From Gonapodya prolifera JEL478 (taxonomy: Eukaryota > Monoblepharomycota > Monoblepharidomycetes > Monoblepharidales > Gonapodyaceae), in assembly GCA_001574975.1 (NCBI GenBank), contig KQ965751.1, forward strand, positions 302,466-366,465: DNA of 64,000 nucleotides, given 5' to 3'. Within the stretch, counting starts at the first letter, position 1; each line of letters starts with the position of its first letter. Below the pieces are notes generated by a model. The model made no database searches. It saw only the letters and a program-made list of their open reading frames with translations, and was not told where the DNA came from. Made by a program: the position numbers and the translations under genes. This document shows, piece after piece, positions 1 through 64,000 of this stretch.

Positions 1-307
1 AGATAAACACGACATAGCCACTTAGTTCTTAGGCGTAGATTTTATCTTTTTCTTTTGTCTTCAACTTCTACAATCATACTGGCTAGTGCGCTGCCGGCTA
101 CGATTTCAACACCTACAAGGAGACGGCCTAAGCATGGCGTCGGGAAATATTTTATAGAGACGAAAGAGGGCCTGTGCCATTTGCTCCGAATTTAGATCCA
201 CCCGCCTTGCTGTTCCGCACCACAATTTTTCATATCGACGAGACTCAAATTTGAGTCCGATATCCGATGTGGCATGTCGTTATTGGGTCCAGAGTAAAAC
301 TGCAACA

Positions 308-774
308 TCAAATTTGGACGAGTTCTGTTGGGTCGATTTGTTCACAACTGCGAAACGACAGCCTCCGAACACGTGGGAGCTGGATAGCTTCGAGCACCGT
401 CGCACTTGAGGCTGCCTTCCCATCAAATACAGCTTGTAGGATTCTCATCGCCAAGCGTCTCTCCGCTCTGCCGATATCGCATTTCAGTTCTGGAGCGATC
501 CACCCAGCGATTTGGGACATGAAGCTGGAATACTCCACGCCCCGAAGGCAGCACGAAGTGTCGGAGAAAAGTCCAAACGGCTCCAGACTGCAGGAATAGC
601 GACGAGTCGCCCCAAAGAGCGTGGGGACGAGGAAAGGCGGAGGATCGCGCGGACGGGGAGAAGACACACGATGGATTTGAGAATTTCGAGGGGATTGTGG
701 ACGAGAGAAGTGCTGTCCTCCATCATTGATCGAAATAGCTTTGAAACGTGACCACAGGTTTTGATATGAATCAC
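308..774 (-). pseudogene. F-box gene fragment, frameshifted
   Basis: Two overlapping minus-strand frames together resemble the first 150 residues of the intact F-box protein at 14418..15527. The first frame (from about 774) carries the F-box helices (CLLPVRAILRLS, then VAIPAVWSRLDFS). The second frame continues with FMSQIAGWIAP and LPRVRRLSFRSCEQID, which match FLAQITKWMAP and LPRAQRVSFQGCRIDD of the intact protein. The frame changes near 520-600 and no zinc-binding C-terminal part is visible, so this is a truncated, frameshifted copy. Known: F-box domains recruit substrates to SCF ubiquitin ligases. Inference: non-functional duplicate. Confidence 0.6.
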
Positions 775-813
775 TATCCAGCTGAATCCGACTCTTCAAT
801 GCAACATGCAAGG

Positions 814-853
814 GATGTGGAGAGTGGTCGTGGATATGTTAGTGCGATATCCC
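814..853 (+). repeat. Short direct repeat, copy 1
   Basis: About 40 bases nearly identical to 1870..1909 (shared core agtggtcgtggatat followed by ttagtg and an AT-rich end). The two copies flank the small gene at 1247..1770. No element family is recognised. Confidence 0.6.
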
Positions 854-1246
854 TTGCTCACCCTTTCATTGCGGTACTTTTGTGATTTGTGGTCACGAAA
901 GCAACCCAAAATATAGTGCCCTCCTCCTTTCGGGGCAGTTTTCACAGAGAGTCAGAATGTGAATGTGACATTTCTGGTTTCGAAAGAATGGAAATGGAGT
1001 GACAAAGAAACTTGGTCTTGCGCGATGTTGCTGGCGGCTCGGGCACGGTATAAGACAATTTGCGATGTCAGGGGCGAAAATCTTACGAAAGCGCAGCAGA
1101 GGCAATGGTAAATGCTCAAAATTATGTCAATTTCAAAACTGCAAATGTGAGAATGCTAAAGGTTATGTTTTAAAGTGCATCGCCGGCAATGCCGCTTCCC
1201 GTCGAAACGCTACGTCAAGTCCATCCCTCAAGCACGGCCGAGCCCT

Positions 1247-1770
1247 TCACGTTCCAAGTGCACCCTTTTCAGCTTTTTCAGCCATTGATTTCCTGAACTT
1301 CTCCCACTCCGACCCAAATGCGAGCTTCATTGCGGCATCCGATGCTTCCAACTTCGCAACAGTCCCCAGCTGCCGGTCTTCCGCTTCCCTTAGTGCTGCT
1401 TCCTTGTCAATCTTCGCTTCCGTCACAGTTTTGGCAATCTCCACCGCAGTTTTCGTCGACTCCAATTTGGAGCCAAGGAAGGTGACATTCACGAGTGTTA
1501 TAAATTTTCCAAGACCAGAATGTCCGAAAGTGCAGGATACCCACCGACGTAGAAAGCGGCACCAGCGATCGCTACAATCAGCGTGGCGCTGGTCAGTGCC
1601 CATGCCATGGGATGCTGGATGGACATGTGTTGGGTCGAAGTGCCCGCGGATGTCGAGAAGGGGGCTGTGTGCTGCCGAGAACAGCTGCGACCACCGAAAG
1701 AAGGACGGGGGCCGAGATTGAAGAGGTCAGTCGAGCGCGCAAGACGAGCAAACGTCGGTTGGGGAATCAT
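1247..1770 (-). CDS. Small membrane-anchored protein, probable mitochondrial
   Basis: Two minus-strand frames seem to form one gene. The upstream frame (from 1770) has an Arg/Ser-rich, acid-poor N-terminus with a FSTSAGTST stretch typical of mitochondrial presequences, then one membrane segment (ALTSATLIVAIAGAAFYVG). The downstream frame (to 1247) encodes a charged helical tail (EIAKTVTEAKIDKEAALREA, then SEWEKFRKSMAEKAEKG). They must be joined by an intron or frameshift between about 1460 and 1540. The acceptor ending TTGGAG at about 1463 fits the downstream frame in phase 0, but no strong GTGAGT donor in the right phase is visible, so the junction is unsure. Family not recognised. A broken gene is the alternative. 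Confidence 0.45.
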
Positions 1771-1869
1771 AACCAGTTTTGGGGGATTTCATCCGACAGC
1801 TGATTCGTTCATTGCAGAAACGCAAACATAGTCTTTCAACACATCCGTCCCTGTTATAGAGGTTCCTGA

Positions 1870-1909
1870 GAATGTGGACAGTGGTCGTGGATATATTAGT
1901 GATATATAC
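1870..1909 (+). repeat. Short direct repeat, copy 2
   Basis: Second copy of the sequence at 814..853, in the same orientation, lying upstream of the small gene on the minus strand. No coding potential seen. Confidence 0.6.
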
Positions 1910-2012
1910 AGGTGATTGGCATCCCTATGACTAAACTTGAAAGTGACTTTCGCACCTGAGGCTGACCGTGACTCTGCTCCTGCTTCGTGTTGCATTTCCA
2001 CGAATTATCTGA

Positions 2013-3974
2013 TTACAAAACCCCGGCGCTGGTACCTTTGTCCGTGAAGGATGACGCTCCAAAGTCATTCCCACTCGGTCCACCTTCGGCGTTCTCCGTT
2101 TGCACACCAGCGGACGGTGTGCTCTTGCTCTCCCGAACAGCAGACGGCGTCCCGCCTGTACCGTCTCCAACCCTCACCAGCCACGCCCAAAAGCCTTCCA
2201 CAAACTCCTCCTGCCTCTTGGTCTCCACGGACCTCATCCCCCTCCTTGCTCGCACCACCGCGATGGCTCGACGACCCCGCTCCTCCGAGCTCCCGCCATT
2301 GACCACACCGAGTCGGATCAAGAGACAGCACGCCACGACGGCTGCTCGTCCGACTCCGCCCCGGCAGTGCGTGAGGACGTGGTGGCCTCGTTGGAGGTGC
2401 GAGAGCATGAGAGTGAGGAGAGCGTTGAGGGTTTGGTACGTGGGGGGTGCATGACCTTCTACAATAGGGTACCTAGCGGGAGCAGGCGTTGTGGACGTAA
2501 GAAGAAGGAGTAGGAGCGGTGGAGAAACGTAACTCCTTACCGAGCGACGTCTATCCCAGAGCCGTGCGCAGCTTCTCGGTATTGCTCCCAAGGGGCGCCA
2601 AGCCGAGCCATCTCGGCATCGTCAAGGAGACTTTCGGGGGTGGGGTGGTTTGGTTGGCGTAGTCAGAAGCTGATGTCACAGTCCTGGCAAGCACACGTCC
2701 GCTCTGACTCACCACACGACGAGCCCCACGCCCCGTTCCTTGAGGCGGGTGAAATCCTCACCCAAGTCCCTGCACACGGCGGCGCGCCCTCGAACGGGGC
2801 CAGTAGCGAGACGGACCTTCTTGCCTGGGCAGGAGGAGAGGCAAAGATTGCCTCGGCGGGGTGGGTAGGAATTGGCGAGAATGGAAGGGTGTGAGGATGT
2901 TTGCGGGAGAGTGGGTAAGCTGGTACTGTTGGGGTGGGTAGGTTGCGGGCGGGCGGTGGGTGGAGCAAAATAGACACGACGTGGTATCAAGGAGAAGTTG
3001 CTGTCGGAGTGAGAGATGTGTTTTTCAGTAGTACGTCGTGAGTCAAAATTATCGTTGTTGGATGACGGTGAGTTGGACCCGGAGGCTGCGGATGGATCCT
3101 CGGTTGCCTCGTGCACGGACTGGGTGGCACCATCGTTGACTTCTTCCGAAGGCGCGTGCGTAAGAACTCCGTCCGACGTCTTCAAAGGCGCGCTTTCAGA
3201 ACCTTCGGATGTCTCCGCGTGTGGAAAGAACATCAGCCCTTGTCCCAGCACCTCCTGTTCGGTCGAGTGGTGTTCCCACACCTCACGACCCCCCGGGACG
3301 TCGCCTCCAAAATCGTCCATTCGCCGCACACCCATCGCATGCATGACTCGAGCGTCCAACGTTCCGGGCCCCATGGCGGATACGACGAGGTCGAGCAAGT
3401 CCCTGCCGTGATCCATCACGTGCGCGTCCTCCACGCGACCACCAGGAGACACCGCAATGAGCTCCTCGGGGAATATCCACGAAATGTTCAAGGGGTGAGA
3501 CTGGGACGTGCGAGGGGCTGGGTGGGCTGGGTTGGGAAGGAAGTCCGAGAGTGTAGGTTGGTGAGGTCCCGCCTGGGCGGGCGCAGGCTCCGGGGAGGGG
3601 GTTCGGGTCCTCTTCGGAGACACAGAGCGCGCCAATACAGGAAGAGGAGCCGCGTGCGCAGCGGACTTATGTCGCGTGGGGTGCCGATGGGGTGGTGGGG
3701 ATCGAGCGACGGTTGGGCTTGCGTTTGGGAGAGCAGCAGGCGAGCGGGAGGAAGGAGCGGACGAGCTGCCGGTCATCGCTGTAGTGGAGGACTGTTCCGT
3801 TTCGGATGCGTTTGCGTTGGGTGCCTTGGTGGGTTCGGATGTCGTTCCAGCATTCAGGGACGTCCCTTCCCTCGCAGTCGAAGATACGGACATGTCAATG
3901 GGCGATTCTTCAAAGGAAGACGCTTGAGTGTTGTTTGGAAGGGGATCATCCACCGACCCCATTGCACCTGTCAT
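2013..3974 (-). CDS. CDKN3-like dual-specificity protein phosphatase
   Basis: Three exons, 2713..3974, 2541..2630 and 2013..2472 (minus strand), give a 603-residue protein with all phases matching. The C-terminal third aligns with the CDKN3/KAP family: LCLSSCPGKKVRL near residue 385, GRAAVCRDLGEDFTRLKERG, then LLDDAEMARLGAPWEQY (exon 2), YPIVEGHAPP and the P-loop HCRGGVGRAA near residue 485 (Cys nucleophile, Arg). CDKN3 dephosphorylates the activation-loop Thr of cyclin-dependent kinases; that role here is by family. The first ~380 residues are Ser/Pro/Thr-rich, include SVSPKRTRTPSPEP and look disordered, so the protein is far longer than CDKN3 (about 210 residues). The general-acid Asp expected before the P-loop (ADG in CDKN3) reads VEG here. 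The start is the first ATG of the open exon. Confidence 0.82.
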
Positions 3975-4160
3975 AGACTCCGTTGCGAGGACGGTTCAAC
4001 GCTGGGGCAAGCAGTTGTTACTCCGTCACGATAACGGTATCAAAAAGCAACGAATTAATTTTAAAAAGAAATCAAATTTATAAAGATATGTAATGGTTCT
4101 AAGATTTTCACGTTCCTATTTCGCACCTCTTTGTTGGTTTAGGTAGCGACGAGACCGCAA

Positions 4161-4755
4161 TCAACCCCAACTAAAGTCGCCTGGTAAAGAACACCCATGA
4201 CTAGTATAGTCAATCCGATCACTCCTGCCCAGAGAGCTATGGACATGACTGGTTTCAGGAGCCATCGACAGACTGTACTCCCAATCGTTGAGCTTGTCTC
4301 CTTCAGCTTCTTCCAGAACCGAACAGCCGCCGCAAAGAGTGGAGATGTCTTTTCGAAGGGTTGGAGGTTTATTTAGATTCTTCCTTGGCTGGGGCTGGAT
4401 CGCCCGTCGCCACGACTGATCAGCCTGTGAAACTGGGGTTGAACTGAGCGGGGTCGGCAGGTAAGACAGATTAAGGAGGTATTCTGTATCCTCGCCAATT
4501 TCAAGAATAGAAGATGTGGATGAAGATTCCACTAGTTGAGTTACTGATTAGCATTGATCATCCTTGATCTAAACTGTATGCAGACTCACAAGTCATCACA
4601 CTCGCCGCGACGTCGACGACCTCCATCATGTATACCTCCGAGTCGCACCTTCGAATGCTGTATTTGCTCAGATCTGCCAACTTGATGCGTAGGCGACGCC
4701 TGCTCGCTTGCTGAGGATCGAGACGTCGTTGCTGGCCATTCGCATGCAGACGCAC
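4161..4755 (-). pseudogene. Unrecognised gene fragment A
   Basis: Two minus-strand open stretches (4558..4755 and 4161..4532) look like exons: a good donor GTGAGTCTGC follows MMEVVDVAASVMT, and the next stretch opens after ACTAG. The segment LADLSKYSIRRCD-EVVDVA resembles LADLKDYCAEQ-EIVDVEG in the fragment at 5053..5700, so the two are probably duplicated pieces of one gene. No start codon, domain or complete frame can be defined and no function can be given. Confidence 0.3.
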
Positions 4756-5052
4756 CAGCGTTGCGATCGAGTGGCGTGCCGTGAGACTAATTCATGATCT
4801 CTTTAAGCTCGGGCATGGCGGATCAAAGAGTGTAAGAATCCGGTTTGATAACAGCTGGCGGGGCAAGCTGCCTCGCCAACGTCTTCGCAAGAAACCGCCA
4901 TACATTTCGGGGTCCTTTTTTAAATTACCACTGCAGAACTCACTTACGAAAAACTTTTTTAATGAAATGTGGACAACATAATGTAATTAAAGTACAAGCG
5001 GACTGATTTCTGGCCTCGATTTACGCCACTGGCGGATAAATAAGAATGTGTT

Positions 5053-5700
5053 TTATATTGTCCAAATTACACTCTTGACGTCGCCTCTTGACACCTCGTG
5101 CACAGTGAGGCCGGTACGAACACAGTGAGGACTAACACTCCGACCGGGATGATGACAAATCCTGTTGGTTTGATCACCCAATCGTACATTGTTTGACGGA
5201 ACTCGGAGGAGTTGCGCTTGATCGATTTCCACAAGTGAGAGCCTTGGAGTCTCCGAAAGCAAGACTTTTGTTTGGAAGTACGAGCTGTCGGAGTAGCAGC
5301 GGAGCCTTTCGACTCTGGGGCTCGCTGATATCCGGATGACTGAGAATCTCAACAATCTTGCACGACGACAAGAGATCCTTGATACTCTGCCTCTTGTAGC
5401 CTCAAGAAGCAAGATCGACTGACGAAAGGTCATCTAGAAGGAGTGGGTAGAAGTATCAAGTGTCTGCAGAAGCCAGATGATCAAGCTAGCGCTGTCTCAT
5501 TGACCGATCAACTTAAGGAACAAGACATTTCCTTCTACATCAACAATCTCCACTCTGTGTCTCCCGAACGGAGTCTGCTCAGCGCAGTAATCTTTGAGAT
5601 CCGCCAATGCTCTGGGGTCGACTGGGCCGCGAAGCAACGTTGTCCATGCAGAAGCTCCAGCCGTCATGGAGTCGAACGCCTTCAGATTGACGTTAGTCAT
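5053..5700 (-). pseudogene. Unrecognised gene fragment B
   Basis: Minus-strand open stretches 5497..5700 and 5053..5433. The first contains LADLKDYCAEQTPFGRHRVEIVDV, similar to part of fragment A 0.9 kb away. A stop separates the stretches and no complete exon chain emerges. The similarity to fragment A is the only evidence that this was once coding. The flanks (4756..5052 and 5701..6234) are AT-rich and hold nothing recognised apart from a short repeat of ccaacaaatg at about 6074 and 6103. Confidence 0.3.
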
Positions 5701-6234
5701 TTATGTGCTAGCTTGAGGACGGAGGATCAAGGAGTGTAGATGCTGTAATTTTCCTGCGAACGGCAGTGTGTCCTTCCCTGCCTGATCGGCTTCGCCAGGA
5801 ACCAAACTTCTTGGACGAGATGTCCTCTATTTTGATAAGAGACTGAGAGCCTTTGTGCTACAAATAGTATAGTTATAAGCAGTTGGGGAAGCAACTGGTT
5901 TTCGGTCGCGTCTAATCGCATCCAATCGCGTCCCAGCGCTGCCCACAAATAACGAATATTAGGCAGAAATTTGAAGCTCGTTGACGTTTTTTCCGTGTAT
6001 CTTTTGTTGAGTCGGCGTACATATCTTTGTACGTGCTCATGGATTCACTTTATCTAGCGAATTGAACGACTCCAACAAATGTATCGAGCTAAATGAACGT
6101 TTCCAACAAATGCTAGTTGTGATTGCAGACTAAGCCATGTTTACACAGTTTGAATAACAAACGCGAATGCTATGTTCCAAGCTATTGACTAAACCGTGAT
6201 CGCTCTCTGTGACTTCCAATACCCAAAGAAACAT

Positions 6235-9200
6235 CTAAAGCTCTCCTTTAACAATCTTCTCCACAGTCTCGTTGATGAACGCTTTCTTGGATGACATATC
6301 ATGTCCGTATAGTGCTTGAAGATGATCCCGAACCTTCCGCTTGGTGAGCAGTCGAAGATCAGTCGTGCTGAGGATGGTTCGAATCTTCCAGACGATCTCG
6401 TCATCTGAAGGGAAGGCAAGAGAACCACCAGCGGGAGCACGTGCCGATTCCGCCTCGCTATCTTCAGCCTCGCTGGCACTAATGGGGTTTGGCAGAAGGG
6501 CCTCGGACGGGCGGGGTGCAGTAGGGTAGCCGGTGAGAGAAGGCCCGAGCGGTGCACCAAAGTTCATAGCGGGGATCGGGCCTTCACGTAAGGGAGAGGG
6601 CAACCATCGAATAAATTAACGAGAAATTCAATAACTATTAAATCGGTACTTACTTGGAGCAGACGGGATGCTCGAACCTCCAACAACAGATCCAGGGGTA
6701 GGAGGAAGAGTCATGTAGGGCGTTGGCACTCCCGGCATACCCATCTGATACGGAGAATAACCCATTCCGTAGTATCCTTGGGGCATCAATGTCGGAGCTC
6801 CAGCCATCATTTGCATTTGCATGGGCATTCCTGGCAACCCCATCAAACCTGGAACTGGTACAATGACCGAAGGTGCCGCAACAAACGATCCTGGACCGTA
6901 TCCGCTGACGTAAGATCTGCCAGATTGGGAAGCAGAGTCATCGAAGTCACCACGCGGGTAAATCTGTGTTTGCATTCCTTGAAGCATTCGAGTCCGCGAT
7001 TGAGCCGTATGCTCGCTACCTGACTCAGATCCAGATGGAGAACCAGCCCTGTACTGAGCAGAATTCTGAACGCTCATTGCCGGCTGCATGAAGACGGGTG
7101 TCGGAACATGGTAGCCGTTTGGAGTGGGTGCGGTCGGCATGGCGCTCATTCCGTCGGAGCCGACGAGGTTCGCGGTTTTGCGCTCGAAGTCTTCCCAAGT
7201 GATTGTTGGAATCTCTGAGGGGTCGAACTCCTCGTTGTCACCACCATGATCACCACTGGTCTTCATGCCAGCGATTTGGCGGGTGTTACCCCAAGAGAAA
7301 TCGTCCATGTTCCAGAATGCGTAGAGAGGCAGAAGAAGTGAGAAGAATGGCGATGAAATAATGGAGATAAACATCCAGCCGATGTGCTCAAATCGGCGTT
7401 TGAGGATGAAGATAACAACTTGAAGACCTGAGTAGACAAATTTATTTGGTTCAGTCAGAGAGCGGGACGTGGGAAAAAGCTTCACCAACTTACCATAGCC
7501 GACACCAATCATGATAAGGGATATGGTGGGTGCCGCCATTGATTGGATGGACGCAATAATCAGATACAAGAGGTAAGCAATGGCAGCAGGCATGGTGACA
7601 GTGGAGAACAAATCCAAGAAAACGATGAACCTCATCGAGAAGCAGAGACAGCCACAGAGCTGGTTGATGAAAAGGAGTTCGAACTGGTTGTGAACGGTGG
7701 AGTTAATCCAACGACGACGTTGTGACATGAGAATTTTGAAGTTGTCCGGGACCACAGTCCTGCACTGAGCATCCCCGGTGAACTTCGTCCTCATGTCTGG
7801 GAAGTTCTTCAGCATGATAGTGGTCAAGTAACGGTCTTCACCGAGGGACAGCAGATTCTTCTTGTGGAGGGTGTCGACCTTGGAGTTGGAGTACTCCTTG
7901 AGAATCTCATCGGAGACGAGAAGCGGGCGGTTCTTGACTGGAGTTCGTATTCGGTACATGGTGAAACATCCTGGTAAACACGTTACGTTTCCAAACAGAG
8001 ATTCGAAAGCCTTCGCCAAGTGGTGGGAAATGTAGTACTAGCGAGAGAAATGAGGGTTAGATATGATGCGAGGTGAAACATTTCCGGCGACTCACTTCAT
8101 AGACTTGCATCATCGTCACGAATGTCTTCCTTTGGTTGGCGATTTGAGTCTCTCCCGAAATTCCCATGATTTGTGTGTCGTGAATTGCCGACGATATGAG
8201 ACGATTCAAGGAGTCCGGCAAAACTTCCGTATCAGCATCCACCATGAGAATGTACTCATAATTGTAAGGATCCGTCCCAACAGTCTCCTGGATTTGTCTG
8301 GAAATCTCGAGCTCGAGGGGTGGCATCGCAGAGCGGAANTGGACGTGGTTGAGGAATCGCATCAAGATCATTTGCGAGTCACGTTTTCCTCTGTTGCCGG
8401 GCTTGGAAGTTTCCGTCTCCTTGCCGACCTTCACCACGACTATGAATGGAATACTCCGAGCCTGAATGTGATAGAAGCCAGAGTAGACTTTCGCCTTGTT
8501 GTGTTGCTTCGATCCTTCCCCAATCGCGAAGTAAGAGAGCGCTGGGTGCTGTTCGTCAACAGATTTCATGTCGATTCCGAGGACGTTCAACACAATCTCT
8601 GGTGTCGATCGGTCGTTTCCGGAACCACGAATCATTCCATCAGCGATTACGAACAAAAGCTTTCGCTCGTCCACATAATGGAGTAGACAGAGTGAATTGA
8701 TGGTTTTCCGTAGCGAGTCTTCGCCTTCGGTGTAGCAAGGAACCAGCATGATTGTGTACTTTGTAGCGAAACGTTGGTTACTTCAGAGTGAGTGCCGATG
8801 AAGCGACTAATAAATCTCTAACCTTGTCTTGGTCTTCAGGAATACGCTTGGACGAAAGCTGAAGCGCGGACAAGAACTTGATGACCATGATCCCGACCTT
8901 TTAGTTCACTAATATTAGATTCCGTGAGCCTGGGGAATTCAACTCAGGTACCCACAACTAAACCGGTAAGAGTGTACAAAATCCAGGTGGACGCTTGGCA
9001 TCGTGCATCATTACGCCGGTCAACAACACCGATGTAGAATCCAGCCTCCAAGCAGGGAATATAGTCGGCGAGATTGGGTGCGAAAAGACTAGCGTCGCGA
9101 CCCTTGTAGCTCTGAAGGATACCGTCAATAGCGGTGCCAAAGATTGGAGGGTTCGTGTTGACGAGAAGCGATGTGTTGTAGACCCTGTCGTTGACGATCA

Positions 9201-12200
9201 TCCAAGAGTCTGTTTGCGTGTTGTGTGATGCAATGAGGTCTGTGGAGTAGCCTAACGGACTGTGGATCAAGTATGGTCGAAATGAAGAAGTGACACATCA
9301 TGAATAGTGCAACTCTTCAACTCACCCATTGTACACAATCGGGACGTTTTTGTACTTGACGTCAAACGCTACGTTGGACGTATTGTGACAGTGGCAGGGG
9401 ATACTCGACTTGATCATGCACCGACGCTCCCAATTGTTGGCACAAACGTTGGTCGAAACGTTGGAACTTTGGCGAGCCCCAAGACGTCCCAGAGCACCAT
9501 GGCCGGGAAGGCCTGGCGACTCAAGATCAATCAAATCGCGACGGGTCAGCTTAAGGGTGGCACCAAAGCATTCCGCAGGGAGAGCGCCCGATTGGGGGTT
9601 AAATCGTGGGAAGTACGCGGAGACATCCTTGCAACAGCCCAAAATCGAGTTGACATCTCTGCTCTAGCAATCTGAGCAACCCAAAACGTCATTCTCACCT
9701 TTCCTGCGAACTGGTAGTAAGTTGCCGTCAGATCCAAATCGTTGGGTGTTGGGTGGTAGTAATAAGACATATCGTACACAGCTCCGTTCCAAGCCATCCA
9801 CATATCGCGAGCGTCGTAATTGTTGTGCAGTTTAATATCATCCAAAGACCGAATGTCTGATGATGGACACAAAAGGCGACCGAAACCTTGTACGAAGAAG
9901 AGCAGGAGACCCATAAGAAGGAAGAATATGACGTTGATTGCAAGCTTTTCTCTCCAAGCCTATCACCACAGTGAAAGTGACTTTAAGTAGCGCAGCGATG
10001 AGATGATAAGTGTCAAACTCACTTGTCTCGTCTCCGAGTTCCTCATTTTGCCACACTTCGTGAGACAAAAGTCGGGGACATACCACGTCAGGCACATCGT
10101 GATACACATCCATCGCTTCCTGGACGGAGAGACACGCTCCTTAGGCTTCTTCTTTCCGGCTCCCTTCTTGCCACCCTTCTTCTTTCCCTTCTCCAAATCA
10201 CCGCCTTTGGTTGTGTCAGCGACCGTCGACTTCTCATCATCGATGAGATTGTTGGTGGAGTTGTATTCGGACCCAGCCACGCCGTATCCGATTTGGCTTC
10301 CCGCCATGTCCGTCATTTCCATTCCGTCACCACCAACTCCCGGGATTCCATCGTCCATACCGGCCCTGTTCTCCGCCGCTGCTTCGGCTCTCTGCAGAGC
10401 ATCTGCGCCCGAAGGCGACATTGGATCCGTGAACGGCAAGAACACCCTCTTGAACTCGGCCGGGGCTCCAAAGTCAAGCAGAGCCTCCAAGTTCCTCCAA
10501 ATCGTTTCGGTGAGGAACATACGCTCGCGGCCCACATAGGCCTGATCCTCCCTCCAACCCTGGAATCGGACGACGTCAGAGCATTTCTGGCGTAGCTCCT
10601 CCAAAGAGCCCATGATAGCCTCCGTTTCCACATCATACACAGGGAACTGTTCAGGGAACAACACGGACTTGTACCGGTTGAGGAAGAAGTTGAAACCGCA
10701 TCTGAACAAACAAGGAGTGAAAACAGCATTGTAAGATAACTGGGCTAATGTGACGCAGACCGACACCAAACCACTCACCGAATGGGATAATCCGTCTGCA
10801 ACGCCCTCGTAATCCTCACGATCGCCATCGCCTGCAGCTGCTGCTTAAACTTGGCCTCGTCGACAGCCATCGCCCTCTTATCCGCGTTAGGGTTGATACA
10901 GAACGCATACCAACACCTCGCCTCACGCACAACCATCAAAAGCTCCTCCAGGCCCGCTTGCAGACTCGCAAAGGTCGACGACGAGAACGACGCTGGTTCC
11001 TCAGGCTCGGACTTCATGCTGGGCGCACCACGCGATTGGGAACGCACGCTCTGGCGCGACTTGACCGACAGCCGGCTCATACCAGCTTCCTTGGGGTGTC
11101 CCTTGACTGTAGGGCGGTGGCTCGACTGGCGTCTGCGCGCCATGACGACCGACCGACGACTGCGCGGGTGCAGAATGTCGACCTTCTGGTCGCGGAAGAG
11201 GCGGGCGAGGAAGGTGCCGGCCTTGCCGCGAGGCTTCCCGCCCGTGCCGGCGGGGTCGAACAGCTTGAAGTAGTCTTGTGGCATGTAGGTCTTGTTTCGG
11301 GCGACGAACCCGGCGGAGTCGTAGGTGACGGTCCCGGGCGAGTGGCGGATGACGAACTGGAGGGGCTTGCGACCCGCGGCCACAAAGGTATTGTCCTGGG
11401 GTGGAGCATACGACGTCAAACCAGTGTCGAGGCCAAATCAAGGGTGAAAGCATACACACCCGTTGCAGCTGCTTCACAGCCTCGATCACCTCGCTCTCCT
11501 TCCCAGCGTCTCCCTTCATGTTAGCCTGCTCATCAAGGTGCCTGATCAACCCCCAGCTCCTGTCCTCGAACACGCTAAGGCAGCTTCCCTCCTCGGGGGC
11601 CTCCACTTTTCCACCCACAGGCACACCCTCCCTTGCGTAGATAGCGCGCTCGTTGTCAACCAGATCGCGGAGCGCAAACTCGTGGATTTTCTCTACGGTG
11701 TAATTTGCCATGAGCTGCTGGAACCCATTGACGGCCGCGGGCTGGCAGTCCTCGAACCCGGCAAGGTCGAGGATCCCAATGAAGTTGGCCGGCTGGTTGG
11801 AGCACAGGCGGTTGTTGACCGTCTCCACGACGTGCTGGAACAGAAGCGAGTACACCGTCGTCGCGAGCTGGTCACGTGCGGCACGGGCTTGCGACATGTT
11901 GAGGAAGTTGGTGCACACGGTGTCCCCAACGAGGACGTTCTGGTTCGTCAGTGCGGCATCCAGGGCCTCGGGCTTCACGCCCAGGAGTTGGGCCGCAACC
12001 TCGAGCTGGTCAAAGTTCTTGACCACGGCGTCGGCGTCGTCGCCCGATTTGCCAGTGTCGACCTTGAACTCGATGTTTCCGAGGTGAATGATGCCAGCAA
12101 TGGTCTGGAAGATGGCGCCCTGCACGCTGCGGTTGAACCCCAGCGTCTTCATCACGCTCCGAAGCAGTCGCATGTTGGCCGCGTCGTCGATCCCCGCAGC

Positions 12201-13243
12201 TTTGTGGTTCCTCGCGCCGGCAAGGTACGTGAACTTGCTCGGATCCGCGCCCAGCCTCCACGCCGCGCGCTCCTCTGCCGACGCGCCCGCCATGACATAG
12301 TAAAGCACGTGGAAGTTGCGCTCGCCCTGGGGCGCTCCCGCGATCCGCGCGGCCTCGTGCGCCGTGACGACGACTTTGGTGCCGATGAGGGTGTTGTCGG
12401 TGTCGTACTGGACCTCGATGTAGCGGTTGTACCGCGACGAGTCCTCGTTGAACCGCGTCCGGGCGTTGCCGAACGCGTCGATGCAGAAGAGAGAGTTGTA
12501 GGCTTCGGTGGGGAGGTGTTCAAGGTCGTCGAGGGGTTCGGTGACCACCGAGGCGGTCCGGGAGGACAGGTAGGCGAGTTGCTCGAGGATGAGTTTGGAG
12601 GAGTTGGTTTTTCCGGAGCCGGATTCACCACTGGATGAGGGATTCAAGGAAAAGAGGAGGAGGAAGGTGAGTAGGGTGTCTGGGTTCAAGTGCAGCTTCG
12701 GGAACATGGGAGTCGAGGTGTGGCTTCCATTCCGACTTGGCAGTAATTGCTTGTCCAGCTGCACAAGAGCCTCAATACTTCGCAAATCCTCCGAAGCATC
12801 ATCGAAATATGAAAGCTCAATCGAGGAGCATCCGTCTCTTAAGACATGCGTCGAGGAAGCAATCCTACATCCACCTCCTCGGTCTCGTCTCGTCTTCGAA
12901 CCATGTGTACTCACGTCAGAATAATGACTTGGTCTTCCTCGACAGCGCAAAGGTGCATGTATGCACCGGAAGCGATCTCCCAGAGGTGGGGATCCTTCCT
13001 GGTGCTCCCACACACTTGCTCGACATCGTACTCCTGGGGGTTTGGAGGGGGAACCGGCGAGCGGCACCACGGGTTCACAGCGACGAGTGCTCGAGGGGAT
13101 ATGGAGGTATAAGCGAGGCCCCGGGAAAGACGCGTTGCGAGAACCGAGTAGAGCGATTCTTGCGAAATCTTTGACGAGCTGATAGTTGTGAGATCGGATG
13201 GCAGGTCCTGCGCACCGCCCGCTTGCTGGGGATGCGAAGCCAT
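6235..13243 (-). CDS. Class V/VII-type chitin synthase with myosin motor domain
   Basis: Twelve exons on the minus strand (12915..13243, 11460..12630, 10779..11395, 10023..10701, 9699..9959, 9326..9663, 8956..9259, 8823..8897, 8096..8758, 7494..8037, 6654..7427, 6235..6581) sum to 6102 nt, exactly 2034 codons. The enzyme polymerises UDP-GlcNAc into wall chitin at the plasma membrane, with a motor that tethers or moves it on actin. Order: myosin head about 1-740 (P-loop GESGSGKT, switch I region EDSSRYNRY, DLAGFED), membrane segments, cytochrome-b5-like patch near 960-1010 (DMWMAWNGAVYDMSYY), GT2 core about 1240-1660 (LVPCYTEGED, VDADTEV, GEDR, QRRRW near 1588), membrane helices, Gly/Met/Pro-rich linker and DEK_C domain in the last 58 residues. 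The 66-nt intron 7428..7493 is a multiple of three and stays open if unspliced. The ATG at 13243 gives the family-like N-terminus. An ambiguous base falls at 8339. Confidence 0.95.
8339..8339. other. Ambiguous base (n) inside the chitin synthase
   Basis: The only non-ACGT base seen. On the coding strand it is the third base of a CAN codon (His or Gln) in the GT2 domain, just before FRSAMPPLE. The reading frame is unaffected. Confidence 0.95.
12631..12914 (-). other. Long intron splitting the myosin P-loop
   Basis: Donor GTGAGT at 12914 after VIILT and acceptor CATCCAG ending at 12631 before GESGSGKT. At 284 nt it is over four times the usual intron length in this window. No gene or repeat is seen inside it. 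Confidence 0.8.
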
Positions 13244-14417
13244 TGCTGGATGGTGACGAGTGCGAGAGGGACGGTCACTTCGTCAAGAGGAAGCCTGAAT
13301 CCCACGAGGCGGTGCGAAGCCCAGTGAGACCATTCGCAAAGGTTCACCAATGGGCGAAGACGAAACAGAGAAACATCAGTTGAGAACGATAGATTGTCTG
13401 CATGGCGTGGGGAGGTGCTCACCTTCCTTGCGAGAGAGCGTCGTTGAGCCGCTGATGTGGTGACCGATAAAGCTCACGCCAGAGACCGCCGATTGACGTC
13501 TTTAGTAAAGAGTATAGACTTTCTGTAGCGTAGTAGAAATTGAAAATGCGTGGAGGACACGCAGCCACCGAGAAGCCGATTGCGAGGCTGTCAGGCAGCT
13601 TGTCCCAGCGAAGAGGAAACAAGAGAAACACACCGCCGTCCGCTTCTCCTTCAGCCCAAGTCCACTGTCGCAATGCCGCTCTCCTTCTTCGTTAGCGCTT
13701 CCTTCGCAGGTCGACGCGGGTTTCTTTTGTGCGTGCGTCTCAACGCGGCAAGTCCCTGACACGCGAGCTGCGCCACCAAAGGCGGCGTGCAATAATCTCG
13801 CCTCGTTTCGGTAATTTTTGTGACAAAACTTTATTCGTCGCATTTTCGCATATGCAAATTAAACTTCTTCATGGAGTGCACGAAAGGTTCGTCTTGTCCG
13901 ACCTGTTTCTGCTTGCCGGCGTATCCTTCCCTGCAAGCATTCGGTGCGGCAAAAGATCTCATGCCCAATGCGGACACACAAACAGCCATTCAAAGTGAGC
14001 GCACCTCGACAGAGCAAATTAACACGACGGAAGATCCGCAATCTTTTCGATCGGTCATCGCACCGTCATGTGCGTCCGCCCTTCCGAGGCCAAGACCCTC
14101 CAATCGTTACCTGAATGAATTCCCCTTACGTCACTGGAAGCCACACGAATAAAACACACCGAATTGTCGTTATAGCATGGCATATCAACGGAGAAAAAAA
14201 CAACTGCAGACGTAGGTCCACGCACAAGTGAAGACCCCCAAGCCAGAAAATCGGTATACCATATGTCGTTCAAAAGAGTCTGAAAATTACATACACTTGT
14301 CGGCTCTTAGCTGGAGCGCCGACTTATACAAAGGCGGGATCACATCAACCTGTGACACCCCTGCCAGCTGAATAACTTTGTACACCTTTGTCCAACAATC
14401 CAGAGGCGGACTTCCGA
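13244..14417. other. Divergent intergenic region
   Basis: About 1.2 kb between the chitin synthase start (minus) and the F-box gene (plus), so it should hold both promoters. No convincing ORF. Bases 13931..13975 (gcaagcattcggtgcggc, then aaaagatctc) are nearly repeated at 17162..17200, on the other side of the F-box pair. Confidence 0.6.
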
Positions 14418-15527
14418 ATGCAGCATCACAAGGCGTCGCTTTCCGACCTCCCCCTCGAGACTCTAAAGGCGGTTGCCTGTCTCCTTCCCGCGCGCGCCAT
14501 CGTGCGTCTCTCCACCACCTGCCGTGCCCTTCGCCCCATCGTCGCCGTTCCGGCCGTTTGGGAGCGAATCGACTTTTCGGACATCGAACCCGGTCTGACG
14601 GATGCGGGGTACACTGGGTTTCTGGCTCAAATCACGAAGTGGATGGCCCCGTACTCGCCGAAAAATGACATTACCGGGATGGTGACCGGCCACTTGCCGA
14701 CCGAGATTGTGGAAATGAAGTTTGACGGAACAGTAGTCTCGTATTACACTGTTATAGCAGCGATGCGACTACCGCGAGCGCAGAGGGTGTCTTTTCAAGG
14801 GTGTCGGATTGACGATATTCCTGACGATCTTGAAGGCATGCTATTGCAGGAGTATGCGGCGAAAGCTCTTGTCACAGCACAGGCGAACGTGAACTCTTCG
14901 CAAAGGAGTAGGAGTATGGACTTGTCAGATTGCAGGACTCCCAAAGTTTCGTATTTTTCGAAGGAGTTGATTGCAGTCTCAAATCAGCTCAAGAAACGTT
15001 ACCCAAACCTTGTGCTGAAACCGGCGATTTGCAACAATTGCTGGGGTGAAGTCGTAGCAGGAGACGATCCTGACGTATTTGGGCCATGGGAGAACTTGCA
15101 TCAGTTGCCGATTGTGGTGGAGACACTATCAGGCAGTTTGTGCTGGACCTGCCTGGACCACTCCATCTGTACCATATGCGACATCATTCCAGTCATCACT
15201 GATAACCAAGGAACATTGCAACCCGTTCCCATACGCAAACAGTGTTGTGATTGCCATCACGAAGTCATATTTTGTGCACGGCACAGAAACCGATTACCCC
15301 AAAAGCGAACTTGCTCGGAACCAGGCTGCACTGAATTCATTTGTCGAACCTGTGCTAGAAACCCTGACAACATTCTTTTGCAATGCGACGAGTGTGATAG
15401 GCTGATTTGTGGTTATCATGTGGTCTATGATAAGTATCAAAACCCTTTCTGCGAGACGTGTTCCAAGGATGATGGAGTGGATTTTAATTCAGACACTGAC
15501 GAGCGCGACTCGGATGAGGATCAGTAA
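14418..15527 (+). CDS. F-box protein with Cys/His-rich zinc-binding C-terminus
   Basis: Single-exon gene, 369 residues from the first ATG; the frame is open upstream of it only through a TTG. The N-terminal F-box (LSDLPLETLKAVACLLPARA, followed by WERIDFS) should bind Skp1 in an SCF-type ubiquitin ligase. The second half has repeated CxxC/CxxH pairs (CNNCWG, CWTCLDHSICTIC, CCDCHHEVIFC, CSEPGC, CRTC, CDECDRLIC, CETC), suggesting several zinc ions, perhaps a substrate-binding or RING/B-box-like module. It ends in an acidic tail (DTDERDSDEDQ). Exact zinc fold not recognised. Two broken relatives lie in the window (308..774 and the next gene downstream). Target unknown. Confidence 0.75.
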   Translation: MQHHKASLSDLPLETLKAVACLLPARAIVRLSTTCRALRPIVAVPAVWERIDFSDIEPGLTDAGYTGFLAQITKWMAPYSPKNDITGMVTGHLPTEIVEMKFDGTVVSYYTVIAAMRLPRAQRVSFQGCRIDDIPDDLEGMLLQEYAAKALVTAQANVNSSQRSRSMDLSDCRTPKVSYFSKELIAVSNQLKKRYPNLVLKPAICNNCWGEVVAGDDPDVFGPWENLHQLPIVVETLSGSLCWTCLDHSICTICDIIPVITDNQGTLQPVPIRKQCCDCHHEVIFCARHRNRLPQKRTCSEPGCTEFICRTCARNPDNILLQCDECDRLICGYHVVYDKYQNPFCETCSKDDGVDFNSDTDERDSDEDQ

Positions 15528-15579
15528 GATTCTAGATTTAGCGATGAGGAGTGCCCTCGACGCAAAGATTAAATAGAGA

Positions 15580-16698
15580 AGGACCGCGGACGTCTCGCTC
15601 CTTCCGCGCAATCGTCACCCTTCCGGCCATCTGGGCACGACTAGACTTTTCAGACGTCGCCTCAGGTCTAACGGATACTGGCTACATGGCGTGCCTGGCT
15701 CAAATCGCCAGGTGCATCGTTACCTCATTGAAAACAGACTTTGCGATGGCGAGGGCCCATGACGTGATGACTGGGATCGTGGAATTGAAGTTTGACGGAA
15801 CAGCATTTTCGAACCTCACACTTGTGGCTGCGATGCAGCTGCCAAGACTACGAAGGCTTTCGTTTCGGGGTTGCCGATTCGTCGAATATAAAAATCTTGG
15901 ATGTCTGCTCCTGGATGGCGACATGAGGACACCCTAATCCCAGTCACATTGGAACCGGGATTCTTTATTGGAGAATTTGAACTTATAGGACCGCCGCAAC
16001 GGACGTCATACTAGATCCGACGAGTTGTTCAGGATCCTGTAGTGGCTTCACGAAACTTATCCAAATATAACCCTCAAACCGGAGACGTGCTCAGAATGCA
16101 ATGAAGATTTTGCTGCGGCGGATGACCCCAATGGAGAAGGGAGCTGGGTGCTTTGTCACCCCTCCGCCGATACAGCAATAATGAGTTGAAGGAGACCCAT
16201 CACGGTAAAAAAGTGTTAAGACGATGCCGGCCCCAGATGCTTCTGTTAGTCCCCACAAATATATCCTCGATCAGCGTGAGTTGTCAGCCTTTTGGTGCTG
16301 GTTCTGTCTCAACAATGTGGTGTGAACCATTTGTGACTGCACACCAGAAACCAGACATAGTCCCGGAGCATCAACTCTTGCTAACGCATACAGGCAGTGT
16401 TGTGGCTGTGATTGTGGAGTCCCCTTCTGCGCTCTGCACAAAAATGTGTCACAAGTACGCTCACACAGTCAGATCATATATATACTCGCAACCAGGCACT
16501 GCTTTCACTTGTTGCACCTGCACTCACGAGGGAGATACGGGTCTTTGGCATTGTTATTCATGTTGGGGCCATTTTTGGGCCGACCATCTGGCGGATTCCA
16601 CTGCTCATGCAGGGAAGTTCTGTCAGTTGTGTGCAGGAAGCCGTTTGGAGTTAGCGGATGGACAATGTTCGGACTCAGTGGGCTCAGTTGACCAGTAA
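15580..16698 (+). pseudogene. Broken tandem copy of the F-box/zinc gene
   Basis: Starts 50 bp after the intact gene and repeats it in several frames. LPAIWARLDFSDVASGLTDT matches VPAVWERIDFSDIEPGLTDA. LKPETCSECNEDF near 16080 matches LKPAICNNCWGEV. QCCGCDCGVPFCALHKN near 16395 matches QCCDCHHEVIFCARHRN. The F-box start is missing, a stop ends the first frame at 15937, and later pieces lie in different frames with stops between them. A decayed tandem duplicate. Confidence 0.7.
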
Positions 16699-17605
16699 TC
16701 ATGTTATAAATACCAGGAAGCTAAACTTTAATCGGACACTGAATGGTCTTGGGTGGATCACATTTCCGCGTAATAGATTAGCTCTTTTGTGCGTTGGCTG
16801 ACGTTTGTGAGGCACTTGTTGGCAATGGAGGACTTTGGTTAGATGCAGGAAATGTGGTTGCGTGGTTTGCAGCGACTAAAACACTTTCTGCATCCGATCA
16901 AAGTCAAAAATAACTCTTCATTTCTTCCCGTGATCGTCACCGAGATTTGTGCAGCGCGTCCGCTTCCCATTTATTTTGCCCAGTTAGTTTATGATGCTTC
17001 ACCGATATCCCAACCTTCGTTCTTGGGAACAAAATTTACTGTGCGTGTAAACGAAGACAGACAAATCGGACCGCTTTCAGCTCATGCCCGGTCACTGTGG
17101 CCCACAACTACTTCATGGAAATGTACGGAACGCTGGCCTACTAGCCCGGTAAACCTTGCCCTCGCAAGCATTCGGTGCGGCAAAAGATCTCCTGCTCAAT
17201 GAATGCGAACACATCCGCGATCTTGTGGGTGCACCATTTTGAGCTCCGCCCCCAGCAAGTCCAAGACTTCAATGGCTTTGTCCGAGTTTAATCCTCTCAC
17301 GTTGAAAGCCCCCCGACGCAACCCAAGTATTCGATGTGATCGATTGGATGCACCGAATGCACTGCGTAGGATCGTGATGCAAAGGGCATACTCTTATAAT
17401 ATAAAAAAAAAATGTAATACGCAAGAAAAAGCGATTCATATCGTTCGCGAACACCCGCCCAATCCCCTTCTACATTCCACGTCCTTACATCGACACCATC
17501 AAAGCCGACAAACACACTTCCATCACTCCCTGGGCACCTCAGCTTCTGGCACCGCTTCTCCACACACTGCAACACATCGACACAATCACCAAAAAAAAAC
17601 CTCAC
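16699..17605. other. Intergenic region
   Basis: No supported gene. An A-rich run at 17400..17411 and the second copy (17162..17200) of the segment at 13931..13975 are the only features noted. Confidence 0.5.
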
Positions 17606-20600
17606 ACCCCCGGCCCTTGGTAGTCGAGAACGTACGTGTGAAAACCACGGAACAAGAGCTCACACTTCCGAAGTGCTTCGAGAGTCGCCCTGGCGAAGAA
17701 TTCCTCCGGCACATACTTGAACATAATAAAAAGAATCCATTGTAAGTATCACCTGACACACGTCCATGTGTGGGCGACCAACTCACCCCGGGGGCCTTTC
17801 CCACAACGACCGTCGCAGCGAGTCTTCGCATAGGCTCCACTTCAATCTTGCGGTATGCCACGACTGGACGCTCGCGAAGGTCATCCGCCTCGGCCGCTGT
17901 CGACAGGATAGCCTGAGCCTCGCTGACATCGAGCTTGCCTTCCCGGCGACGGAGCTGGGCTTCAAGTTCGGCGATACGGGCGGCGGGTTCTGTTTCCCAT
18001 GGACGAGGTCTGGTGTGCATGATCGGTGTAAGCTCATGTGAATGACTATCGAAAGCGTGACAGTTACGCAACAGCCCCCGCCACGAATTCTTCTCGGCCT
18101 CAAATGCCTTCTTTTCGTCCGCAAGCTTCTTCTCGGCCTCGTCCACCTTTTTCTTCCCCCCCGCAACCTCTTTGCGATTCCTCTCCATCTGCGCCTTGAC
18201 GCGAGCACGTTCCTCCTCGATTGGTGGTCATCACGTCTGGAAATGATCATTTCGAAAGCGCTCACCTTGGCCCCTTGCTCACGCGCAGCACTCCGTCAGT
18301 CCCAAGCTCCCAGAAGCTTCCGCAGAAACTGCCACTTGCACACCCTGGCAGCAGTCAGCGACAGCGTTAAACGGATGGAAAGTACCACTAGGGTGTCGTA
18401 AACTCACCTCCATCGCTTCAACGAGCACTGCTCCCTGCCCGTCGCCTCCCCCGGCGACACCACCAACACCCATCGGCACGTCCAACGACCCCGACATCTG
18501 AATCATATCATTCGAATTAGGCAATGGCCCATAAGAAGAAATACAAAACGACTCACCATCCCATCACGCATGAGCACTCCACCTGAGTGGGGAGGGTTCC
18601 CCGAGTCCAGGGTGACCGCACTGTCTTCCCTGGGCACCGCCACCTCCTGCCGCCCCACCCCCCGTGGGTTCCCGGCCGCCTCCACCACCCTAGCGCCCTA
18701 CTCCCGTGGGTCCCCGGCCGAAGCCGCCCCGCCACCTCCTCACCGCGGGTTCCGGGATTACCACCTGCTACCCAACATTCCCCCGTGGGTTCCCGGTGAT
18801 ACCCTCCGCCCGACCACCATCCACCCACGGGTTCCTGACTTGCGTCGGGATTACCGCACCTTAAAAAAGGCCACCCCAGTCGTCCACCTCCAACACGCCC
18901 GCAGCGCCGGTGTTACCTGAAACAGGCCCAGGAGCCGTTGCGGGCAATCCAAAACCAACGTCCCTCCCTGGCGAGCAAGCTCTTGTTGCTTTTGTGCCCC
19001 TTCGAGCTTCACAACAAGCTCGCGATTCTGCTGCTGAAGTGATTAGCACGTGACTCGGCGGTTAATCTGGCAGAGTTCGTAGCGTCAGCGCGTTGTCGGG
19101 CTTCTGCGAGATTTACTGTGGTTTGCTGAAGGAGGGATTCGTAGTTTCTGAGCTGCTGGCACACTTCCAAGAGGTTTGATTCCAGACGGTGGCCGATATC
19201 GCAAAGCCGTTCGAACTCGCGCTCCTTCACTTTGAGTGCGGAAAGCAGGTCTGCTGCACGCGCTTGTTGGAGTTGTAAGTCGGTGCACGTCTTCTCGGTG
19301 AGCAACTTTCATCTCCAGGTTGACCGATGAGCGCTCCGCTGCGTCAAGATCTGATCGAAGATGGTCGCGCTCTGCCCGAAGAGAAGTGACTGTTTTGAGG
19401 ACGTTCTGAAGTTGCTCCGTTATCTGTGAGAGACGCATAGGAAGACGCACCATTGTGATGTGCGTGGAAGCAGGTTGAGTTGGGAGATGCATAAAAAGAC
19501 ACAACATTGTGATGCGCGTGAAAGCAGGTTGAATTAAGGAAGTTATGACAAATAGGTGATGAGAAAATACAACACGCCAGTTCATCCCCAATCACAATGC
19601 GACTCACAGAAGACAACATCCCAGAGTTCGCTTTTCGCTCCAGCACCCTCTTAAGAGTAAGCTGCGATTTCAGCCTCGCCTGTGCATCATATGCAAGTAG
19701 CTGACTCAGGGTTACTTGGCTATCACGGCGGGAGAGCTCCTGCTCGAGGTAGGTGATGCGCTCGTTGGAGACGAGGAGCTCCTTCTTAGGGCTTTGAGCT
19801 GTGAAGTGATAGACTTGTTCTACGCGTCGCCATAGTCCACCTGCGAAATCGGGTCACCAATTGAGAGGATAAGAAGCATCTCCCGCAATTGTTCCACGGT
19901 GCGCAGTAGTTAGGCACTCGGCGCTGCCTGGTCAACATAGTATGCCATCCCGACGGTGAAAGCAATCACTGTTATGGCGCTGGCCAGTTGCACGACGCAT
20001 GAGAGGACTTGAAGCGTTGTCTTGGTGAGGAATAATCAAACCGCCAAGAACTATAACAAGTCAACTCACCGAAGATAAATGTGCGAGCACTGAGCTCCAA
20101 CACACTCCAGATGCGAAGTGTAGTCGACGAGATGAGCAGCCAGGCGGGCGACACAACTGAAATCAAAACGTTAGCTTAATAACAGGAAAGGACAAGCAAA
20201 TACACTTACCCGTGATAACTGTTTCGGCTACGCGATCAAACTGTTCCAATGACATACGAGCGCCACGCTAGAATAATGACCCAACAGTACCCGCAACTGG
20301 ATAAGAATAGAACTACAAGTAAGGTAATGCCATGTCTGTTCAATACGAATTTGAAACATCCCAGCCCGAATATGAAAGAGCATGGGGAAAATGGTGGAGC
20401 TGGCGTGGTAGATACAGGTTCGGACAACAGCACTATACGTCTCAGAAAAGTCCTCTAGAATGTCCCCAACTGCAGCGAAGCGAGGGTTGCAGTTCGTTCA
20501 TCATGTTGCATCAAATTGAAAGAATCTGCACGTACTATACTCAAATAAGTCAGTGGAAGGCGGAACCATCTGGAAGATATGGTCGGGATTCTCGAAAGGT

Positions 20601-21470
20601 AACCCAACGGTCGGAAAGCCATCCAAACTCCACACGATAAGTGTGAGTCGCATCATGTACTTGTCGCCCCATTATGGCAGTGAAACGTCGTAAACACTCA
20701 CCACGGTCCTTCTCGAGAGCACCAGACGTGGCGAACAGGGGAGACGGGGCAGGAGAAGTCCTGGCCCATTGGCTTTCCGAAGTCCGGTTTGGATTCTTAT
20801 GAAAAGTCAAGCCAGTGAATCGTAAGCCATCAACGATGCAAGTACACAAACGGGAATGAACAATTAAGATACCCACTGGACACGTTTCGCTGAGCGCGGT
20901 GTACTCATTCATATCACACCAGGGATGAACAACGGTAAGCGATGCGCACATAGCCTTTGCAACTCCATCCAAGACACCATACCCTGGTGGTTGAAAGTCA
21001 GCCTTTTATCAACCACGATTAGGTGTCGTATTTACCAAGTGCTGGGCCCACGCCGCTCCGTGGAGAGTCAGGTCTATTTTCCCAATACCGCCCCAATGGA
21101 CTTCGGAAGCCCGTGAATGTGGAGAGAAGGCTCTCGTAGGTGTAAGTGGGAGTAAGGGGTGCCCGCTCATAAATGTCAACGTGGGAGGCTGGGGGTGGGA
21201 TTCAGTCATCGGTAAGCTGGTAACAGCATTTGGGTCCAAATCATCACATACTTAGATGGGGCCAATGAGCACGGCGAGAAGAAACAAGGAACAGTAAATG
21301 AAGACTTGCGTGGAGATCCTGGGCACCATAGGCGATGGCGTGACATATTCTGTGGTGAACCATAATGGTGAGACGCCGGACAGGACGAGAGCGCGTCGAC
21401 AAATCGACGCGTAAAGGCAAGAAGTCCACCGATGGTAACTCCTCATAAGCGTGTCTGCGTCGCTGGCGTG
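17606..21470 (-). pseudogene. Multi-membrane, coiled-coil protein gene, probably decayed
   Basis: Minus-strand coding traces run from several hydrophobic stretches (ISTQVFIYCSLFLLAVLIG near 21300, TLLVVLFLSSCGYCWVIILA near 20300, VQLASAITVIAFTVGMAYY near 19960) into long coiled coils (ITEQLQNVLKTVTSLRAERD, LTEKTCTDLQLQQ, QQQNRELVVKLEGAQKQQE, KKKVDEAEKKLADEKKAFEA) and a last exon ending YVLDYQGPGV at 17606. That suggests an N-terminal multi-pass domain and a C-terminal cytosolic coil. The chain is broken: a TAA follows the helix near 19917, and one-base shifts are needed near 19305 and 19040. Some breaks could be missed introns or errors. No family recognised. Confidence 0.4.
18620..18840. repeat. 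Minisatellite, about 41-bp unit
   Basis: Five or more imperfect units with a GC-rich core ccccgtgggttcccgg at about 18660, 18701, 18741, 18781 and 18823 (spacing 40-42). It lies within the span of the decayed coiled-coil gene, in what would be an intron. Confidence 0.75.
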
Positions 21471-23888
21471 CTCACCTTTGGTTTACGCATGATGTTACTG
21501 AGGGAAAAGAAGAGAACTCAGCGGGTCACCACTTGCTCCGCACCACTTTTGCGGAGGTCTCATATCGTCTTCAATGGCTAACGCGGATGACGAGTCGCTT
21601 TCCTTCTTCGTCTCGACGATGAGTCTTCCTTTTCATTTCTTCGTTGATTTCGGAATACGGTGGTAGTGTACGTTGTCGCTGACGTGAACCTCAGGTTGCA
21701 ACTTACCGATACTTTTTCGCCACAAAAGACCTAGCGCATCCGACATGAGACCTTGTCATCGTTCCTGTGAATGTCGAAGCTCCCTCATATCCTTTGACGA
21801 GGGGCTGATAGAGATTGCTGGGTGGGTTGACCGAGTGTTCTTATCAAATGTGACTCCGAAGGAAGGGTGACAATGTCCACACACAGTTCCCACAGTCGGT
21901 GACAGAAACAGTGAAACCGTTTGCACGTGGTGTACGCCTTGATTCGGGTGGCAAGCGCGCAAGAGGTCATCATAGGCGAGCACATCGAGTACGGTTTCAC
22001 GGTTGGACGAGGACAGAAAGGTGGGATTCCCTTTGAGTTGCGATGAGCTGGCACACGAGCCGAGAAAGTCACCGGGCTGCCAATTTCCAACCGTCCAGCG
22101 GGGCACTTTTCGATAAAAACTGTGCACCATTCGGCCGGGCGACACGGGAAGACGGGAAGCAGGGGCGAACGCTGCATCAGTCTCTGGAGGTCCGAGGAAC
22201 GCACACTGCACTTGTGAGTCCACGTTCCAACTCCCGTTCCGCCCAGAGGTCATCCATCACTCGCACCACCACAAGAGCCCCGCACCGGCGAAATCCGAAG
22301 CGGCAGAAGTGAGGGGAGTCCCACGATGATTGGCACGGAAGAAAGGAAACATGACGGGAAGGTGGTGGCACCATCAGTCTGAACGATGCCATGAAGTGCC
22401 TCACCGATGAGAAGTCTTTCAGACAGTATCCTGTTCCTCTCAGACGTCCCCTGCAGCCGGGAACTCTCCACGAAGGCTTCCGAGATTGGGGCCATCGCTT
22501 GGCGGTTGGACCACGGTCCGAGTCCATCGAACCTCCCACACATCGCTCAGCTCCCGTTCCGAAGCTGGAATGCGCCTTTGTTCGAAACATTGGTGGTCAG
22601 TAACGTTTGTTTCGGTGAGGGTCTGATCGTTGTTCCGCCCCTAACAAACCCGGCAATTTTTGCTCTTTCGCTTCAAGGTTGGGTGGTATGTTTCGACTGG
22701 CAATGTACGGTACTCCGCTCGGCATGGAGCTGCGAGAAGTTCCATTATTTCAGATCCGGCATGGTTTTCTCATAAGGAGAGTCACCGCCCGAGTTCACCA
22801 TGGATTCCGAGTACCAGATACCGTGTTCCGCAACACTGGCAATTTTTCTATCAGAGGGTCTTTGACAGTACGATGGGTGAGTTCTTTTTTCAAATGGTTC
22901 CGTCCATTCTTTTCTGGGGATGATTTCCCACTTGTGATGCTTGTTGCAAGCGCTTTTTTCGGTGACAATGTGGAGAGACTCGGTTCCGCGTGAGAGAGCG
23001 CCTGTGGTGCAAATCGGATCACACTGCTTTTGGTGAAGCTCTGCCTCGCCTTGCATCGTTAGGCTTGGGCAGACACCTTCACAACTCCCGTATTTCGTAA
23101 TTTCGTCAGCGTTTTATCCCAGACTTCTTGGCGTTGGTGCTGACGACGGCCCGTCATGTGCCCGCAACGGAAGATATGACCACAATGATTTATTGTGTGT
23201 TTCTCGCTGCTTGCTCTTTTTGGTCTATGGGCACTAGTTAGAGAACCTTTTCGCTTCTTTGCTTCTCAAGGAAGCAAGGGCAACGTCAGTCAACCGATGA
23301 ATTGCTAGTTTCGAGAGCGTGTCAGTCGCACCATATTTCTGAGCAACCTTTGCTTTCGCTGTGGACAGCGGTGAATCAGCTTTGCGCTCGGATTCTGTTA
23401 TCCATTCTTTGCTTGCTGAAATGGTGGAGGCGGTGCGGTACCTTTCAAGGGCCGCTCCTCATTGACGCCGTCGACTTTTGGAACCGACCAAAACTGTTTA
23501 CAAATACAGTTTGCCCCCTGTCCTGCCACCTCCTTTCCGATATCATCACGCCGTGCACTCATCTAGGAAACAATCGCAGATGCATTTCAGTGCAGATACC
23601 AGCGATAATCCCCGGTACTTGGCGGAAATGCCCGGAAAGTCTGATTACTGATCAATTATCGAATCATTTTGCTCGTGGATGCAAACGAAATCTGGAGTGC
23701 GCCGAGGGATTGGAGTGGGTTGAGGGTTCCTGCGGCCCATTTTGCAGCGACATAAGGACTGTCCCCGGTCCGCCAATTTGCGGCTGGGAGACCGAACAAG
23801 TCGGAAGATCAGATCGTCCCAGACTCGTTTTAACTGTTCAGAGTCGACGCCCGCACCGGACAAGCGCTTACCCAATTGCTACCCAACT
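21471..23888. other. Region without a recognised gene
   Basis: Minus-strand open stretches at 21756..22253 and 22177..22590 show no known domain and do not join convincingly. They could be part of an unknown or decayed gene. The last kilobase (about 22990..23888) should include the promoter and leader of the permease. Confidence 0.4.
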
Positions 23889-26371
23889 ATGGCATCAGAA
23901 GACGAGATTCGGCTGGCCAAGATGGGCTACAAGCAGTACGTTAAGCCATCTCCCGAAGGAATCCTTTGCGGATCGGCCCTTTCTGACTCTGTTCGGCCAT
24001 ACTAATCCAGGGAGTTCAATCGAGGCTTCAAGTTCATTCATGTGAGCCACTTCTTCTGTCTCTCGCCCTTTCCATCCTTGACGGTAACACCCCCCTTCTC
24101 GGAAAAAAAAACGAACAGAACTTTGGTGTTTCATTCTCCATCATTTCCGTGATCGTCGGTGTCAACACATTGCTGTCCTACGCTCTGGTTGCCGGAGGAA
24201 GTGCTGGAGCTGTTATTGGGTGGATTGTCGTTTCCGCTTTGACGCTATGCGTCGGTTACTCGTGAGTATTCCTCTTCGCTCTGCCATTCGGGTTCAGAAT
24301 TAAAAGTTATCGGACTTCGAACAACCGCACGACCAGCCTTACGGAAATTTGTTCGGCCATGCCAACGTCCGGCGGTCTTTACTACTGGGCGGCAAAGCTC
24401 GGAGGAGAAAGCTGGGGACCGTTCTTCGCCTGGTACACGGCTTGGCTCAACATCATTGGTGAGCGATCTGTCGTTTTTTTTTGGCGTGCGAACTTGTCTT
24501 TCAACCGTATTGCCTGTTCCAGGTGGTCTCTGCGGCTTTGTCTCCGTCTCTTACTCCATCTCGCAATTCGTATGGAGTCTGGTCATGAGTGAGTTGCTCT
24601 CTCACGCCCAACAGCTTGCTCTTGCTCAGTCCCTCAATGTTGCCCATCACGCAACAGTTTGGAACCCCGACGTCGAAATCACCCTCACAAAGATCGCACT
24701 CGTCGCCGAGGCGGCGCTCGTCCTCGCCGGTGTCCTCAACTCCATCCACGACGAGGTCCTGGCAAAAGTCATGGAATTGTCTGTGTGGACCCACTTATTT
24801 GGAACGGTGAGCTTCAATGCTTCTGTCGCGGTTCCGAAGAACAGTCAACTGAGGACCGCCCGACCTCCAAAGGTTTTCATCGGCATCACCGTCCTTACAC
24901 GAGCACCTACACGGCAATCAGCTTCGTTCGTATTCCAATCCTTTGAGAACTTGACGGGTCAAGACAGCCAAGGATTTGCCGTTCTTCTTGGATTGCTGTT
25001 CCCTGCATGGACGTTCCTCGGCTTTGACGCCTGCGCTCACATTGCAGAAGAGTGCGTTGAATTTTCTTCGATTCTTCCCCTTTCGAAAACCATGCATTGA
25101 ACGTCACTTCTGATATAGAACAATTGACTCACACATCAACGCCGCCCGCGGGATCTACATGTCCGTCACCATCGCCGTGAGTTCTGCCTTGCACCGGCCC
25201 TTCCCCTTGCCGCCTCCCCGACCCTCATCTCACGTACCACCGTGCTCAGGTCTTCGCCGGCTTCTTCCTCATGATGGCGGCCCTGTTCTCCATCCAAGAC
25301 GTCAATGCGATCCTCGGCTCCCCGTTCCCTCAATCCATGACCCAGCTCTACTTGGACGCTTGCGGGCCCGTGTACACGACCATTATCATGGTTATCACAC
25401 TTATCTGCTCCCTTGCCAACATTATCGGCTCGATGATGGCGAATAGTCGTGTTGTGTACTGTGAGTTATACTCTTGGGCCTGCTGGCTAACCATTACTTG
25501 ACCACTCACACATCGCAACTTTAAAAGCGTGGTCCCGCGACGGCGGATACGGAAAGGCCATCTCCAGGTTCCTCTACTACGCGCACCCAACGAGCAAGCT
25601 CCCACTCCGCGGTGTGTGGCTCACTTGCATTCGTAAGTTGTTCGCCCGTAACGTGACGGTGACGTCGACATCAATAACCAAACGTTCCTCCGCACTCCGC
25701 CGTACAGTTGGAATGCTCCTCGCCCTCATCGGCTTCGGAAGTACCGTCGCTCTTTCCGCTTTCTCCTCTGTCGCCACCAGTGAGTTCAGGATTCGATTAC
25801 TTTGGACAAAACCGTTTTTTCTTACACGATCTGTTCAGTCGGCCTGTTTGTCTCCTATATGGTCCCCATCCTGTCCAAGGCGACTGTCGCCAGGAACACC
25901 TTCAAGCCTGGACGTGAGTGCATCCCGTGTGAGATTTTCCGAAATTCGCTTTGACGCAAAGGGCAATTGTACAGCCATAAACCTCGGGAAACTCTCACCC
26001 ATCGTGAACTGGATCTCCATTATCTGGATCGTGTGTCTCTCCGTGCTGTTCTGTCTGCCCTCGTCGTACCCTGTCACTGGAGCCAACCTGAACTGTGAGT
26101 GCGATGCGACGTCGGCAAAAGACGCTCACACAATTCAATGTCCCACTCCGTTCAGACGCTCCTATTCTCATCGTTTTCTGGACCGGTGTCATCTCGCTCG
26201 GATGGCTTGTGGTACGTTGATGTCTGCAGAGTTCGCGTTTGCCATATTTACCGAGATCAACGCATTTTCCAGTCCGCGCGCCACTGGTTCAAAGGGCCCG
26301 TCATGCACGTATCCGAGGAGGATATTGCAGTTCTCGAAGGAAGTTCTAAGGTCAAAGAAGATTCGGCGTGA
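23889..26371 (+). CDS. APC-superfamily amino-acid/GABA permease
   Basis: Fourteen exons (23889..23935, 24011..24041, 24119..24261, 24337..24458, 24523..24806, 24873..25051, 25119..25176, 25250..25460, 25528..25632, 25708..25779, 25839..25913, 25975..26094, 26156..26211, 26273..26371) sum to 1602 nt and encode 533 residues, the usual size for fungal amino-acid/GABA permeases. The N-terminus (RLAKMGYKQEFNRGFKFI, then NFGVSFSIISV) and PTSGGLYYWAAKLGG, APTRQSASFVF, GFDACAHIAEE and ARHWFKGPV near the C-terminus match the family. Twelve membrane helices are expected at the plasma membrane. The substrate (GABA, choline or another amine) cannot be told from sequence. Exon 5 keeps an unusual insertion near VWSLVM that could hide a short intron. 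Confidence 0.92.
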
Positions 26372-27049
26372 AAAGTTGGTCCGTAGTACACTGTTTTAAT
26401 TTGTAATTGTATGTTGTGTTGACAATTTAGCACCTTTATCAACTGCCGACCCACGATCTACTTCTTCGGACCGTAGCTAGCAGCAATACTGTACAGAGCT
26501 GGCGTTCGCACAGGTCGGACAAAGATGAAGGAAGTTGATGCCGTTGAAGTCTTCCGCCTTAGACAAGATCGAAATGGTTAGCCTCGCACATTCAACGTGC
26601 TTTAATTCGCCAGGCCCCACAGCCTTTGGTCCGGGAGCACCTGAGGCGGGACCTGAGTGGCGGGGTTTGGCTAGAAACTAAGTTTCCTGTGAGGGCAACA
26701 TGTTCGGGTACCGCGGCGACATCGGAGCAAAGGCTAAACCGACCCTGATTCATCACATTACGCACCGAAAGAGCAATGCCTCTCGGCAGGTTTTCTTCGG
26801 CGACTAAAAGTCCCATCTGCTGTTCTCTCGTCTTCGGATCGACCACAAGAACACTCGCGGGAACAACCACCTCGATCGATGTGTGCGAATTGAACGGCAC
26901 GACCGTGTTTCAGATAATCGCCATTTACCCATCTGGAGCTCAGCTAGATTCATCCCTTCGAGTCTCCGTCACACCTCGACGGAACGTAAATCAATCGACT
27001 TACTTCCACTACGATAACACCGTTCTATCGACTCTCAGCGTCAAGTCTA
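26372..27049. other. Intergenic region or lost 5' part of the GH43 gene
   Basis: The permease 3' end and then open stretches on both strands (26776..27213 plus, 26592..26900 minus) without recognisable domains. The missing N-terminal blades of the GH43 gene would be expected here but were not found. Confidence 0.4.
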
Positions 27050-28434
27050 GTCTCGTGGACGCAAAAGGCGTTTTCACCGATACAACTATGTCTCTGATGG
27101 GAACGGATTCAATCGCATCAGCGTGCAGGCGGCGCCGGACGGTTTCGTTTTCACTGGCGACACAACTGTTCGCACTCGAGATGTCGTTCGTGCCTCCACG
27201 GCGGACCAACTAGCATATGTTCCTCTGTTTTGTTGGTGGTTTGTCAGACGATCTGACTGATGTCATCGCAGCTCGAGTCCATAAAGTTTGTTCAACATCA
27301 AACAACAAAAGAAGTGGTGACGTGGGCACATTTTGAGAAGAGACAGGATTACGCTTTGGGTCAAGTTACCGTCGCACACGGAGCACCGGGCGGCCCAATG
27401 ACCTTCGTGGGCACGTTCAGGCCAGCTGGCGATGCCAGCAGAGACATGACGTTTTTTGACGGCAGTGGATACACTATCAGTGCCATGCACACGTAAGCTT
27501 TCCAAATAACAAATTTACACGTCATCATTTTCTCTCATGTGACTCGAATGACCAAATCCCTGCAGTAACACCGATCTCGGGCTCTACAGCCTCGACGCGA
27601 CCTGGACCAACGTCACTGCCAAAGTTGCCTCTCTTATGGCCGGCCAGCGACACGAAGCACCAGCCATGGCTGTGCGGGAGGGCACCTGCTACCTGCTCAC
27701 CAGCGCAGCCCCTGGTTGGCTTCCGCGCTCTGGCAATGTCATCAGCAGCACATCTGTCTCCGGTCCATGGGCTCAGCCACAGTTTCGGGAAGCGTGGACA
27801 CATTTGGAGCACAATCAGGGGTCACAGTAAACATCGGAGCGACGCAGCTGCTGGCGGCAAATCGCTGGGCTGCCCAATGGAGCCCCGCTCAAGCTGGAGA
27901 AACAGACAGATTGTAATGCCGATCGCATTTTCTGGAGGTTTCGCGAGCTATAATTTCTTTGAGCGTCTTTTGTACTCTACATTCGACGTCATTCCCATAC
28001 AATCCGGTCGGATTCTTAGTGTGCGAAAGCCGTGCTCGTCCAACGTGGCGACCTCGACCCGAACGCCTGCACTTGCTGCAGACGGGACTCAAAATGACCC
28101 TGCAAACGTCTGGATCCCCGCGTCGGTGCCGTTCTGGTGGGAAGTGGATCTCGGCTCGGTGTTCACCATAAAGCGCGTCGATGTGAGAAGCAAGTCAGGG
28201 GGAGTGAAGTGTTCCTCAAGTACACCGTTGGGGTTCGTAGGACACTGTCACGTTCACCACGCTCATTGTCCGGTCGGGGAATACTGAGGACGTGGGGTTC
28301 ACGACCGATAGAGTGAACACAACAGGATTGTACAGGTACATTAGACTCACAGTGAGCAGAATGATCAACGTATACAATGGGAACGAGGCTGACTGGAGCG
28401 CTGGACTGCATGAAGTCACAGTGTATGGCTTTTA
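27050..28434 (+). pseudogene. GH43-type glycosidase with F5/8 type C domain, frameshifted
   Basis: Pieces of a five-bladed GH43 propeller appear in order: SDGNGFNRISVQAAPDG near 27100, LESIKFVQHQTTKEVVTWAH from about 27273, GTFRPAGDASRDMTFF, then (after a normal intron at 27493) NTDLGLYSLDATWTNVT, RHEAPAMAVREGTCYLLTS and SGNVISSTSVSGPW. A discoidin/F5/8C carbohydrate-binding domain follows (VWIPASVPFWWEVDLG, TIKRVDV) and ends with RYIRLTVS and LHEVTVYGF. Joining them needs frame changes near 27770, 27905, 28205 and 28240, and no N-terminus or signal peptide is visible. The family includes exo-beta-1,3-galactanases. Best read as a pseudogene, unless several small introns were missed. Confidence 0.6.
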
Positions 28435-28821
28435 GTAGCTACCGCTAGATAATGTTTATATGTGCATTCAGAAAAAGAAAAAACCCTTAGCCTGGAATTA
28501 TGCCATCCTTCTACGTTGGTCTCTCAACATTCTCCGAGACGCAAATGAAGGTCGTGCTGTGTCATTGAAGTCCTTCCTCCTTTTATCTTTCAAGCCAAAA
28601 AACCCAGTGTATTCCACGAAGCCGAGATCCAACATACAGCGTAATAGAACGACATGAACAACCAGTACAAGGTGCCAAATATTACTCCAACAATCCTACC
28701 ATATCTCTAATCGTCCAACCCAGTATGCACCCAACATCGTTTCTAGATCGAACGTGATGCTCTTTTCGCGACGCGAACCAAAATCCCATGTACTTCCAGG
28801 CAACCTCAGTTATCTCAGTTA
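28435..28821. other. Convergent 3' intergenic region
   Basis: Lies between the 3' ends of the GH43 pseudogene and GH18-like gene A. No ORF of interest. Nothing else seen. Confidence 0.6.
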
Positions 28822-31800
28822 TCATCTCCAGCTGCCCTTACCCATCCCGGCCGCACTTCCTGTACTCCCTCCCCTCGCATGACCCGCTACTTTATTCCGC
28901 TCCTCCATCGCTCGCGCAAGCTGCGCCTGTATACCGCCACCGGCCGCATTCGAAGCCGTTGAGCGCGTCGACGCACTGTCCCCAGTCGCACTCCTACCAG
29001 GCGTCAGAACGCCACCAGGATACGCCTGATACACTGGCTCCGCAACTGGCACCCCCTGGTTGTAATAGGCGTACCCGGCGTCGACTCCTGTCGTCGTGGA
29101 CACCATTCCCAACGACCGTCCAGACTTCCCAGACCGCGCGCTGGACCTCGGCGGGTCGGCCCTCGCAGCTGCGGCGGCCGCTTGCTGTTGTTGTACGAGG
29201 TACGCCGCGCCGGGGTTCATCGGTTGCACGTACGGCTGGTACCCGGGCACAGTCGCAACAACGGCGGGTGCCGCACCGTACAAGTGTGCCAGAGCAGGGT
29301 GGGCGTTCATAGCGGCCGCCTGGGGATACACCATATGCGCTGGCACGACAGGAGTCCCACCGCCGCTTCCTTCAATTTCCGAGCCGGCCAGCGAGCCTCG
29401 CGAGCGATGCGATGGGGTCTTTCCGGCGCCCATCTGGACAAGCGGCACGCCACTGGGGCTGTACACAAGCGACGCGGTAGAGGTGTCGTCTTCGGACATT
29501 CCGCCCCGCATCGGCGTCGCGTGGGGCGAGCCGTCCCGTCCCGGACTTGTTGGTGCAGCGCCGTACCCGCCAGGCCCGCGCGGCGGCGATCCGGGAATGG
29601 GCGCCGGGGCGTAGTAGTCATACAGGGCAGGGTCGGGCTTTGTGATTGTTGGGGAGGGAAGTTTGGCCATCTCAGGAGGGAATTTAGCACCGGGTGAAGG
29701 GACGGTTTTGCTCGCGGTGGAGCGCGGCGAGCGAGGGTTGTTGTTGTCTTCGTCGTCTGAGTCGTCGTCGTTGTCTTCTGACTTGCGCTGTGGGAGAACA
29801 GGCGGTGCGGGGGAAGGGGGAAAGTTTGGGTCAGAAGACGAGAGTAGCGCAGTGGCGGCGCACATACCTTGCGCGCCCGCACAAACACCACGGCCGCTGC
29901 GACAATCCCCACCGCCACACCCACACCAACCGCAATCCCGACCACCGCCGGAATCGAAACACCCTGGTATACCCACCAACTACGTTAGTACCCTCTTCAC
30001 AGACACCCCACACCTCACCCGTCAACTCACCCCACCACCACCCCCAACATTCGTCTGGGCCACCGCCGTAGCCGTCGGCTTCCCCGCTGTCTTTCCACCG
30101 CCGTTTCCTAGGATGACATCGACCTTCTCGACGCACCGACTCCCCGCGGGCGTGTTCTTCCCCGACACGGACGTGTTGACGGCCTGCAGTTCCTTGAAGA
30201 TGAGGTCGGCGTACGAGGATGTGGGCAAGTTGGAGCAGGGGATGTTGAGTTTGTCCAGGGAGACGTCGCGCAGGAAGATGGCGCCGAAGGTTGGGGTGGT
30301 GCGGACTGCGGGGGGAGGAACGGTGTGAGTGTGTGGAGGGGGAGGATGTTGTGAAGGGTTTGAGAAGATGGTACTTACGTGCTTGAATGAAGTTGTTGGT
30401 GTAGAAAGCCGTCACGTTCACGAAATCGCCTGCCTACACACAGAACCATCTTCGCGTCAGTCCCATCCCACCCTTCCCCGGCCCCGCCCCCCACCAAACC
30501 CACATTCCCCCCCACGACCCCTTCATACCCCCACCCCACATTGGGCAACTCCACTCCAAATTGCATCTTGTCCACCCCGCCAGCCCAATTACTCCACGCG
30601 TTCACGGCCGCGAAAAATGCGTCCGAGCCACCGGCCCAGGAACATGTGGTGTTGATGAAGGAGAGGACCATGTAGTCGATGAGGGTTGCGTTGGTGCCGA
30701 GCAGGGTCGAGCTGGAGGGGCCGAAGAAGGGCGAGGGGAAGGTGCAGCTGACGGTTGCTGGTGTGGGGTGTGCGTGAAGGGTGGTGGTGGTGAGGTAGGA
30801 AAGGAGGGCAACGGGCGCAGAAAACGCGGGGACCAAGAACGGAACTCACCCGAAATAGACATATAGGTCGGCAACCCATAATAATCCGCCGGGCTGCTCA
30901 CATTCCTCCAGGGGCTCGTATAATTCGCCAGGCCCGTCCCCGCGGGCACGTCCGCAACAACCTCGCCCGTCCCGTTCGCGGTCCACACTGTCCCGTTGTA
31001 CACGATGGCGGTTCCGTTGAGCACGGCCGTGGCGTTTACAGATGGTGTGGTGGGCGCGAGGGGGTCAATACCGTTCATGAGCGTGCGGAGGGTGGATACA
31101 AAGTTCGTATAGGCCGGGGCGGATTCGGTGGGGCTGCGATTTGGTGTGATAGTAAGCGTCGTACTCACAATGGAACACCTTGACTTGACTCCTTCCCCCC
31201 CGCCCACCACTCACTTAACAACCTGCACATCCAACCCATTCAACACCGCATCGTCGAACGGCCGCGGCGCGCCCTGGATCGTCCGGTCAAAGAACATGGA
31301 GTAGATCTGGTACGCAGACCGGTTGCCGTCGCTTGGTGTGAGCAGGTCCGCGGGTTTGGAGGCTGTGGTGGGTGGTGTGTGAGTTTGGTATTCCGCTCCA
31401 AGTGGATCGTTCGCCTCCGGCGGAATCCTCGGTCGGCGCTATCGCGCCTAGGCCTCGATGAGGGCCTCGGTCGGCGCTTATCGGCGCTTAGGCCTCGAAG
31501 TCCTCGATGCGCTCGCGGGTCAACTCACCCAACTGCAACACCACTCTGACCCCAACCCTCTGACACGCCTTAATATCCTTGCCAATCTGCGGACAATACA
31601 ACAGCGTATACCCATTCGTCTTGCTCTCGTAACCCGTATACGCCTGGGCGCCCGAGAACGAGCAGTGGTTCGAAAAGTCGATTCCGGGCGCGTTCTTTGT
31701 GGAGAAGTGGGAAAAGATGCCCTGGATGTAGATTGTGGAGTATTTTTGGAGTTGGCAGACGGCGGCCAGTGTCGCTTCGGATTGGGCCGTGTCGAGTTGG

Positions 31801-32050
31801 GCGATGGTGTTTTGGCCCCAGTAGCCGACCATCTGCGTGGCGGTGAGGGTTGGGGTAACGTGGAGAGTGGGGCAGGAAGGTGAGGTGGGTGTGGATGGAG
31901 AGGCTGGGAGAAGCGAGTGCTCACTTGGAAAGGAGTTCCCTTATTGATGGTGTCTGGCGGTATTCGCGCATGGACGGGGGCAGCGACGAAAAGGAGTGCC
32001 ATGAGGGAGAGCACAAGAAGCGAGAGAGTGTTTTTCTGCGTTGTTGGCAT
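28822..32050 (-). CDS. Membrane-anchored GH18 chitinase-like protein A, catalytic Glu absent
   Basis: Nine exons (31925..32050, 31529..31832, 31215..31362, 30850..31133, 30504..30757, 30379..30433, 30031..30305, 29868..29963, 28822..29787) give 835 residues with all phases matching. Order: signal peptide (LLVLSLMALLFVAAPVHA), class III chitinase-like GH18 domain about 43-450 (VGYWGQN, FSNHCSF, CPQIGKDIKACQ, RPFDDAVLNGLDVQVV, SWAGG...WSNWAGGVDK), a Cys/Gly stalk, one membrane helix about 486-509 (VVGIAVGVGVAVGIVAAAVV), and a 321-residue tail that is acidic, then Pro/Ser/Ala-rich with QQQQ, ending IQAQLARAMEERNKVAG. Active GH18 enzymes have DGxDxDxE; here it reads NGLDVQVV, so the acid Glu is absent. 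Inference: a chitin-binding surface receptor, not an enzyme. Paralogue of the next gene upstream. Confidence 0.87.
31400..31510. repeat. GC-rich tandem/inverted repeat inside an intron
   Basis: Two imperfect ~38-bp units (cctcggtcggcgct, then taggcctcga) lie in the intron between exons 2 and 3 of GH18-like gene A. Internal palindromes (cggcgc with gcgcc) could fold. The same intron in the paralogue is 60 nt against 166 nt here, so this looks like an insertion. Confidence 0.7.
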
Positions 32051-32757
32051 CGTGATGGGACGGGCGAAAGGGGAGACGCAAAGAAACCCAACCCGCGGGA
32101 AGGGACGGGAATGGAGCAATAACAGGCACCCATCGGCGCCATTCGAGTATTGAAGTAACAACACAAAGATTAAGCACAAATAGAAATGGGTCAGTCTCTT
32201 TGGCGTGCCCGATATGGAACCAAAAACGCACCGAGTCACTCCCCCGTCGGCTTGCACATCCCATCGCCACCGCCACTCCGCCCATCGCTGCTGCCCCGCG
32301 TCTTCCCATCACTGTCTCCCGCGTGTGGCGCACTCTCCGCTGACTCTCCATGCGTGCGCCCGCTTTTTGGTTTGCAAGGGAAAGGGTGAGGACTGGCGTG
32401 GCGCATCGTCGGGTAAACCTCTGGCAAACTTGCACCCTCACGCAGGTGGCGAAGACAATAATTTCAATTCTTTTGTACTCTACAAAATCTTTGTATTTAC
32501 TGCACATACTCTCTGCGACCGAGAAATCAGACCAAGCAGACCGCTTCCCGGGCTCACACATTCGCCATTGCGAATACATACGCAGCATCGTTGCAAATCT
32601 TCGAATTCAAAACGCTCTCTCTCAATGTGCCCTTTTCCCAAATGTTCGCAAACTATGCTGCATGGTGTGCAAATCTAACCTCGCTATTTTCATTAAAATC
32701 CAAGTACCTCCCACCTTGCCCAACCACCAACCACCAACCACAACGCCGAACCCATCA
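32051..32757. other. Intergenic region between the GH18-like paralogues
   Basis: Holds the promoter of gene A and the 3' end of gene B. The 32190..32450 part is C-rich and the 32440..32720 part AT-rich. No gene recognised. Confidence 0.6.
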
Positions 32758-35700
32758 TCACCTCCCCCCCTGCGCAGCCCTCCTCCGCTCCTCCATCGCC
32801 TTCATCAACGCCGCCTGAACTCCCCCTCCCCCACCTCCTCCAGCACCCGCACCGGGACTCGCTGGTGCTCCTGCACCTCCCACCATTGCGGCAGCACTCC
32901 CCTGTGTATTTGTCGACGCAAGCGACGCTAACGTCGTCTGACTACCCGACACAGGCACTGCTCCTGTTCCTGAGACTCGGACGGGCGACGGCGGTGCAAC
33001 TGAAGAAAGGTTACCCGCCGCCACACCGGTACCGACTTTCTGATACACGTATCCCCTGGTCGTTTTCCGGCCCCTGTCCTCATCCTGTCCCATTGCTTGC
33101 GCTTGCGCCTGTGCCTTCCTCTGCACTTTCGCAACACCAACACTCCCCCGTCCCACCAACGGCGCATCCTCCCCACTCCCGCCACTCGCCGCACTCGACG
33201 GCGGCCTCACTGTGGCCGCGAACCCCAAATCCGCCACCACGACCGGAACAGGCATCGCCAGCACAGGCGGCTCGGCCATACGCGTCGTCGAGACCATCCC
33301 CACAGGGCCGCCCGCGTCACTCGTCAACGGTATCGAGGGCGACCGCGCAATCGCACCCCCAAGCACGGGGGAGGACGTCGACGTGCGTCCCAACGAAGGC
33401 GCCCCCGGGGACCCGACGCGGGCCGGGGGTGTGGCCGCGAGCGGGTACGGCGATTGCCGAGTCAGCGTGGACGTGGACGCGGACGCGGCGCCGGCTGTGG
33501 GTGTTTTTTTGAGTGGGAATGTGGGTGTTCCCGCGGGGGAGGGCGGGTTGGTGGAGGGAAGCGATGAGGGGTCTACGAGGGCGCGCATCTCGGTCATGCT
33601 GCCCAGGGATCCGGACGGGTCGGGGCCGCGGTCGCGTTTGGATCGCTTCTTGGACGGTTTTGAAGGTGCGGGGGCCGGTTTCGCGTCGCCGTTGGTGGAC
33701 CCTGCGTCGGAGTCGTCGTCTTTTGTGCGGGCCTGGTGGGTTGGTCGGCGCGGCGCGTCAGCAACGATGTTGCCAAGCCGGTGGAAGAGAGAAAGCAAGG
33801 GCACTCACATAAACGGACCGGTAGGTCACGAACGCCGCCCCCCCAATCACCGCCACACCCGCAAGTCCTCCGACCGCAATCCCCGCAATAGCGCCCGTGG
33901 TCAACCCACCCCCCGACGTCGCAGCCGGTGTCGCAACGGGGCTCACAGGCCCCGCCGGCCGGCCCGTCCCGTTGCCCCTGCCCTGCACCACGATACTGTC
34001 CTTCCACACGCACTGCTTCCCCACGGGCGTGTTCGTCCCGTCGGCGGTCGTGTTGAAGGATGTGAGGTCGGTGTAGAGGAGGTCGACGTACCGCGATGTG
34101 ACGAGGGTGGAAGGGGCGGTGCAGGGGAGGTTGAGTTGGTCGAAGGAGGAGTCGTATAGGGAGACGGCGGTGAATTTGGATACGGTGCGCAGGCGGGGGA
34201 TGAGGGAGGCGGAGTAGAAGAAGGTGGTGTTGATGAATGTGTTGGGCTGGGATGGTACGGTGGGAGGTGGAAGAGGCATTATCAACGGGCGTCCGGTGTG
34301 GCAATTGTGTAACTAAACGTATCAGCTCACATCCGACTCCGTAAACGCCTCATACCCCCAACCCATATTGGGCAACTGCGCCGCAAACTCCAACTTATCC
34401 ACGCCCGCAACCCAGTTGCTCCAACTCTGCAGGTTCGCCCAGAATCCGTCCTGGTTCGCCCACGTGCAGTTGGCGCCGTGGCGGTATGATACGAGCAGGT
34501 AGTCGAATTTTGTGGGGACCACGGAGAGGAGCGTATTGTTGGAGGGGCCCAGGATGGGGTCGGGGAGGTCGCACCCGGTGAGGGTTGCTTGGGGGGTCGG
34601 TGCGGTGGTGCGGTGAGCGTGCTACGACTGCGAGACTAGCGATGCGATATCGCAAACTCACCAGACAATGTAAACGTCGTCGGCAGCCTATAATAATCCA
34701 CCGGATTCGACACATTGGTCCACGGCGTGGTCTGCGGCGTCCAACCTGTGATGTTCCCCGTCACGACTTGCCCACCTCTTCCCACCGTCGCGTTTCCGGC
34801 AGCAGTGCCGTTGGTGCCGTTGGTGCCAGAGGGGGTGGCGATCCAGGCGGTTCCATTGAATACGGCGGGGATGCCTGTGTTTCATGGAGGCCGTGGTATG
34901 GTTGGTTCAAGTGGTGGGAAAAAAGGGTACAACGGACTAACCTGATACGTTCGCAGCGGTCCCAGACAAGGGAGGTGGGTCCTGTCGGTTGAACAGCGCT
35001 CGAAGCGTGTTCACAAATGCGCGGTATCCGTCCTGGGACTCAGTGATACTGATGGCCAACAACGACCATTGAAGCATTAGCATGTGCGGCTAATGGAATC
35101 ACTGGCCGATATAAACTCACTTGAGCTGCATGTCGAGCCCATCAAACACTGCATCGTCAAAGGGGCGCGGGTCTCCCGGAACGGTACGGTCGAAGAACAT
35201 GGAGTATATTTGGTACGCTGACCGGTTTCCGTCGGATTCCGAGAGCAGGGTGACCGTTTTCGGGGCTGGAAGGGTCCATTGCATCGGTGGCCCATTCACA
35301 AACAGGCATCACAAGCTCCACTCACAAAGCGTCAACACAACCCTCCTCCCGACTCTCTGGCACGCCTTGATATCCTTGGCGATATCGGAGCAATGCAAAA
35401 GAGTGTAACCGTTGGTCTTTGTCTCGTACCCGGGGTACGCGAACGCCCCGCCAAACGAGCAGTGGGAGCTGAAATCCATCGATGGCGCTCCCTTGGTCGC
35501 GAAGTGGTCCAGGAGGTACCCGACGTGGATGGTGGCATAGGGAGTCAGCTGGCATGTTGATGCGAGGGTGCCTTCCACTTTGGAAGTGTCGAGCGAGGCC
35601 ACGCGGTTCTGCCCCCAGAAGCCGATGAGCTGGGCGGGAGGGAAGGTACGATTGCGGGAGGGGAGAAGAAGGGGAAGCGTGATGAGATGGGGCCTGATGG

Positions 35701-35856
35701 GCCTTGGAAGACAAGGGGGTTTCCACCAACCTGGTACGGTGACCGGGGGTTTGTGATGTCCGTTGGCAGAAGACCCAGCGAGAGCTCTGCCAGGAGAGCT
35801 ACGCAGAGGACGTGGACTGTCCAGGTGCGAAACGGGGGCGAACTGTTTCTGGCCAT
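32758..35856 (-). CDS. Membrane-anchored GH18 chitinase-like protein B, catalytic Glu absent
   Basis: Eight exons (35731..35856, 35326..35629, 35121..35265, 34942..35048, 34662..34874, 34331..34587, 33809..34246, 32758..33732) give 854 residues. Same plan as gene A: signal peptide (VHVLCVALLAELSLGLLPTD), GH18-like ectodomain (IGFWGQN, SSHCSFGG, CSDIAKDIKACQ, RPFDDAVFDGLDMQLN), membrane helix near 500-525 (GAIAGIAVGGLAGVAVIGGA) and a 325-residue Ser/Pro/Thr tail that begins basic (KKRSKRDRG) and ends VQAALMKAMEERRRAAQ. The catalytic motif reads DGLDMQLN instead of DGxDxDxE. Exons 1 and 2 have exactly the same lengths as in gene A (126 and 304 nt); B lacks two introns near the membrane region and has one extra in the ectodomain. 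Likely chitin or oligosaccharide binding at the surface, by family and inference. Confidence 0.87.
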
Positions 35857-36340
35857 GAGTGCATGAAGGAGTGCGAAGCCTTCTGACGTCCTGCGCCACG
35901 CGGGTGGGGAAAAGCTGTGCATGTGGTTTTTTGACAATGCGGCAAATGACGTTTTTATTTCACCGGCATCCTAACTCACTCGATATCTTTATTTATTGTG
36001 GACGGCCGAAATCGATATATTGGGACGTGTCGGTTTTGTTTTGGGAAGTCGACGGCCAAGCATTCCCGGCACCTCCGACCTACTTCATGCCATTTACGGA
36101 AGCCAAGAATGTGAACAAATCAAAGACACTTCAGCATGATCCCAGCGCGTAACCTGCTACCAAATCGAGGTTCATCCAATCGAGGTGATCGAAAGCTCGA
36201 CCGATCATCGCTCTTTCTTAGTTTCATGCAAATCTTGGAGACGAATAAAAAGGACGTGCAGAACCACACATAAAATGACCATTACTTGATGACAATCACA
36301 GCTGCTGGAAAGGCCTATTCGATCGGTCCACTCGGTCCAC
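35857..36340. other. Intergenic region
   Basis: Promoter side of GH18-like gene B and 3' side of the MFS gene. A duplicated ccaatcgaggt/atcgaggtt motif near 36165..36190 is the only thing noted. Confidence 0.5.
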
Positions 36341-38025
36341 TCATCGCATACCCACCCAACACACCGCCATCGCCACATTCAGCGCCAAACATATGGGCGC
36401 AATCGTCCACACGCCCGCCGACTGCGCGAGCAGGCCCACAACCCAGGGCACGAACGCCCCGCCGACGTTCCCTCCCGCCACTACAAGGGCAAGACTCGCA
36501 CTCATCAGGTGGTCCAGTTTATGATTTGTGATCTCGTCCGCCACGACGGCGATAGCCGTGGGGAAAAGGGGGCCTTGCCCCAACCCGGCGAGGAGAAGCC
36601 CGAGGCCGTTCACCGGGATGCTGTTGAACGCCCACACGAGTGCGATCCCGATGAGACTCATGACCATGTACAGGTATGGGGAGCGGTACTGTCCCAGGCG
36701 GTGCGTGAGCGGGACGAACAATATACGGGAGATGACGAGCCCGGACCAGAACAGGGAGACGAGGGGCCCGAGGGTGGAGAGGGGAGCGGGGCGGTAGGCG
36801 GAGAGGAAGGTGAATATCTGGTTGAGGGGGTTGGGCCAGGTGAGTGGTAGGGGGCGCGAGGGGGATACGGAGGGGACTTACCCATTGCCCGATAGATACT
36901 TCGCATCCAACATACACAAAGAGAAATACTGTGCCGACCCAGACGTGTCGTTTTCGGATCGCAGAAAGGTATTTTTGGGATGATGAAAGCTCCACAAGGA
37001 CTTGACTGGCAGGTGAGTCCGAGGACTCCTTGGACTTAGCCGTCTCGACGGGCTCCGCGTCTTCCAAAGGGATGGCATCAGATTGCACGTCGGAGGCGCC
37101 TTTCGTCTCCACACTTTCAGCTGCAGGTACGTGATCATCCAACAGCGTGACGGAAGTTGCGCTGCCACTCCCTTCTGTGCGACCTGACTCAGAATCCGCT
37201 AGCTTCTTTCGTCCCCAAGGGGTCAGATACGCCCCAGCAACGAACAGGCCAATATACGTCCCTATCCCAATCCACACAATATACGCCGCCCTCCACGTAT
37301 GCAAGTACGACACGTCTGGCGGACACGAATCCCCCGGCGTTCCAGCCTCCCCTTGGCCTACATTACACCCTCCCGCGATCAGTATGCTCGTTACGACAGG
37401 TGGGCCAATGAGCCCCCCGACCCCGAAAAAGGCGTGGGTGTAGTTGAGCACGACAGTCGAGAGTGGAGCGGGGAAGAGGAGGGAGACGGTGTTGATTCCG
37501 TTGTCGATGAAGCAGAGGGAGAAGCCGAGGAGGATAAACGTGGGGAGGGCGACGCCGAAGGGGGTGGGAGAGGCGAGGAGGCAGTATGCTGGAAGATGGG
37601 AGGGGGACCGTCAGTGTGACGTTTTTGGGGTTTCGTTCGGGCTCCTCACCTGCCATCGTCGAGGCAATCCCGTAACACACAGCCCCCACCACCCCCAATC
37701 TATCTGCAAACCATCCTTGCAGGAACGAGCTTATCACGAATCCCGCACTCGACATGATGTACACAAGAGATGCCAGCCCTTCGGAGACGCCATGGGTGTT
37801 CCGGAAGAAGGGCAGGACGATACCGAACCCGGAGTCGTTAATTCCCAGCACGAGGGCGACTTGGAAGACGCCTGGAGGAGGGAAACGACGGAAAGGTGGG
37901 AGGCGGAGTGGTCGATCGCGCTGATAGGAAGGGGAACGGAACGGGAGCCGAAAGTGCTCACCAAGGATTTGGAGGACTGTCCGTAAGCCTCCTGTACGGA
38001 CTTGGTTCCAGGATTCTGCCCACAT
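36341..38025 (-). CDS. MFS transporter (12-TM), intact tandem copy
   Basis: Four exons (37962..38025, 37650..37871, 36882..37588, 36341..36817) give 489 residues with matching phases. Membrane helices are clear: FQVALVLGINDSGFGIVLPF, SLVYIMSSAGFVISSFLQGW followed by the MFS loop motif ADRLG, FILLGFSLCFIDNGIN, and in the second half SPYLYMVMSLIGIALVWAF and SASLALVVAGGNVGGAFVPW. A long charged loop (about 265-330) separates the halves. It resembles the fungal BSC6/fucose-permease-like MFS group; the substrate is unknown. Downstream-facing neighbours are GH18-like gene B and its own broken duplicate, 0.25 kb upstream. Confidence 0.85.
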
Positions 38026-38278
38026 CGCGGCGGGAGGGCAAGGGCAGTCTCGTCACGGAGGATGGCGACAACCGTACTTGATTTCACATTTAGCCGGTTT
38101 TGCCGGAGCCACATAATGACCATAAAATTTTTGGGGTGTTGAGAACGCGGATAGCTCCTTTTTAATTTCTTGTGTGTCTTGGTGACGAATGACAAGTAGG
38201 TGATGAATGACATGTAAATGTTTGTTATTTAATGACAATTCTGTACTGCTGCTGGAAAGGCCTATTCAACCTATAAAT

Positions 38279-39946
38279 TCATCTCATTCCCACCCAACAA
38301 ACCGCCATTGACACATCAACGCCAGGCATATGGGCGCAATTGCCCACACACCAGCCGACTGTGCGAGCAAGCCCAACAATCCAAGGGACAAACGCGTCTC
38401 CAACGTTCCCTCCAGCCACTACAAGCGCTAAACTCGCAGCCATCAAGTGGTTCGACTTTTTTTTGGAAATCTCGCTCGGCACAATGGTGATGGCAGTCGG
38501 ATAAAGGGGACCTTGCCCAAGCCCTGCCAGAAGAAGTCCCAGCGCGTTCACCGGACTGTTGGTAAAGGCCCACACGAGTGCGATGCCCAGGAGGCTCATG
38601 GCCATGTATAAATAGGCAGTGCGGTATTGACCCAGGCGAAGAGTGAGGGGAACAAAGAGGATACGGGAGATAACAAGGCCGGACCAGAAGAGGGATACGA
38701 GAGGACCAACGGTGAAGAGCGGCAAGGGCCGATACGCAGAGAGAAATGTGAAGATCTGGTCGCGGTGGAATCGTGAGAAAATGATAAGTTCAGGAGAGTG
38801 ACTCATATTGGGGCACTTACCCATTCCCAATCGACACTTCACATCCCACGTACACGAAAAGAAATATTGTGCCAACCCAGACGTGTCGCTTGAGGATTGA
38901 GGCTAGGTATTCTTGCGAAGAGGAATTCTCCACAACGACCTGACTGGAAGGGTGTCCGGAGATTCTTTGGATGTTGCCGCCATTTTGGCAGTTCGCTTTA
39001 CATCTCCCAACGCGACGGTATCAAGTTGGACGTCAGAGACGTCTTTTGCCTCAAAACTTCCGCCTGTGGGAACGTGACCATCCAGCAGGGGGAGGAGGTT
39101 GCGCTTCCACTCACATCTGCGGGAACTGATTCAGAGTCCGCCAATTTCTTCCGGCCCCAAGGGGTCAGGTATGCTCCAACGACGAACAGAAAAATATACG
39201 TCCCTATCCCAATCCAGACGATGTATGCAGCCCTCCACGTATGCAAGTACGACACATCAGGTGGGCAGGAGTCCCCCGGTGTTCCAGCCTCTCCCGCTTG
39301 GCCCACATTACAGCCTCCAGCGATCAATAAGCTCGTTACAGCAGAAGGGCCGATGAGGTCTCCGACTCCAAAGAGGGCATGCGTATAGTTGAGAACGGCC
39401 GTGAAGAGGGGAACCGGAAAGAAGAGGGACGTGGTATTGATTCCGTTGTCGATGAAGCACAGGGAGAAGCCCAGAAGGACGAAGGTGGGTAGAGCAACGG
39501 CGAAGGGTATTGGAGAAGCGAGCAGACAGTAGGCTGGCCAATGAGACGTGAAAATTTGGGGGTTTTGTGAGGTTGCCGCAGTTCTTTCCTCACCTCCCAT
39601 TATGGATCCGATCTCGTAGCACACGGCGCCAACTACACCAAGTCTATCTGTAAACCATCCTTGTAGGAACGAACTTATGATAAAGCCGGCGCTCGACATG
39701 ACGTAAACAAGTGAGGGAGGCCCTGTGATACGCCGTGAGTGTTGCGGAAGAAGGGAAGCACGATACCGAACCCGGAATCGCTGATTCCTACTACGAGAGC
39801 GACCTGGAAGACTCCTGGTGCGGGAAATGGCGGAAGGTGGAGCGGACGATCGCGCAGAAGAACAGGAATGCGAAGCACTCACCGATGATTTGGAGGACAG
39901 TCCGCAATCCGCCCGTTCGGACTTGTTTCCATGATTCTGCCCACAT
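38279..39946 (-). pseudogene. MFS transporter, broken tandem copy
   Basis: Collinear with the intact gene at 36341..38025, including an identical first-exon length (39883..39946, 64 nt) and the same end (AVCWVGMR). Comparison shows a one-base loss near 39718 (SQG then PPSLVYVMSS in another frame), another near 39103 (after SGSATS), another near 38940 (in the loop after PDTLP), one at the exon 3 end (GGGAATGG against GGGCAATGG, about 38823) and a +1/-1 pair near the C-terminus. Several independent one-base lesions make sequencing error less likely than decay. The gene would not make a full transporter. Confidence 0.8.
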
Positions 39947-40273
39947 TGCGGCAGGTGTTCGGAAATCTTATCCATGGGCTTGGACGTCGTCCACGGTTCT
40001 TCCTTTGGCGGTTTTGCCGGAGCCCTCCGCTCCTCCGACCTGCTTCGACGCAGTCACGTGTTCTGCTTCGCTATTTCCATTTCCAGTCTATGAAGTCTTT
40101 TCGTGCTTTCCTGCGCCAGGTTGTCTGCTCAGGCGTTGCCGCTTTGCCACCGTCAATGGGCAGACTCGTCTTCGCCAACGAACATTCTTCACCGGACGTG
40201 GATTTAAACCTTCTCGGGGTCACTGTGAAATACCATTCCAATCTTGCACCGCAAGATCCCGCCTGTTCTTCCA
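39947..40273. other. Divergent promoter region
   Basis: About 330 bp between the broken MFS copy (minus) and the TLC-like gene (plus). Expected to hold both promoters. No element identified. Confidence 0.5.
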
Positions 40274-41610
40274 ATGGCCGCACCAACGCTCCATCCCAGC
40301 ATCACCCGAGTCGATTGCCCGAACTTCTTCCAACCTGATCCGGACCCGACCAGCTACTCATTCGCGGACTACACCGCAGCCCCGTTCCCAAAGCATGGTA
40401 TTCTCTCCCATGCCGGATGGATGCTCTATACTCCCGCTATGACGCTCATGTTTGGGCTCAGTGAGTGCATCCGGCGCAACCCATTGGATCGATCGAACGC
40501 TGACCCGATTGCTCACTCACACCAGCATTCCGCTACCTCGAATCATCCATCCGCCGCCACCCAACCTACCGCGCCCTATCCCCCTCCAAACTCCACTCCG
40601 CCGCCCTCCACCTCTCCAACATCATCTTCTACACGCTCGCGCTCGCCGTGCACACGTACACGCTCTGGCCCGACTTCTTCCCTTACTATTTCACACAGGG
40701 CGAGTCATACTTTGTTTTTCGAAATCCGGGCAAGGCGTGGGGACTCATGTTTGGTGGTGCTACGTATATGGCGACGTTGTTGTGGGATGTTTCGGCTCGA
40801 CAAGGTGAGACTGGACGGTATGAGGGACACGTCCTCTCGCTTCAAACGTTGTTCGTTCCCTTTACGCAGGAATCGACGCGTCGATGGTCATTCACCACAT
40901 CGGCAGCATGGCCGTCATATCCATGATCGCTGAGACTGGATGGGGGCTTGAATACGGAGTAGCCGCCGGTAAGCTTCAGCGCTTACGTTCACACAACTCA
41001 AGCCTACCTGACTTCGATTCGTCACGCTGGTCACTGCGCAGGCTACGTCACTTTCATCGAACAACCCATCGACCTCGCCTTCCTCCTCTACGCACTTCGA
41101 CACCCCCTAACCCTCCCCATCATGCAATTCGCCACCCCTTATTTCGTCATGATCAAGCTCCTCGGTGGATTTATGCTCGCCGTGATCCTCTACCGCCAAT
41201 GGACAGCCATGCCCGTCGTGGCGCGCGTGCTTTACTTGGCAGTCCTGGCGGGGACAGCGGCTGCACAAGTTCATACCGCGGTCGTGTTGGCGGGGATGTG
41301 TAAGAGGATCGAGGAGAGGGGGATCAGTGGGATGACGAGCGAGAAGTCATTGGCGAGGATTCCGGAAGAGGATGTGCTTATGCCCATGAGCGTGACGGGC
41401 AGTTTGACTCCGGCTCCGGGTCACGCAAACGGTGGGGCGCACAAGCAGATACTTTTACCCTCGAGGATTGTGGTGAAGGCGAAACCGCATCGCCGGGCTG
41501 TTCTCATCGATACGTCGTCCTCGTCAATGCTTCTGTACGACCAGGACTCTCCTACGACGGCCGTTAGTGAGAGTACTGCGATTTTTTTCGAGGCGAAGAA
41601 GGTTGAGTGA
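40274..41610 (+). CDS. Multi-pass membrane protein, TLC-domain-like
   Basis: Four exons (40274..40460, 40526..40804, 40870..40968, 41042..41610) sum to 1134 nt, 377 residues, with good GTGAGT-type donors. About seven hydrophobic helices: HAGWMLYTPAMTLMFGL, LSNIIFYTLALAVHTYTLW, WGLMFGGATYMATLLWDV, MVIHHIGSMAVISMIAE, DLAFLLYALRHPLTLPIM, FVMIKLLGGFMLAVILYRQW, LYLAVLAGTAAAQVHTAVV. The His pair in SMVIHHIGS with a following helix is reminiscent of TLC (TRAM/LAG1/CLN8) proteins, which act in lipid sensing or ceramide synthesis, but the match is weak. The C-terminal 90 residues are hydrophilic and should be cytosolic. Function not assigned. Confidence 0.65.
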
Positions 41611-41914
41611 GGTAGTCGCGCGGTGGAGCAGAGTAACAGAAGTCCTTGTCGAGCAGCTGTTAATTGTGCGCTCCTTTTTGATCATGATACCCATGATATA
41701 GGCAGAAAATATGAATGAAGTAAGAACTTGTATAAAACCATCGAACTTCATTCAAGAGCGCAGGGGGGGTTTAAATCGTTGGTCTTGAACTCATTGCATT
41801 GAAGCAGTTCACTTGGTGCATTTCACACACACACACACATACATTTGAATTGGAAGGGTGGCGTTACATTTTTATGATGATTCTTATCGGACCAGCCGTG
41901 GGACGTGGAAGCGG
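41611..41914. other. Convergent 3' intergenic region
   Basis: Between the TLC-like gene and the methyltransferase. Contains a CA dinucleotide run near 41824..41840. No gene. Confidence 0.6.
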
Positions 41915-42913
41915 TCAAGCAACCACTTTGCTCACAGTAACCCAATCCTTGTCATTAGTATACTCCACCGTAGACTCATGGACCGTCGTCTCGTACCGCG
42001 GTGAATTTCGGACGTGGGCGAGGAAGTCGGGCGCTCCCGGGTTAAGGATGTTGTCTGGAGGAGAGGAGTGTGATTTGTACCATGGACTGGTGGTTCAGCA
42101 TGAGCAAGGGGCAAAGAGCGACACGACACTCACCGCCGATAACGACACTGCCGGAATGAAGCAAGCCATGCTCCTCCAGTAGCTTGATGGAGGGTAGGTA
42201 AAGTTGCTTCCAACAGTCGATGAAAACGGCGTCGAACCTGACACGAGTGGAATCACCCCATGGCATGGCCATCTCCGTCAATCCGACACATAATTGAGCA
42301 CCTCAACCTTGCTCTCACCCGTTAGGGAACCGTTCTTTCAGCGTTGGGATGATCTTGAGACAATCTCCAACCAAGAACTCCACGGTGGACTGTCCCGTGG
42401 GTGAAACCAGTCCAGCGATGGTCGCGATTTGCTTCGCGACGGCGGTGGTTGTCTCGTTGATGTCGAGCGAGAGGAGAAGCGGCTTTGGGTCTTTGCAATG
42501 TCGCAAATATCGCGTCATAAATTCTCGGTCGTGATGGGGTCTCCACGCGACAACTCACCTCCACCGCCCAATTCCTTCCACGTTGCGACCATTTCCGACC
42601 CAATCACCGTGGCAGAGTACCCGATGTACGTGCCGAGCTCGAGCAGCGTCCGCGGCTTGTGTTCTCGAATTGCTTGTCGCACAAAAACGGCTTTTGCGTC
42701 GCCCAGGGACATGTGCCAGTGGTTGTCCCAGCCGACTACGTGATAGCAAAGAAAATGATTAACAATCGCTCGTCCGTTGTGCGTGATGCCGAGCTCGAAC
42801 TCACGTTTGTCCATCACGTCAACCACGCTCTGCGCATCGCCCGGCGTGGCCTGCAGCTTGACCTTTTCCAGGATGACTTCGTGGACGGGGCGCTTCGTTG
42901 TGTCCGTGGCCAT
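41915..42913 (-). CDS. Catechol-type O-methyltransferase (class I SAM-dependent)
   Basis: Five exons (42805..42913, 42559..42735, 42319..42523, 42134..42237, 41915..42054) give 244 residues, the size of catechol O-methyltransferases. Motifs: LGWDNHWHMSLGDAKA, the SAM-binding LLELGTYIGYSA, LLLSLDINETTT (acidic residue for the SAM ribose), AGLVSPTGQSTVEFLVGDC, and the metal/catalytic region FDAVFIDCWKQLYLP with VVIGDNIL. The second Asp-Asn of the metal site (GDN) is kept. In COMT the FIDHWK motif has His; here it is Cys. The enzyme should methylate a small phenolic or catechol using S-adenosylmethionine in the cytosol; substrate unknown. Confidence 0.85.
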
Positions 42914-43087
42914 TTGGTGCGGGGGAGGAGTCGGCCGAGTTGGGTAATGACCTCAGCAGGGGCGGGGGGGTGTCAGTGGACCCGATTTCCTTCTCTTCCG
43001 CTTTACTTTGCGACCCGTATTGTCTCCACTCTTCTCCGATTCCTCTGTCGCTGTGCAAAACGAGAAGGATATTCTCAAGAATCGCTG

Positions 43088-45876
43088 CGGTCTGTCACGG
43101 TAACACAGAATATGGACTATGAGGCGGGGAATCAGATTGGTTCGGATATGTTGTGCTCAGTGTCGATGATTGCGAGAACGGTGAGTAATCCGCCTCGATG
43201 TCGTGTTACGATGGAACTAACCCCTCATGGACTTTATTAACTTTTCCCCTGAAAAGTATGCACACTCCTCGGCTCCACACTCCTCGGCTTCACGCTCGCC
43301 ACGGACGGCATTTGCTACTGGAAAAACACACTCGACAACCAGGGTATGACATACTCGGTGAGCCTTTCATCGTGTGTCGTACTTTCCTGGTCGTTTGCCG
43401 TTTGGTACAGCTCACGTGCCAATTGCCAATTGCCGATTCCCAATTCCATTGCTTGGTCGTAGTGCTATCCCCAGCAGCGCAAGACCAATGCACCACCGTC
43501 TGTACCTACCTCTCAACCTGCGTAGTCAATGCCATGTTCGACGGTGGATGTAATCTCAATGTACGTGAATATCTTCTGTCTTCCGACTGGTGAATGGCGG
43601 CCTCCAGAGCTCAAACTCACATGAGAAATGACACCACCAGTCCGCTGCACAGAACGCCGTGACGGACTCGACGTGGACTGCGTACGCGCGCGGACGAGCG
43701 GCGGTAACGCCTCCTCCTCCTCGTGAGTCTTTGGCTGGAATGATGAAGCAGGCTTGGCGAAGTGCTGATTGTTTCGTTCGTTTCGCGGAAGCGCCGATAC
43801 AATCAGCTCCCCCGCCACCTTCACCTCCCTGCCACTTCCGCCACCTCCTTCAATCCAGCAACCTCTCGCACCATCTCCACCACCACCACCTCCGCCTTCC
43901 TCACCTTCCACGATTCCCACGACTCCCACACCTTCAAATTCACCTTCTACACCAACTCAACTTCCCCGTCTTCTCGCCACCCACTCCATCTCCACTCACC
44001 ACTTCCTTACCGCCACAACCCTCATTCGACCCTATCGCACCCGCACCTGCCGCATCGCAGCCTGTACTATCTCGGCCACAACCGACGGCAGGAGGACCCG
44101 CCCCGCACCCCCTCCTGCTCTCAATGTTTTTAATACCGTTCAGATCGTGTCTGCTACCGTGAGCGGCACGTCTGTCACATCGGCGGTGGTAGTATCGATG
44201 TCTACGGTAACGGGGGCGAGTGGCACTCTTGCTACGACGACACCCACGGCGGCGGCCGCGGCGAACGCTGCTGCGACGGCGCCGGCGACGGAGACGGCGA
44301 CGGGGACGGGGACAGGAAGTGACGGTGGCGGATCGCCTACGAACGAAGGGTTGATCGCTGGCGGTGCGTTTTCTTTGATGTCGTCATTCCACGCAAAGTT
44401 CTCAAAGTGTGGTGATGACATCCGTTCCTTCCCACGGGCAGTCGCAGTCGGCATCGGCGGCCTCATCCTCATCATCGTCATTGTCGTCGGCGCCGTCTTG
44501 TACACCCAAAGACGTTCCCCGCCGCCGGACCGTCTCGGCACCGGCTCGTCTTTTGAAAGGTAGCACCCGGTCACGAGCTCCAGTCGGTTCGTGGGATCTG
44601 CCTAGTCCCAAATATCGCCCTTGATGAATGGACCGGAAATGGAGCGGGCGACTGGATCTGGGGCAACTTCTCTGCTCGGTAGCACTGGAAGTGATTATGA
44701 GCAGTGCGAATGCCGCTATAAGTGGGTCCAACCAAATCGTCTATAGGAGTCGCGGGGTTGGTGACAAAGTAAGTTCGCAAGCGGTGGACTGTATTTATGA
44801 TGACGTGGTGATCTAATTACGATTATGGGGGGGTACGCAATCGCCAATCAACCGCACGTAAGTTCCACATTTCAATACTTCCCATCACTCCTTACTACAA
44901 CCCACAACCCACATGATACTGAACGCAGATCGCACTTCCAGTGGCTCTTCATCCTCGTCGCCGGCCTGTCGACCGGCGCTGGCATGGCCGGATCCCTCGA
45001 CGCGACCGACGTCGCCTTTGATGGGCCGGGTGCTATTGCGATACGGACGTACCGTCCCGCGTCGGATGATGAGTGTGAGTGTCGGTTTTGAACAGTTTGT
45101 CTCGACGCGGCGTGCGACGTGCTGACGACGGACGACCTCTCCTCTAGTGTCAATCCAAACTGGCCAATTCGTGCAGATTATCAAGGTCTCCGTGATGGGT
45201 GAGCGAACGGAAAGGTCAGACTGATACATTTCCCTGACCTGGCGTGGACCTTTCGTCAATAGTGTCGGCTTGGCCTGTCGCCTCTCCGATCCCGATCCAC
45301 ACAATTCTCAGAACTTCGATACCGCAAAAACACGGCATCTTCCCCCTGGACGTGCTGAGACTCACCGACCTAGTCACGTCGGAAGTCTCCTCGATGGGCC
45401 TGCAACCTCCACTTTCCAGTCTACGCACGGCGTCTCGACACGCGTACACGCCGGGTGGCCAATCGGCGAAAACTTAGCGCCGCTCTTGTATGGACCTCGC
45501 GGGATGCGGAGTGATACCGCGATTGTGAACGTACGTCAACCCTGCTATTTTTGCGATGAGTGCATTTTGGCAAACATCCGCCTCTGTTCGCATTTCGTAG
45601 CCCTCGTCAGACGTGCGTGGTCCTTTGTCCGTCACGTCAAGCAGCTTGACGTCGTCGACGTCCACGTCCCCGACATCGTCAACGTTGGGTGTCGGTGGCT
45701 CCTCGGTTCTAGATGTGCAGAGAGTGGACGAGACGAGGAGACCTGCGGGTGATGAGAATGCAGTCTCAACTATTTCATTTCTATTTGAGTGTTGTTTCGT
45801 GATCTATGTCGTAACAAAAACTTACACTGTACGTTGTGCAAGAGTTGGACAAGTTATATATGCTTATGCTTTTTGA
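43088..45876 (+). pseudogene. TM-SH3 receptor-like gene, copy I (broken)
   Basis: Collinear with the intact copy II at 50087. Ectodomain pieces: TQNMDYEAGNQIG, CTLLGSTLLGFTLATDG, AQDQCTTVCTYLSTCVV, TDSTWTAYARG. Then a Pro/Thr-rich stretch, NTVQIVSATVSGTSV, the membrane helix (VGIGGLILIIVIVVGAVLY), and SH3 parts (AIRTYRPASDDE, IQTGQFVQIIKV, GIFPLDVLRLTD). Lesions: a one-base loss after NQIG (about 43140), loss of the second half of exon 2, a stop after the QRR helix border (about 44562), a one-base gain before the GIFPLD segment (about 45335), and the stop codon changed to TCA so the frame runs on to 45876. No signal peptide with an ATG was found. Confidence 0.75.
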
Positions 45877-46983
45877 GGGGAAAATGCAATTCGAATTACG
45901 TATATTGTAGACACCTACATCATGTCACATGTGCACATTTGCGCAAGGACGTACGGTGTGCTGCTCAAGTCGACTTCATACCTTTTCCGCAAAGCAACTA
46001 CGTTCTTGCATCGCCCAAGCTACCATGTTGCCCACAATCCTGTCATGTCTCGTGGTGCAAACTGAAACAGCGAATCCCGAAATAACGAGTACGCATAACG
46101 TGGTCTTCAACCACTGAATGGGACGCAGCGCCCGAAATCCAATGAGAGGTGATATCATTCGTAGAAAATATCCGATTTCGTGTTGTGAACGTCAGTCGAA
46201 GCGTGAGTTGACAGTGTTGGACTTGCGAGAAGAGAGACCAAAGTGGCAAGATTGCGGAAGAATATTCGACACGTTTCGACAAAAGGGAGATTCACATCCA
46301 AATACACAGTGCCTGCGATAACCCGAATCGAAGAGGTTTACTTGCAAAAGCGTTCTCGTTCACTCCGTGCCAGGAAGGGGTCCTTGCAGGAATAGTGGGT
46401 TTATGTAACACGCTTCAACCCTCAAAATAGATGAGGACGTAGTGTGTAGTTGGTACCTTCGTACTATGTAGCTAGCTACAAAGCATAATGGTGTGGTTCC
46501 TTATGTTTACCACCCTGGGGATTCGAAATTAAAACCACACTTAACCCATCTCAAATGATCACGAAGGAAAAATATCTGGGGAACAGGCGCTTTGCAGTCA
46601 CCACCCATGGTATGGTTTTCGGCTGCTTACCAAACGTGGATACGGAAAATATTTTTCCTGTGAACCCGCGTGGTTATCTAAACAGTCGTCACTCCCTGCA
46701 GCAAAGGGGATCACACCGAACTGAAAAGCCAACCTTGTGTGCCATTTGCTTTTGTTTGGTAACATGGCGGGGTTTCTTATCACCTATTCACGACTCCACA
46801 ACCGTCCACTCTTGAAAGCTTTCAACCACATAGCTAGGACCAACCGCGCAAATTGCGTTGCAGCCGAAAATACGACGACCCACGTCCAGTTCGTCCAAAG
46901 GCGGGTGCCCTCAGCAGAAAAAACTGTAAAGTGGTCTTGATCGATGCAACAAAAATGGAATCAAGTTAGCATGCATACTTAGC
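45877..46983. other. Region without intact gene; decayed duplicate segment
   Basis: Holds the 3' flank of copy I, similar to that of copy III (aattacg-atattg motifs). The part 46200..46400 resembles 49610..49825: gagagaccaaag and ccgaatcgaagag, then ttcactc and gtgcca near the end. No supported ORF. Confidence 0.45.
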
Positions 46984-48691
46984 TTCAACCCAACGGCGTC
47001 AGACCTGCCAGAGCTCCAATAACGGGGCCTGCCATGAACAGGCCCGGCGCATACCACGAGTAAGTCCTTCAAACATCATTGGCTAATTAGCGGAGTGCGG
47101 TGTACCGGAACGAAAATTGACCACCAACATGGCGAACTTCGTTGCCGCATTCCTTGAAAAACGAAGAGAGATCGTAGAAAGGTACGCTTACCGTGGGTGC
47201 GTGGTATCATCCACGCAAGCCATCACATACTTGGTCCCATACACGTCCACCATAATCGTTTGCGTCAAAACGAGCTGCGGGCCGGTAGCGAGGCCAATGA
47301 CACACAATGTGATAGCGAGAAGAGGTGGCGTGTGCGAGAGAACGTCTGTACAGCGAAAGATATTGTTGGTGAAAAATGATGCTTCGAAACATAAAGCGAA
47401 GAACACCAACAGAGTGGAACATAGCTCAGGCACGAGAAAAAGACTTAAAAATTCGAGTGAAGGAGTTAAAGCGTCGGCAGCAGTGTGCTGAGAGCCGGAT
47501 TTTGAATGAACTCACTGACAATCCAGAGCATTTTGTATTGCCCGACGTGCTTCATTGCCACCCCAGCAAACAACTGACCCACAAGGAAAAACACATTCAG
47601 GAGCAAGAGATACGTGGCTCCATTTAGGGATGTAACCTCTCCCCCAGCGTCCTGAACTTGTTGCGGAATAAATAGATAAGGCGCAGTGTACATGGCCGGT
47701 CCAAAAAGCTCATCATCGCAAGCTTCCAGTAGTTGGCACTCCGGAATAGAGAGAAATCAAACGTAGGAGCTTGAGCCTTGCTTCCTTGCTGAGCAAGTGC
47801 CGAGTGCCATTCTGGCGGTCGTCTCATTTTGACTGCCAGTCCGGTGAAAAAGAGCACGGCACCGCCGAAAAGCCCAAGAGCACGCCATGCAGTGTGCCAG
47901 CCGAAGCGCTCCACAATTGAGCGACGGGGCTGATGACTATCCCACCGCCGCCCATTCCTGGATTGATATATACGTTGTAAGAGGCTGGATGTACTGTCAA
48001 GAGTGCATGGAGCGGACACGGCACTCACCAGAAAGGCCAAGAGCGGTTGTAAGCCCCAGCTTCTCCTTAAACCATTGCGATGGAATTCCAACCGCCGGCA
48101 CGACACTGCAGGAGTACCCAAGACCCGACACCACAGACCCCCAAAGAGGAGCCACACCCTGTCCGATCCCGCAAACGACGCTACCGTCTGTCCAACGAGA
48201 ACAAGGAGGGATCCGGCGCACATCACTATGCATTACCCGAAGTAATCACCGAGGGCGCCCGTGAGGGGAGCGAACAGGTCCACGCATGTCGACATCACTG
48301 TTGTAACAAGGGCGAGAGACGTGTTCGCCCCGGGAAATGTCGCGTTCGTGGTGAAAAATTCGGTGAAAATCCCGAAAGAGTTGATCATTCCCACTCCCCA
48401 AAAGTAAGCTGGTGCATTATGTAGTCAGGCAAGTGGGCGGGAGGAGGAGAAGGAAAATAACTCATTTAACGAACCCGAAAACAACGCAACACTGACCCAG
48501 CCATAGCCGCCTTCCGGGAAGGATTGAAGTGGTCCTGCAGGCTCACACGGGTCGCTTTCCGCGGCGAGGTCGGTGAGGGATCGGTCCCACAGCTCCTCTC
48601 GCGGAAGGTCTTGCAACGGAGTCCCATCCTGCCCTTCTGACGGACTGGGCTTGGCCGGGGCATCGCCGTTCGCGCACCCCAGAGTCGCCAT
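46984..48691 (-). pseudogene. Monocarboxylate-transporter-like MFS gene, broken
   Basis: Minus-strand remains of an MCT-family permease: acidic N-terminus and PEGGYGWVSVALFSGSLNE (family signature GGYGWVV), MINSFGIFTEFF near 48390, VTTVMSTCVDLFAPLTGALG, SLLVLVGQTVASFAG, VGIPSQWFKEKLGLTTAL, MGGGGIVISPVAQ, FGWHTAWRALGLFGGAV, PYLFIPQQVQDAGG, LLLLNVFFLVGQLFAGV, GPVIGALAGLTPLG. A TAA lies at about 48235 in the GALGDYFG segment, and frame changes are needed near 48180, 47915 and 47700. The family carries lactate, pyruvate or related substrates. Decayed. Confidence 0.75.
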
Positions 48692-49163
48692 GTTCCGCGC
48701 TGCACCGCAATGCAGAAGCGCTCTGCTTTGATTCCGATAGTGGAAAGATCCTTGCCGTGGCGCCAGATGGCACAGCAACACGACACCCAACAGGAGCCGG
48801 GGACAGAGAATAAGTTTTGTGTACTTGAGATTGCTCAAAAGTAACAAATTGGTAAATATCATGAGAGTTGTCGCGTGCTGACAAGTCGATCACGCGTTTC
48901 CGCAAGTCGCCCACAAGTCGCCCACCCCGCACTGCACACCCTGCGATGCACACGTTGCAATCAACCCCATTGACTCTAAATTTACGAGCAGGCTGCGGAG
49001 CTGGGGGTCTCTCCCGCTCCCTGACTTTGTGATGGTCAATTACTTTCCTGACCATGTCAGTTCGGCGTGGTGCGACGACGCAGGGGAGCATTCTTTGTGG
49101 ATGAGGTGTTCTACCGATCACACGTTTTCGCGGCCGACATTGCGGAGTGCGGACAGGACGCAT

Positions 49164-49179
49164 GGGGGGGGGGGGGGGG
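49164..49179 (+). repeat. G16 homopolymer
   Basis: Sixteen consecutive G. It pairs in principle with the C19 tract 320 bp downstream. Length in the genome may vary. Confidence 0.9.
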
Positions 49180-49499
49180 CAGACACCCTGCAACCTGATG
49201 AGCTGTACAGTTTTTAACTCGACGGTAGTCTCAGATGTATAACCAAGTGTAAGATGAAGCTACACAATCAAATCCTTTCTGCAAGTTCTAATTCAAGCAC
49301 CAGACAAGGCGGCGCGAATTCCACATATCGCTCGCTACAAGGCAAAGCCTTAACAATTTTATTTTGTTTCCTTCTCATGTGTGCTCAATACAGATGTGAT
49401 AAAACAATGCCACACCTCGCCCACGGAGGGTGAGAGTCGCGAGTTGACTTTCCTACGATTCTACTCCGTCAAATTCCACACGGCAACTCCATTCTTGTA

Positions 49500-49518
49500 C
49501 CCCCCCCCCCCCCCCCCC
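49500..49518 (+). repeat. C19 homopolymer
   Basis: Nineteen consecutive C followed by GGGG. Together with the G16 tract it frames a 320-bp stretch. Confidence 0.9.
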
Positions 49519-50086
49519 GGGGCAACAATAATGACTGTATATCTTGTCATTTCTCGACTCTCGTCGTGAAAACGCCTTCTAGTTGCGAGATGCAAGCAAC
49601 GTGTGTTGTGAGGAGAGAGGACCAAAGAGCCAAGAGTGCGGGAAAATGGAGATCGGCGCTCCGGGTACAGTGAGATCAAGATTCATCTCGGCAATATTTT
49701 CAGCCACGATCTGATGCAAGGGCCACATCCACATCGCCTGCAATAATCCGAATCGAAGAGCTTTACTGAATGGAATGTTGTCTTTCACTCGGTGCCACGA
49801 AGGGATCGTTGCAGGAAACTGGGTTCCAAACTCTGAAGTCCTCTGAGCGTTACGGATGGCATTTTGCACACGTTGGATTCGAACCGGCAAAAGCAATTGA
49901 AGATTTGAGTTCCATTGCGTGAGGATGAGGAGATGCGGAGTTGCGTACATATATGGACCCTTTTCACTTTTCGGTAATATATTGGGCCCCTTTGTGGCTG
50001 CGGTCAACCGCGCTGAGAACTGTTTCTCTCTCCCCACAGTCAACAAACAGGGGCCATCCGCGATTCACACACGCGGGAAACTTGCG

Positions 50087-53026
50087 ATGACGACACGTCG
50101 CGGTGGTGCACGGTCCCCGGGGTGTGCATCCGTTGCGCTGCTCGTCTTTGCCACACTGGCAACTCTTGGCGCGGCCCAGTACACGTCCACGCAGAATCTG
50201 GACTACGCAAAAGGAAATCAGATTGGAGTAAACTACGTCACGCTTAACATCGGAGACTGTGAGAACAGTGAGTGCTGCCCTTCTGTCGTTTCTCCCTACG
50301 AAACAGAACCCACGTGCCTAAACCCCTTTACCCAACACGTGACACAGTCTGCACTCTGCTCGGATCCACCTGCGTCGGGTTCACCCTGGCGACGGACGGA
50401 CTCTGCTACTTCAAGAACACCCTCGCCAATCAGGTCGCCACAACCGGCGTCACCGCATACTTCAAGTCCGGAAACCCATCCGCGCCTTCCTTGCCAAGCT
50501 ATGGCTACACCACGCAGGCGTCCACGAATTACCAGGGAAATGACGTCGTCGGTGTGTCCTCCATCGTGTGTCCTCCATCTTCCTCGCCGTTTCGGTGTCT
50601 GACGTTTGACGCCTCGCGTGGATCACCGGATCGGACCTGGTGTCAGTGTTCAACCCAGCAACCCAAGACCAATGCAGCGCTGTCTGCAGCTATCTTTCAA
50701 GCTGCCTTGTCTACGAGATGGTAAACGGCGGATGTAATCTCAAGGTATGTGAAAGTCTTCTGAGGGCGGCATTGCAGAAAGAGCTCTTGTACTCACGTCT
50801 TGCCAAATAACAGTCGGCAACAGTCAACCCTCTTATGGACTCGGCGTGGACGGCCTACGTTCGTGGGAACCCTCCTCCTCCTCCTCGTGAGTCCTCACTT
50901 GTCAATTGACAATGAAACAAGCAGGTTTCGCGATCGTGAAATCCAATCACACCATCGTGCTGTCCCAGCCCCATCCCCACCACCGCCGCCTCCCCCACCT
51001 CCCCCGCCTTCCCCACCGGCATCCACACCTCCCCCACCCGCCGGCACACCGCCGCCGCCGCCGCCATCTGCGTCGGTCGCGTACGGCGGAGCGTGTACGG
51101 CTAGTGGGCAGTGTGTGGGGGGGTTGAGTTGTGTTGCTCGTGAGTGATTGACCGGTCTGGTTCTCTTCGGCAATCCTCCACCGCACTAGCCAACCAACGC
51201 TTCTTACTCCTCACCCGATCTTTCTCCCGCCACAAAGAACTCTGCACATGCCCCACCACGCAACAACTCTGCACCAACTCCGCCTCCACATGCTGTACCA
51301 TCACATCAGGCGGAGTATTGCAACCTTCGCCTCCGCCTCCAACGAGCGAAGGAACGGGGACGGGAGCAAGATCCGCCCCTGCTCCTGCGCCAACCGCCCA
51401 AAGCACGATCCAGATTGTTTACGTGACCGTGAACGGCACGGCAGCATCGACACAGTCGGCCGTGGTGGTGACGGCGGCGGGAAAAGATACGTCAAGCGGC
51501 GTAGGCGATGGAGGTGCGGCTGTTGCGACGACGTCTGCAAGTGCAGGTGGCGGTGGAGCTGCCCTGACGAGTACGGGGACGGGAGGAAGTGGATCTTCGT
51601 CGACGAATGTCGGGTTGATCGCTGGCAGTACGTTTTTCTTTCCTTTCGTCGCTTTCGCCGCGTGTCACCGCCTGTCGCCAAATATTGACAATATTCACCC
51701 CCCGCCGCCCCTTCCCTCCCACCCCTCCACGCCCCCGCCACGACTGCTGACGTACAGTCGCAGGCGGGATAGGCGGCCTCCTCATTATCGCGATCCTGGT
51801 CGTCATCGGCGTCTTATACACCCAGCGACATTCTCGCGCACGTGCGCCCGCACAACCACCCTTGTCCTCGTCTCGTCCTTTACTTGCAAGTCACACCTCC
51901 ACCTCCAGCTCTGCATCCGCGCCAAGCCACGCATCAGCCTCGGGCTCGATATCCTCCGTCTCCCAGAGATCCCCGCTGCTGGACCAAGACAAGGAGCGGT
52001 CCACCGGGTCGAGAGCGTCGTCTCTTCCGCCGGCGGGGCCTGGAAGCGGTGCAGTGGCGGCGGCGCAGATGATGATGATGAGGAGCACGACTGCGACGAT
52101 CGGGTCTGGTGGAGTCGGTGCGCATGTGAGTTGTGTTTCCGTTTCGCAATCGGTCGCTCCTTTAGAGCGTACCACGACCAACCGCGATTCGCACGTCCAG
52201 TGGTTCTTTGTCCGTGTCGCAGGCTTGAGCGGTAATTCCCTGGACTCGAACAACGTTCACTTTGATGGGCCGTCGATCATTGCGATTCATCCGTATTACC
52301 CTTCTTCGGAGGATGAGAGTGAGTAGCGAGGAGATTCATACGATTTTATCGGCGTTTTCGTCAAGCCGCAATACCGTCTTCCCCTTCTGCCCAGTACCCA
52401 TCCACCCTGGCGAATTCGTACAAATCACCATAGTATTTCCCGACGGATGGGCCGTTGGAAGGGTGAGAGACCGTCCCGGATCCGGCGTCAGCCCGGGTCT
52501 TTTCGTCGCCCGTGGCATCAGCTTGCTGACCACAAAACAATACATACACCTAGAACCTCGACACCGGAGCACACGGGATCTTCCCCCTCGACGTTCTGCG
52601 ACTCGCCGACCTCATTCCCACCAGCTCGTCGCACATCTCATCGGGGCTCGTGCTCCCCCCCATGTCCAGTCTTCGTACGGCGTCTCGATACGCGCCGACG
52701 ACAACGAGTCAATCCTGGAAAATGTCAGCGGCGCTGTCGTATGGTTCTGGGTCGCGTGGGCAGCGGAGTGATAGCACGATGGTGAAGGTGCGTGACCATT
52801 GTTTCGGTCGTGACTCATGACGTGTGCTGCACCATGTGCTAATAACTCCTCGGCTTACGTTGTTTAGTCTCCGTACTCGGGTGTGCTTGGCCCGTTGTCC
52901 AAGCCTGGCAGTTTGGCGACGTCGGTGTCGCCAATATCATCAACGTTAGGTGTTGATGGATCCTCCGCTCTGGACGTGCGGGCAGCCGAAGAGAAGAGGA
53001 GACATGGGGGTGAAGACAATGTCTGA
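50087..53026 (+). CDS. Single-pass receptor-like protein with cytoplasmic SH3 domain, copy II (intact)
   Basis: Eleven exons (50087..50267, 50348..50551, 50659..50744, 50814..50886, 50969..51139, 51238..51627, 51758..52125, 52201..52318, 52395..52462, 52554..52787, 52868..53026) sum to 2052 nt, 683 residues. Signal peptide 1-30 (VALLVFATLATLGAA). Cys-rich ectodomain in two apple/PAN-like parts (CTLLGSTCVGFTLATDG; QCSAVCSYLSSCLVYEMVNG), Pro-rich segment about 182-220, a small Cys cluster (YGGACTASGQC to CTNSASTCC), Thr/Ala/Gly stalk, membrane helix about 369-392 (GGLLIIAILVVIGVLY). Cytoplasmic Ser-rich linker, then SH3 about 512-575 (AIHPYYPSSEDE, PGEFVQITIVFPDGWAVG, GIFPLDVLRL). SH3 domains bind PxxP partners; the plan recalls Fus1/Sho1-type signalling proteins. 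Ligand unknown. Only intact member of a four-copy array. Confidence 0.85.
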
Positions 53027-53335
53027 ACAATTTCATTTCGTTTTTTGCGTTGTTCGTGATCTACGCCGCTTCAGCATAAATACCATGGGGGAGGTCGATT
53101 ACGTATTACAACAGTATATTTCCCTCCCATCACCAATTCATTCAATAAGTAGCTCAGCTCTCAAATACTGGAAGCACCTTGTGGGAAATACATACACACA
53201 AATGGGTGATAAACTTTGTTGTGTGGTTGGCGATTCTTATAACATGGCTGCGGGCTGGTCCTTGGTGGAAGCCGCCGCCCTGAGAACTGTTTTTCTCCGC
53301 AGTCAAGGATCTAATCGCCCTGCCATTCTCGCACG

Positions 53336-55457
53336 GTGGCCACGCTCGATGGTGAGAGAGCGCCGTGCCGCCCGGTCGCTGGTTGGGTTGACTTCGCTCT
53401 GGTTGCCGCCTTCCTGCCCATAATCCAAGGGATTGGAGAGGCACAGCACACATCCACACAAAATCTGGAATATGCCAAGGGATATAGAACTGGATACAGC
53501 GCTCAACTACTGAGTGTGAAAGATTGCCAAAACAGTGAGTGCTCCTTCTCGACTTCTCGCGATACATTCGGAGAACATTCCGATTCCCAAAAAGTGTGCA
53601 CTCTTCTCGGTCCCATTTGCGTGGGCTTCACGCTGACAGCAGACGGATTCTGCTATTTCAAGAATACCCCTGTGTATCAAGTCGCTGCACCCAACGGCAT
53701 ATTTGAAATCTGGAGACCCCTCTTTGCCAACTCTGGCAAGCTACGCGTACACAATGCGCGCATACGTCAATTACCAGGGATTTGACATCGTCGGTAAGCC
53801 CTTGAGTGTAGCATATCGTCCTGGTTTCGGTGCTGAGGTGTTTAGGTGTTAGCGCTTCACCCAGGCGCGACTCAAGATCAATGCATTGCAATTTGCAATT
53901 ATATTAAAAGTTGCGCAATCTACGAGATGGTAAACGGTAGCTGCAATATGAACGTATGTTGACTTTTCTCTGGGTGGCCGGTTTTGTAAGAGACTCCAAT
54001 TATTCACAACGGGACATCAGTCGGCAGCAGCAAATGCCCTGTCAGACTCAGAGTGGACTGCTTACATTCGCAGATCTGTTGTCGCAACTACTCTTCGTGA
54101 TTCTATCGCATGAATCAATCGGTTTTGGTCTTGGAGAAACGATCTGATACTTCCTCAGCCCCCACTCCATCCACTGCCACCATACCAACACAGCTCTCGC
54201 CCTCATTGATTGCATATAGCGGCGCTTGCAACTCCACCTCGCAGTGCGCTGAAATATGAAGTTGCGTTTCTCGTGAGTGGTAACCAATTCCATTCTCCAA
54301 TTCTCCACCACAAACACTCCTTTTGTGCCAAACTGGAATAACATTACAAGAGCTTTGTGGGTGTCCTCCCAGTCAGCAGCTCTGCGCTGAATCTGCAACA
54401 ACATGTTGCGACCTCGCAAGTACCGCATCAGTAGCATAACAGTCGCAATCAACGTCCGAAGGATTCACCCCTCCTCCTCCTCCTCCTCCTGTCCTAAACA
54501 CTGGCTTGATTGCGGGAAGTAGGTTCTTGTAATGGTGCCGAAATCGTTGCGCTCCCTTCATTAACATTCATTCCTTGCCCTGGACAGTTGCAGGATCCGT
54601 AGGAGGACCCCTTCTTATCGCCAACATTGCCGGAATTGGCGTTTTGTACAGCCAGAGGTGGGTGCCGCCTCCTCCGCGCCTTCTTGATAGACACCAGTCC
54701 AGAAGGGGGAATTCCTCGCGATCCTCCGAAAAGTCTCCCTCGCTGGCAAAAGGGATCAAGCGTGCAACGGAAATATCTGAAACCTCTGGGATATCAAGTA
54801 GTGCAGATACGACGATTGGGTCCCGCGCTCTTGTCCTGGGACAACTTGATGAAGTAAGTTCCAAGCGGGTGAATGCATTTCGACCAAATTGACGATGTGG
54901 CGTTTGCAATCAGTGTCACGTGAGTTTCGCGACTATATACGACATCTGCTTATTTGTTCTTGGATAGGGGCTAACCTCAAAAGTTCTTAGAATCTTGATG
55001 TGGGAACTTACGGCATCTTCCCTCTGGACGTTCTGACCTTAATGCAATGAATTCTGTCATCCTTTCAGTACCAGTGCTCCCACCCCTATCAAGTCTCCGT
55101 ACAGCATCTCGATTGTATGGGCCAAGCCAATCAAAATCATCAACGGTCCTTGAGCCTTATTCGTGGGTGCAAGGGAGTGACAGTACGATTGTAAAAGTAA
55201 GTGAAAACTTTCTTTGGGTGACAGGTGCACGATTATACATATACGACTCCTCAGCTCATATTTTATAGCCTCCGTTTGCAGACGTGCGCGGCCCATTGTC
55301 CGGCAAGTCAGGAAGCGTCGGCACATCGATCGTCACATCAGACAACCTGTCGTTGCTGCCCTCATCTTCAACTTTGGGTGTCGCTGGCACCTCCATTCTG
55401 GGTGTACAGAAAGTCGAAGAGGCGAAGAAACCTGGGGGTGAAGTCGAGGATATCTGA
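53336..55457 (+). pseudogene. TM-SH3 receptor-like gene, copy III (broken)
   Basis: Follows copy II by 0.3 kb in the same orientation. The site matching the copy II ATG reads GTG. Recognisable parts: LVAAFLPIIQGIGEAQHTST, CTLLGPICVGFTLTADG, QCIAICNYIKSCAIYEMVNG, SEWTAYIRRS, CGCPPSQQLCAESATTCC, the helix with VLYSQR, GIFPLDVLTL, LPPLSSLRTASR and a C-terminus ending GGEVEDI. Lesions: a five-base loss after QVAAPNG (about 53700), a stop after NSTSQCAEI (about 54258), a stop after DLASTASVA, and loss of the first half of the SH3 domain between about 54890 and 54990. Confidence 0.75.
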
Positions 55458-55760
55458 ACAATTCCATTGATATTTATGTTAGTCATGATCTACGTCGCGG
55501 CCAAATATCATACTGTGCCTTGAGGGTAATCAAACAATTCTAATACGCTTGTGAAAGGGAGCGTGTAACTCGAAATTACGAATATTGCTTCTCCAAGTGT
55601 ACAAACGTCTACGACAAAATTGACTTTTGATAACAATTATAACCACTTATTCGCACTAATAACAAGATATAAAAGGGTAAAAATCGCCACGGCACTGCAG
55701 CTACGAGCTACATCACCATTTCCCATCACCGGCCACGTGATGGCCGCATGTCGCGCATAT

Positions 55761-57389
55761 TCATTGACGCGTCCGCGTTATTGAGGGGCATGTACTGCTC
55801 TTCCGCACCATAGTACTGATTCGGATACGCAGCAGGCCTTCCTTGTACCATGCTATCGAACTTGGGCGCCGTGGGTCGGGGATCTTTTCAGGAGCCGACT
55901 TTTCGGCAGGTTTGGGGGCTGCAGGCTACGGGGATGAAGAAACGTCATACTATAGCCAGTACGCTTGCACTCATAACGTTGTGACTTACGGGAGCCCACT
56001 CGTACACTGCACGGAAGATATTGACGATCAAGCATCCGCCAATGACCACGATGGCGACTATTGAGCATACGGAGACAGAGATGAGGGCGGAAATCAATCA
56101 AACATGGGTATGTCAGCGGATTTAGGGTCAGCGGTATGAACTTACAGAAGATGGTCGCCATATCCATCTGCGTTCCAATCGGCGGGGTGTTGGGAGCAGC
56201 GTTACGAATGTTCGGCATTGCGAAGAGAAGGGCAGCGCCGAGAGCTAGGGTGTTGGAAACAATTTCTCCGAGACCTTGCTCTCGGTCTCTCGACGGGAGC
56301 AAACTCACCAACAAATGGCACCTCAAGTTTTCGTCCCTTGTATCTGATATTCGTGGACACGAGCCCGTACGCCAGGGTAAGACCCCACATGATAGCTCCC
56401 GTGACAAGAGAGAAGAACTTTGTCGTAACACTCCTTCCCACTGTCAAGGTCACTCCGTACGCGAACAGGCCATCCGCTTCGTTCTCGAGCTGACCAACGT
56501 CAGCATTCGCGTAGTAGCTCCCAACTAAACCGAAGAAATTGAGCCCCAGCGGGATTGTCTTGGCCGTGGCACTGTTGAATGGGCCGTCGACGGCAAAAAC
56601 GACAAATTGTGCCTCGTATGTATCGAAGGGGTACGACGATGGATCCCTGTCGCCGCTAACGACAACGTCGGTGGAGGGAAGGAGGGACGTGACGTCAAAC
56701 TTTTTGACGAGGTCGCCGGCGATGAGCGTGACGTTGCCGAGGTTGCCAAAGTACTTTCCGAGAGCGTTGATCTGGCACGACATGCATATGCGCATCCCAT
56801 AAAAGATTCGCGATTCGTGGAAGAACCTCAGTTTGTTTGTTCATGCACCAAGGAGCTCCCAGGCGTACCTACCCCGAATCGGTACGTAATTTTTCCTGAC
56901 TGTGTATCGATGTTGCTGAAGCTCGCGGAGATACCGAGCCCGTCGGCATATTCGAAAAGTTGGCCCTGGATGGGCTGAGTGCCATTTGCGCTCTGGCAAG
57001 CTCCATTAACGTAGCAATCTTGTTGTGCCTTCTTGAGTTGAACGGCTGCGAGAGAAGTGAAACGGGGTTCAGTGACGAAATGCAATAAAACGGCGCCTGA
57101 AGCCCCAAGGTTCATTACGCACAATATTTTTGGTATGCCCAGTTGGTGATACCGACGATGGCGCCCAAGATTACTCTGCAATAGTGCAATCAAAAGGGTG
57201 AATGAGAAAAGTGGAGGTCGCAGACCTGCAGCGATCGCGGCAAAAGACCAACTTCAGCGGCCTCCGCGGCATCCACGCTTCCTGTACGTCGCACGGATAC
57301 TGAGCGATCCTGCCCTGCGACCTTTCTTCGAGTACTCACAAAAGCACAAGCGGCAGAATCCGTCTCCACACGGGTATGCTAACTGCCAT
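55761..57389 (-). CDS. DUF4436-type membrane protein
   Basis: Seven exons (57340..57389, 57123..57175, 57045..56873, 56309..56771, 56146..56274, 55990..56057, 55761..55925) sum to 1101 nt, 366 residues. N-terminal helix WRRILPLVLLVILGAIVGIT, an extracytoplasmic region (VQLKKAQQDCYVNG, GKITYRFG, GNVTLIAGDLVKKFDV, FDTYEAQFVVFAVDG), helix SLVTGAIMWGLTLAYGL, then LALGAALLFAMPNIRNAAPN and IVVIGGCLIVNIFR. The MPNIRN(A/S)xPxxPPIGT block is typical of DUF4436 proteins, whose function is unknown. Last exon: the in-phase frame ends at 55761, but another frame reads FDSMVQGRPAAYPNQYYGAE and ends at 55726, looking more natural, so a one-base frameshift is possible in the tail. Confidence 0.8.
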
Positions 57390-57829
57390 CGTTTCGATTT
57401 ATCGATGGACGTTCGCGGGTATCAGTTGAATGCTGTGGAAACGCGACGATCTGAAAGAAACAATCCAGCCGGTTTTAGCAGGAACGGTTCTGGCCGTACG
57501 CCGCTAAAGATCGACCACGGGCATGACAGATTTGCCTGGTGAGCTAGGAATTGGGCTGGACCAAAAGGAATTCGACGAAGCCGATGCGGCGGAACGAAGG
57601 GGGAAACGCGACGAAGGCGACAAAGTGGGTGCGGGCTTTGGACTGAGTGAGGTAGCCGGTCGAACCTCCGCCAACGCCACATCCCAAGACCGCGGCCGTC
57701 TCCTGTTGCCCCCCATCGTCTGCAACCATTTCCTTCGTGTTTCTCCAGAGGATCCAAACGCCCCCGCACTTTCGCTCATGTTGGATACGCTTGATGAAGA
57801 GAGCGCGAGGTGGCGCCCTGTCCGCTAGC
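57390..57829. other. Divergent region between DUF4436 gene and TM-SH3 copy IV
   Basis: Promoter side of the DUF4436 gene and of the decayed copy IV. No supported ORF. Confidence 0.5.
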
Positions 57830-59680
57830 TGGACTGCCATCCGCGCAACTGTGACCTTTGTCTCCAGTTTCTCGGAGCACAGTACACCTCCACCCCAAAT
57901 CTGGACTAGGCCAAGGGGAACCAACTCGGATACAATGTCCAAACGCTGAGCATTGGTGATTGCCAAAACAGTGAGTGCTCCTTCTCTTCTGGCGATCGAG
58001 GCACCACATGAACTTTCAAATTTTCGATTCCTCAAAAAGTATGCACCCTTCTCGGTTCCACTTGCGTCGCATTCACACTGGCAACAGACGGATTCTGCTA
58101 TTTCAAAAATTCCCTTGCCAATCAAGTCACCGCAACCGGTGTCAATGCGTATTTCAAATCTGGAAACCCTCCTGCGTCATCTGTAGCAAGCCACTCATAC
58201 ACAATGCAGGCCTCTGTGAACTACGGAGGGAATGGCATCGTTGGTGAGTCCTCGCGTGTGCGGTATATCTTCGCGGTCGTTCGAAACTGTCATGTGTTGC
58301 TGCTAGTGCTAAACCCACCGACACAAGACCAATGCAGTACTGTTTGCAATTACCTTTCGAATTGCGCAGTCTACGAGATTGTAAACGGCGACTGTAATCT
58401 GAAGGCATGAAATCGTTTACTGAGTGACAAATGGTACAGAGCCCAACAACTCACGGGATAACAATTCCGCGAACCCCACATCGGACTCCGCATGGACTGC
58501 TTACGTTCGCGGAGCCGTTCTTGCAACTCCCCCTCGTGAGTCTATCTCACAAATGAAACATTTTTCGTGAAATGTAATCACACTGGTTTTTGTCATCCAG
58601 TGCCTCCACAACCTCCCCCGCCTACTTCCCCACCCTCCTCTCCGCCACCTACCACCGTATCGCCGCAACCGTCATCCCCATCGGTTGTGTATGGCGGCGC
58701 TTGCACCTCTACCGCTCAACGCACTGGCGCACTAAGCTGTGTTTCTCGTGAGTTGTTACCCATTCTCTTATGAAATCATCCACGACAAACAATCGTTCCG
58801 CCTCCCACACTTACATAACATCACAAAAACTCTGCGGGTGCCATTCCAGCCAGCAGCTTTGCACCGGATCCACAACTACGTGCTGTGATATGGCAGCCGG
58901 CGCCGCATCAACAACCACAGGTAATGCACCTCCTCCTCCTCCAAACGTCCTAAACACCGTTCAGATTGTTTGTGTGACCGTGAATGGCACTTCGGTCACG
59001 TCAGCTGCAATGGTGCCTCTGGGAACGGGATCGAGCGGCTCTCTCGCACCAACTGGTGATGCGCCAGGGAACGACAATGGTGCAACCTCCACAAACATTG
59101 GCTTGATCGCCGGTGGTATGTTCGTTTTGAGTCCTTATGTCGGCGGTCGTGACTTATAGCAACGTTCCTTCCTTATCGTCGACAGTTGCAGGAGGTGTTG
59201 GAGGCCTTCTTCTTATCGTCATCATTATCATTGGCGCCGTTTTGTACAACCAAAGGCGGGCGCCGCCACCACAACGCCTTGGCTCCTCACTTGACATGAG
59301 TCACCCAATAGGCTCAAAACGTTTCTTACAAGGATCCATCAAGATGTCCCCCTCCCTTGCAACAGAGATGGCACTCTCCACTTCATCTATAGCCTCCTCC
59401 GGGAAAATTTCAAGCAGTGCAAATGCAACAATTGGGTCCGGTCAAGTCTCTGGGAGTCACACTCTCACCTTGACTCCGTTTATGTTTTCTTCGACGATGT
59501 CCCATCCATCATCGCCATTCATCCATTCTACCCTTCCTCAGACGATGAGAGTGAGCATAATGGTTCATAGAACTTCATTTTCGTGACGTCTTACTAAACC
59601 CTTCCCCTACAGTGACTATCCACCCTGGTCAATTCGTGCTAATCACCACAGTTTACCGCGACGGCTGTTGCGTTGGTACG
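57830..59680 (+). pseudogene. TM-SH3 receptor-like gene, copy IV (broken)
   Basis: Fourth direct copy. The ectodomain reads QYTSTPNLD then TAG (57907..57909) where copy II has a Tyr codon, followed by AKGNQLGYN. Further parts: CTLLGSTCVAFTLATDGF, QCSTVCNYLSNCAVYEIVNG, SDSAWTAYVRG, Pro-rich stretch, YGGACTSTAQRTGALSC, CGCHSSQQLCTGSTTTCC, NTVQIVCVTVNGTSV, membrane helix (GGLLLIVIIIIGAVLY), SH3 start (SIIAIHPFYPSSDDE, IHPGQFVLITTVYRDG). Exon 3 has a GC (GCATGA) donor in place of GT. No signal-peptide ATG was found and the SH3 half with GIFPLDVL plus the C-terminal tail is absent after 59680. Confidence 0.75.
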
Positions 59681-60378
59681 GTGAGTGATGTTTCGCGGTC
59701 CGAGTCACGGTGTTCACCGCTGCTCGGTGTCTCATTCACATCAAAAGCACCTCATTCCGGAAATACAAATGTACCAGTCAAGCGAATATAGTGCAAATAC
59801 TACTACTCATACCCTACTCGTCCCTGAGGCGACTCCGTCCTCGTCTGGAGATGTTGCCGGTTCGGATGGTTGGCACGAAAGGAAGGGGGTTCCGCACGAC
59901 CCCTTCGTTATTGCTGTTGAGGTTCCCTCGCAGGAGCGATCGGATGCTTTCACTGCCGTTTGGACGCCCCGCCAGCCCCGAATCGCGGGGTGTTGGGCGG
60001 GACTACGCTTTTTCAAAATACGCTCACCTCCGCGACCGTTTATCCACCGCTGCGCACAGCTCCACCTCTAATATATTGTAGCAAAATCACGCAACCTGAA
60101 TCTCGGTGAATCGCGTGATGCGGATGGCAGAAACCCGTTGCGAAGAACGCCATCTGATCATCACCACCTGATGGGTGGTCTGGCCATCCATCATGATCCT
60201 TTTGAGCTTCTCGGTGGAGGAACGGCTCTCAATTTTCATTGGCGGCGAATCTTTTCAATGGTGTTGCAAATATGTGCGAAATGTTCAAATATTCATATGG
60301 AACAAATGGTTTGGGGTGAGACCAAAAACAACGGTTTTAGGCAGGAGAAAGATTGTAAGCATTAGACTGTCACAATTA
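59681..60378. other. Region without recognised gene
   Basis: Downstream of truncated copy IV and convergent with the protease gene. An open stretch at 59685..60071 shows no known domain and lacks relation to the SH3 gene tails. Nothing else seen. Confidence 0.5.
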
Positions 60379-61704
60379 TCATAACGAACAATAATGTCCC
60401 CGAGACAAGTACCATTGACCATTTCGCAGCGTTGACACCTTTTGTGGGGGCAATATATTATACTCAGCTGGCGATAAGTTTTCAGCAGACACCAAAATCT
60501 TACCAAAATTTGGTCTTGCTGCTTGAGTGGGGAAGTTGTTTATTGCAGCTGGGGTAGTACTCGCCGTCCGAACTGTGGAAGTCGACCTAGATGGCGCCAC
60601 GGAAGTTGTTGGCACGGTAGACCACACAAGACCATGTTGTCGAATTCCCTGAATCGGTGCCCGGCCGTTGTTAATGTTTGCCACTGTGCTCGTGATCCAT
60701 GACCTGAAGCTGCTGACTCGCATTATAACGGTGGGACCAGTGCCGCACGCGACGTTGCCCAAGGACGTCACACCCCAGAGCTCGCTGTTTCCTGTGAGGT
60801 GTGGGCCGCCAGAGTCACCCTGGCAAACTGTCGTGGCGGCACCGGGTACGTAGGACGGGTCGCCATAAACGCACCCAATTCGGGACCAGGTTTCGGGGGG
60901 CAATGAAAGGGAATATAAACATTTGGTGTTGTCGATGACGTTGAGCGATACCAGCTGAAGGGACTGTGCAGGCACGGGGCCAGTATATGGGTTCTGGCTT
61001 CCATATGGATTGATCAGACCCCATCCCAACGCCAAACTCCTTGCACCAACAGGTGGAGCATTTTGATTTGCATTGAGGGTAGCAGGCGTGAGCTGCATCA
61101 TGCTCCCAAGGAGTGGTGGGACTCTCAACACCCAGAGCGCTATGTCGTAGGCAAGCTGGAGATTCTGGCCGGCATTCGGGTTTGGCTTGAAGATCTGGTC
61201 CACCGTGAACAGTACGCATGTGTCCTGAGCGCCGCAGTCCGCGAGACGTGTGCCGAGTCCAACAGCTGCCTGTGCGTAGCCGTTAAACTGCTCGCTACAA
61301 TGCGCGGCCGTCAGAATGATGGGGACGGGGGATACTTGGACGAGTGACCCAGTACAGGAACTCTGGCCTTGCAATAGGAGGGCAACGTAGGGGTAGAAGG
61401 CGACATTTGCGTCGCCGCCCCCGACTATGACTTCGAGTAGAAACCCCGAACATAACATATATAAAGGATGGAGTGAGATTTTCCCCGGAGCATCCCAAGC
61501 ATGGATCGCCACAGACTCACAGCTTGTTGCGTTGACCGCGCTGTTTCCAGATGCTTCCGCGGTGTCATTGAGGGCATTCGTTGCGTTGTAACCTGTGGGG
61601 CAGTTCCTCGCCACCGGCCCAACTGTGCAGTTTGCCGTGCCCGCGAGCACCGGCCACGCACACATCGCCAAGAGGACAATTGCGACGAGACACGCGCGGG
61701 GCAT
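60379..61704 (-). CDS. Secreted trypsin-like serine protease (S1 family)
   Basis: Two exons (61521..61704 and 60379..61430) give 411 residues; the 90-nt intron is a multiple of three, so the frame stays open across it. Signal peptide (ACLVAIVLLAMCAWPVLAG), a short Asn-rich propeptide, and an S1 domain starting IVGGGDANVAFYP (family start IVGG) with the His in LTAAHC, Asp in YDIALWVLRV and Ser in CQGDSGGPHL: the full catalytic triad. It should cleave proteins outside the cell after activation at the IVGG site. The specificity-pocket residue six before the Ser (DSGGP context, TTVCQGDSGG) cannot be named safely. After about residue 320 there is a Ser/Thr/Pro-rich tail, possibly O-glycosylated. 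The ATG at 61704 is chosen because it begins the signal peptide. Confidence 0.88.
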   Translation of the reverse strand: MPRACLVAIVLLAMCAWPVLAGTANCTVGPVARNCPTGYNATNALNDTAEASGNSAVNATSCESVAIHAWDAPGKISLHPLYMLCSGFLLEVIVGGGDANVAFYPYVALLLQGQSSCTGSLVQVSPVPIILTAAHCSEQFNGYAQAAVGLGTRLADCGAQDTCVLFTVDQIFKPNPNAGQNLQLAYDIALWVLRVPPLLGSMMQLTPATLNANQNAPPVGARSLALGWGLINPYGSQNPYTGPVPAQSLQLVSLNVIDNTKCLYSLSLPPETWSRIGCVYGDPSYVPGAATTVCQGDSGGPHLTGNSELWGVTSLGNVACGTGPTVIMRVSSFRSWITSTVANINNGRAPIQGIRQHGLVWSTVPTTSVAPSRSTSTVRTASTTPAAINNFPTQAARPNFGKILVSAENLSPAEYNILPPQKVSTLRNGQWYLSRGHYCSL

Positions 61705-62472
61705 CGAATGTTTTGAAGAGAGTCCCTGACGACACATGTCAAGGATAGCGCCACAAATCGACAGGTAGTATTCTGCCTCCGCATCAGCGAAGTATCTCCG
61801 CACCTGCTTCCAGAAACAAAATGAATAGGGAAGATTAGAATGTCTCATTTTATTTTCTATTATTTTACGAAGGGTGCATCTGCTTCGACAAGACACTCAT
61901 CCCATGCAGGGTTGTCATGATCCTAGGTGCATTGGATTCGAGCCCACTTCATCAGGTTTTACGGTCCCGACTGAACTAATATGTGCTGTCTCGCTCCGTT
62001 CGATCAAGTCGGCCGGTGATATGTGATGGAGATCGTGTAGCAGCCTCGTTTCACTTGAGCGCTGGGACTTGGCGTTGAAGTTGCTACACCGGGGGAATGT
62101 CTGCCCAGGTGCTTCTCGCCCAGTTGGGATAATCATGGATGTTGCTAACTTCTGAAGCGGCGTGGTGACGCGGAGTGCGGGGGCCGTGGCGAGCAACTAC
62201 GGTTGTATGTGACGCCAGAAGTTATGCTGGAAGCAGCGGTTGTGCAGTCGTTGGTGAGCAATTGAAATGAAGGGTTTTGGTGGCCGGCTGTGGTCAGCGG
62301 CTTCCTCCGAACCGATTCGTAGAAGCACCATTTTTCACCTGCCAAGCCAGACCGAAGTTCCTTTTATATTCTATACGCGCGCAAATTAAAACGTTGCGTT
62401 TTCAAAACGAAGCCGAAAGAAAAAGCACAACCTAGCCCGAGCCCATCCCCCTTACCCCGCACACCAGGTTCA
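61705..62472. other. Intergenic region
   Basis: Divergent gap between the protease (minus) and the hAT element (plus). Contains a tRNA-like fragment (next entry). The hAT terminal inverted repeat might lie here but was not found. Confidence 0.5.
61922..61985 (-). other. tRNA-like fragment with A and B boxes
   Basis: On the minus strand, TAGTTCAGTCGG (61967..61978) fits a pol III A box and GGCTCGAATCC (61934..61944) fits a B box with one mismatch. The 22-nt gap between them is shorter than in a normal tRNA and no acceptor stem pairs, so this is not a functional tRNA. A tRNA-derived remnant or SINE head is possible. Confidence 0.3.
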
Positions 62473-64000
62473 ATGGATACAACTCTATTGAGACCCCGAT
62501 TCCCTCCCGATGTTGATGTCAACCTTGAGGATACACCAATGGACTCCACCAAAGGAAGTGGACGCAAGGGATCAATGGGCGCAATATGGAAACACTTTGA
62601 TTCAGTTCCAGGCCCTGGGAAGAAGAAGATGGCAGAGTGCAAGATATGCAAGTGAGTGAGGCATCTGGGCATTCTCATTCTGCTCTATTCTGGACCAATC
62701 CACAGGTCACGACTGAGCACCATCGACGGTAACACTTCCACAAAGTGGAAGCATCTCAACGGGCGGCACCGAATCTGCCGGGCTGGGATGGAGCCTATGC
62801 AGCTCCGTATCTCAAGATGCATTTGCCCCCATTATTGGGGCGGATGCAGCTCAAAGATGGGGAAGGGTGAATTTTATTGCATTGCTTTATCCATTACATT
62901 AATTGTTGGTGCATTTTTAGGGTGGTTTACATCAAGCCCGATTTTGGGAGGGGCTGCTCAGATGGATTGTGTGTGATGACCAATCCTTCCAAGTTGTTGA
63001 GAACCCCCATTTCTGCAACCTCCTCTCCAGCATCAACTCGCGCGCCATCCCCCCCTCTGCAGACACAATCAGGGAGGATGTGGACCAACAATTTGAGGAC
63101 GAATCGTCCTGATTAAGGACTGAGTTGGAGGTGAGTGGCGTTTTGAGTTTAGTTTATTTGTTTTTGTCGTCGATTGCTAATACTACGTATAGGAGAACAA
63201 GTCCCGGGTGTTGCTCACCCTGGATGGATGGACTTTGCCAAACGGACACCCCTTTGTCAGCATCACTGTGCACTGGATTGATGCGCAATGGATTCTTCAA
63301 GGAGTCCTTCTTGACTTTGAGAGTCTAGAAGGATCACACACTGGAGAGCGGCTTGCAGAGGCGTTGATGGATGCAATGGACAGGATGGGGGTCTCGTCGA
63401 AGGTGAGTGATTTTAGTATATTTTTGACATCACGATGCAATCTAATGTGGCTTTAGTTCCTCGGTATTACCACTGATGGCGCCGCCAACAACAAGGCAAT
63501 GGTGCAGGCCTTGCTAAAGGCTTGCACCAAGAAGGACCTCAAGTTCGCAATGGAGAACCACATCATATGCGTTGCCCACGCCATCAATAATGCAGCACAA
63601 GCAGCAATCAAAACATTTGGTGGTGGGTCTACATGGGAATCAGCAAATGGGGACTTGGATGGAGTGGATATGGCAGGGGTTGGTGCGATTGCGAAGGTAA
63701 GTGATTTGACTGTGTTTTATTGCATGTACGCTCTACTAAATACATTTTGCAGTTGCGAGGTCTCGTGAATGCAATCCGAGCTGCACTGCAGCGCTGCCAA
63801 CAACTTGCAGGATACTGTGATGTCAAGGGGATTCCTCACCTGGAATTAATTTGGGACATGCGGATACAATGGAATTCAACCTATGCAATGGTAGAAAGGG
63901 CATTAAAATTGAAAGAGGTGAGTTTGGTTTTGGGGTGGTTGTTTAATGAGCATTTGAGCCTGACCACAGCCTCCTTTTCTTCAACGTGAACACATTGAAT
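62473..64000 (+). mobile_element. hAT-family transposase with BED finger, broken and cut by the window end
   Basis: Exon 1 (62473..62651) and the next exon carry a BED zinc finger (IWKHFDSVPGPGKKKMAECK; C-x2-C, then STKWKHLNGRH). Later exons match hAT transposases: LLRWIVCDDQSFQVVENPHF, NKSRVLLTLDGWTLPNGHPF from about 63194, LGITTDGAANNKAM, HIICVAHAINNAAQAAIK and LIWDMRIQWNSTYAMVERAL. hAT enzymes cut and paste DNA with 8-bp target duplications. A TGA at 63110..63112 interrupts the frame before LRTELE, so this copy is probably not active. The C-terminal dimerisation domain lies beyond 64000. Confidence 0.85.

Follow-up and report, generated by a model that had tools for sequence, protein, structure and literature searches.

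A seven-locus family of predicted membrane-anchored, catalytically dead class III GH18-like proteins in Gonapodya prolifera: candidate cell-surface sensors or adaptors

A window of 64,000 nucleotides from the fungus Gonapodya prolifera JEL478, the whole stretch of DNA analysed here, carries two adjacent genes, A and B, that encode chitinase-like proteins. The locus raises the question of what a GH18 domain deprived of its catalytic glutamate would do when it is attached to a membrane helix and a long cytoplasmic tail. To our knowledge, little is understood about how zoosporic fungi perceive the wall they build or a solid substrate, and receptors of this type are hard to recognise. The initial annotation had proposed surface sensors of chitin or wall fragments, signalling through the tails.

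The models of A and B were built by hand from the minus-strand DNA, every intron being of the GT-AG type. The tandem pair lies on the minus strand where it had been claimed to be, and both models are open:

28822..32050, minus strand: gene A, 9 coding exons, 835 aa, GT-AG model with an open frame
Coding exons of gene A, minus strand: 31925-32050, 31529-31832, 31215-31362, 30850-31133, 30504-30757, 30379-30433, 30031-30305, 29868-29963, 28822-29787
32758..35856, minus strand: gene B, 8 coding exons, 854 aa, GT-AG model with an open frame
Coding exons of gene B, minus strand: 35731-35856, 35326-35629, 35121-35265, 34942-35048, 34662-34874, 34331-34587, 33809-34246, 32758-33732
29880..29954, minus strand: membrane helix of A, IPAVVGIAVGVGVAVGIVAAAVVFV, from hydropathy, ends approximate
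33821..33892, minus strand: membrane helix of B, AIAGIAVGGLAGVAVIGGAAFVTY, from hydropathy, ends approximate

Six introns occupy a matching place and phase in the two genes (the last one within ~2 residues of the alignment), while two introns of A are absent from B and one of B is absent from A. In each protein a signal peptide precedes a class III GH18-like domain, and a single membrane helix then leads into a tail of ~325 residues. By hydropathy, each has a segment at the N-terminus and a single membrane segment further in (residues 477-514 in A and 497-527 in B), which agrees with the signal peptide, single helix and long tail described initially. An extra stretch above the hydropathy threshold, residues 685-706 of B, falls in the tail and is taken as not membrane-spanning. 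The membrane helix is followed by an acidic stretch, EDNDDDSDDED in A and DDDSD in B.

The pair that was first recognised is real but smaller than the family to which it belongs. Searching the genome (207 contigs, 47.6 Mb) exon by exon with A and B brought up seven loci, which fall into four types. Contig 21 carries A, B and one copy of type C, contig 27 the near-copies A2 and B2 and the other copy of type C, and contig 4 type D. The ectodomains are 94, 97 and 93% identical inside the near-copy pairs and 41-59% identical across types. By alignment, all seven loci encode an N-terminal hydrophobic stretch, an ectodomain, a membrane stretch and a tail, and all seven models have open frames; the type I single-pass architecture was found by hydropathy in A and B and by alignment in the other copies. 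A2 has no ATG at the start position of A, and an in-frame ATG 39 bases ahead of the codon aligned with residue 3 of A was used. No relative was confirmed among 27 pattern matches in viral contigs and 162 in genome contigs, collections that are not fungal. Among the matches listed in the literature searched, of which partial texts were at hand, there was no fungal membrane-anchored dead GH18 family, and this one may still be published; one such partial text covers 49 GH18 genes of Rhizoclosmatium (PMC12115818).

The ectodomain was compared with solved structures by phmmer, where A and B matched yeast Cts1 (2uy2) with E-values of 1.5e-10 and 1.1e-12, respectively, and a four-member family profile reached 5e-18 against the same protein. 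The search with the profile lists 23 distinct PDB sequences. Going by their names, 22 of them are class III-type chitinases or dead relatives, including hevamine, ChiA1, XIP, haementhin, concanavalin B and a chitinase-like lectin, and the remaining one is a chance match (E 0.46). It is the first half of the barrel that aligns strongly; over the second half, the profile gives a weak match to hevamine (domain E ~0.005) and no significant one to Cts1. The Pfam model PF00704 had no match to A or B up to E 10, nor to the ectodomains of the four types, and its genome search listed none at any of the seven loci. The relationship to class III GH18 proteins, as first suggested, is beyond chance, and judged by sequence the ectodomain of A and B is a descendant of a class III GH18 chitinase.

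A 147-residue fragment of Cts1, used as a query against the genome, gave seven matches, one at each dead locus, with E-values from 2.5e-7 to 0.054. This query detected no active class III chitinase gene, although one that is weakly similar or missing from the sequence could escape it. Elsewhere in the genome PF00704 has 34 exon matches on 13 contigs (the model also matches 6 of 14 control genomes), and ten open frames, taken from nine of 13 regions on 12 of these contigs, contain intact-looking motifs, including DGIDIDWE, DGVDIDWE and DFDWE, next to others that are intron-cut or degenerate.

The catalytic motifs of A and B read exactly as they had been reported:

31217..31240, minus strand: degenerate GH18 catalytic motif of A, NGLDVQVV (active form DxxDxDxE)
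35121..35143, minus strand: degenerate GH18 catalytic motif of B, DGLDMQL(N)

The last codon of the motif of B is split by intron 3 into AA and T. The corresponding motif is DGIDLYIL in type C and DGLNLEIT in type D, and DxxDxDxE with the acid/base Glu occurs in none of the four, positions 6 and 8 being Q/V, Q/N, Y/L and E/T in A, B, C and D, respectively. The initial annotation was correct about the loss of the Glu, but the loss is not confined to this residue. When fragments of Cts1 and hevamine are taken as the reference for the alignment, the acid/base Glu, the neighbouring Asp, the catalytic Tyr and SxGG are all replaced in all four types, differently in each. The SLGG strand has become LASK (A), LSPK (B), ISPK (C) and LAPK (D), a pattern L/I-[AS]-[PS]-K, where the Lys that stands in place of one Gly of SxGG is invariant across the types. 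The QFY of the catalytic Tyr, Tyr183 in hevamine, reads SFI, SYR, AFR and SYL, placing I, R, R and L at the Tyr site, and the ALW strand near the end, with its Trp, probably reads FLR, SLY, SLF and ALQ in a weakly aligned part. For comparison, in PPL2, another class III protein, the catalytic role is assigned to Asp125, Glu127 and Tyr182 (PMC12355970). RPFDDA and WGQN, located near the catalytic elements, are retained.

An active chitinase produced through alternative splicing is unsupported. None of 1430 GT-AG pairs around exons 3-4 of the seven copies, taken from a region that opens 80 bases ahead of exon 3 and closes with exon 4, the introns being at least 30 bases long, restores DxxDxDxE; two pairs in A end the motif with Glu (NGLDVQVE and NGLDPLEE), the rest of the motif still missing. 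Because the Lys replacing the Gly of SxGG is invariant in four types, the inactivity most likely predates the duplications, the catalytic machinery having probably been lost before the types diverged.

The initial annotation had reasoned from dead GH18 lectins, proteins that as a rule keep most of their sugar site. On this view A and B could be receptors of chitin or chito-oligosaccharides, in which the dead cleft binds GlcNAc polymers in the manner of a lectin and the tail reports. The class III ancestry of the ectodomain and the chitin synthase genes carried by the genome are in line with such a role. So is MpChi of Moniliophthora perniciosa, a secreted fungal chitinase-like protein that has lost catalysis, has the substitutions E167Q and M238L, and keeps binding of chitin and its oligomers (PMC8960721); A and B, by contrast, are predicted to be membrane-bound. 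However, MpChi has two named substitutions, whereas several elements, among them residues of the -1 site, are replaced in all four types. The case for chitin as a ligand is weakened because the remodelling of the catalytic site is wider than the two substitutions of MpChi, and chitin in the old -1 site is probably not what is bound. A chitin receptor of this kind is considered unlikely, and chitin sensing by A and B doubtful, while the reading of A and B as receptors of some kind appears likely.

Whether the dead proteins are used by the cell can be judged from the near-copy pairs, to which dN/dS (Nei-Gojobori) was restricted, the between-type comparisons being near saturation and left unused. 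The ectodomain values are 0.073 for A/A2, 0.062 for B/B2 and 0.100 for C/C2, and those of the tail are 0.069, 0.109 and 0.112 in the same order. The signal peptides are looser (0.208, 0.147 and 0.378), and the membrane helix of B/B2, of 29 codons only, gives 0.43. Since dN/dS is 0.06-0.11 in both ectodomains and tails, the family appears to consist of working proteins, which indicates that the dead proteins are in use and under purifying selection. The same values, together with the open frames of the seven models, rule out decaying pseudogenes. Copies on contig 21 differ from their counterparts on contig 27 by a dS of 0.31-0.44 (ectodomain) and 0.55-0.89 (tail), which looks too high for ordinary alleles, and the two main flanking matches on contig 27 are 68 and 74% alike, in a DNA search that scored 38 of 170 candidates and listed neither the window itself nor A2/B2. 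The copies are called here near-copies from a duplicated block.

The tails are composed to 52-61% of Pro, Gly, Ser, Thr and Ala, and their sequences have diverged. All of them contain QxxLxxAMExR close to the end, with 4 to 26 residues beyond AME:

28891..28932, minus strand: C-terminal tail motif of A, IQAQLARAMEERNK, conserved in four paralog types
32773..32820, minus strand: C-terminal tail motif of B, VQAALMKAMEERRRAA, predicted helix, tail residues 305-320

When only columns filled in all four types are counted, 6 of 15 are invariant in the terminal block versus 7 of 125 in the other parts of the tail (Fisher p 6e-4, for a block picked post hoc). In an AlphaFold2 prediction that used the contiguous last exons of seven sequences, with B first, 269 of 324 residues of the B tail have pLDDT below 50. 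The one helix, residues 305-320, coincides with the motif and has block means of 71 and 81, with 18 residues at 70-90 and none at 90 or above. QxxLxxAMExR is thus predicted to be the sole helix in an otherwise disordered tail. Its description as an amphipathic helix was dropped, as the moment of 36-99% of shuffles equalled or exceeded its own. A Pfam scan of whole A and B with E up to 10 found neither a kinase nor any other domain in their tails.

A search of the 47.6 Mb with the DNA pattern of the motif gave eight matches, the seven source loci and one on contig 87, in an ORF that is unlike the family by eye; the reversed pattern, used as a control, gave one. The idea that many proteins carry the motif as a general tag is therefore unsupported, seven of the eight matches being the source family, although looser forms escape an exact pattern. 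The last 25 residues of B, used as a query, matched only B and B2, the sensitivity being too low even for A, C and D.

The tail also bears on the possibility that A and B are structural wall-membrane tethers or adhesins, in which a glycosylated barrel and its tail act without specific signalling. By a simple motif count, N-glycosylation sequons number 11 in A and, outside the tail, 13 in B, and the stalk ahead of the membrane helix is rich in Gly/Thr/Ala, both of which would suit a tether. A passive role would nevertheless not be expected to require a tail of 180-360 residues, dN/dS of ~0.1 and a conserved terminal helix, and it is regarded as improbable. A conserved element with a predicted helix fits the needs of signalling or adaptor binding. 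The initial proposal of a surface chitin sensor that signals via its tail stands in its dead ectodomain, its topology and its long tails, to which the present analysis adds the conserved, predicted-helical element, but not in the choice of chitin as the ligand.

Two further ORFs of interest lie elsewhere in the window:

6628..13274, minus strand: chitin synthase ORF (6628-8782) and myosin motor ORF (11001-13274), context, apart from the receptors

In the window, the matches are to PF03142 (E 6e-115 and 1.8e-90) and PF00063 (E 5.5e-80), and the two ORFs presumably form one gene. PF03142 matches are found on contigs 21 and 27 on a common side of an ordered set composed of an amino-acid-permease-like gene, A, B and C, and because this order is the same, the two contigs are seen to carry a duplicated block. 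As 4 of the 14 control genomes, prokaryotes throughout, are matched by the model too, it is not fungus-specific by itself; E-values in the present genome go down to 2.6e-176. The genome also has an IFT46 gene, which was found in none of the 14 controls, and IFT46, taken with the chitin synthase that has a myosin motor, suggests a fungus that is flagellate and makes chitin, probably a chytrid-like one.

Pseudoenzymes may also act on enzymes, as do the plant XIP-type dead class III proteins that inhibit xylanases, and members of the family could regulate chitin synthesis or the other chitinases from the membrane, or serve them as chaperones. The presence of XIP, haementhin and concanavalin B among the profile matches, as well as the chitin synthase match that the block contains on contig 21 and on contig 27, would favour this role. 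The linkage is, however, probably one ancestral arrangement that was copied once and hence a single event, and no PF03142 match is among those listed for contig 4, which carries type D. Such a regulatory function is held to be very improbable.

The reading preferred here, with a probability put at about one half, is that A and B belong to a four-type family of cell-surface sensors or adaptors, in which a dead GH18 ectodomain is combined with a single membrane pass and a C-terminal docking helix. The ectodomain would be a glycosylated module that binds a ligand or bears tension and faces the cell's own wall or the outside matrix, while the C-terminal helix would most likely dock a common cytoplasmic partner, for instance an endocytic adaptor, a component of secretion or a Rho exchange factor. 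Surface location, ligand binding and partner docking are what we infer for A and B. The function could be akin to that of the Wsc/Mid2 wall sensors, or to that of plant GH18 receptor kinases minus the kinase.

By its description, the Wsc/Mid2 group shares with A and B an outer part, a single membrane domain and a cytoplasmic tail. Wsc1 is described as having an extracellular part, one membrane domain and a tail that binds Rom2 (PMC7915640); it differs from A and B in its WSC-domain ectodomain and in a relatively short tail. The active class III chitinases, yeast Cts1 and A. fumigatus ChiA1, are homologous to the ectodomain of A and B, and we know of no receptor-type tail in these fungal enzymes. 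The Cts1 fragment has DFDIE, SLGG and QFY, all of which are replaced in the family of A and B. The dead plant class III proteins XIP, haementhin and concanavalin B belong to the same fold sub-family as A and B and are soluble proteins, not known to have a membrane helix or a tail.

Among plant proteins, tobacco CHRK1 has an ectodomain of class V type, which is not known to retain the Glu. Like A and B it possesses a GH18-type extracellular domain, to which an intracellular signalling domain is added. In a review, CHRK1 is a plant GH18 receptor-like kinase with an ectodomain predicted to be enzymatically active, and 91 plant sequences that combine GH18 with a kinase are mentioned (PMC5485988). 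As plants have kinases of the CHRK1 type, there is precedent for receptors that carry a GH18 ectodomain. A and B differ from CHRK1 in having no kinase that was found, a class III-like domain, a fungal host and a disordered tail with a terminal helix, and they are filed as a fungal, kinase-less counterpart of the GH18-ectodomain receptors, derived from a class III-like GH18 protein.

Pfam misses the domain, yet homology, selection and the tail helix point to a receptor family, and they provide concrete targets: the ectodomain for ligand screens and the helix of ~16 residues for partner pull-downs. A broader proposal, put forward more tentatively, is that the whole detectable class III lineage of this fungus has turned into a receptor class, with a remodelled cleft, an invariant Lys and a helix that feeds a common pathway, for wall or substrate sensing linked to chitin synthase; such a system was absent from the literature searched. 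If this is true, a whole detectable lineage of enzymes would have become pseudoenzymes inside one genome.

The surroundings of genes A and B, which encode the catalytically dead class III GH18-like membrane proteins, hold the following features of the window:

6628-13274, minus strand: ORFs of a chitin synthase (PF03142) and a myosin motor (PF00063)
27460-28287, plus strand: ORF weakly matching the galactose-binding F5/8 type C family, under the curated cut-off
31388-31518, within intron 2 of gene A: GC-rich repeat of ~130 bases
36341-40053, minus strand: two transporter-like genes in tandem, upstream of gene B
43769-44563, plus strand: another Ser/Thr/Pro-rich ORF

The ORF at 27460-28287 is convergent with gene A. 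In the transporter-like region, PF07690 matches 36344-36877 barely over the cut-off and 36522-37610 and 38282-38902 under it, and 39001-40053 is without a match. The Ser/Thr/Pro-rich ORF contains a single hydrophobic stretch, GIGGLILIIVIVVGAVLYTQRR, and has no clear family assignment. The intronic GC-rich element has matches at many sites on other contigs in a sequence search of the genome, and is a dispersed repeat sitting in intron 2.

Elsewhere in the genome, the GH18 genes of two further regions (L006 and L011, contigs 122 and 124) possess a hydrophobic segment N-terminal of the domain, and are candidates for N-terminally membrane-anchored chitinases.

Contigs 21 and 27 carry a duplicated block with a common gene order of chitin synthase, permease-like gene, A, B and C, the last being a further paralog type. 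The translated stretch 8057-8782 of the chitin synthase/myosin-motor region contains one ambiguous residue; PF03142 is also matched in the corresponding block on contig 27. Ectodomain dS between the block copies is 0.31–0.44, and IFT46 matches a single place in the genome. The two copies may be homeologs, may reflect a hybrid genome or may stem from an old segmental duplication.
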